Source: Actinomycetes bacterium
GTDB lineage: Bacteria > Actinomycetota > Thermoleophilia > Gaiellales > Gaiellaceae
DNA length: 37,181 nucleotides
NCBI GenBank assembly: GCA_023251945.1
Contig: JAHEXT010000004.1
Location: 1-37,181, forward strand
Reading direction: 5' to 3'
The notes below the pieces were generated by a model. The model was not told the DNA's origin. It ran no database searches and saw only the letters and a program-made list of their open reading frames with translations. A program made the position numbers and the translations under genes. Shown in pieces: positions 1-37,181 of the stretch. Every line of letters begins with the position of its first letter. The stretch's first letter is position 1.

Positions 1-221
1 GCCGTTTGGGTGTCGCACGGGCGACCTGCTGTGCTCGTGCGCGTCTCGCGCCAGAAGATGCCGGTGCCGGGAACGCCGAGGGTCTTGGTGCGTCGCCCCG
101 TCGAGTGCATGGAGTAGCGCGCCCCGGGCACGCCCACAGATGCGCCGACGCCGCGCTTGGTGAGCGACAGCCGGAAAGGCCCGACCTTCTTCGAGCGTCG
201 CAGGCCGAGCCGGAACGCCAT
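1..221 (-). CDS. DUF4236-like protein, C-terminus truncated by window edge
   Basis: Reverse strand from ATG at 221 reads MAFRLGLRRSKKVGPFRLSLTKRGVGASVGVPGARYSMHSTGRRTKTLGVPGTGIFW, the DUF4236 pattern; start overlaps stop of the 221..739 gene (ATGA). Confidence 0.75.
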   Translation of the reverse strand, partial: MAFRLGLRRSKKVGPFRLSLTKRGVGASVGVPGARYSMHSTGRRTKTLGVPGTGIFWRETRTSTAGRPCDTQT

Positions 222-739
222 CAGCTCTCGCAGGCGACGCCGTCGCCGTCACGATCGAGGCTGCTGCTGTACCCGGGCTCCCCCGCGTACAGCGGCGCGG
301 CGCCCGCGGCGCGCACCGCGTCGCAGTTCGCGTAGTAGACGTTCGCTACGGTCGGTGGAGGAGCTGGCGCGGCCGTCGGGGGCGGCGTGGGTGCGGGAGT
401 CGTTGGAGGCAGGGTCGTCGCGACCGTGGTTGGCGGTGTCGTCGTTGGCGGCGGCAGCGTCGTTGTCGGCCTCGCGGTTGTTGTGCTCGCCCGGCCGGAG
501 ACGGTCGTGGTGCTGCCGTCGCGGTCGGTCGAGGGCTTCTGCTCAGGGGTAGTAGCTCGCAAGGTCACGCGCTCGGCCTTCTTGTCCTCGCCGTCTCCGA
601 GGCTGCCGATCAAGCCGATAGCGAGCAAGACCCAGAGCGTGATCGCCCACCAGCGCCGCCACCACGGCTTCGCGGGCGGGCCGCTCGGAGGCGGCACCGT
701 TGGCTGAGTGACTTCGGACATGCCCACACCTCCCACCAC
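221..739 (-). CDS. Membrane protein with C-terminal Excalibur calcium-binding domain
   Basis: N-terminal TM segment WWRRWWAITLWVLLAIGLIGSL, Pro/Thr linker, C-term YYANCDAVRAAGAAPLYAGEPGYSSSLDRDGDGVACES. Confidence 0.85.
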   Translation of the reverse strand: MVGGVGMSEVTQPTVPPPSGPPAKPWWRRWWAITLWVLLAIGLIGSLGDGEDKKAERVTLRATTPEQKPSTDRDGSTTTVSGRASTTTARPTTTLPPPTTTPPTTVATTLPPTTPAPTPPPTAAPAPPPTVANVYYANCDAVRAAGAAPLYAGEPGYSSSLDRDGDGVACES

Positions 740-882
740 CGTCGCGCGCCCAGCGCGACGTCCCCTCGACCAGCAGCACGCTACCGGCTCGGCTGGTGCT
801 CGGTCGAGAGGCGACTGGCGGGCCCGTCGGCCCCTGCACTCTTCTGCGGTAGGCGTCCCGGATACCGGACAAGGAGGAGCCC

Positions 883-987
883 GTGGGGCCGAGGGAAGAC
901 GAAGTCATCGTGGCGGCAATCGCAGTGGCGAAAGAGCTGCGAGCCTTGCTCGCTCAGCTCATCTCCGAGCTGATGCGGATGCGCTGA
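883..987 (+). CDS. Small 34-aa helical protein (VGPREDEVIVAAIAVAKELRALLAQLISELMRMR)
   Basis: GTG start preceded by AAGGAGGAGCCC; not in ORF track; 3' end overlaps 3' end of the repressor gene on the other strand. Confidence 0.45.
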   Translation: MGPREDEVIVAAIAVAKELRALLAQLISELMRMR

Positions 988-1468
988 CTTCTTGGACGAG
1001 TACCTCGAGCTCCGCCAGGCGAGCATGGATCTCGTCGATGAGGCGGACAAGGGCGGCGAGATCTGCAGGGGGGGTCTCGCCGCCGTCGGGGTGAGCCGAT
1101 CCTGTGGTGGTCTCGGCGTGATGGCTGCGGAAGTCGGGTTCTAGCGCTCGTGGTTCCTCGCCGCGAAGGAGTCGATCGATGCAGTCCGGCGCCCACCCCA
1201 GCGTCATGCACACAGCGGTCTTGGTGTTGTCGCTCGGGGTTGGAGCGACGATGAATCCGCGGTGCAACTGGCGGCGGCCGCTCTCGATCTGCCGCCATGT
1301 GGTTTCGGACACGCCCGCCTGATCGGCCGCAGCGCGCATGCTGCGGAGCTTCACCGCGCGGCGTCGGTGTTCGATGGCGACACCGACTCGTGCCCGCCAC
1401 TCGGCGACGTCGTTGGTCACGAGCCGATTCTCACCCGCGATTGTGCGTACTGCAAACCCCTGCAACAA
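959..1468 (-). CDS. XRE-type HTH protein, probable phage repressor (start may be GTG at 1420)
   Basis: WRARVGVAIEHRRRAVKLRSMRAAADQAGVSETTWRQIESGRRQ is HTH-like; divergent from 1588 gene. Confidence 0.7.
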   Translation of the reverse strand: MLQGFAVRTIAGENRLVTNDVAEWRARVGVAIEHRRRAVKLRSMRAAADQAGVSETTWRQIESGRRQLHRGFIVAPTPSDNTKTAVCMTLGWAPDCIDRLLRGEEPRALEPDFRSHHAETTTGSAHPDGGETPPADLAALVRLIDEIHARLAELEVLVQEVSASASARR

Positions 1469-1587
1469 CGCACGACTACGCAGTTACAAGGGTGAGATTC
1501 AGACATTGCGCAGGTCAGCGCTCATGTTATGCGTAGTGCGCCCCTCAGTGCTTGACAGTACGCAGCACTACGCAGTAGGTTCACGGC
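1469..1587. promoter_or_regulatory. Divergent promoter/operator region
   Basis: ACTACGCA elements at 1475-1484, 1567-1576 and (reverse) 1530-1537; TTGACA 1552-1557, N18, TAGGTT 1576-1581, GTG start at 1588. Confidence 0.65.
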
Positions 1588-1809
1588 GTGGCAGCAATCG
1601 ACCCAGCAGCCCTCCGCAAGGCCATGGACGGCGCCGGCGTCACCCGGGCGCGACTCGCCAACGAGGTCGGCCTCAGCCTCCAGTACGTCTGCGACATCAC
1701 GGCGGGGCGGCGCCTCCTCAAGCGCCGCCCCGACCTCCGTCGGCGGATCGCCGCAGCCCTGGACGTTCCGATCCACTGGATCGAGCGCCCCGAGGAGTTG
1801 GCGTCGTGA
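1588..1809 (+). CDS. Cro-like XRE HTH protein
   Basis: MAAIDPAALRKAMDGAGVTRARLANEVGLSLQYVCDITAGRRLLKRRPDLRRRIAAALDVP; GTG start. Confidence 0.75.
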   Translation: MAAIDPAALRKAMDGAGVTRARLANEVGLSLQYVCDITAGRRLLKRRPDLRRRIAAALDVPIHWIERPEELAS

Positions 1810-2225
1810 CGGGGCGGGTGGTGTTGGAGGTACCGACGGAGGGCATTGCCCGGTCGGTGGCGGACACGGTGGTGTCGTGGCTGCGGGAGCAGCGCACCGA
1901 GGTTGTGGCCCCGAAGCTCGCGTTGACTCCGACGGAAGCCGCGGAGGCCCTGTCGTTGTCGCGCACGACGGTCTACGAGCTGATCCGCAACGGCACCCTG
2001 CCTGTGGTCAGGGTGGGCCGCCGGATGCTGCTGCCGGTCCGGGCCCTGGATGAGTGGCTGGCCGTCCGGTCAGCGGTGATGTTGCCCGCGTCTGCGTCCG
2101 TTCCCCTGCCTTCACCACCTGGCGGGCGCGGCGCGGGCAACCAAGAGGCCGCCGTGTCTCTCCCTGCGGGAGGGGAAGCCCGCGGGGAGAGCACGACGCC
2201 GCCGGCCGGAGGCCTCGGATGCTGA
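1806..2225 (+). CDS. Excisionase-family (HTH_17/MerR-like) DNA-binding protein
   Basis: LTPTEAAEALSLSRTTVYELIRNGTLPVVRVGRRMLLPVRALDEWL; GTG start overlapping upstream stop; second half of track ORF 1338..2225. Confidence 0.8.
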   Translation: MTGRVVLEVPTEGIARSVADTVVSWLREQRTEVVAPKLALTPTEAAEALSLSRTTVYELIRNGTLPVVRVGRRMLLPVRALDEWLAVRSAVMLPASASVPLPSPPGGRGAGNQEAAVSLPAGGEARGESTTPPAGGLGC

Positions 2226-2626
2226 TCGGCGGGTTCGTGTCGTCTCATGAGCTTCTCAGCTGTCCGCTCGAGGGGCCTTCGTGGATGCTGCACGAGGCGC
2301 AGCCCGCGACGTACGGGCCGCCGACCGCGGCGGAGATGCTCGGCCAGCTCGGCGCAGCGGAGGAACTCGCTGCCCGACTGATGTGTGCTCGGTGGGCTCG
2401 GGTGGCGGACTGCCGCCGGTCGGGCGCGTCGTGGGAACAGATCGGCGCGGTCCTCGACATGACCGCGGCCGAGGCGTGCATCCGGTTCCGCGACTGGATC
2501 GAGCGGGGCCGGGCAGCGACTGATCTCGTGCTCTATCCGGCCTATCTCGACCGTCTGGCTGTGGAAGACCCTGGCATGGATGCCGCCGCGACGCCCGAGG
2601 GCGTCGCGGCTGATTCGTCGTCCTGA
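2219..2626 (+). CDS. Hypothetical protein with sigma-like HTH (WEQIGAVLDMTAAEACIRFRDWI)
   Basis: ATG at 2219 overlaps upstream stop; in frame with track ORF 2054..2626. Confidence 0.6.
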   Translation: MLIGGFVSSHELLSCPLEGPSWMLHEAQPATYGPPTAAEMLGQLGAAEELAARLMCARWARVADCRRSGASWEQIGAVLDMTAAEACIRFRDWIERGRAATDLVLYPAYLDRLAVEDPGMDAAATPEGVAADSSS

Positions 2627-2703
2627 CCGTTCCGGCCCCCGTCTTGAGCGGGGTGCCTGCTGGCCCGAAACGGAATGCCATGCGTGGAGTTACACAGCTG
2701 TTG

Positions 2704-2738
2704 GGCGGCGCCCCGGAGGGTGCTTCCGGGGCGCCGCC
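2704..2738 (+). terminator. 14-bp perfect hairpin, terminator or attenuator candidate
   Basis: GGCGGCGCCCCGGA-gggtgct-TCCGGGGCGCCGCC; no U-tract. Confidence 0.5.
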
Positions 2739-2777
2739 GGTGGAGCCCGAGGACCGGAGGCTCCGACGGGCAGGTAA

Positions 2778-2833
2778 CCGGACCGGTCACCCGCCGCGTG
2801 GCCTCTGGTGCACGGTGACGGCCGCGGCCGTCG
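2778..2833 (+). repeat. 56-bp direct repeat copy 1 (copy 2 at 2957..3012)
   Basis: ccggaccggtcacccgccgcgtggcctctggtgc[a/g]cggtgacggccgcggc[c/t]gtcg; two mismatches. Confidence 0.9.
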
Positions 2834-2934
2834 CGTGCCCCGACTGCGGGTCGAGCGAAGTCGAGGTCGATGACCCGCGCCCCGGGGAGCACATCTGCCG
2901 CGAGTGCGGCGCCTGGATCGGCGACCCGACATGA
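2815..2934 (+). CDS. Small zinc-ribbon protein (CPDCGSSEVEVDDPRPGEHICRECGAWIGD)
   Basis: Two CxxC motifs; possible GTG start at 2815 or an upstream start (track ORF from 2644). Confidence 0.5.
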   Translation: MTAAAVACPDCGSSEVEVDDPRPGEHICRECGAWIGDPT

Positions 2935-3128
2935 CCGACACGCCCGCCGGCGACACCCGGACCGGTCACCCGCCGCGTGGCCTCTGGTGCGCGGTGACGG
3001 CCGCGGCTGTCGGCGGGGCGTGCGCGTTCGGCTGGTGGTCGTCGCGTTCACCGGCCCTGTTCGCAGCGGGTGTCGCCGCGGCGTTCGTGGCGGGCGCAGC
3101 CGCGGAATCCGCTGACAACGGCACGTAG
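2931..3128 (+). CDS. Small membrane protein
   Basis: ATG at 2931 overlaps upstream stop; two hydrophobic segments (TAAAVGGACAFGWW, ALFAAGVAAAFVAGAAA). Confidence 0.55.
   Translation: MTDTPAGDTRTGHPPRGLWCAVTAAAVGGACAFGWWSSRSPALFAAGVAAAFVAGAAAESADNGT
2957..3012 (+). repeat. 56-bp direct repeat copy 2
   Basis: See copy 1; offset 179 bp. Confidence 0.9.
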
Positions 3129-3148
3129 CCCAGACCCAGGGAGGACCC

Positions 3149-3526
3149 ATGAGTATCGATCCTGAGACCGGCGAGATCCTCGACGTCGACCGGTTCCCGT
3201 TCGCGGCGTGGCTGCAAGACCTCCGCCACGGCGCCGCGCACGCGGAACTCACCGACGCTCTCGTCGAACTCGTCGCCGCGGTCCAAACGACCGGTAAGGC
3301 CGGCGAGCTGCGCCTGACGGTGAAGGTACGGCCGTCGGACCAGCACGTCACGCAGGTGATCGTCACCGACGACGTCGAGGTGAAAGCCCCGAAGCCGACA
3401 CGTCCGATCTCGCTGTTCTTCGTGGACGAGGCACACAACCTCACCCGCGAAGACCCGTTCCAGCAGCGACTCCCGCTGCGAGATGTCCCGCCGCAGACCC
3501 GCGCGGGACTGAAGGAGGCACAGTGA
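3149..3526 (+). CDS. Conserved-type phage early protein
   Basis: SD GGGAGG upstream; precedes DUF2303. Confidence 0.65.
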   Translation: MSIDPETGEILDVDRFPFAAWLQDLRHGAAHAELTDALVELVAAVQTTGKAGELRLTVKVRPSDQHVTQVIVTDDVEVKAPKPTRPISLFFVDEAHNLTREDPFQQRLPLRDVPPQTRAGLKEAQ

Positions 3527-4353
3527 CCGACCAGATCACCCAGACACCCGAGGCGCAGATCGTGGCGGATCTCGCCCAACGCGCGGCCGACCCGCACCCG
3601 CTCTCCGATGGCGTGTGGGGAGTCGTCCTCGCCGGCGACGCCCGCCACGACCTCATCGACGTCGAGCCGCACCTCGCTCACCCGCGCCGCAAGCGCGGCA
3701 CGATCAGCGTGGACCGGCCCGTGTCCCTCGCCGCGTACGTGAACGCCCATTCGGGGCCCGGCACCGCGCTGTACGCCGACCAGCGCCGCCTCCGTGTCGT
3801 CGCGGTCCTCAACGACCATGTCCCCGAAGGCGACGTGAGCTGTCCCGGCTTCGGTGACTACAGGGCGGTGCTCGACCTGCTGCCGACCCCGGAGTGGACG
3901 GCGTGGCGGACCGCGTCGGGCAAGTGGATGGGCCAGGAAGACTTCGCGGACTTCGTCGAGGAACACGTCGACGACGTCGTGACACCGCCGGGCGCTGACC
4001 TTCTGGAACTGGCCCGCACGTTCGAGGCGACGAAGGGAGCGCAGTTCCGGTCCGCTGTGCGACTCGACTCGGGGCAGCGTCAACTCACGTACTCCGAGAC
4101 GATCGACGCCAGGGCGGGCCAGAGCGGCCAGGTCGTGATCCCGGAGCGGTTCACGTTGGGCCTCGCGCCGTTCGACGGCGTCGACGCGTACCGCATCGAG
4201 GCTCGGCTCCGCTACCGGATCGGTGAAGGGGCGTTGCGCCTCGCGTTCGTGCTCGACCACGCGGACCGGGTGCAGCGCTGCGCGTTCGACGACGTGGTGC
4301 AGACCGTCGAGGCGGACACGGCCCGACCCGTGTTCTTCGGGACGCCGCGATGA
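3523..4353 (+). CDS. DUF2303 family protein
   Basis: Family-like sequence (HPRRKRGTISVDRPVSLAAYVNAH, LRYRIGEGALRLAFVLDHADRV); beside exonuclease/RecT. Confidence 0.8.
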   Translation: MTDQITQTPEAQIVADLAQRAADPHPLSDGVWGVVLAGDARHDLIDVEPHLAHPRRKRGTISVDRPVSLAAYVNAHSGPGTALYADQRRLRVVAVLNDHVPEGDVSCPGFGDYRAVLDLLPTPEWTAWRTASGKWMGQEDFADFVEEHVDDVVTPPGADLLELARTFEATKGAQFRSAVRLDSGQRQLTYSETIDARAGQSGQVVIPERFTLGLAPFDGVDAYRIEARLRYRIGEGALRLAFVLDHADRVQRCAFDDVVQTVEADTARPVFFGTPR

Positions 4354-5405
4354 CCGGATCGGAGGTCCTCCAGAACACGCGAGTCCTCGCGACGGTCACC
4401 TCCTACGACGACCGGGAAGCGTGGCTGGCCGCACGCCGGTCGGGTGTCGGTGCGTCGGACGCCGCAGCGATCTGCGGTCTCGACGCATGGCGGTCTCCGA
4501 TGGCGGTGTGGCTCGACAAGGTCGGTCTCGGCGACGACACGGAGAACGCCGCGATGCGGTGGGGTCAGCGGCTCGAAGGCGTCGTCGCCGACGAGGTCGC
4601 CGAGCAGCACCCCGAGCTGTCTCTGAGCGCACCGGTGGGGATCTACCAGCACGCGACGCACGACTGGATGCTCGCGTCGCCCGACCGGATCGTCGCTCTC
4701 GCCGACGCGCCGGGCGAGCCGCGGGCGCTACTGGAGATCAAGACCGCAGGCCAGTACGTCGCGGACAAGTGGGCCGACGGTGTGCCCGACGCCTACCAGG
4801 TGCAGGTCCAGCATCAGCTAGCGGTCTGCGGTCTCGACCGGGCGTGGGTCGCTGTGCTGATCGGGGGCCGCGACTACCGGACGTTAGAGGTCGCACGCGA
4901 CGACGCGGCACTCGACGCGCTCATCGACATCGAGCAGGAGTTTTGGGAGGGACACGTCCTCACCGGTGAGCCTCCGCCGGTAGATGGTCACGAGTCCACG
5001 ACGGATGCCCTCAAGCGTCTCTACGCCGACGCTCGGGCCGACACCGAAGTCGATCTCCCCGCCGACGCGCGAGACCTCCTCGACCGTCTCCGCCTCGCGA
5101 AGGCTGAACGGAAAGCTGTCGAGGACACGGTCGGCGAGCTCGAGAACCAGCTGAGAGCGTGGCTCGGCACCGCGACCGCCGGGACGCTCGACGGTCGTCA
5201 GGTCGTGACGTGGAAGCCGTTCGGGCAAGGCCGTGTCGACGAAGACCGTTTCGCCGCGGCGCAGCCCGATGTCGTCGCCGGGTACCGGCGGACCGTCGAG
5301 GTCGTCGATTGGGACGTTCTCGCCGCGGAGCAGCCCGAGCTCGTCAAGCCGTACAGGAACCGGCCGCCTCGGCGCCTGGTCGTGAAGAAGGAGGCGTACC
5401 GGTGA
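4350..5405 (+). CDS. YqaJ-type viral recombinase / exonuclease
   Basis: REAWLAARRSGVGASDAAAICGL, ALLEIKTAG, YQVQVQHQLAV motifs. Confidence 0.88.
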   Translation: MTGSEVLQNTRVLATVTSYDDREAWLAARRSGVGASDAAAICGLDAWRSPMAVWLDKVGLGDDTENAAMRWGQRLEGVVADEVAEQHPELSLSAPVGIYQHATHDWMLASPDRIVALADAPGEPRALLEIKTAGQYVADKWADGVPDAYQVQVQHQLAVCGLDRAWVAVLIGGRDYRTLEVARDDAALDALIDIEQEFWEGHVLTGEPPPVDGHESTTDALKRLYADARADTEVDLPADARDLLDRLRLAKAERKAVEDTVGELENQLRAWLGTATAGTLDGRQVVTWKPFGQGRVDEDRFAAAQPDVVAGYRRTVEVVDWDVLAAEQPELVKPYRNRPPRRLVVKKEAYR

Positions 5406-6280
5406 GTGAACTCGCAGGCAAGATCGCGAAGCGTGGCCGTGCCGCGTCGAGCCCGGCCCGCAAGACCGGTGGCGGCGCGCCGAGGACGGTCTACGACCTC
5501 ATCGAGCAGCAGAAGGCCGAGATCGCCCGGGCGCTGCCGGCGCACATGACCGCGGACCGCTTCGCCCGCATCGTGCTCACCGAGTGTCGCCGGACCCCGA
5601 ACCTCCTCGCGTGCACGCCGCAGTCGCTGCTCGGCGCCGTGATGCTCTCCGCCCAGCTCGGCCTCGAGCCCGGCCCGCTCGGCCACTGCTACCTCATCCC
5701 GTTCCGCAACAAGGGTGTCCTCGAGGTGCAGTGGATCCTCGGCTACCGCGGGATGATCGACCTCGCCCGCCGGAGCGGCCGGATCGAGAGCATCGTCGCT
5801 CACGACGTCCTGGAGAACGACGAGTTCGACTTCGAGTACGGGCTCGATGAGACGCTCAGGCACCGGCCCGCGCTCGCGGGGCGCGGCGAAGCGATCGCGT
5901 ACTACGCGCTGGCCCGCTTCAGCGGCGGCGGACACGCGTTCATCGTGCTGTCACGCGACGACGTGGAGCAGTACCGCGGGCGTTCCAAGGCCAAGGACAG
6001 CGGTCCGTGGGTCACCGACTACGACGCCATGGCCCGCAAGACCGCGATCCGGCGGTTGGCTCCGTACCTGCCGCTGACGGTCGAGGCAGCGCACGCCCTG
6101 TCGGTCGACGAGGCGGTCCGCACCGACCTCGGAGCCGAGGTCCTCGAGTTCCAGCCGGCTGGTGACGTGATCGACGTCGAAGGCGAACCTGCCGCCGAGC
6201 AGTCCGAGGAGCAGGCCGACACGTCCGCTGAGGCGCCTGCGGTGCCCGGTGACGGGCAGCAGAGCATCACAGAGACGTGA
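5402..6280 (+). CDS. recT: RecT-family single-strand annealing protein
   Basis: MLSAQLGLEPGPLGHCYLIPFRNKGVLEVQWILGYRGMIDLARRSG; GTG start at 5402. Confidence 0.9.
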   Translation: MSELAGKIAKRGRAASSPARKTGGGAPRTVYDLIEQQKAEIARALPAHMTADRFARIVLTECRRTPNLLACTPQSLLGAVMLSAQLGLEPGPLGHCYLIPFRNKGVLEVQWILGYRGMIDLARRSGRIESIVAHDVLENDEFDFEYGLDETLRHRPALAGRGEAIAYYALARFSGGGHAFIVLSRDDVEQYRGRSKAKDSGPWVTDYDAMARKTAIRRLAPYLPLTVEAAHALSVDEAVRTDLGAEVLEFQPAGDVIDVEGEPAAEQSEEQADTSAEAPAVPGDGQQSITET

Positions 6281-6654
6281 GCATGACGGTCGGGGCCGGG
6301 CAGGCGTCGCTGTTCGACGAGCAGCGCACACGGGTCCGCGCGGCTCGCGTGCGGCGCCGCGACGGCATGACCCGGGCCGATGAGCACGCGGACAGCCAGT
6401 GGAGGGCCGACGCGTGGGCGTGGCTCGGCGCCTATCTGCGTACGCATCCGACGTTCTTCGCTGACGACGCCTGGCCGGCGGGCTGCCCGCGGCCGCGAGA
6501 AGCGAGAGCGTTCGGGCCGCTCGTGCTACGCGCCGCGCGCGAAGGCCTGATCCGCAAGACCGGCACGTTCCGAGCGCGTACGTCGGGGAACCTCACCCCC
6601 GCGCCCGTGTGGGAATCCCTCGTGTACGACCCTGCCGGGGCGGTGGCGTCGTGA
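6277..6654 (+). CDS. Hypothetical phage early protein
   Basis: Tightly packed ORF between recT and replication gene; GTG start. Confidence 0.6.
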   Translation: MSMTVGAGQASLFDEQRTRVRAARVRRRDGMTRADEHADSQWRADAWAWLGAYLRTHPTFFADDAWPAGCPRPREARAFGPLVLRAAREGLIRKTGTFRARTSGNLTPAPVWESLVYDPAGAVAS

Positions 6655-7511
6655 CCTGGGTCAAGCTCAACGACGCGTTCCCGGACCACCCGAAGGTTCT
6701 CGAGGCCGGCGACCAGGCCGCCTGGTTGTTCGTCTCCGGACTCTGCTACTCCTCGAAGCATCTCACGGACGGCGTGATCCCCCATGCCGTCCTACGGCGC
6801 CTCACGGGACTGTCTCGGCCGGAGCAGCTCGCTGCCCGACTCGTCGATGTTGGCCTCTGGGACGAGATAGCGGACGGCTGGCGGATCCACGACTACGAGA
6901 CCCACCAGCGCACCCGCGCCGAGGTCGAACAGGACCGCGCGAGGACTCGCGGCCGCGTCGCGAAGCACCGCCAGGCGACACGATCGGGTAACAGCGTTAC
7001 ACCGCCGCCGGGCAACGGCGTTACACCACCGCGCGGTAACGGCGGGGTAACGCGACCAGATACAGATACAGATACAGATACAGATACAGATACAGATACA
7101 GAGAAGAACACTCTTGCGTCGCCGCATGGCGACGCGGGAGAGACCGGCGCGCTCGACGGCCTCAACGAGGTGCTCGCCGACGTACTCGGCTACGCCCCTT
7201 CGACGCGATCCGAGCACGGCGCGTGGGACGCTGCGCTACGCCAACTCGCCGACGTCGGCGCTACACCGGGCGAGATCCGCGCCCGTGCTGCACGCTGGTC
7301 GCTGCTGTACCCGTCGGCCCGGCTGACGCCACACGCTCTCGCCCGGCGGTGGGGCGAGCTCGCAGCCCCGGCGCCCGCACTCGCCCTCGTCGAGCAGCCG
7401 CGGTGCGAGCTGTGCGGCGGATCGACCTGGATCACCGAACCGGAAGACGGCGACGGTGTGGTGCGCTGCCCGGACTGCTGGCCCGCGCACGCAGAAGCAG
7501 CCGCCCGATGA
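6651..7511 (+). CDS. Phage replication initiator-like protein with repeat linker and C-terminal zinc ribbon
   Basis: VTWVKLNDAFPDHPKVLEAGDQAAWLFVSGLCYSSKHLTDGVIP N-terminus, (DT)n linker, CELCGG..RCPDCW; GTG at 6651. Confidence 0.75.
   Translation: MTWVKLNDAFPDHPKVLEAGDQAAWLFVSGLCYSSKHLTDGVIPHAVLRRLTGLSRPEQLAARLVDVGLWDEIADGWRIHDYETHQRTRAEVEQDRARTRGRVAKHRQATRSGNSVTPPPGNGVTPPRGNGGVTRPDTDTDTDTDTDTDTEKNTLASPHGDAGETGALDGLNEVLADVLGYAPSTRSEHGAWDAALRQLADVGATPGEIRARAARWSLLYPSARLTPHALARRWGELAAPAPALALVEQPRCELCGGSTWITEPEDGDGVVRCPDCWPAHAEAAAR
6987..7102 (+). repeat. Three 24-bp iteron-like repeats plus seven CAGATA hexamers
   Basis: GGTAACAGCGTTACACC 6987, GGCAACGGCGTTACACC 7011, GGTAACGGCGGGGTAAC 7035; CAGATA x7 at 7057-7098. 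Confidence 0.9.
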
Positions 7512-7747
7512 TGTGCGCGCGGTACCTCGCCGCGACCGCGAGAGCGCACGGCTACCGGGCACGCGCGACTGAGCGTCGCCAGGCCGCCGACGTTCACCGC
7601 CGGCTCGGCTTCGCCGTCGCGGTCCTGCCCGGCCGGTGCGGTTGCGGCACCAGCGTGGTCCTGTACAGGGAGCCGTCAGGCCGGATGTTCTGGGCCCGGG
7701 CCGACACCGGACGGCCCTGCGATTGCGACCACGGAGCAGGCGCGTGA
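7508..7747 (+). CDS. Hypothetical protein with Cys motifs
   Basis: ATG at 7508 overlapping upstream stop; GRCGCGTSVVLYREPSGRMFWARADTGRPCDCD. Confidence 0.55.
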   Translation: MMCARYLAATARAHGYRARATERRQAADVHRRLGFAVAVLPGRCGCGTSVVLYREPSGRMFWARADTGRPCDCDHGAGA

Positions 7748-8427
7748 CGCTGATCCTCGCGGCGACCGCGTGGCCGACCAACGGCGCGCTCCTCGCGGAC
7801 GTGCACCGTCTCGGCTACCTCCGCGCCGACGATGTCGTGCTCGACCCGACGTATGGGCGGGGCCGCTGGTGGACCGACTGGCGGCCCGCCCAGCTCATCG
7901 CCCACGACCTGGTCCTCGACGGCGTCGACTTTCGGCGGCTCCCCGAAGAGACCGGCACGGTCGACGTCGTCGCGTTCGACCCTCCGTACATCGCGCAGGG
8001 AGGCCGTGCGACATCGACGCTGGCCGGCGGCCACGACGAGTTCGGGCGCCGTCGCGCTGACTTCCTCGACCGGTACGGCCTTTACGACGTCCCGAAGGAC
8101 GTGGCCGGCGTCATCGAGCTGATGGCGGCCGGGATCGCCGAGTTCTACCGGGTGCTTCGCCCCGGAGGGCTCCTGCTCGTCAAGTGCATGAACTACGTGA
8201 CGTCTGGCCGATACCGCCGCTCCGCTTACGACGTCCTTGCCCACGCTGAGCTCCTCGGCTTCACGCTCGTGGACGAGCTAGTGCACCTCCGCAGGCCGGG
8301 CCCGCAGCCACAGCGCGACTACCAGCATCACGCGCGCCGCAACTACTCGCTCCTGTTCGTGCTGCGCCGCGACGCCCGCCCGTGGCAGCAGCAGCTGTTC
8401 GACGAGGCCAGCGAGGTGGCGCCGTGA
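7744..8427 (+). CDS. DNA methyltransferase (DPPY-type)
   Basis: VVAFDPPYIAQGG, VLRPGGLLLVKCMNYV; GTG at 7744. Confidence 0.85.
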   Translation: MTLILAATAWPTNGALLADVHRLGYLRADDVVLDPTYGRGRWWTDWRPAQLIAHDLVLDGVDFRRLPEETGTVDVVAFDPPYIAQGGRATSTLAGGHDEFGRRRADFLDRYGLYDVPKDVAGVIELMAAGIAEFYRVLRPGGLLLVKCMNYVTSGRYRRSAYDVLAHAELLGFTLVDELVHLRRPGPQPQRDYQHHARRNYSLLFVLRRDARPWQQQLFDEASEVAP

Positions 8428-8602
8428 CCGTCATCCCGCTGCTCTCGCTGATGTTCCATCTCGCCGCGGCTCCCGCCTTCCCGGACGCGCCTTCTGAGGG
8501 TGCCGGGGACCCGCAGGAGAACGCTCGGCGCTTCCCGGACTTGTACGGCGACTGGTGTTACCGGCCGCCGTCTGCCCCTGCTGTCGAGAGAGAGGGAACC
8601 AT

Positions 8603-9229
8603 GTGCGACGCCTCCACCTCGCAATCCTCGCCGTGCTGCTCGCCGCGTGCGGCAACGCCCGAGAACCGATGACGGTCACGGCCGTCGCACCATCGACGTC
8701 ATCGTCGACGGCGATCGTCCCGTCGCCGGAGACGGTCGTGGTGTCCGTAGACGGTCAGCCGCGGGTGTTCACCCTCGCCGAGTACCGGCGGTTCCGCCGA
8801 CTCGTCGAGCACAACCTCCGTGCCGCGTGGTACGGCGCGGTGGCACGCAACGCGGCAGCGGCACTCGCCGCGAGGCAGGAGCGGGAGCAGTCAACGAGCC
8901 CGGCAGCCGCGCCCTCGTCTGCCGCTCGACGCCGCGTCACCACAGTGATCCACGACCAGCTCGTCGCGTTCTTCGAGTGCGTCATCGACCACGAGTCCGG
9001 CAGCGCAGGCGTCTACAGCGCGGTGAACGCGTCCGGGAAGTACCGCGGCGCCTACCAGATGGACGCGTCGTTCTGGCGCGCGTACGCGCCGGCCGAGTGG
9101 AAGCACCTCGCCGACACGGCCAGCTGGGAGACCGCGCCGCCCGAGGTGCAAGACCAGACCGCGCTCAACGGCTACGCGGCGCGCGGTCCCGCTCCATGGA
9201 TGGGCGTCTGCACGGAGTACGCAGCATGA
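8603..9229 (+). CDS. Lipoprotein with transglycosylase/Rpf-like domain
   Basis: VRRLHLAILAVLLAACGN lipobox; VIDHESGSAGVYSAVNASGKYRGAYQMDASFW; SD GAGAGAGAGGG. Confidence 0.75.
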   Translation: MRRLHLAILAVLLAACGNAREPMTVTAVAPSTSSSTAIVPSPETVVVSVDGQPRVFTLAEYRRFRRLVEHNLRAAWYGAVARNAAAALAARQEREQSTSPAAAPSSAARRRVTTVIHDQLVAFFECVIDHESGSAGVYSAVNASGKYRGAYQMDASFWRAYAPAEWKHLADTASWETAPPEVQDQTALNGYAARGPAPWMGVCTEYAA

Positions 9230-9253
9230 GTTCATCAAGCGTGCGACGCGTCC

Positions 9254-9283
9254 GGGAGCGCGAGACAACGGCCTCGCGCTCCC
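9254..9283. terminator. Bidirectional terminator between convergent genes
   Basis: GGGAGCGCGAG-acaacggc-CTCGCGCTCCC, perfect 11-bp stem. Confidence 0.7.
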
Positions 9284-9294
9284 AGCGCGTGGCG

Positions 9295-9447
9295 CTACTT
9301 CGTGGGCCGGACCAACCTGTAGTCGGTGCCCTCGCCCTTGGACGGCGGAAGCGTGTCCCCCTTCGACACGGCTATCTCCTTGCCGCCGTTCGCGGGCTTG
9401 TAGATGCCGGACTGTGGGGCCTTGTTTCCTGTGTGTGGCTTCGTCAT
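9295..9447 (-). CDS. Small YjzC-like protein (50 aa)
   Basis: MTKPHTGNKAPQSGIYKPANGGKEIAVSKGDTLPPSKGEGTDYRLVRPTK; SD AGAGGAGA; not in ORF track. Confidence 0.75.
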   Translation of the reverse strand: MTKPHTGNKAPQSGIYKPANGGKEIAVSKGDTLPPSKGEGTDYRLVRPTK

Positions 9448-9649
9448 CGCTATGTTCTCCTCTTCGCGGTCCCAGGCGTCGCCGCTCGTCTTGGTTGGGC
9501 GTCGGCGGCGCCTGGGGCTGTTCTCGCACTGGCGAACACCAGTGCGCCCGCGATTGTCGCGCGATTGCGGGGCGACTACGTGTATCCCCGTGCAGCCGAC
9601 CGCGCACCGATATCGTCAAGCCGTTGTCGCGGCTTCCTGGAGGTGCCCC

Positions 9650-9820
9650 GTGAGCGAGCCCAAGCCCGTTGTCGTCCGGATGCCGGCAGATCTCCACGAG
9701 GCCATCAAGGTGAAGGCCGCAGCAGAGGAGCGGTCGATGGCTCAGGCCATTCGTCACGCGCTGCGGCTCTACACCGACGGCCTTCTTCCGGCACCAGGCC
9801 AGCCCACTCCTGCCTCGTAG
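9650..9820 (+). CDS. Ribbon-helix-helix (Arc/CopG-like) protein
   Basis: VSEPKPVVVRMPADLHEAIKVKAAAEERSMAQAIRHALRLYTDG; GTG with SD TGGAGG. Confidence 0.75.
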   Translation: MSEPKPVVVRMPADLHEAIKVKAAAEERSMAQAIRHALRLYTDGLLPAPGQPTPAS

Positions 9821-9941
9821 CAGACGTCCGACGGCGCCGCGGCGTCTCGGATCTCGTTGGTAACGCACCGACGGCCGAGAGACACGCCCGCGTAGTCCAT
9901 CGGCGCCAGAGCAGCCCGCGCCACGCCTGGAAGCACGCGCC

Positions 9942-10721
9942 GTGACGCGCATCGAATTGTGCGATCGGACGTGGAACCCGGCCGTGGGCTGTACGCGGGT
10001 GTCCGCGGGCTGCGACCGCTGCTACGCGGCGCGGGTCGCGTCGCGGGGCTTGAGCGAGGCGCACCGTGGGCTCGCGACGGCCGGTCAGTGGAACGGGGAC
10101 GTCCGGCTCTTCCCGGAGCGCCTCGACGAGCCTCTCCGCTGGCGCAAGCCGTCCAGGGTGTTCGTCGGCAGCATGACCGACCTCTTCCATCCGGCTGTCC
10201 CCGACGGGTTCATCGTTCGTGTTCTCGCCACGATCTACGGCGCGCCGCAGCACACGTTCCAGGTGCTCACGAAGCGCCCGCTGCGCATGGCCGAGTTCAT
10301 GCGCCGGTGGGCGGACCGGTCGGGCGACGGCGACGTCGCCCCGATGCCTGTTCGTCGCACGCCCGATGAGATCAGGGCGGCGTACACGTCCGGGCGCGCT
10401 CACCTCTGGGCGGCGCACAACGAGCTGCTCGGCCCCGTCGATCTGTACGGCTACGTCGAACCCGACTGGATCGGCGGTCCCGGCGGCGGCTCGGGAGCCC
10501 GGCACCCGCTGCTCGATTGGGTGATCGTGGGCGGGGAGACCGGCCCCGGAACCCGCAAGATGGAGATCGGATGGGCTGAGGATCTCGTCGGCCAGTGCCG
10601 CGTCGCGGGTGTGGCCGTGTTCGTGAAGCAGCTCGGCTCGTGGTGTGGGCCCCGCCACAAGGAGTTCGACCGGTTCCCGGCCTCGTTGCAGGTGCGTGAG
10701 TTCCCGGAGCGTGTCGCTTGA
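9942..10721 (+). CDS. Phage Gp37/Gp68 family (DUF5131) protein
   Basis: TWNPAVGCTRVSAGCDRCYAARVASR, VFVGSMTDLFHPAVPDGFI, VIVGGETGPGTRKME. Confidence 0.9.
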   Translation: MTRIELCDRTWNPAVGCTRVSAGCDRCYAARVASRGLSEAHRGLATAGQWNGDVRLFPERLDEPLRWRKPSRVFVGSMTDLFHPAVPDGFIVRVLATIYGAPQHTFQVLTKRPLRMAEFMRRWADRSGDGDVAPMPVRRTPDEIRAAYTSGRAHLWAAHNELLGPVDLYGYVEPDWIGGPGGGSGARHPLLDWVIVGGETGPGTRKMEIGWAEDLVGQCRVAGVAVFVKQLGSWCGPRHKEFDRFPASLQVREFPERVA

Positions 10722-10954
10722 TGGTCGCGATGGCGGGCGGGTTCGGGTGGTTCGGTGCGGGCCTGTTGGCCGGCGTCGTCGTCGGTGTGTTCGTGCTCGG
10801 GTTGTGCGCTGCCGCGGCGACGCCCGCTCCGCGTCCGGGGGTCGGCTGTCGGCGCGGTTCGACGTCGCGAGCGCGGGGACGGCACCGCGTGGGATCACGG
10901 CTGGAGAGTTCCGGCGCTGCAGCGGCACGGCATCGAGGCCGCGAAGATTCATGA
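10721..10954 (+). CDS. Small protein with N-terminal TM segment
   Basis: ATG overlaps upstream stop; GAGLLAGVVVGVFVLGLCAAAA. Confidence 0.4.
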   Translation: MVAMAGGFGWFGAGLLAGVVVGVFVLGLCAAAATPAPRPGVGCRRGSTSRARGRHRVGSRLESSGAAAARHRGREDS

Positions 10955-11481
10955 GACATACCCCGTGCAACAAAAGGCCGTGGACGTCGAAAGAGGTCAC
11001 GATGCTGCGCGCGGTCGCAGCCACCGGGGCGGAAGCCGCAGCGATCATCCTCGGCCGGTCCGTCGCGTCGGTCCGTACCGCAGCGGCCCGGCATCGCATC
11101 TCGCTCCGCCAGCCCGGCGAGAGGCGCGGCCTGGTCCTCGGCCAGCCCCGCGGCCAGTCGTGGGCGCGTCTGCGAGACGCCGCGGATCTCGCCGTCGCGG
11201 CGCGCACGGTCCGCGAAGCGATCCTCGCCGGCGAAGTCGACCCTGCCCGCCTGGAGCGCGTCGCGCGTCGGGCGCTGCTCATCGCTTCCGGCGCGCCGCT
11301 GTGTCCGGCGTGTGCGACACGGCCGCAGGAACGCTCCACGACCGGGCTGTGCGAGGACTGCCATCTCCGGGAGCTCGCCCGTGCGCACCGCGAAGACCAG
11401 TCACGCCAGGAAGCGCAGCGGGAGTTGTGGCGCGAACGGCAACGCAAGACCCGTGACCGGAGGAAGACCAGCGATGCATGA
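10951..11481 (+). CDS. Myb/SANT-like HTH protein with C-terminal zinc ribbon
   Basis: RPWTSKEVTMLRAVAATGAEAAAIILGRSVASVRTAAARHRI; CPACAT...CEDC. Confidence 0.6.
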   Translation: MRHTPCNKRPWTSKEVTMLRAVAATGAEAAAIILGRSVASVRTAAARHRISLRQPGERRGLVLGQPRGQSWARLRDAADLAVAARTVREAILAGEVDPARLERVARRALLIASGAPLCPACATRPQERSTTGLCEDCHLRELARAHREDQSRQEAQRELWRERQRKTRDRRKTSDA

Positions 11482-12067
11482 CGCGCAGACGGCCGGGCCG
11501 GAGCTCGGCTGGATCGGAGCGAGTCCTTGCCGTGGCCGCTCGGAGGTGTTCTTCGGCCCGTGGGGCGAGACAGCGGCGCAGCGGGTGGCCCGGGAGTGCG
11601 AAGCGAAGGCGATCTGCTCGGCGTGTCAGGCGAGGGCGGAGTGCCTGGAGCGCGCGGTGCGGACGGGGGAGCGGCACGGAGTGTGGGGTGGGCTCACCGA
11701 GACGGAACGCGCCGCGCTCGGCGACAAGCCCCGCCTGGAGCGTGTCGCGCGTCACCAGGACTCGACGGTGCGGGTCGTGCCGGAACGCCGCTCTCCCCAT
11801 GCTGAGGCGCACGGTCAGCCAGTAGAGCTCCGTTGGGAGGACCCGCCAGCGCACGCGCTGAGCCTCTCGGTCCGTCTCGCGCCGCACCTTCCGGAGCTGC
11901 GCGAGCATCCGGGCCGGTGGGCGCGGCTGATCGACTATCCGCGCCGGTCGTCGGCGAGCATGGCCGCGACGCGTCTCGCGGAGCAGCTCCCGGACTTCGA
12001 GTGGCGGGGCGTCACGCTGCGCGACGGCGGCTCGGCGCTATGGGGCCGCTGCCCGCACGTCGGATGA
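11474..12067 (+). CDS. WhiB-family regulator with C-terminal extension
   Basis: C-(x)n-CxxCx5C pattern (SPC...AICSACQARAEC) plus GVWGG; extra C-terminal region LREHPGRWARLIDYPRRSSASMAATRLAEQLPDFEWRGV. Confidence 0.8.
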   Translation: MHDAQTAGPELGWIGASPCRGRSEVFFGPWGETAAQRVARECEAKAICSACQARAECLERAVRTGERHGVWGGLTETERAALGDKPRLERVARHQDSTVRVVPERRSPHAEAHGQPVELRWEDPPAHALSLSVRLAPHLPELREHPGRWARLIDYPRRSSASMAATRLAEQLPDFEWRGVTLRDGGSALWGRCPHVG

Positions 12068-12480
12068 TCGGCAAGCCGTGCAGGGTGTGCGGCGCCCGCA
12101 CGGACGGGTCGGGCCGCTGCGCTGCTCACCCGGACGGCGCGGGACGCCTCCCACGCTCGTGTGCGCGGTGCGGCATCCGTGTGCGTGCGGGTCCGTTGTG
12201 TCCGGCGTGCGCGACGGTCGAGGAGACCGAGCGTCAGGGCCGCCAGGAGTACCGGGCCGGGTATCGCGACCCGAACTACCACCGCAACGCTGCGAAGGCC
12301 CGCAAGCGTGCCGGGGGCCGCTGCGAGCTGTGCGGCGGCCCGTTCACCGACGACGACCCCGCCGAAGTCGACCATGTCGTCGCGCTCTCGGAGGGCGGCA
12401 CGAACGCTCCGGCGAACCTGAGGGTCATTCACCGCAGCGAGAACCAGCAACGCCGACGGAAGCCACGAAGCGCCGGGTGA
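12064..12480 (+). CDS. HNH endonuclease with zinc ribbons
   Basis: CELCGGPFTDDDPAEVDHVVALSEGGTNAPANLRVIHRSEN. Confidence 0.88.
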   Translation: MIGKPCRVCGARTDGSGRCAAHPDGAGRLPRSCARCGIRVRAGPLCPACATVEETERQGRQEYRAGYRDPNYHRNAAKARKRAGGRCELCGGPFTDDDPAEVDHVVALSEGGTNAPANLRVIHRSENQQRRRKPRSAG

Positions 12481-12528
12481 CACGCCCCGGAGACTCCTCG
12501 TCAATCACCGCGACGAGGAGGACCCGCG

Positions 12529-13257
12529 ATGGTGACTGCAAGGACCGTGCTCGACATCGCGCTCGCGCAGCAGGGCAAGCCGTACATCTTCGGGACAGAA
12601 GCGTTCGGGGAGGCGCCGAGGGCGTTCGACTGCTCCGAGCTCGTCGAGTGGGCGTGCGGCCGTGCGGGCGTGTCGCCGAGGGTGCCGGACGGGTCGTGGA
12701 TCCAGTGGCGGCACTGCCGGGGTCACGGCACGCTGGTCTCGGTCGCGGAGGCGCTGCGGGTCCCGGGTGCGCTGCTGTTCCGGTTCTCGGGCGGCGATCC
12801 CGCTCAGGGCCGTCCGCGGTTCGCGCATGTCGCGTTCTCGCTCGGTGACGGTCGCACGATCGAAGCGCGCGGCAGCGCGTACGGGGTGGGGGTGTTCTCG
12901 GGGTTCGGGCGGGGCTGGACCGCCGCGGGGCGGATCCCCGGCGTGGTGCACGACGCTGAGGCGATCGTGCCGTCGACGCCGGCGCCGTGGCCGCCGCAGG
13001 TCGGCGAGGGTCTGGTCGCTCAGGTGCTCGCAGCGTTCGCTCGTGCATCGCGCCACGTCTTGCGTGTCGGGTCGCGTGGCGAGGCAGTCAAGATCGCTCA
13101 GCGGCTCCTCGCCGCTGCGGGGTTCGATCCCGGTCCCGCGGATGGTGTCTTCGGGTCGCGGACGAAGAGCGCGGTGCGACGCTTCCAGGCCGCGCATGGC
13201 TTGAGCCCCGACGGGGTGGTCGGTCCGCGGACGTGGGCAGTTCTGCTGCGCCGGTGA
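12529..13257 (+). CDS. Endolysin: NlpC/P60-like peptidase plus peptidoglycan-binding domain
   Basis: FDCSELVEWACGRAGV, RFAHVAFSLGDG; RVGSRGEAVKIAQRLLAAAGFDPGPADGVFGSRTKSAVRRFQAAHGL; SD GAGGAGG. Confidence 0.85.
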   Translation: MVTARTVLDIALAQQGKPYIFGTEAFGEAPRAFDCSELVEWACGRAGVSPRVPDGSWIQWRHCRGHGTLVSVAEALRVPGALLFRFSGGDPAQGRPRFAHVAFSLGDGRTIEARGSAYGVGVFSGFGRGWTAAGRIPGVVHDAEAIVPSTPAPWPPQVGEGLVAQVLAAFARASRHVLRVGSRGEAVKIAQRLLAAAGFDPGPADGVFGSRTKSAVRRFQAAHGLSPDGVVGPRTWAVLLRR

Positions 13258-13547
13258 GACGATCTCCTCTCGCTCGGCGCACTCCGCTGCGGGCCCGCTC
13301 GGGCGCCAGGCGCGTCCCGGCACGGGTGCGAGACGCGGTGTTCGCCCGCTCCGGCGGCCGCTGCGAGGCGCGACACGTCTCACCGTGCAATGGCCGTGGC
13401 GAGGTGCTCCACCACGTCCGGCGCCGCTCCCAGGGCGGCCCCGACACGCCAGAGAACCTCCTACATCTGTGCTGCGCGCATCACCGCTGGGTGCACGACC
13501 ATCCCGCTGCCGCGGCGGACCTCGATCTCCTCGCGATGCGGGGGTGA
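13254..13547 (+). CDS. HNH endonuclease
   Basis: RDAVFARSGGRCEARHVSPCNGRGEVLHHVRRRSQGGPDTPENLLHLCCAHHRWVHDHP; GTG at 13254. Confidence 0.85.
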   Translation: MRRSPLARRTPLRARSGARRVPARVRDAVFARSGGRCEARHVSPCNGRGEVLHHVRRRSQGGPDTPENLLHLCCAHHRWVHDHPAAAADLDLLAMRG

Positions 13548-13549
13548 CG

Positions 13550-13573
13550 GCTCCCGCACTCTGTGCGGAGCCG
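13550..13573 (+). terminator. Hairpin, weak terminator candidate
   Basis: GGCTCCCGCAC-tct-GTGCGGAGCC with one bulged C; no U-tract. Confidence 0.4.
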
Positions 13574-13598
13574 CCCGTGTTCGACGTGAGGAGCTGAC

Positions 13599-13877
13599 AT
13601 GGCGTGGGATGCCGTCCCGCTCACCGGCGCCAACCAGGTGATCGCCGCGGGGCCGGCACGCTACGTCGGCTTCGCTCTCGAGGAGACCGCGGGCGGAACA
13701 GCGAAAGTCCGTGTCTGGGACCACCCGTCAGCGCCGTCCGGGACGCTGCTCGACACGATCACCCTCGCGCCCGGTGAGACCGCACGCGAGTTGTACGTCA
13801 CGCCCGCCGTCGCGAACCGCGGCCTGTACATCGAGGTCGTGTACGGGACGGTGGCGGGCAGCGTGAGGGTCCGCTGA
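13599..13877 (+). CDS. Hypothetical phage protein
   Basis: ATG with SD GAGGAG; beta-rich sequence. Confidence 0.6.
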   Translation: MAWDAVPLTGANQVIAAGPARYVGFALEETAGGTAKVRVWDHPSAPSGTLLDTITLAPGETARELYVTPAVANRGLYIEVVYGTVAGSVRVR

Positions 13878-13878
13878 C

Positions 13879-14961
13879 ATGGGCAGCTCGGGCCGCCGCG
13901 ACGGGTCACCGCGCTGGCTGCAGCTCCCGGCACGCGCTCACCGGTGGCGGCAACTCATAGCGCCGTCGTCCGCCAGGTTCAACGTGGTGGTGTGGGGTGA
14001 CAGCAACACCGACGAAGACAGCGTGTACACGACCTGGGTCGAGCGGCTCCGCTCGGAGCTCCAGCGCGAGCACGGCGTCGGCGGGATCGGCTACCAGGGC
14101 CTCTGGCGCAACGAGTACGCGTTCGCCGGGTCGTGGGCCCGCCAGAACGACAAGAGCACCTTCGACCGCGGCCCCTACGGCTGGTCGTACTCCGCCGACG
14201 CGCAGGCCGACATCCTGACCTGGACGAAGCCCGGCGGCGCCGGGACCATCGACCGCTTCGAGGTGTTCTACGTCGATGCCGACTTCATCGAGGTCGACTA
14301 CCAGTACAGCGTGGATGGTGGCGCATGGACCGCCCTCGCACTCGACTACAGCGGCGCCGGGCCCGCGCTGCGATCCAAGACCATCGCGGCGACGATCACC
14401 ACGAGCCTGCGCCTCCGAGGCCCGGCGGCGTTCGTCGGGCACTGCGCAGGCGTCGCGTTCTACTCAGGGACCACAGGCTGCGTCGTGCACAACCTCGGTT
14501 CGGGCGGAGAGTCGATCGCCACGGCATGCGACGACGGCGACGGCGACCGCCTCGCCATCATCGACGTCATCCAGCCGAAGCTCACCCTCGTCAACCTCCT
14601 CACCAACGACACCCTCACCTCCGTGCAGACCCCACTCGCCAGCTACGAGGCGTGGCTCGGCACCCTCGTCGACCGGTCCCTCGCTCACGGCGACGTGCTC
14701 CTCATCGCACCCCAGATGCAAGACCCCAGCGGCGCCTTCGCGTACCCGGCCGGGCAAGGCCACGTCACGCAACGCGCGTACGAAGCCAAGCTCGCCGCCG
14801 TCGCCGACACCAAGCGCGTCCCGGTCGTGTCGCTCGCCGAAGCGTGGGGCAGCTACACGGCCCTGCAGACGCTCGGCTACTCCGCCGACTCCTACCACCT
14901 GAACCAGGCCGGGCAAGACGCCGCCGCTGCCCTCATCTCCCAGGCCCTCCGCCACGCCTGA
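13879..14961 (+). CDS. SGNH/GDSL-like hydrolase
   Basis: VVVWGDSNTDED nucleophile block and C-terminal DSYHLNQAG. Confidence 0.8.
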   Translation: MGSSGRRDGSPRWLQLPARAHRWRQLIAPSSARFNVVVWGDSNTDEDSVYTTWVERLRSELQREHGVGGIGYQGLWRNEYAFAGSWARQNDKSTFDRGPYGWSYSADAQADILTWTKPGGAGTIDRFEVFYVDADFIEVDYQYSVDGGAWTALALDYSGAGPALRSKTIAATITTSLRLRGPAAFVGHCAGVAFYSGTTGCVVHNLGSGGESIATACDDGDGDRLAIIDVIQPKLTLVNLLTNDTLTSVQTPLASYEAWLGTLVDRSLAHGDVLLIAPQMQDPSGAFAYPAGQGHVTQRAYEAKLAAVADTKRVPVVSLAEAWGSYTALQTLGYSADSYHLNQAGQDAAAALISQALRHA

Positions 14962-14962
14962 C

Positions 14963-15646
14963 GTGCCGCGCTGCGCCGACTGCTCGTCCCCGATCCCCAA
15001 GGGCACACGCTGCGGCGACTGCGCCCGCCTCGCCCCCGGCTCATGGATCCCCACCGGGCCACGCCCACCGGCCGTGCCCGTCACGGTCATCGCCGGCCCG
15101 CCCGCCGCCGGGAAGAGCACCTGGATCCGCGAGCACGCCGAGCCCGGCGACCTCGTCGTCGACTTCGACCTCCTCTACCGGGCCCTCACCGGCGGCCTCT
15201 GCGCCAAGCTCGACAACCCACCCGCACTCCGCCCCTACGTCCTCGCAGCCCGCCGCGCCATCCTCAAGCGGCTCCTCACCGCGCCAGCCGGATCGATCCG
15301 ACACGCGTGGCTGATCCACGGCGCACCACACCCCGCCGAACGCGACGCCTGGCGTCAACGCTTCGCCGCGCACGTCATCGTCCTCGCAACCCCGCCCGCG
15401 CCGATCGCGACGGCCGCGCCGCCGATCCCGATCGCCGCCACGTCCCGGCCGCCGAATGGGAAGCGATCCTCGACGCCTGGTGGACGACCTACCGGCCCCA
15501 CCCCGCCGATCACACCTCACCATCACCGGACGAAACAGACACACCGACCATATGGGAGGGGCCGGTCTGATCTTCCCAACCTGCCAGGACACCCTGCGCC
15601 CTACCCACGAACATGCGTTCCCGAAACTGCAAATTCGACCTCCTGA
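14963..15646 (+). CDS. Zinc ribbon plus P-loop NTPase/kinase, C-terminus apparently frameshifted
   Basis: CADCSS..CGDC, VTVIAGPPAAGKSTWI; after about 15394 the natural C-term (PAAEWEAILDAWWTTYRP, stop 15570) is in the -1 frame. Confidence 0.7.
   Translation: MPRCADCSSPIPKGTRCGDCARLAPGSWIPTGPRPPAVPVTVIAGPPAAGKSTWIREHAEPGDLVVDFDLLYRALTGGLCAKLDNPPALRPYVLAARRAILKRLLTAPAGSIRHAWLIHGAPHPAERDAWRQRFAAHVIVLATPPAPIATAAPPIPIAATSRPPNGKRSSTPGGRPTGPTPPITPHHHRTKQTHRPYGRGRSDLPNLPGHPAPYPRTCVPETANSTS
15394..15438 (+). repeat. 45-bp exact inverted repeat, copy in P-loop NTPase gene
   Basis: GCCCGCGCCGATCGCGACGGCCGCGCCGCCGATCCCGATCGCCGC, identical to reverse complement of 28076..28120. Confidence 0.95.
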
Positions 15647-15650
15647 AACC

Positions 15651-15676
15651 GGTGACGGGGCTGCGATGGTCGCCGC
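15651..15676 (+). repeat. Start-associated repeat, divergent copy
   Basis: GGTGAC-GGGGCTGCG-ATGGTCG-CCGC then GTG 15677. Confidence 0.4.
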
Positions 15677-16111
15677 GTGCCGATCCCGCTCCCCCGCTGT
15701 CCCGAGTGCTCCGGGCCGATGCCCGCGCCGAAGAGGACGGGTAGGCCGCGGCGGTGGTGTTCTGATCGGTGCCGGGACCGCGCGAAGCAGCGGCGGCGCG
15801 CGGCGCCGTCGTGGCAGTCGGCCGGCGAGCTCGCGAGCGTCCCGGCAGACCCGCTCACGCATCGCCTCGAGACGTTCCGTGCGGTCGCCGCGATGCTCGA
15901 CGGTGCGCCTGCCGCGCCGCCGGAGGACCAGGTCGCTCAGGGACTGATCGACCTCACTCAGATCGCGTTCCGGTTCGCTCGGCTGGTCCACGAGCTCGAC
16001 CCGCGGATCGGTGGACCGATCGGCGCGGTCGCTGCCGACATCCGCCGCAGCGTCGCGAAGCACTTCCCACACATGGCTGGTGACCTGGCAGGCGAAGGGG
16101 TGCGGCCGTGA
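15677..16111 (+). CDS. Zinc-finger protein upstream of terminase
   Basis: RCPECSGPMPAPKRTGRPRRWCSDRCRDRAKQRR; GTG start. Confidence 0.65.
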   Translation: MPIPLPRCPECSGPMPAPKRTGRPRRWCSDRCRDRAKQRRRAAPSWQSAGELASVPADPLTHRLETFRAVAAMLDGAPAAPPEDQVAQGLIDLTQIAFRFARLVHELDPRIGGPIGAVAADIRRSVAKHFPHMAGDLAGEGVRP

Positions 16112-16605
16112 AGGGGCGGCCTGTCGATCCGGGGCGAGCGCGGCGCCGGACGGGCAACCGCGAGAAGCCCGGCCAGGCCCGCAAGGCCAAGGTCGTCGCG
16201 CTTCCCGCTCCCACCGAGCGCGCCGAGGTCGTCGAGGTCTCCGCGTTCGCTCCACCGGAGGATCTCCCCGCCGACGCGGCGCCGATCTGGCGGCAGGCGA
16301 TCGCCGAGCTCGAACCGCGAGGCCTGCGGGCCGCCGACCTCGAAGGCGTCCGGATGATGTGCATGGCAGCGCTCCGCGCCCGGCAGGCAGCACACGAGAT
16401 CGAGCGGTACGGGCTGCTGGTGCAGGGTCAACGCGGCCCGATGCCGAACCCGATGCTCAAGATCGAGAAGGACGCCACGGCGACGTATCTGCGTCTCGCT
16501 GAGCAGTACGGCCTCACCCTCGCGTCGCGGATGCGGCTCGGGCTGATGACCCTCGTCGGCGAGTCGATGCTCGGCGCGTTGAACCGCGACCTCAACGAGG
16601 GCTGA
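16108..16605 (+). CDS. Terminase small subunit, P27 family
   Basis: MKGRPVDPGRARRRTGNREKPGQ..., GPMPNPMLKIEKDATATYLRLAEQYGLTLASRMRL; adjacent to TerL. Confidence 0.85.
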   Translation: MKGRPVDPGRARRRTGNREKPGQARKAKVVALPAPTERAEVVEVSAFAPPEDLPADAAPIWRQAIAELEPRGLRAADLEGVRMMCMAALRARQAAHEIERYGLLVQGQRGPMPNPMLKIEKDATATYLRLAEQYGLTLASRMRLGLMTLVGESMLGALNRDLNEG

Positions 16606-16608
16606 CCG

Positions 16609-18111
16609 GTGGCGTCCCGGGCGGCTACGGCCTCGAAGCCGGCTGTGCTCTCGCAGACACCGCGGGTGCTGCGCTTCTTCCAACGTCATCTCCGCCACCC
16701 GATGAAGGGCCGGTGGGCCGGGCAACCGTTCATCCCTGAGCCGTGGCAGGTCTCGGAGATCATCGACCCGATCTTCGGGACGATCGACGCCAAGACCGGT
16801 CTGCGCGTCGTGACCGATGCCGTGATCGGCGTCGCCCGCAAGAACGGCAAGACCGGGATCGGCGCCGGGATCGCGGTGTACGGCACGTTCGCGGACGGGC
16901 ACTGGAACCCGAAGACCGGCGAGTGGGTCCCGGAGTGGGGAGCCGAGGTCTACTCGATCGCACCGTCGAAGACGCAGGCGCACCTCGTGTTCGACCCGGC
17001 TAAGCAGATGGTCGCCGCGTCGCCGTATCTGCGTGCCGCGGCCCGGGTGTACAAAGACGCGATCGAGGTCCGCGAGACCGGCGCGGTCTACCGGGTCATC
17101 GCGTCGGCCGGCGACCTCGCGCACGGCTTCAACCCGAGCCTGGTGCTCGCCGACGAGATCCACGCGCTGCGGACCGCGGCGCACCGCGAGCTATGGGCCG
17201 CGATCACCACCGGCGGCGGCGCCCGTGAGCAGCCGCTCCTCGTCGCGATCACGACCGCGGGCTATGACCGCGAGACGGTCCTCTACGACCTCTACAAGAA
17301 GGGCAAGGGCCGACACCCGCGCAGCTTCTACTTCCGGTGGTGGTCGGCGCCGGAGGGCTGCAAGATCAACGATCCGAAGGCCGCCCGGGCAGCGAACCCG
17401 GCGTCTTGGATCACGGCGAAGTACCTGCGCGCCCAGGCAGCGAAGCCGGGCATGCATCCGGCCGTGTTCCGGCGGCTGCATCTCAACCAGTGGACCGGCT
17501 CCGCTGAGCGGTGGATCGCCCAGGAGGAGTGGGATGCGTGCGGCGCGAAGCCGAAGATCCCTCCCGGAGCGCCGGTCTGCATCGGGATCGACTCGGCTCC
17601 GAAACGCGACACGACAGCGGTGGCGGTCGTGCACCGAGACGACGACGGCGTGCATCACGTCGTCGTGCACGGCTGGGCCGCCGACCGGACGATGGGCTAC
17701 GTCGACTTCGTGCAGCTCGAGGACTTCGTCCGGGAGCTGTGCACCGTCTACGACGTGCGCCGCATCCTCGTCGACCCGTACGCGATGCAACGCACGATGA
17801 TGGTCCTCGCCGGCGAAGGCCTCCCCGTCGAGGAGTACCCGCAGCAAGACGCCTACATGGTCCCAGCGTCGCAGAACATCTACGACCTCGTCCTCGAACG
17901 GAGGCTCCGCCACGGCGGCCATCCGCTCCTCCAGGCCCATTCCGACAACGCCGCGGCTGTCGTCACGGCGCGGGGCTGGAAGCTCCACAAGCTCCGGTCG
18001 ATCGGGCCGATCGACGCGCTCACCGCGACGACGATCGCATGCCAGGTCGCCGAACAGGACGGCCAGACCCCCGCCCCGGATCCGGGGATGCGGATCCTTG
18101 ACCTCGGGTGA
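16609..18111 (+). CDS. Terminase large subunit
   Basis: VIGVARKNGKTGIGAGIAVYG Walker A-like, SLVLADEIHAL Walker B, nuclease CIGIDSAPKRDTTAVAVV. Confidence 0.95.
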   Translation: MASRAATASKPAVLSQTPRVLRFFQRHLRHPMKGRWAGQPFIPEPWQVSEIIDPIFGTIDAKTGLRVVTDAVIGVARKNGKTGIGAGIAVYGTFADGHWNPKTGEWVPEWGAEVYSIAPSKTQAHLVFDPAKQMVAASPYLRAAARVYKDAIEVRETGAVYRVIASAGDLAHGFNPSLVLADEIHALRTAAHRELWAAITTGGGAREQPLLVAITTAGYDRETVLYDLYKKGKGRHPRSFYFRWWSAPEGCKINDPKAARAANPASWITAKYLRAQAAKPGMHPAVFRRLHLNQWTGSAERWIAQEEWDACGAKPKIPPGAPVCIGIDSAPKRDTTAVAVVHRDDDGVHHVVVHGWAADRTMGYVDFVQLEDFVRELCTVYDVRRILVDPYAMQRTMMVLAGEGLPVEEYPQQDAYMVPASQNIYDLVLERRLRHGGHPLLQAHSDNAAAVVTARGWKLHKLRSIGPIDALTATTIACQVAEQDGQTPAPDPGMRILDLG

Positions 18112-18115
18112 GCGC

Positions 18116-18142
18116 GGGTGACTCGACCCGCAGGATTGGGCC
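18116..18142 (+). repeat. Start-associated repeat, copy A
   Basis: GGGTGAC-TCGACCCGC-AGGATTG-GGCC then GTG 18143. Confidence 0.8.
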
Positions 18143-18304
18143 GTGCACAAGCGTCGCTCCGAGTTCCGTTCGCTGGTCGTTGAGAGCGTCGGCGTCGCCC
18201 TGATCGTCGCCGCGGCCGCGATCTTGGCCGGCGCCGGCGTCGCCCTCGCATGCGCGGGCATCTGGCTTGTCGTCGTCGCGAACGTGACCGGCGAGGGGCC
18301 CTAG
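18143..18304 (+). CDS. Small membrane protein between TerL and portal
   Basis: VHKRRSEFRSLVVESVGVALIVAAAAILAGAGVALACAGIWLVVVANVTGEGP; 53 aa, absent from ORF track; stop abuts portal ATG. Confidence 0.7.
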   Translation: MHKRRSEFRSLVVESVGVALIVAAAAILAGAGVALACAGIWLVVVANVTGEGP

Positions 18305-19642
18305 ATGGGGTTTCTGGGCCGCGCCCTTCGCGCGTCACGCGGGCCGTCTATCCCTGTGAGCAGCTCCGCCGCGGCTGGACTGTTCGGCTCGACGGCCGTC
18401 ACCGACGCCGGCGCCGAAATCGCCGCGCAGCCCGAACGGGCGCTGCGCTTCTCCGCCGTCTACGCCTGCGTCCGGCTGATCTCGGAAGCGATCGGCGGCC
18501 TGCCCGTCGACCTCGTGCGGACGAAGGGCCGGTTCCGGGAGCAGCTCCCCGACCATCCAGTCGCGTCGCTCGTAGCAGACGTCCCGAACCCTGAGATGGA
18601 CGCCGCCGAGCTCTGGCGCCAAACCGTCGGCTGGAAGCTCCTGCGCGGCAACAGCTACATCCTCCCCGAGTTCGACGCTCGCGGCCGCTGGTCGGCGCTC
18701 TGGCCGGTGCCCCCGACTCGCGTCACCCCCGCGCGTCGCACCGACGGGCGCCTCGCGTACGTCGTGCGCCTCGCGCCCGGCGAGTACGCGGGCACCCTGG
18801 CCCGCGAAACCGACGTCGTGCTCGACCCGACCGAGCTGCTGCACTTCCGGGCGTTCGGCCTCGGCGTCATCGGCCTCTCCCCCATAGGCCAGGCCGCGGA
18901 GGCCGTTGGGCTCGGCCTCACCGCCGAGGAGTACGGGTCGCGTGCGTTCCAGCAGGGCTCGAAACCCGGCGGGATCATCAAGTCGCAGACCAAGCTCACC
19001 GACGAGCAGTGGCAGCGGCTCCGGACCAGATGGAAGGAGATGCACCAAGGGGTGCGCCGCTCCCACCTCGTCGGCATCCTCGAAGACGGCCTCGACTGGC
19101 AGGACACGGGGATGTCGAACGAAGACGCTCAGTTCCTCGAGCTGCGCCGCTTCCAAGTCGCGGACATCGCCCGCATCTTCGGGGTTCCGCCCCACATGAT
19201 CGGCGATGTCGAACGGTCAACGTCGTGGGGGACCGGCATCGAAGCGCAGGGCACCGGATTCGTGGTCTACACGCTCATGCCATGGATCACCCGCCTCGAG
19301 CGCGTCACCCGGATGCGGCTCCTCACCTCGCCGGCCGACCGGGGCGTCAAGATCCGCTGGAACGTCGACGGGCTGCTCCGAGGCGACTTCCGCGCCCGGA
19401 TGGCCGGCTACGCGCTCGGCCGCCAGTGGGGCATCTACTCGGCGAACGACGTCGCGGCGCTCGAAGACCTCGACCCGATCCCCGGCGGCGACACCCGCCT
19501 CGTCCCCCTCAACATGGGCCTCATCGACGAGAACGGTGAGCTCGCAACCACTCCCGCCGAAGTCGCAGCCCGCGCCGCGCTCCTCAACCGGCTCGGCGCC
19601 TTCACGCAGCCCGCATCCGCCCCGGAGGCACCGGAGCAGTGA
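18305..19642 (+). CDS. Portal protein, HK97 family
   Basis: RFSAVYACVRLISEAIGGLPVDLV, RFQVADIARIFGVPPHMIGDVERSTSWGTGIEAQGTGFVVYTLMPWITRLE. Confidence 0.95.
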   Translation: MGFLGRALRASRGPSIPVSSSAAAGLFGSTAVTDAGAEIAAQPERALRFSAVYACVRLISEAIGGLPVDLVRTKGRFREQLPDHPVASLVADVPNPEMDAAELWRQTVGWKLLRGNSYILPEFDARGRWSALWPVPPTRVTPARRTDGRLAYVVRLAPGEYAGTLARETDVVLDPTELLHFRAFGLGVIGLSPIGQAAEAVGLGLTAEEYGSRAFQQGSKPGGIIKSQTKLTDEQWQRLRTRWKEMHQGVRRSHLVGILEDGLDWQDTGMSNEDAQFLELRRFQVADIARIFGVPPHMIGDVERSTSWGTGIEAQGTGFVVYTLMPWITRLERVTRMRLLTSPADRGVKIRWNVDGLLRGDFRARMAGYALGRQWGIYSANDVAALEDLDPIPGGDTRLVPLNMGLIDENGELATTPAEVAARAALLNRLGAFTQPASAPEAPEQ

Positions 19643-19902
19643 CCGGCCCGGCGCCTCGACGGTTCGCGCTGCACCGCGACCTCGACGTGTCAGGCGTCAG
19701 CGGCACCGGCATCGTCGCCTACGGCGTCGAGTTCCCCGACGGGACCTGCGCGACCCGCTGGAACGCCGCCCGGGCACAGACCTGCTGCTGGACGTCGATC
19801 GACGACGTCGTCCACGTCCACGGCCACGGCGGCGCAACAAGGCTCGTCTGGATCGACCCGCCCCCCGGTCGGGTGACAGCCCCTCCATCATCGGGCCCGT
19901 GA
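19639..19902 (+). CDS. Conserved small phage protein
   Basis: FALHRDLDVSGVSGTGIVAYGVEFPDGTCATRWN...HGHGGATRLVWID. Confidence 0.7.
   Translation: MTGPAPRRFALHRDLDVSGVSGTGIVAYGVEFPDGTCATRWNAARAQTCCWTSIDDVVHVHGHGGATRLVWIDPPPGRVTAPPSSGP
19871..19898 (+). repeat. Start-associated repeat, copy C
   Basis: GGGTGAC-AGCCCCTCC-ATCATCG-GGCCC then GTG 19899. Confidence 0.85.
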
Positions 19903-20648
19903 CCGAACGGGAACGCATCCGGCGGAACTTCCAGCTCTCCGGCGTCGAGATCCGCGCCGCCGACGACGGAAAGATCACCTTCCGCGGCTACGCGGCCGTG
20001 TTCAACTCCGCAAGCGTCGACTTCGGCGGCTGGCGTGAGGTGATCGAACCCGGCGCGTTCACAGCCACCCTCGCGGCCGGCCCCCGGGTCCTGCTGCTCC
20101 ACAACCACGACGCGAATCTCGTTCTCGCCTCCACCGACAACGGGACCCTGAAGCTCTCCCAGGACGAGAAGGGTCTCCTCGTCGAAGCGACCTTCGCAGA
20201 CGTGTCCTACTCAAGTGACGTCGCGACGCTGTACCGGGAGGGGTACCTCGCGCACATGTCGTTCGCGTTCTGGATCGTGTCGCGGCGTTGGGATGACCGA
20301 GGCGGCGAGATGTTCCGCGTCATCGAGGAAGTCGACATGGACGGCGGAGACGTCTCGACCGTCGCGTACCCCGCCTACCTCGGCACCTCAGGTGAGATCC
20401 GAGGCGAGATCCTCGACGCGCTGCGCAGGGTCGCGGACCTCGACCCGGCAGCAGCGAAGGCCGCGTTCGCCGAGCTGCGAGACGGCCACCCCCTCGACGA
20501 CGCCACCCAGGCGCTTCTCCGCCGGGCTGCTGCGGCGCTCGACGCCCTCGTCGGAGACGACGGCCCGCCGTCGGGTGACATCCCCTCCATCATCGACACA
20601 GCACGAGATCGCACCCTTCGACTGCACGAAAGGCGGATGGGCCGATGA
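19899..20648 (+). CDS. HK97-family prohead protease
   Basis: ITFRGYAAVFNSASVDFGGWREVIEPGAFTATL, LLHNHD, YLAHMSFAFWI; GTG at 19899. Confidence 0.92.
   Translation: MTERERIRRNFQLSGVEIRAADDGKITFRGYAAVFNSASVDFGGWREVIEPGAFTATLAAGPRVLLLHNHDANLVLASTDNGTLKLSQDEKGLLVEATFADVSYSSDVATLYREGYLAHMSFAFWIVSRRWDDRGGEMFRVIEEVDMDGGDVSTVAYPAYLGTSGEIRGEILDALRRVADLDPAAAKAAFAELRDGHPLDDATQALLRRAAAALDALVGDDGPPSGDIPSIIDTARDRTLRLHERRMGR
20573..20597 (+). repeat. Start-associated repeat, copy D (inside protease 3' end)
   Basis: GGGTGACATCCCCTCCATCATCGAC; 26-bp identity (from C20572) to copy F; 48 bp before capsid ATG. Confidence 0.8.
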
Positions 20649-21847
20649 GCAAGCTGCGCGAGATGCGCGAGAAGCGAGCGAACCTCTGGGAGCAGATGAA
20701 GGCGCTGCGCGACGCTGCCGAGGGGCGCGACTTCACCGCGGAGGAGAACCAGTCCTGGGACCAGCTCGACGGCGAGATCGAGGCCCTCACCCGCCAGATC
20801 GACCGGGACGAGAAGCTCTCCGAGCGTGAGCGGCAGGTCGGCGACGTCGACCCGATCCCCGACCCGGACACCCGCAAGGACGACGGCGACGCGCAGAAGC
20901 GTGCCGCGGACATCTTCGCCCGGTACCTGCGCGCCGGTGAGCGCGGCATCAGCGCCGAGGAGTTCCGGGCGCTCGAGTCGACCCGACCCGAGCTCGGCGG
21001 CTACCTCGTCGCCCCCCAGACGTTCGTGACGCAGCTCCTCCAGGCCGTCGACGCCGAGGTCTTCGTGCGCCAGTGGGCGACGAAGTACCAGGTCGCGACG
21101 AACGAGAGCCTCGGCGTCCCGAGCCTCGACGCCGACCCCGACGACGGCGACTGGACCGCGGAGCTCGCCACAGGCAACGAAGACAGCGCGATGGCGTTCG
21201 GCAAGCGCGAGCTCGTCCCGCACCCCCTCGCGAAGCGCGTCAAGCTCTCCAACAAGCTGCTCCGCCAGGCCGCGATCGACCCCGAAGCCCTCGTCCGGGC
21301 CCGACTCGCGCAGAAGTTCGCGGTCACGCAGGAGAAGGGGTTCTTCACCGGCAGCGGCGTGAACCAGCCCCTCGGCTTCTTCACCGCCTCCGCGCACGGC
21401 ATCTCGACCGGTCGAGACGTCGTGTGCGGCACGACCACGGCGATCACCGCCGACGGCCTCATCGACCTCAAGTACGGGCTCAAGAGCCAGTACTGGCCGC
21501 GCGCGAAGTGGGTGTTCCACCGCGACGCAGTCAAGCAGATCCGCAAGCTGAAGGACCAGCAGGACCAGTACCTCTGGCAGCCGGGCCTGCAGGCAGGCCA
21601 GCCCGACTCGATCCTCGACACGCCGTTCGTCGTGAGCGAGTTCGCCCCGAACACGTTCACGACCGGGCAGTACACGGCGATCATCGGCGACTTCAGCTTC
21701 TACTGGATCGCCGACGCGCTCGACATGACCGTGCAGCGCCTCGTCGAGCTGTACGCCGAGAAGAACCAGACCGGGTTCATCGGCCGGCTCGAGACCGACG
21801 GCATGCCGGTCCTCGAAGAGGCGTTCATCCGCGGGAAGCTCGCCTAG
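20645..21847 (+). CDS. Major capsid protein, HK97 fold
   Basis: N-terminal coiled coil, GGYLVAPQTFVTQLLQAVDAEVFVRQWATKYQV, ...YTAIIGDFSFYWIADALDMTVQRL. Confidence 0.95.
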   Translation: MSKLREMREKRANLWEQMKALRDAAEGRDFTAEENQSWDQLDGEIEALTRQIDRDEKLSERERQVGDVDPIPDPDTRKDDGDAQKRAADIFARYLRAGERGISAEEFRALESTRPELGGYLVAPQTFVTQLLQAVDAEVFVRQWATKYQVATNESLGVPSLDADPDDGDWTAELATGNEDSAMAFGKRELVPHPLAKRVKLSNKLLRQAAIDPEALVRARLAQKFAVTQEKGFFTGSGVNQPLGFFTASAHGISTGRDVVCGTTTAITADGLIDLKYGLKSQYWPRAKWVFHRDAVKQIRKLKDQQDQYLWQPGLQAGQPDSILDTPFVVSEFAPNTFTTGQYTAIIGDFSFYWIADALDMTVQRLVELYAEKNQTGFIGRLETDGMPVLEEAFIRGKLA

Positions 21848-21860
21848 CAAAGGAGACCCG

Positions 21861-22247
21861 ATGCTCGGGGTACGCAAGACAGCCACCATCGCGCAGAGCC
21901 TCACGCCCGCGGCGCGTACAGCGTCCGCGAACGGTACGGGTGTCGACCTCGCCGGGTACGAGCGTGCGCTGGTGGTGGTCGAGTCCGGCACGATCACGGA
22001 CGGCACCCACACGATCGAGGTCCAGGAATCCGCGGACAACTCGACGTTCACCGCGGTCGCGGACACGGACCTCGAAGGCACCGAACCCGCGATCGCCGCA
22101 GCGAACGACGACACGGTCTGGACGATCGGGTACGTCGGCACCAAGCGGTACGTCCGCGTCGCGGTGACCGTCGCGGGAGCGACGACCGGCGGCGTCTACG
22201 GCGCGCAGGTCGTGCGGCTCGGACCGTCACGGAAGCAGCCGCACTGA
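21861..22247 (+). CDS. Hypothetical structural/decoration-like protein
   Basis: SD AGGAGA; beta-rich sequence after capsid. Confidence 0.6.
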   Translation: MLGVRKTATIAQSLTPAARTASANGTGVDLAGYERALVVVESGTITDGTHTIEVQESADNSTFTAVADTDLEGTEPAIAAANDDTVWTIGYVGTKRYVRVAVTVAGATTGGVYGAQVVRLGPSRKQPH

Positions 22248-22525
22248 TGCGGGTCCGGATGGTGACCCTCGCGGCCGGGCCCGGCGGGGTGCGTCGCCCC
22301 GGCGACGTCATCGACGTCTCGTCGCACGAGGCTCGCGACCTGCTCGAAGGCGGCTACGCCGTCCCGGTCGGTCGCGGCGAAGCCGAGACCGCGGACGCTC
22401 CCGCCGCGGACGAGACCACCGCGCGCAAGACCGCCCGGGGCCGAGGGAAGACCAAGGCAGCGGACGCTCCCGCCGCGGACGAGACTGCAGGCGACGACGC
22501 CACGGACGGCGACGACGCCACGTAG
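22247..22525 (+). CDS. Small head-associated protein with acidic repeat tail
   Basis: RRPGDVIDVSSHEARDLLEGGYAVPV; tail with duplicated ADAPAADET (GCGGACGCTCCCGCCGCGGACGAGAC at 22391 and 22460). Confidence 0.65.
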   Translation: MRVRMVTLAAGPGGVRRPGDVIDVSSHEARDLLEGGYAVPVGRGEAETADAPAADETTARKTARGRGKTKAADAPAADETAGDDATDGDDAT

Positions 22526-22546
22526 CGGGCACCGACCCGCATGTGA

Positions 22547-22574
22547 GGACCGGCCCCCTACGGGGGGTCGGTCC
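22547..22574 (+). terminator. Hairpin after head genes, terminator candidate
   Basis: GGACCGGCCCCC-tacg-GGGGGTCGGTCC, one mismatch; no U-tract. Confidence 0.6.
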
Positions 22575-22583
22575 GCGTCCGGC

Positions 22584-22611
22584 GGGTGACACCGACCGCA
22601 TCATCGGCCCG
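22584..22611 (+). repeat. Start-associated repeat, copy E
   Basis: GGGTGAC-ACCGACCGC-ATCATCG-GCCCG then ATG 22612 (mini-ORF). Confidence 0.8.
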
Positions 22612-22628
22612 ATGGAAACGAGACCTCC

Positions 22629-23225
22629 GTGCCTCTGACCGACACCGGCCGCAACGGCCTCCTCACCTCCGGCGCCGCGGCGATCACGCACCTCGCTCTC
22701 CTCGATGCGACCTTGGCCGAGATCTCGGGCGGCAGCCCCGCGTACGCCCGCCAGGCTGTCTCGTGGACGGCAGCGTCGGGCGGTGTGCGCGACAACCAGG
22801 CGACAGTCCCGTTCGACGTCCCCGCCACGACGATCGCCGCGGCCGGGTTCCGCGACGCGCTCTCCGGCGGGAACGACCTCGGCTGGGCTCCGCTCGGCGC
22901 CCACACCGCACTCGTCGCTCTCGCGGCCGCCGGGACCGACACCCTCACCTCCTACGCGCACGGCCTCGCGAACGACCAGCGCGTCTTCGCCTTCGACCTG
23001 TTCGCCGGAGGCCTACCCGCAGGGCTGGCCGAGACGGCCCTCTACTGGATCGTCGCCGCGACCACCGACACGTTCCAGCTCGCGACATCGCAGGGTGGCG
23101 CCGCCGTGAACGTCACCGGTGACGGCGAGCTGGTCGTGCAGCGCTGCTCGCCGCAGACGTTCGCCGCGCAGGGCCTCTGCGAAATCCAGGCAGGCCAGCT
23201 CGATCTCGACCTGCGGATGGTCTGA
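22629..23225 (+). CDS. Hypothetical phage structural protein
   Basis: VPLTDTGRNGLLTSGAAAITHLALLDA..., GTG start. Confidence 0.6.
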   Translation: MPLTDTGRNGLLTSGAAAITHLALLDATLAEISGGSPAYARQAVSWTAASGGVRDNQATVPFDVPATTIAAAGFRDALSGGNDLGWAPLGAHTALVALAAAGTDTLTSYAHGLANDQRVFAFDLFAGGLPAGLAETALYWIVAATTDTFQLATSQGGAAVNVTGDGELVVQRCSPQTFAAQGLCEIQAGQLDLDLRMV

Positions 23226-23226
23226 C

Positions 23227-23670
23227 ATGGCGCTCACCGTGACTGCTGTTGCGGGAGCGGCGATCCGCGGTGCACTCACAGCGCTCGACGCCCACATCCG
23301 AGACCCGGCATGGTTCTGCGGGACGAGCGCGGACCTCGCGATCCCGCCGGCTGAGGCGCTGGAGCATCGCGCCGCGGCCGGCGAGAAGGTCCTCGTCGTG
23401 CGTGACGGCGGCACGCGGGTCGGCCTCGCTGTCGTGCGACCGTCAGACGGCCGACTTCGCTGGGTGCTGTGCCGCCCCGCCTACTACGCCGACGTCCTCA
23501 CCGCGCTCGGCGAGCACATCGCCGCGGCATGGGGCGTCAACGGCTGGGCGTGGAACGAGGGCGACAACGAACGCACCCGGGCGCTCCGGGCGCATCCGCG
23601 GCTCAAGATCACCGACGAGAAGAGCACGGAGGACGGCACTCTCCTGATCCGCGCCGAATGGGCCGGCTGA
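23227..23670 (+). CDS. Hypothetical protein, possibly GNAT-like
   Basis: VLVVRDGGTRVGLAVVRPSDGRLRWVLCRPAYYADVLTAL...NEGDNERTRALRAHPRL; fold assignment speculative. Confidence 0.45.
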   Translation: MALTVTAVAGAAIRGALTALDAHIRDPAWFCGTSADLAIPPAEALEHRAAAGEKVLVVRDGGTRVGLAVVRPSDGRLRWVLCRPAYYADVLTALGEHIAAAWGVNGWAWNEGDNERTRALRAHPRLKITDEKSTEDGTLLIRAEWAG

Positions 23671-23671
23671 C

Positions 23672-24427
23672 ATGCCGACCCTCGATCTCCAAGTCGCGGC
23701 GAGCGCCGACGACGCATTCCAGGACTCGGGCGGTTCGGTCAACACGACAGCGGCCGAGCATCTCCTACTGGCGGGCAGCACATGGCTCGGGCTCCGCTTC
23801 ACCGCCGTGACGATCCCGCCGGGTTCGATCGTCTCCGCGGCGACACTGCAGATCTACGCTCCGAACACCAAGTACGACTCGGTCAACGCCGACATCTACG
23901 GCCAGGCTGCCGACAACCCCGCAGCGTTCACGGCCGCGACGAACGGCATCTCGTCGAGGCCACGCACCACCAGCAAGGCCACATGGACGGGTGATCTCGC
24001 GGGGCCCGGCTGGCGAGCTGCTCCAGACCTCGCAGCGGTCGTCCAGGAGATCATCGACCGGCCTGGCTGGGCGTCCGGCAACGCCCTCGCGCTCATCTGC
24101 GACGACATCAACTGCGGCCTGTCGGTGCGCACCTGGGACTACGCAGGCCACGCGCACGGAGCGCAGCTCGACATCACCTACACGACACCGGTGCCGGTCT
24201 CCGCACGTCTCGCCGCGGCCGCGACCGGCAGCGCAACCCAACGGCCGACACTGCGCGCCTCAGCCATGCTCGCCGCCGCCGCGGTCGCCACCGCCGCTCT
24301 GCAGCCCGTCACCCCCCTCACCGTCGGCGAAGCAGCCGGAGGTGCCCGCAGCGTCGAGCCGGGGACACGCACTGCAGGCGGAGCGGAAGCCGCAGGAGGA
24401 GCGCGCGGGATGGGCGCCGGCGGGTGA
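23672..24427 (+). CDS. DNRLRE-like beta domain protein with low-complexity C-terminus
   Basis: WLGLRFTAVTIPPGSIVSAATLQIYAP...; Ala/Gly-rich tail. Confidence 0.5.
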   Translation: MPTLDLQVAASADDAFQDSGGSVNTTAAEHLLLAGSTWLGLRFTAVTIPPGSIVSAATLQIYAPNTKYDSVNADIYGQAADNPAAFTAATNGISSRPRTTSKATWTGDLAGPGWRAAPDLAAVVQEIIDRPGWASGNALALICDDINCGLSVRTWDYAGHAHGAQLDITYTTPVPVSARLAAAATGSATQRPTLRASAMLAAAAVATAALQPVTPLTVGEAAGGARSVEPGTRTAGGAEAAGGARGMGAGG

Positions 24428-24449
24428 CTCGACCCGCAGGATTGGCGCC
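24422..24449 (+). repeat. Start-associated repeat, copy B
   Basis: GGGTGAC-TCGACCCGC-AGGATTG-GCGCC then GTG 24450; first 24 nt identical to copy A. Confidence 0.85.
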
Positions 24450-25307
24450 GTGGACCGAATCCTGCGCCGCACCTCCGCGACGATCACCCTCGAGATCTAC
24501 GACGCGTCCGGTGCGCTCGTCGACGCGACGGGACTCCCTACCGTCACGATCGAGGACTCAGCGGGCGTCGCGATCGCCACGGACCGTGTCACAACCCGGG
24601 CGAGCGTCGGCGTCTACGACGCTGCCCTCTCGCCCGCCGAGACTGCCGTCCTCGACTCCTACTCGGCGGCATGGACCGCGACGGTAGGCGGCGCCGAGCA
24701 GACCTTCGCGACGTGGTACGAGACCGTCGGCGGGTTCCTCTTCTCGATCGCCGAGCTTCGCGGCGAGGACGAAGCCCTCGCCGACACCGGCGCGTACCCT
24801 GCAGCGCAGATCCGCCGGGCCCGCAACTCCGCCGAGGACCGGCTCGAGCAGCTCTGCGGCCTGGCGTTCGTCCCACGAGGCCGACGCGTCAGCCTCGACG
24901 GCAACGACGAAGCCGGCATCCTGCTACCCGACCTGTCCGTCACCGCCGTCGTCGCCGCATCCGTGGACGGCACAGCGCTCACCGGCGACGAGCTCGCAGC
25001 CCTCGCCGTGTACGGATACGGGCTCGTGGTCCGTGGCGACGGTGGCGTGTGGACCGCGGGGCAGCGAAACGTCGAGGTCTTCTACGAGCACGGCATGGCC
25101 GTCGCACCCGAACCGGTCCGCCGCGCCGCACGCAAGCTCGCCGCCTCCGAGATCCTCCCGTCCGCGGTGCCGGACCGGGCTGTCGCGGAATCGACCGATG
25201 TGGGGACGATCCGCTGGTCGATCGCCGGCCGCGACGGCCCGACAGGTATCCCCGAAGTCGACGCCGTGATCGACCAGTTCGCGTCCCGCGACCTCATCGG
25301 AGGCTGA
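24450..25307 (+). CDS. Head-tail connector protein
   Basis: IRRARNSAEDRLEQLCGLAFVPRGRRVSLDG..., RNVEVFYEHGMAVAPEPVRRAARKLAASEILPSAVPDRAVAEST. Confidence 0.75.
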   Translation: MDRILRRTSATITLEIYDASGALVDATGLPTVTIEDSAGVAIATDRVTTRASVGVYDAALSPAETAVLDSYSAAWTATVGGAEQTFATWYETVGGFLFSIAELRGEDEALADTGAYPAAQIRRARNSAEDRLEQLCGLAFVPRGRRVSLDGNDEAGILLPDLSVTAVVAASVDGTALTGDELAALAVYGYGLVVRGDGGVWTAGQRNVEVFYEHGMAVAPEPVRRAARKLAASEILPSAVPDRAVAESTDVGTIRWSIAGRDGPTGIPEVDAVIDQFASRDLIGG

Positions 25308-25310
25308 GCC

Positions 25311-25754
25311 GTGCCGTCGACGGTCTGGCCCGACGCGCAAGATGCCCTCAAGGCCGCGCTCGACGCCCGCCCAGGCCTCACCGGTGTGCCAGTCACGGTC
25401 GGCTACCCGGCCGGAGGACCGAACGTTGAACACATCTGGATAGCCGGTCAGGTCACCGACTGGACCCGCGAGTGGGAAACCACCGCGGTCGCGAACGCCC
25501 CGATCCGCGAGGAGTTCACCCTCGAGCTGTACGTGGTGGTCTCACGGCGGGTCCGTACGTTCGAGGAGGTCAGGGTCCGGCTCCTCGCCATCCTCGACGA
25601 GATCGAAGCCGCCGTCACGGCGGACTTCACGCTCGGCGGCGCTGTCGCTGTCGCGACCCTCACAGGCGGTGAGATTCAAGAAGGCATCGACGACGAGCGG
25701 CGCAGCGGCGGCGCCGAGCTGCGGGTCCGCTGCGAAGCCGACCTTGCCGGGTGA
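25311..25754 (+). CDS. Tail completion/terminator-like protein
   Basis: ALKAALDARPGLTGVPVTVGYP..., REEFTLELYVVVSRRVRTFEEVRVRLLAILDEIE; position before tail tube. Confidence 0.55.
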   Translation: MPSTVWPDAQDALKAALDARPGLTGVPVTVGYPAGGPNVEHIWIAGQVTDWTREWETTAVANAPIREEFTLELYVVVSRRVRTFEEVRVRLLAILDEIEAAVTADFTLGGAVAVATLTGGEIQEGIDDERRSGGAELRVRCEADLAG

Positions 25755-25775
25755 CATCCCCTCCATCATCGACGC
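25749..25775 (+). repeat. Start-associated repeat, copy F
   Basis: GGGTGAC-ATCCCCTCC-ATCATCG-ACGC then ATG 25776; contains upstream stop TGA. Confidence 0.85.
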
Positions 25776-26000
25776 ATGGCCCCGACCTACCACCTGCCCG
25801 AACCGGCCCGGGTCGAGCAGCACACGACGACCGGCGTCCTCAGCGTCGAATGGCCGGCGGGCGAGGTGACCCCGGCCGACGACGTCGAGCAGGTCCTGCT
25901 CGAAGGCCTCGCCGCCGCCGGGCTCGCCGAACGCGTCGACAGCCGAGGCAAGACACGACGGGGCACCCCGTCAGAGCCCGACCCAGCAGAGGAGCAGTAG
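25776..26000 (+). CDS. Small hypothetical protein
   Basis: MAPTYHLPEPARVEQHTTTGVLSVEWPAGEVTPADDVEQVLLEGLAAAGLAE; 74 aa. Confidence 0.65.
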   Translation: MAPTYHLPEPARVEQHTTTGVLSVEWPAGEVTPADDVEQVLLEGLAAAGLAERVDSRGKTRRGTPSEPDPAEEQ

Positions 26001-26975
26001 ATGCCGCTGCAGAAGAAGCTCGCCCGCGTCGGCCTCGCGAAGCAGTCCGCGAAAGGCACCGCCGCGACCGTCCCTGCGTTCGCGTTCGGGATCCGCGACG
26101 GCGGCGTGTTCTCCGCCGAGCTCCCCCAAGAACGCGAGGAGATCACACAGTCCGCGTCGCTCATCGCGCCGGCCGCGAACCGTGGTCTCGTCGTCCCCGG
26201 CGCCGAGTTCAGCACCCGCGCCTACGCCGGGTCGATCGGCCTCCTGCTCTACGCCGCGCTCGGCGGCATCGCGACGACGGGCACCGGCCCGTACACGCAC
26301 ACGATCACCCCGGCCACCGCGCTGCCATGGCTGTCGGTGTTCGGCCAGCTCGACGGTAACCTCATCAAGGCATTCGACTGCCTCGTCGACGAGCTGGAGA
26401 TCTCCTGGGACGGCGTCGAGCCGCTGGAGGTCTCCGCGTCGATGATCGGCCGCAGCGTCGAATGGCCGGGCTCGTTCGGGACCGTCACCAACGACGAGGA
26501 GCTCGCCGCCTACTTCCGGCCTGTCGGCGGCACCTTCAAGGTCGACGTCGACTCCGCGACGCCCGTGACAGCATCGATCAAGGCCGGGTCGCTGAAGATC
26601 GCGAACAACGTCGAGGCGATCGACCTGTCGCACCTGGCGACACCCGGCGAGGTGTGGAACGGCGCGCAGGACATAGACGTCGGCCTCACCCTCGTGCCCG
26701 ACGTCCTCGACGACTGGCGCACGATCCTGACCGGGACCGCGGCGGGCACCAGCGTCTCCGCGGTCCCGATCTACGGCAGTTTCGAGGTCCAGTTCAACCT
26801 CGACGCCAACACGTTCCTGAAGCTCGCCGCGTCGCGAGTCGCGTTCGCCGTCGAGTTCCCCGAAGCGGACAGCGGCGGCGGCTCGGTCGAGCTGCCCCTC
26901 GAAGGGCTCGTCGTGCGGCCCGCGTCGGGCGCGCCGTTCACAGCGACGGTCAAGAACACGATCGTCAGCTACTAG
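26001..26975 (+). CDS. Major tail tube protein
   Basis: LGGIATTGTGPYTHTITPATALPWLSVFGQLDGNLIKAFDCLVDELEISWDGVEPLEVSASMIG. Confidence 0.85.
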   Translation: MPLQKKLARVGLAKQSAKGTAATVPAFAFGIRDGGVFSAELPQEREEITQSASLIAPAANRGLVVPGAEFSTRAYAGSIGLLLYAALGGIATTGTGPYTHTITPATALPWLSVFGQLDGNLIKAFDCLVDELEISWDGVEPLEVSASMIGRSVEWPGSFGTVTNDEELAAYFRPVGGTFKVDVDSATPVTASIKAGSLKIANNVEAIDLSHLATPGEVWNGAQDIDVGLTLVPDVLDDWRTILTGTAAGTSVSAVPIYGSFEVQFNLDANTFLKLAASRVAFAVEFPEADSGGGSVELPLEGLVVRPASGAPFTATVKNTIVSY

Positions 26976-26980
26976 CCCCG

Positions 26981-27331
26981 ATGGGGCGCAGAGAGATCCG
27001 TGCGGCCCGTCGGGCAGCACGACGGACAGAGGAGGACCGGGTGCGGATCACAGCGACTATCACGCACGACGACGGACGAGCAGAGACCGTGCAGGTCCGC
27101 GTCGCGGACCTGGCCGACTTTGAGGACGCGTTCGACCGTCCGGCCACGATCCTCGAGCACGAACCGAGACTGTCGTGGCTGCTGTGGGTCGTCTGGCGCG
27201 CGCTGCGCCGCGCGGACAAGACGCTCTCGGCCTACGAGCAGTGGCGTGCCACCGTCGCGGATCTCGACGTCGTCGGGGTCGGCGACGACGCGACCGAAGC
27301 GGAGGAGCGCCCTACATCGCCCGTCTCGTAG
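26981..27331 (+). CDS. Tail assembly chaperone (G-like)
   Basis: ITATITHDDGRAETVQVRVADLADFEDAFDRPATI; located between tail tube and tape measure. Confidence 0.7.
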   Translation: MGRREIRAARRAARRTEEDRVRITATITHDDGRAETVQVRVADLADFEDAFDRPATILEHEPRLSWLLWVVWRALRRADKTLSAYEQWRATVADLDVVGVGDDATEAEERPTSPVS

Positions 27332-27486
27332 CCGCGATCGCGTTCGAGACGGGAATCAGCCCCGACGCTCTCCTCGCACACGACACCGTGTTCTGGGAGA
27401 TCGTGAGGCTCTGGGAGCAGCGCCACGAAGCGCGGCGAGACGCCGACCGGCGTCAGCGTCTCCGAGACCGGCTTGGCCGACGATGA
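27300..27486 (+). CDS. Tail assembly chaperone frameshift extension (T-like), start approximate
   Basis: -1 frame: GGAPYIARLVAAIAFETGISPDALLAHDTVFWEIVRLWEQRHEARRDADRRQRLRDRLGRR; no local ATG/GTG to start it. Confidence 0.6.
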
Positions 27487-27905
27487 GCAGCACCGACCCG
27501 AAGATCGTGATCGAAGGCCTCGACGAGTTGCGACGGGCCCTCAAGTACGCGGAACCCGACCTCCGCAAAGCTCTCGTCGCGACGCTACGTAAGGCCGCCC
27601 GAATCGTGGTCCCCAGAGCGAAGGCGCAGGCCCCGGCGCGCACGGGACGGCTGCGACGGTCGATCCGTGTCTACGCCCGCCAGACCGGAGCCGCGATCGG
27701 CTCACCCCGCCCGTACGCGCCGGTCATCGAGTTCGCGTTCCGGCGCGGCGGCAAGCGCGACTACTCGGGCCTCACCGCACGTTGGGGGAAACCGCCCCGC
27801 TACCTCGTCCCAGCCGTCGAAGAGTCAATCGGCGAGGTCCGCGAGGCCGTCGAGCGTGACCTCGCGGGTCTACTGGACAGGATCATCCCGAAAGGTCCCG
27901 CCTGA
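27483..27905 (+). CDS. HK97-gp10-like minor structural protein
   Basis: KIVIEGLDELRRALKYAEPDLRKALVATLRKAARIVVPRAKAQAPARTGRLRRSIRV; ATG overlaps previous stop. Confidence 0.8.
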   Translation: MSSTDPKIVIEGLDELRRALKYAEPDLRKALVATLRKAARIVVPRAKAQAPARTGRLRRSIRVYARQTGAAIGSPRPYAPVIEFAFRRGGKRDYSGLTARWGKPPRYLVPAVEESIGEVREAVERDLAGLLDRIIPKGPA

Positions 27906-29965
27906 TGGCCAAAGCCGGCATCCAGATCAACATCATCGGGTCGCTCAACGCGAAAGCGCTGCGCTCCGCGCAGGCCGAGCTCGGCCAACTCGCGCAGAAA
28001 GCCGACCGGTCAAGCCGCACGTTCGGGGCCCGGCTCGGCTCCGCCGGACGAGCCGCAGCGAAGTTCGGGAAAGTCGCGGCGATCGGGATCGGCGGCGCGG
28101 CCGTCGCGATCGGCGCGGGCCTCACAGACGCGCTCGGTGAGGCCCGCGAAGCCGCACGGATCGGCCGCCTCACCGACCAGGTCATCAAGACGACCGGAGG
28201 CGCCGCGCACGTCACAGCCGGCCACGTCGCGTCGCTCGCCGAGAACCTCTCGAACCTCACCGGCATCGATGATGAGACCGTCCAGGCCGGCGAGAACCTC
28301 CTCCTGACCTTCACCAACGTCCGCAACGAGGTCGGCGAGGGCAACAACGTCTTCGACCGGGCGACCTCAGCGGCGCTCGACATGGCGACAGCGCTCGGCC
28401 GCGACGCGAACCAGTCGGCCATGATGCTCGGCAAGGCCCTCAACGACCCGGTCCGAGGCATGAACGCGCTGCGCCGCTCAGGCGTCTCGTTCACGGAGGA
28501 ACAGCGCGACCATGTCGAAGCGATGGTCGAAGCCGGAGACGTGCTCGGCGGGCAGAAGATCATCCTCGACGAGGTCGGCAAGGAGTTCGGCGGCGCGGCT
28601 GCCGCGGCAGCGGACCCGACGCAGCGCCTTGGGGTCGTCGTCGACAACCTCAAGGAACGGATCGGGACAGCGCTGCTCCCGGTCGTCAGCGACGCCGCGA
28701 CCTGGCTCGGAGCGCACCTGCCCGCAGCGCTCGACACGGCAGGCCAGTTCTTCGACGATCACCTCAAGGTCCCGCTGCGGAAGGTCGGTGCGGTGATATC
28801 CGCGTTCGTGCGTGCGGTCGGGGAGAAGGGGATGCTCGGAGCGCTGCGGGATCTGTCAGGCCCGGGCAAAGCTCTCGCGGCGGTCATCGCGACGATTGGT
28901 GTCGCGATCTGGGCGGCGACGGCGCCGATCTCGTTGATCGTCGCTGGTCTCGCGGCCGTGGCCGTAGCGGTCTATGCGGCGTATCGACGGTTTCCCGCGT
29001 TCCGCGCCGCGGTGCAAGCCGTCGTCGACTTCGTCCGGGAGCACTGGCCGCAGGTCCGCGCGACCGTCGCTGGAGTGTTGCGGAAGGTCGGTGCGGTGAT
29101 CTCCGCGTTCGTGGCGACCGCTCAGGCGGTGTGGCGCACCTTCGGCAACAACATCCTCAGCTTCGTCCGGCGGGTGTGGCCGAACATCAAGCAGGTCATC
29201 TCCGGCGTGCTCACCGTGATTCGAGGGATCATCAAGACGGTCACGTCGCTGATCCGCGGCGACTGGTCCGGCGTGTGGGAAGGCATCAAGAAGATCGTGA
29301 CCGGCGCATGGAACGCGATCCAGGGCGCGGTGAAGGCCGCTGTCGAGGCTCTGCGCCTCGCTCTCGGCGCCGCGCTCGAAGGGCTCGGAGAGCTGTTCAA
29401 GGCCGCGTGGGACGGCATCACGAACACCGCCGGGAACGCGGTCGACGCCGTCTTCGACTTCTTCAAGAAGCTGCCGGGCCGCATCGGCGACGTAGTCGGA
29501 GGTATCGGCTCCGCGGCCCTCGACGTCGGCAAGACGATCGTCGCGAAGCTCGCCGAAGGCCTCTCGGCCGTGGTCGGCTTCGCGGGCGACATCGCCGGTG
29601 CGGTCGCTAACGCGATCAAGTCGGCGATCAACGCGATCATCGATCTGCTCAACGACGGGATCCCGAACAGCCTCGGTTGGGGGCCCGCGTCCATCGACCT
29701 GCCCGACAACCCGATTCCGCGTCTGCACACCGGTGGAATCGTGCCGGGCCGCCGAGGCGAGGAGTTCCTGGCGCTCCTCGAAGCCGGCGAGCTCGTGATC
29801 TCCGCGAGCGACGCCCGCGGCGTGCGTGACCGGGGCCACGCCGCGCCGATCGGCCGGGCCCGGCCCGACCGTCAGGCGTCCTACACGTTCCACGTCTACG
29901 AGGCGCAGAGCCCGGCCGCGGCTGCCGACGCGATCGCCTGGAAGCTCAAGGTGTCGGGGTTCTGA
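27905..29965 (+). CDS. Tape measure protein (686 aa)
   Basis: Long Ala/Gly-rich helical protein; EREERDHVEAM-type minor tail motifs; C-term LHTGGIVPGRRGEEFLALLEAGELVIS. Confidence 0.9.
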   Translation: MAKAGIQINIIGSLNAKALRSAQAELGQLAQKADRSSRTFGARLGSAGRAAAKFGKVAAIGIGGAAVAIGAGLTDALGEAREAARIGRLTDQVIKTTGGAAHVTAGHVASLAENLSNLTGIDDETVQAGENLLLTFTNVRNEVGEGNNVFDRATSAALDMATALGRDANQSAMMLGKALNDPVRGMNALRRSGVSFTEEQRDHVEAMVEAGDVLGGQKIILDEVGKEFGGAAAAAADPTQRLGVVVDNLKERIGTALLPVVSDAATWLGAHLPAALDTAGQFFDDHLKVPLRKVGAVISAFVRAVGEKGMLGALRDLSGPGKALAAVIATIGVAIWAATAPISLIVAGLAAVAVAVYAAYRRFPAFRAAVQAVVDFVREHWPQVRATVAGVLRKVGAVISAFVATAQAVWRTFGNNILSFVRRVWPNIKQVISGVLTVIRGIIKTVTSLIRGDWSGVWEGIKKIVTGAWNAIQGAVKAAVEALRLALGAALEGLGELFKAAWDGITNTAGNAVDAVFDFFKKLPGRIGDVVGGIGSAALDVGKTIVAKLAEGLSAVVGFAGDIAGAVANAIKSAINAIIDLLNDGIPNSLGWGPASIDLPDNPIPRLHTGGIVPGRRGEEFLALLEAGELVISASDARGVRDRGHAAPIGRARPDRQASYTFHVYEAQSPAAAADAIAWKLKVSGF
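28076..28120 (-). repeat. 45-bp exact inverted repeat, copy in tape measure gene
   Basis: Reverse complement identical to 15394..15438; encodes AAIGIGGAAVAIGAG on + strand. Confidence 0.95.
28776..28810 (+). repeat. Tape-measure internal 35-bp direct repeat (second copy 29079..29113)
   Basis: TGCGGAAGGTCGGTGCGGTGAT[A/C]TCCGCGTTCGTG; encodes LRKVGAVISAFV. Confidence 0.85.
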
Positions 29966-29967
29966 CG

Positions 29968-30825
29968 GTGAGCGCGCCGGCCGACTGGCAGTGGGACATC
30001 GCGGGCGTCACGCTCGGGGACGGAACGGTCTACGGGATCGTCGCTTCGGCGGGGCTGCACGGCGCGGAGGAGATCCGCAGCAGCGACGATCCTCGGCCGC
30101 AGGCCCACGGGGTGTTCCTCGGCCGCGACTACCTCGGCGCCCGGCTCGTCAGCCTCGAAGTCGCGATCACCGCAGACGACGCGGCAGCCGCTCGGGCGGC
30201 GGTCGAGGAACTCGCGGCGGCGTGGCACATGACCGGCCCCGCCGAAGGTGAGACCGAGCCGCTCCGGTTCCGGCTCCCCGGCCGGCCCGCGCAGCGTCTC
30301 ATGGGCAGGCCTCGCCGAGCGGCGTTCGACACGTCACGGCTCCAGGCCGGGCGGGTCCGCGCCGAACTCGAGTACTTCGCTGCGGACCCGTACATCTACG
30401 CGGATGAGGCGGAGTCCGTGGCGCTGCCGCTGACCGCCGAGTCCGTCGGCCGCACCTACCCGCGGACGTACCCGCTCACCTACGGAGCGGCTCTGTCGGG
30501 CGTCGCGATCGTCACGAACTCGGGCACCGTCCCGACGCACCCCACGATCCGGATCGTCGGCCCGGTCGACAACCCGCAGGTCGAGAACGTCACGGCAGGC
30601 GAGTACGTCCGAATCGCTCTCTCGCTCACAGCGGACGACTACCTCGACGTCGACATGGCGTCGGGGACCGTGATGCTGAACGGCACCGCTTCGCGCCGCT
30701 CCGCGCTCACGTCCGAGTCGACGTGGTGGGCGCTCGCGCCCGGCGACAACGAGGTCCGGGCCCGGGCCGACACCGTCCAGACAGGTGCGGTCGCGGCGGT
30801 GTCGTGGCGTTCCGCTTGGATCTGA
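29968..30825 (+). CDS. Distal tail protein-like
   Basis: Follows tape measure; domain-like RLVSLEVAITADDAAAARAAVEELAAAW...LRFRLPGRPAQRLMGRPRRA. Confidence 0.75.
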   Translation: MSAPADWQWDIAGVTLGDGTVYGIVASAGLHGAEEIRSSDDPRPQAHGVFLGRDYLGARLVSLEVAITADDAAAARAAVEELAAAWHMTGPAEGETEPLRFRLPGRPAQRLMGRPRRAAFDTSRLQAGRVRAELEYFAADPYIYADEAESVALPLTAESVGRTYPRTYPLTYGAALSGVAIVTNSGTVPTHPTIRIVGPVDNPQVENVTAGEYVRIALSLTADDYLDVDMASGTVMLNGTASRRSALTSESTWWALAPGDNEVRARADTVQTGAVAAVSWRSAWI

Positions 30826-30841
30826 CAGGAAGGACACGATC

Positions 30842-31771
30842 ATGACGGTGCGTACACCCCGATGGCTGCAAGGCGGCTCGCACGCAGCGGAAGACGACCG
30901 GCTCCTCACCGCCGCGCTGGCCACCAGCGCAGGGGTGAACAGCGCCGCCGCGCTCAAGGTCACCCAGCAGACCACACCGGCGATGAGCGTGCAGGTCGCG
31001 GCCGGGTCCGCGTTCGTGGCCGGGACCGAATCGGCCCTGCAGGGCCTCTACTTCGTCTACAACGACGCTGCGGTGAACGTCACGATCGCGGCGGCCGACG
31101 CGACGAACCCTCGCCGCGACCTCATCGTGCTCCGAGTGAAGGACGCCGCGTACTCCGGCGCGGCGAACAGCGCGACGGTCGAGTCCGTCACCGGCACCCC
31201 CGCCGCGTCACCGACCCTCCCGGCCGTCCCGGCGAACTGCCATGTCCTCGCCGAGATCGCGGTAGCGGCGGCCGCGACGTCGATCATCGACGCGAACATC
31301 ACCGACCGGCGCGAGTACTCGTCGCTCTACCAAGCCCCACGAGGCGAGCTGGCCTACGGCGCCCTCGGGACCGGCCAGACGTTCCCGTACTCCGGGTCGG
31401 AGGACGACATCACGAACCTCTCGGCGACACTCACCCTCGACGCAGACCGCAAGATCCTCATCAGCGCCGAAGTCCCCTACCGGTTCGGGACCGGCGCAAC
31501 CCAGACACTCTGGGTACGGGTCCGGGAGGGCGCGACCCTGCTCCGCGTGGCCACCCGGTATCAGACGTTCATCTCCAACGAACGGGAGCGGCTCGTCGTG
31601 TCGGTACGACTCACCCCATCGGCCGGGTCACACACCTACAAGGTGACCGGCGAAGCGGGCATCGGTGGCGGCCCGACGACCTGGCAGATCGAGAACGACG
31701 AGACGGCCACCATGATCGTCGAGGACATCGGCGGGCTCACCAAGCCTGCCGGGTCGTCGGGGCAGCCGTAG
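30842..31771 (+). CDS. Tail tip/fiber protein
   Basis: GLYFVYNDAAVNVTIAAADATNPRRDLIVLRVKD...; SD GGAAGGA. Confidence 0.65.
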   Translation: MTVRTPRWLQGGSHAAEDDRLLTAALATSAGVNSAAALKVTQQTTPAMSVQVAAGSAFVAGTESALQGLYFVYNDAAVNVTIAAADATNPRRDLIVLRVKDAAYSGAANSATVESVTGTPAASPTLPAVPANCHVLAEIAVAAAATSIIDANITDRREYSSLYQAPRGELAYGALGTGQTFPYSGSEDDITNLSATLTLDADRKILISAEVPYRFGTGATQTLWVRVREGATLLRVATRYQTFISNERERLVVSVRLTPSAGSHTYKVTGEAGIGGGPTTWQIENDETATMIVEDIGGLTKPAGSSGQP

Positions 31772-33553
31772 ATGCCGCAGTACCGGTGGCTGATCGCCGA
31801 CCTCGGCTCCGGCGACATCCTCGACGAGCTGCCGCTCTCCGAGGTCACCTGGTCGCGGGTCTTGTCACGCGCGGGTTCCTTCGACGCGCAGATGCCGCTG
31901 CGGCTCACACACCGCGTGCCGTCTCCGGTCCCGTACGGCCTCGAGGTGCGCCGCGACACCCCCCGCGTCCACTACCGGTGCGGGGAGCTGTCAGGCACGA
32001 CCGCCGTCGACGCGTCGGGTAACAGCTACGACGGCACGTACACCGGGACCGTGACGCTGGGAGAAGACGCGCTGCTCGACGGCGAGAACGACCGGGCCGC
32101 GCGTCTCGGAACCTCGACACCCGCCGGGCACATCACGGCGCCCGCGGCAGCGTTCGCCCCCACGAACAGCGACTACACGATCGAAGCGTGGGTGACGATC
32201 GACAGCCTCGCCTCCTGGGTGTCGATCTACCGCGGCCACGAGACCACCGGCGCGGGGAAGCAGATCGCGCTGGCCGTCGAGACCGACGGCCGGCTCCGGC
32301 TCTCCACAGACCTCACCACCTGGGCCAGCTCGCCCGCAGGCGCGATCACCGCAGGCGCCGCCCATCACGTCGTCGCGACGTTCGAGGCGTCGACCACCAC
32401 GAGCCGCCTCTACGTCGACGCCATCTTGGTAGCGGAGTCCACCGCGGTCGGCCCGTACACGGGCGGCGCGATGACTCTCGGCGCTAGCTTCGGCGGCGCC
32501 TGGTTCGTCGCCTGGCTCCCGAACCTTCCCGGCGTGATCGACGAAGCCGCGCTCTACCATCACGCGCTCCTCGCAGACCGGATCGCCCGCCACTACCAGG
32601 CCGGGATCGGCGACCTCGCATACGAGCAGGTCGACGTCCCGGTCGCGCGCCGCAGCCTGATCGACCCTGCCCGCCGCGTCGTCTACGTCGAACGAGACGG
32701 CCAGATCACCGCCGGGTACATCCTCTGGCAGGCGTCGGGATCGAGCCGCGACGGCTCCCTGCGGATCGCGGGGGAAGGGATCTGGTCGTACTTCGCTCGG
32801 CGGCTCATCCGGACCCGCAAGACCTACACGGCAACGGATCAGCTCGCGATCGCCCGCGGCCTTGTCAACTACGCCCAGAGCGAGGCGGGAGGCGATATCG
32901 GCCTCGTCGTTGGCGCCGAGACATGCGGCGTGACCCGCTCCCGCACCTACCCGGCCGAGGAACGCAAGCCCGTCGCGGAAGCGGTCGAGCAGCTCGCCGG
33001 TGTCGACGGCGGCTTCGACTTCGCCGTCGAGTCCGCCTGGACAGCAGGCGAGATCGAGAACCGGCTCGTGCTCTCCTACCCGCGGCGAGGCCGGCGCACC
33101 GACCTCGTCTTCACGCTCGGCGACAACATCGTCCAGCTCACCCAAGACGTCGATGGCGGCCGCGCCGCGAACCGTGTCGATACGCTCGGCGACGGCGAAG
33201 GAGACGCGGTTCCCATCGCGACGGCAGCAGACGCGAACCTCCTCGACGCCTACCCCCTGCTGGAACGCGCGACGGCGTGGTCGGGTGTCAAGACCACCGC
33301 GACACTCGACCAGCATGCCCGCGCCGAACTCGCCGCGCTCGGGAGCCCACCAGACCTCCTCACCGTCTCCGTCCGCTCGACCGACCTTGTGCCGCTCGGC
33401 TCATGGATCGAAGGCGACGACGTGCAGGTCCGCGCCCGAGACGGCTGGATCGACGTCGACGGCTGGCAGCGCATCATCGCCTACGCGGTCGCGGTCGGCG
33501 CCGACGGACACGAGACCATCGACGTGACGTTCGCGGGAGCGGAGACGCTATGA
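31772..33553 (+). CDS. Gp37-like minor tail protein with inserted LamG-like domain
   Basis: N-term ADLGSGDILDELPLSEVTWSRVLSRAGSFDAQMPL; LamG-like DTPRVHYRCGELSGTTAVDASGNSYDGTY...IDEAALYHHALLADRIARHYQAG; then DPARRVVYVERDGQITAGYILWQ. Confidence 0.75.
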   Translation: MPQYRWLIADLGSGDILDELPLSEVTWSRVLSRAGSFDAQMPLRLTHRVPSPVPYGLEVRRDTPRVHYRCGELSGTTAVDASGNSYDGTYTGTVTLGEDALLDGENDRAARLGTSTPAGHITAPAAAFAPTNSDYTIEAWVTIDSLASWVSIYRGHETTGAGKQIALAVETDGRLRLSTDLTTWASSPAGAITAGAAHHVVATFEASTTTSRLYVDAILVAESTAVGPYTGGAMTLGASFGGAWFVAWLPNLPGVIDEAALYHHALLADRIARHYQAGIGDLAYEQVDVPVARRSLIDPARRVVYVERDGQITAGYILWQASGSSRDGSLRIAGEGIWSYFARRLIRTRKTYTATDQLAIARGLVNYAQSEAGGDIGLVVGAETCGVTRSRTYPAEERKPVAEAVEQLAGVDGGFDFAVESAWTAGEIENRLVLSYPRRGRRTDLVFTLGDNIVQLTQDVDGGRAANRVDTLGDGEGDAVPIATAADANLLDAYPLLERATAWSGVKTTATLDQHARAELAALGSPPDLLTVSVRSTDLVPLGSWIEGDDVQVRARDGWIDVDGWQRIIAYAVAVGADGHETIDVTFAGAETL

Positions 33554-33804
33554 GCGGCCCGGTGCTGCCCGACCACGGCATCGACGGTCTCGTGCGTCAC
33601 CTCCGCGACCTGGAGCGCCGCATCGCGACGCTGGAGCGGTCCCGTGGCCGCCTCACAGCCGCGACGGCCCGGGAAGGCACCATCACGATCCTCGACGCCG
33701 CGGGGACCCGCAGAGCGGTCTTCGGACGCCAAGACGACGGGAAGTACGGGCTGCGGGTCTGGACGTCCGCAGGGGTGCTCTCCGTCGACGACACGACCAG
33801 CTAG
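33550..33804 (+). CDS. Small tail-tip protein
   Basis: VRHLRDLERRIATLERSRGRLTAATAREGTITILDAAGTRRAVFGRQDDGKYGLRVW. Confidence 0.6.
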   Translation: MSGPVLPDHGIDGLVRHLRDLERRIATLERSRGRLTAATAREGTITILDAAGTRRAVFGRQDDGKYGLRVWTSAGVLSVDDTTS

Positions 33805-33807
33805 GCC

Positions 33808-33834
33808 GGGTGACCATCACGGCACCATCGGGGC
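33808..33834 (+). repeat. Start-associated repeat, copy G
   Basis: GGGTGAC-CATCACGGC-ACCATCG-GGGC then GTG 33835. Confidence 0.75.
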
Positions 33835-34080
33835 GTGCCAGGAGAACTCAGCAACGACCGCGCCACGATCCGGGAGGTCTACGGGTTGATCGACCGCCTC
33901 CGCGTCGAGTTCGGCGACCGCCTCACCGCGATCGAGCAGAAGCTCGACGGCACTCAGCTGACGATGGAGCAACGCGTCCGCAGCCTCGAGACGTGGCGGG
34001 CATGGATGACCGGCGTCGGCGCGGTGGTGACACTCGCGCTCACGATCGCGGTGACGTTCTCCGCGCGGCTCATCGGCTGA
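33835..34080 (+). CDS. Coiled-coil/TM protein, XhlA- or holin-like
   Basis: LTAIEQKLDGTQLTMEQRVRSLETWRAWMTGVGAVVTLALTIAVTFSARLIG. Confidence 0.65.
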   Translation: MPGELSNDRATIREVYGLIDRLRVEFGDRLTAIEQKLDGTQLTMEQRVRSLETWRAWMTGVGAVVTLALTIAVTFSARLIG

Positions 34081-34092
34081 CAGGAGGCCATC

Positions 34093-34317
34093 ATGCGTCC
34101 CGGAACAGCGCGCACGATCCGCACCGTCGCCCAAGTCGGCGTCGCGGTCCTCACCGCAGTCCCATCGGCAGTTGCGCTGCTGGACCTTCCCGCTGCGACA
34201 GCGTCGACCGTCGCGGGGGTTTCCGGCGCGGTCGTCGTGCTTGTCACCGCGGCGCAGAACGCGCTCGAGGATCGAGGGCATCGCATCCCCGGCGTCCCCG
34301 GCCGCGAAGCCGGCTAG
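34093..34317 (+). CDS. Putative holin
   Basis: Hydrophobic segments VGVAVLTAVPSAVALLDL and AGVSGAVVVLVTAAQNAL; end of late operon; SD CAGGAGG. Confidence 0.6.
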   Translation: MRPGTARTIRTVAQVGVAVLTAVPSAVALLDLPAATASTVAGVSGAVVVLVTAAQNALEDRGHRIPGVPGREAG

Positions 34318-34365
34318 CACACAACGGCTAATCTGGACATGGCGGGTGACCCCACAGCCCGCCAG

Positions 34366-34395
34366 GCCCTGGGTGTCTCTTGAGACGCCCAGGGC
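34366..34395 (+). terminator. Late-operon terminator hairpin
   Basis: GCCCTGGGTGTCTC-tt-GAGACGCCCAGGGC then cgttcaagttt. Confidence 0.8.
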
Positions 34396-34465
34396 CGTTC
34401 AAGTTTCGGGCCTGCACATGTCGACAGTCAGAGGGGAGCGGGCTCGACCTGGATGGGAGGCCTCG

Positions 34466-34642
34466 ATGCCACCCGGTGCGCGACTGGCAGGAATCCTGAT
34501 TGGGCTCGGTGTCGAGCCGGCCGCCGTGCGCGAGCAGTTGCGCGAGTTGCTGGCGCTCGACGACGACGAGCTCGAGTCTGCGATCGCGGCGGCGGAACCC
34601 GCCGTGGGCGTCTGGGCCGCACCGCTGCTGCGGCCCGCCTGA
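34466..34642 (+). CDS. Small hypothetical protein (58 aa)
   Basis: MPPGARLAGILIGLGVEPAAVREQLRELLALDDDELESAIAAAEPAVGVWAAPLLRPA; SD GGGAGG. Confidence 0.5.
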   Translation: MPPGARLAGILIGLGVEPAAVREQLRELLALDDDELESAIAAAEPAVGVWAAPLLRPA

Positions 34643-34697
34643 GCCCCGACCACCCGGCGGATTGTCGTCGCCGGCCGATGGGCGTACCGTCTGCGAC

Positions 34698-35003
34698 ATG
34701 GGTGGTGGGCCGCACACAGGCTGGCTGGTTGCCTCGACGCACTCCGCGACGATCAGCTTCGGCAGCGGTCACGAAGAGACCGAGCCCGCCGGGGTTCTGC
34801 ACGCCTACCTGCCCCGCCATGACACGACGGCATGTGGGGTGCCTCTCGATCTTCTGATGCGGTGGCGCCGGCCGTGGCGCGGTGCTCCTCTCACTCGATG
34901 TTCTCGTTGCGATCGGGCGCTGAGGTCCGGGCCGGGACGACGGTCGACGTCTGGCACCGGTTCTGGCACCGGTTCGGTGCGGCCACCGGGTATCGCAGGC
35001 TGA
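34698..35003 (+). CDS. Small Cys-containing hypothetical protein
   Basis: VLHAYLPRHDTTACGVPLDLLMRW...TRCSRCDRAL; TTGTCG-N17-TACCGT-N7-ATG upstream. Confidence 0.45.
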   Translation: MGGGPHTGWLVASTHSATISFGSGHEETEPAGVLHAYLPRHDTTACGVPLDLLMRWRRPWRGAPLTRCSRCDRALRSGPGRRSTSGTGSGTGSVRPPGIAG

Positions 35004-35201
35004 TCCTCGCCGGACGCCACGCCTGTGAGCTGGGGTGACGCACCACCCGACACCTGATGTACCGGACGGATCGCTCTTTTAATCCGCAGGCACCGGGTTC
35101 GAGCCCCGGGCGGCCCACCGCATGATCCCAGGTCACAGGCCTAGGCCGCCGGATGGGGCAGGCGGGGCCGGGGTCCTTGGCACCGGATTTGGCACCGAGT
35201 A
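34952..35201 (+). other. attP candidate: tRNA-Lys(UUU) 3' half core (35076-35119) flanked by paired 12-bp arm repeats
   Basis: CTTTTAATCCGCAGGCACCGGGTTCGAGCCCCGGGCGGCCCACC core; TGGCACCGGTTC x2 at 34952/34964 and TGGCACCGGATT, TGGCACCGAGTA at 35178/35190. Confidence 0.8.
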
Positions 35202-35212
35202 GCGTACGGTTC

Positions 35213-36361
35213 ATGATCCGAGAGCGAGGCCCCGACACTTGGCAGGTCGTCGTGTACGCAGGCCGCGACCGGGCAACGGGCCGCGAGGTCCGCGTTCGGC
35301 GCACCGTCCACGGCGGCATCCGACGAGCACGCCAGGTCGAACGCGACCTCGCCAGCGAAGCCGTCGCGGCGCGCCGCCGAGAGCACGCCAACGTCACCGT
35401 CTCCGAGCTCCTCGCCCGCTGGCTCGAGCACGCCGAACCCGACCTCGCTCCGAGCACCGCACACACCTACCGCAGCTACATCGACCGGGTCATCGTGCCG
35501 CGCATCGGGACCGTCCCGATCGCCGAGCTGACCACCGCAGACCTCGACCGGCTCTACAGCGCGCTTCGACGCACCAAGCGGAAGGGCAAGAACGAGCAGC
35601 CGCTCGCGGCCGCAACCATCCGGCAGGTCCACGCGATCCTCCGCCGAGCGCTCCGCCAGGCCGTCAGGTGGGGATGGCTGGACCGCAACCCTGCCGCCGA
35701 AGCCTCACCGCCCGCTCAAGGGCAGACGCGAGCGACCGCCCCCGAGCCTGACGTGGTGGTGCGGCTCCTCGATGCTGCGGCCGCGATCGACGCCGACGTC
35801 GCGGTGTTCCTACGCCTCGCGGTCATCACCGGCGCGCGCCGCGGCGAGCTCTGCGCGCTGCGCTGGACCGACGTCGATCTCGACGCGGGCAGCGCGACCA
35901 TCGCCCGGTCGCTCACCGCGCTGCCCGGCCGCGGCATCGAAGAGAAGCCCACCAAGACCGGCGGCGTCCGTCCCGTCGCGCTCGACGCGGCAACCGTCGA
36001 GCATCTGCGTCTCCTCAAGGGCCGGCAGCTCGACCTGTGCCGCGAGCTCGGCGCGACGGCCGACCCTGGCGGCCATGTGTTCACCACGCTGCCCGGCCGG
36101 CCGTGGCGGCCCGACCGAGCCACCGCGCTCTTCCGGCTCGCCGCGGGCACGGCAGGCTTCTCGGGTCGCCTCCACGACCTGAGGCACTTCTCCGTCACGC
36201 AGCTCCTCGCCGCCGGGTTCCCTGTCCGGCAGGTTGGCGCCAGGGTGGGGCACGCCTCGGCGAAGATGACCCTCGACGTCTACGGGCACGCCATCCCCGC
36301 CGCCGACCAGGGCCTCGCCGCCGCTCTGGCGGCAGCGCTTTGCGGTTCGTCGGGGGCGTGA
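35213..36361 (+). CDS. int: Tyrosine-type site-specific integrase
   Basis: TGARRGELCALRW, LHDLRHFSVTQLLAAG, VGHASAKMTLDVYGH; ATG at 35213. Confidence 0.95.
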   Translation: MIRERGPDTWQVVVYAGRDRATGREVRVRRTVHGGIRRARQVERDLASEAVAARRREHANVTVSELLARWLEHAEPDLAPSTAHTYRSYIDRVIVPRIGTVPIAELTTADLDRLYSALRRTKRKGKNEQPLAAATIRQVHAILRRALRQAVRWGWLDRNPAAEASPPAQGQTRATAPEPDVVVRLLDAAAAIDADVAVFLRLAVITGARRGELCALRWTDVDLDAGSATIARSLTALPGRGIEEKPTKTGGVRPVALDAATVEHLRLLKGRQLDLCRELGATADPGGHVFTTLPGRPWRPDRATALFRLAAGTAGFSGRLHDLRHFSVTQLLAAGFPVRQVGARVGHASAKMTLDVYGHAIPAADQGLAAALAAALCGSSGA

Positions 36362-36397
36362 GCATTCGTACTCGCACCGAAGAAAGAGACCTGGCCA

Positions 36398-36736
36398 CTA
36401 GGAGCGCCGCGCTCTGGCGACCCCGATGTCGGCCGGGCGCAGGGCGCGTGTCAGCTGGTCATGCACTGCAGCGCAACCAGACCAGAAGGGGCTATTCATC
36501 CGCCGGTACTTCCCGCTTCCTTTGGGACCATCGCGGACAAGCAAGAGCTCCCGTCCGCCATCGAGAGCGACCCACCGGTTCAGTCGCTCGGCCACCGTCT
36601 CTGTGGGCACGCCCGAATGGGCGACGATCTCCGCTGTGGTGAAGGTGGGCTCCTTGGTCTTGGCAATCGCGGCAGCGATGGCCAAACGGGGAGCCCCGCC
36701 GTAGAGGACCTGCGACCAGTCTTCGCGTTCGCCCAT
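36398..36736 (-). CDS. Winged-HTH-like DNA-binding protein
   Basis: FTTAEIVAHSGVPTETVAERLNRWVALDGGRELLLVRDGPKGSGKYRR; SD GCAGGAGG. Confidence 0.6.
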   Translation of the reverse strand: MGEREDWSQVLYGGAPRLAIAAAIAKTKEPTFTTAEIVAHSGVPTETVAERLNRWVALDGGRELLLVRDGPKGSGKYRRMNSPFWSGCAAVHDQLTRALRPADIGVARARRS

Positions 36737-36771
36737 CCGCCCTCCTGCCGCGACCGAGCACTACCCTGGGA

Positions 36772-36802
36772 ATTAGCTACTGGCTACTAGCTAATAGCGA
36801 TT
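36772..36802. promoter_or_regulatory. AT-rich heptad-repeat operator candidate
   Basis: AGCTACT GGCTACT AGCTAAT AGCGATT tandem units; nested ATTAGCTA...TAGCTAAT inverted repeat; upstream of 36736 start. Confidence 0.6.
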
Positions 36803-37181
36803 CTTGGAGGACCCATGAGGCTAGCGGAGCTCGGCTCCGGCACGACAACCCTTGGCACTGCCCGGTACGCTGCGACATCCCCGACGAGTGATCCGAGCCC
36901 GCTTGCCATGACCGCCGAAGCACGCCGGTACCTGTCGACCAAGCCGATCCCGTCGCAGGACACGCCCACGTCCGGGTTCCCCATGTCCTCGCCTGTCGGG
37001 TTCTCGGACCGGATCGTCACGCGAAACGCGGCCTGCCACGGCTCGTCCGGGTCGAACTCTGCGATCGGTTCGACGGCTGAGATCGTCACTTGTAGGTCGC
37101 CGAGTTCCGCGGTGTCTTCCAGCTCGTAGAGGTCTCCGGCGGTCCGGTCGCGTTCCGCAACGACTTCGCCGGCGTCTCTCA
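36787..37181 (-). CDS. Partial protein with Ig-like (DUF4352-like) region, open at window edge
   Basis: LGDLQVTISAVEPIAEFDPDEPWQAAFRVTIRSENPTGEDMGNPDVGVSCDGI; tentative. Confidence 0.4.
   Translation of the reverse strand, partial: RDAGEVVAERDRTAGDLYELEDTAELGDLQVTISAVEPIAEFDPDEPWQAAFRVTIRSENPTGEDMGNPDVGVSCDGIGLVDRYRRASAVMASGLGSLVGDVAAYRAVPRVVVPEPSSASLMGPPRIAIS

Follow-up and report, generated by a model that had tools for sequence, protein, structure and literature searches.

The stretch of DNA that we analyzed (37,181 nt, hereafter the window) carries integrase and HTH genes and belongs to a temperate siphovirus. A GGGTGAC repeat is dispersed through its late genes, and we recovered the seven copies that an initial annotation had listed, every one on the + strand and at the same coordinates. 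Copy A (18116 to 18136, GGGTGAC-N8-CAGGAT) precedes the predicted start, a GTG at 18143, of a small gene between terminase and portal. Copy C (19871 to 19891, GGGTGAC-N8-CATCAT) precedes the predicted GTG start of the protease gene at 19899, and copy B (24422 to 24442, GGGTGAC-N8-CAGGAT) that of a head-tail adaptor gene at 24450. Copy F (25749 to 25769, GGGTGAC-N8-CATCAT) lies before an ATG at 25776, predicted to start a small gene preceding the major tail gene, and copy G (33808 to 33828, GGGTGAC-N8-CACCAT) before a GTG at 33835, predicted to start an 81-aa gene. In copies B and F, the TGA within the element doubles as the stop codon of the upstream gene. Each of these copies is predicted to yield a leaderless mRNA. 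Copy D (20573 to 20593, GGGTGAC-N8-CATCAT) does not adjoin a start codon: it falls within the protease gene, at its 3' end, and 72 nt upstream of the start of the major capsid gene (ATG at 20645, weak SD AAAGGCGG). The start assigned to copy E (22584 to 22604, GGGTGAC-N8-CATCAT) had to be revised: the ATG at +28 (22612) opens an out-of-frame ORF of 8 codons that overlaps the start of the head gene at 22629.

Three degenerate copies, also on the + strand, belong to the repeat set besides the seven. The one at 15650 to 15670 (CGGTGAC-N8-GATGGT), annotated as a weak copy at 15651, is real and has exactly the same spacing; the predicted start is the GTG at 15677 of a zinc-finger gene preceding the terminase genes. 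CTGAAAC occurs upstream of this copy. The copies at 12475 to 12495 (GGGTGAC-N8-GAGACT) and 13542 to 13562 (GGGTGAC-N8-CACTCT) also fit and would be leadered, the former lying before an endolysin-like gene with the SD GAGGAGG and the latter before the gene at 13599 with the SD GAGGAG. The early control region contained no copy of the element and no position weight matrix (PWM) match, and we attribute the single early-region match, at 6247, to probable chance.

The conserved core is [G/C/A]GTGAC-N8-NANNNT, with the start codon, when present, 6 to 7 nt past the hexamer; the pattern first described, GGGTGAC-N9-ATCATCG, is a local version of this core. Copies D and F do share 26 identical bases, and A and B share 24 (26 counting the preceding GC). 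The strict pattern occurs 7 times in the window, compared to a maximum of 1 in 1,000 codon/intergene shuffles, and GGTGAC-N8-NANNNT occurs 11 times, compared to a mean of 0.36 and a maximum of 3, so the copies are far more frequent than in shuffled sequences. With the PWM, the copies scored 26 to 35, whereas the next-best site of the window scored 12 and the maximum in 200 second-order Markov copies was 23. The fixed internal spacing and common orientation were likewise borne out. In the window and six relatives found through the motif, a spacer of 8 gave 33 matches on the late strand and none on the opposite strand, and any other spacer gave 0 to 6. In 76 contigs retrieved through terminase, the corresponding numbers were 74 on the late strand and 4 on the opposite strand, with 5 to 23 for other spacers. 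Variants of the box were also enriched at spacer 8 (CGTGAC, 48 versus ∼11 at other spacers; AGTGAC, 17 versus ∼4), and no TGTGAC variant was found. In an unbiased discovery, the top hexamer upstream of NANNNT-N5-7-RTG was GGTGAC or one overlapping it at several independent loci. An EM motif search of upstream regions returned only SD-like motifs as usable ones, and whole-window k-mer families were swamped by codon bias. Copies C and D match at 23 of 24 bases and their frames differ, so the constraint acts on the nucleic acid and not on a peptide; a peptide-level reading (MTxPPSS N termini or a common C terminus) was rejected since the copies are read in different frames.

The element precedes homologous genes at late-gene junctions in two sets of relatives, one found through the motif and the other, separately, through terminase only. 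These junctions lie before the zinc-finger gene (∼10 relatives, at the place equivalent to 15650), between TerL and portal (the site of copy A, conserved in ∼19 relatives), between portal and protease, before the adaptor gene, and between tail terminator and major tail genes, as for copy F; many of the relatives are metagenome fragments, and since some of these hardly differ from one another, raw counts exaggerate how independent they are. In a first scan, a strict PWM found 0 copies in relatives retrieved through MCP or portal, which at first looked like nonconservation; those relatives are AT rich or belong to other groups. The degenerate pattern combined with a start codon, and then retrieval through terminase, overturned that result. 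The exact long pattern GGGTGACNNNNCCTCCATCATCG matched nothing in IMG/VR, and the element is missing from four named relatives, phiC31, Chymera, Zirinka, and Mcklovin. A host-wide motif was rejected, since the rest of the incomplete 1.28-Mb host MAG held no exact match to the consensus, and the matches in 128 further genomes of the order were isolated and resembled chance hits.

In most window copies, the start codon lies 27 to 28 nt from the element and has no SD. The annotated absence of an SD at these starts is thus true but not peculiar to them, as several other late genes that overlap their upstream gene also lack one. An RTG was located 6 or 7 nt past the hexamer in 27 of 62 copies and 5 nt past it in 4 (31 with N5), with 0 to 2 at other offsets, and six of the seven window copies have C at −1. 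Copies without an RTG at N5 to N7 are the leadered ones. Among the collected copies, 36 of 76 have no RTG at +1, and most of these are followed by an SD-led ORF 42 to 118 nt downstream. This class accounts for the outlier D, which would be a conserved promoter giving the major capsid gene a leadered mRNA, the element being positioned 72 to 87 nt before capsid-size ORFs in at least eight relatives. An SD-independent, SAS-like initiation signal in the mRNA, recognized by the ribosome or by some protein, would account for the constant distance to SD-less starts, but the many copies that lack a start codon there do not support the purely translational option of the initial annotation. In addition, no consistent hairpin was seen by eye, GGTGA is ∼20 nt from the start and thus beyond SD range, and the conserved A−11 and T−7 (see below) are positions of a −10 element, so we consider such a signal very unlikely.

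When we conditioned on GGGTGAC alone, 84 nonredundant late-strand sites showed C−28 in 76%, A−11 in 75%, and T−7 in 79% of cases, compared to a background of ∼16% for A−11 and T−7, whereas 37 opposite-strand GGGTGAC sites showed no −11/−7 signal. The A−11/T−7 enrichment is what marks a −10 element of the sigma70 family. Conservation of a −35 element was absent at −39 to −29 of the conditioned sites, the box being instead 8 bp from the −10 element, and conservation ended before +1, with positions +1 to +6 unconserved and no initial G run. This last feature, together with the sigma70-family pattern, speaks against promoters of a single-subunit phage RNA polymerase of the T7/SP6 type. Strong conservation and dispersal on one strand through the late operon would suit such promoters, and the SP6 promoter contains GGTGAC too, but no RNA polymerase family matched among the window genes scanned (Pfam, PHROGs), and we regard this reading as exceedingly improbable. 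Promoters of a host alternative sigma factor, acting with no phage factor, would share the −10 signature, but an 8-bp spacer is unsuited to sigma region 4 on a −35 element and the host genomes gave the results described above, which makes them highly improbable. Equally hard to credit are sites of the operator or stoperator type, aligned with the direction of transcription, at which a phage repressor or silencer would act. Their asymmetry, single orientation, and location in small intergenic regions of a temperate phage would be expected of such sites, but the early control region lacks copies, and the element is confined to late genes, with a fixed start-codon register and a −10 signature.

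Our results strongly support the leaderless-promoter option of the initial annotation, and the repeats very probably act as promoters for the structural genes of this virus and of many uncultured relatives that infect high-GC bacteria. Drawing on sequence comparison, we assign a probability of roughly 0.87 to a model of phage-specific late promoters, many of them leaderless. The −10 element NANNNT (A−11, T−7) would be read by host RNA polymerase, and the [G/C/A]GTGAC box, which spans roughly −26 to −21 and lies 8 bases before the −10 element, would substitute for the absent −35 element. Ordinary sigma70 promoters have spacers of 16 to 18 bp, much longer than the 8 bp of this element, so a dedicated factor must be postulated; encoded by the phage, it would contact the box and recruit the polymerase to late genes during the lytic cycle. 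We infer that the mRNA begins 6 to 7 nt past the −10 hexamer, which for copies D and E puts the predicted 5' ends at about 20600 and about 22611. If +1 coincides with an ATG or GTG, the mRNA would be leaderless and translated without an SD; if no RTG is present at +1, it would carry an SD-containing leader, the major capsid gene being an example. No canonical −35 hexamer was found at 16- to 18-bp spacing, so the predicted promoter is a variant, noncanonical one. The same phage does have a canonical, ordinary sigmaA-type promoter predicted to be leaderless at the gene starting at 1588 (1553 to 1590, + strand, TTGACA-N18-TAGGTT-N6-GTG).

The best candidate for the factor is the product of 10951 to 11481 (+ strand), which has an N-terminal three-helix HTH followed by a C-terminal CPxC...CxxC zinc ribbon and a long helix; family match and co-occurrence point to it. 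The protein matches phrog_323, annotated in PHROG as "transcriptional regulator, D5-like", a family too generic alone, with matches in 13 of 14 controls, and we replaced it with a dedicated HMM built from five sequences. The candidate regulator was present in 6 of 6 long element-positive contigs and in 0 of 6 element-negative ones, a comparison confounded by kinship. Two cases, G143 and G144, that apparently had the regulator without the element in fact bear the CGTGAC variant. A tblastn search with the candidate against named phages gave no match, and neither a PDB sequence search nor a fold search was informative. It is conceivable, although we propose it tentatively, that this HTH/zinc-ribbon protein defines a new class of bacterial promoter architecture by reading GTGAC within the usual spacer and redirecting host polymerase to leaderless late mRNAs, and that a wide range of uncultivated phages with high-GC hosts share it.

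Descriptions of repeated start-associated motifs in actinobacteriophages go back more than ten years, to our knowledge with no function assigned. For one family of such motifs, sequence comparison by itself now reveals a register indicative of transcription and not of translation, and one model covers leaderless and leadered copies and names a candidate factor. Many uncultured phages could be searched with the simple GTGAC-N8-NANNNT signature to find their late promoters and correct their start codons. For actinobacteria, the element could offer a leaderless promoter system that is both orthogonal and inducible.

In T4 middle promoters, the MotA box replaces the −35 element a short fixed distance upstream of the −10 element. 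The likeness is one of architecture only, an activator box in place of the −35 element plus a host −10 element: the MotA box has another sequence, is centered near −30, and is spaced by 11 to 13 bp, and we recognized no MotA/AsiA-like gene. The temperate Streptomyces phage phiC31 has conserved phage-specific lytic promoters that need phage functions, but its genome shows no enrichment of GTGAC-N8-NANNNT. T7-type promoters were rejected on the grounds given above, as were Cluster A stoperators, since the PWM finds no site in the early region. The likeness to Cluster K SAS and L5 stoperators drawn in the initial annotation is apt as a concept and goes no further, the sequence differing as was said there. 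Cluster K SAS/ESAS (PMC3203893) and the Cluster EF motif (PMC7302621) are, like our element, repeated, asymmetric, start-associated, and of one orientation. However, the Cluster K SAS, GGGATAGGAGCCC, occupies the SD position 3 to 7 bp from the start of nonstructural genes (PMC3203893); our element, which differs in sequence and distance, lacks an SD and has a promoter signature instead, so this candidate was rejected. Cluster EC Microbacterium phages, which encode a sigma factor, have 12 copies of an 18-bp asymmetric motif of unknown function, in one orientation and in small intergenic gaps 21 to 30 bp upstream of starts (PMC7302621); this motif differs in sequence (TAGaCTCTaGGTgTaAgC), lies upstream of the RBS, and is found mostly among nonstructural genes (PMC7302621). 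Mycobacterial leaderless promoters (Shell et al. 2015, PMC4633059) differ in that they belong to the host and have no conserved GTGAC box at −25, but they are alike in that the −10 element sets +1 at the R of ATG or GTG, that C is preferred at −1 of the leaderless transcripts, and that short leaderless ORFs overlap the next gene (PMC4633059).

The window, contig 67 of a high-GC MAG, carries a temperate siphovirus. In order, it encodes repressor-like HTH proteins, an exonuclease of YqaJ type, RecT, WhiB and an endolysin-like protein, after which come terminases, portal, protease, major capsid, connectors, tail proteins and integrase. Since the phage encodes WhiB, an actinobacterial host is suggested. 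Two short internal direct duplications (22391-22483 and 2778-3005) have 24 identical bases each.

The seven repeat copies reported in the initial annotation (A, 18116; C, 19871; D, 20573; E, 22584; B, 24422; F, 25749; G, 33808) are real and well above chance frequency. Their alignment gave the consensus C-GGGTGAC-N8-CANNAT, and the pattern GGTGAC-N8-NANNNT added late-strand copies at 12475, 13542 and 15650, the last previously listed as weak; a match at 6247 is probably due to chance. Using gene calls based on codon preference and made blind to the motif, we found that the proposed downstream start codon holds for A, B, C, F and G, 27-28 nt from the first G, but not as a gene start for E, whose ATG at +28 on this count is out of frame with a gene beginning at +45. 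Copy D lies within the protease gene, 72 nt upstream of the capsid start. As copies C and D are near-identical as DNA but are read in different frames, the constraint acts on DNA or RNA and not on peptide. The 87-aa gene before the protease (19639-19902) belongs to phrog_7499, a family with members in many Streptomyces phages and, at 53% identity, in Haloarcula virus PH1; this homology stops at the start of copy C.

When 2.9 million viral contigs were searched with a degenerate pattern that also covered the start codon, 27 matched; 6 of these also encode homologous late genes, several with more than one copy. In the window and these six relatives, GGTGAC-N8-NANNNT occurred 33 times on the late strand versus 0 on the other, and each other spacer from 2 to 19 gave 0-6 matches. 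As an independent test set, we retrieved 80 contigs by terminase homologs alone, 76 of them not used before. In these 76, which include some near-identical contigs, spacer 8 gave 74 late-strand matches versus 5-23 for other spacers and 4 on the opposite strand. Box-blind hexamer discovery returned GGTGAC or an overlapping hexamer, at the same spacing, as top match in several terminase-retrieved contigs, and one subgroup has the variants CGTGAC (48 versus about 11) or AGTGAC. Relatives keep the element upstream of the zinc-finger gene that precedes the terminases, at the terminase-portal junction (about 19 contigs), at the portal-protease junction, before the adaptor, and at the tail terminator-major tail junction. 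A GAAAC-like stretch often lies upstream of the first late copy, which is located before or near the zinc-finger gene (window 15650 and, in relatives' contigs, PF 5313 in L176, L187 55, L191 6406, L192 63 and L204 47), and perhaps marks the first late promoter.

ATG or GTG (RTG) is found at the predicted transcription start, +1, in 40 of 76 collected copies and is absent from 36, most of which precede a Shine-Dalgarno (SD)-led ORF 42-118 nt further downstream. Copy D is a member of this leadered class, and the element lies 72-87 nt upstream of capsid-size ORFs in at least eight relatives. Because leadered copies exist, we decided against a translation signal. An A at -11 and a T at -7 are characteristic of -10 elements of the sigma70 family. 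Conditioning on GGGTGAC only, we found A-11 in 75%, T-7 in 79% and C-28 in 76% of 84 late-strand sites, near-identical contigs excluded, and no such enrichment at 37 opposite-strand sites of the same contigs, which control for the mild bias of having picked contigs that contain elements. RTG follows the hexamer by 6 or 7 nt in 27 of 62 elements, by 5 nt in 4 and by any other offset in 0-2; 6-7 nt is exactly where the transcript is predicted to start. On sequence evidence, we put the probability that the elements are phage late promoters at roughly 0.87, and leaderless starts are predicted, with good likelihood, at the RTG copies. A canonical sigmaA-like leaderless promoter, TTGACA-N18-TAGGTT-N6-GTG, lies at 1553-1590 before the cro-like gene 1588, and overlaps the ACTACGCA operator candidates.

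With no -35 element conserved and a GTGAC box only 8 bp upstream of the -10, these probable late promoters are unlikely to be read by host sigmaA without a further factor. Among the window genes scanned, none was recognised as encoding a polymerase or sigma factor. Gene 10951-11481 and the zinc-finger gene that precedes the terminases are shared by the window and its two longest motif-bearing relatives, as are structural, integrase and HNH genes. The 10951-11481 product resembles phrog_323, "transcriptional regulator, D5-like" (E 2e-8), and is predicted to have an HTH of three helices at its N terminus, together with a zinc ribbon and a long helix. Of the contigs with the element and a length of 35 kb or more, 6/6 encode a homolog; of the terminase-related contigs of 28 kb or more that lack the element, 0/6 do. 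This co-occurrence is confounded by kinship and host differences, so the protein stays a tentative candidate for such a factor. The product of the WhiB-family gene directly after it (11474-12067) is an alternative candidate for the transcription factor.

Start-associated motifs of unassigned function are known from Cluster K, O, EC, EF, EG and EI phages (PMC3203893, PMC4351075, PMC7302621). No motif sequence printed there matches the present element; that of Cluster EC is nearest in arrangement. The element is absent from phiC31, Chymera, Zirinka and Mcklovin, and our open-access literature search found no paper on GTGAC-N8-NANNNT. The probable late-promoter family has a new architecture, and many members are predicted to be leaderless. 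Copy E and several relatives have 7-15-codon ORFs at the predicted +1. Those of 7-12 codons at 22612-22638 and in relatives L164, L172-L173 and L150 (sites PB 5569, PA 33258 and PD 483) overlap or contain the next gene's SD and look like coupled leaderless leader peptides. In mycobacteria, leaderless translation requires ATG or GTG at +1, which is also enough for it, leaderless transcripts prefer C at -1, and there are many short leaderless ORFs that are coupled to the gene after them (PMC4633059); all these traits are present in the elements described here.
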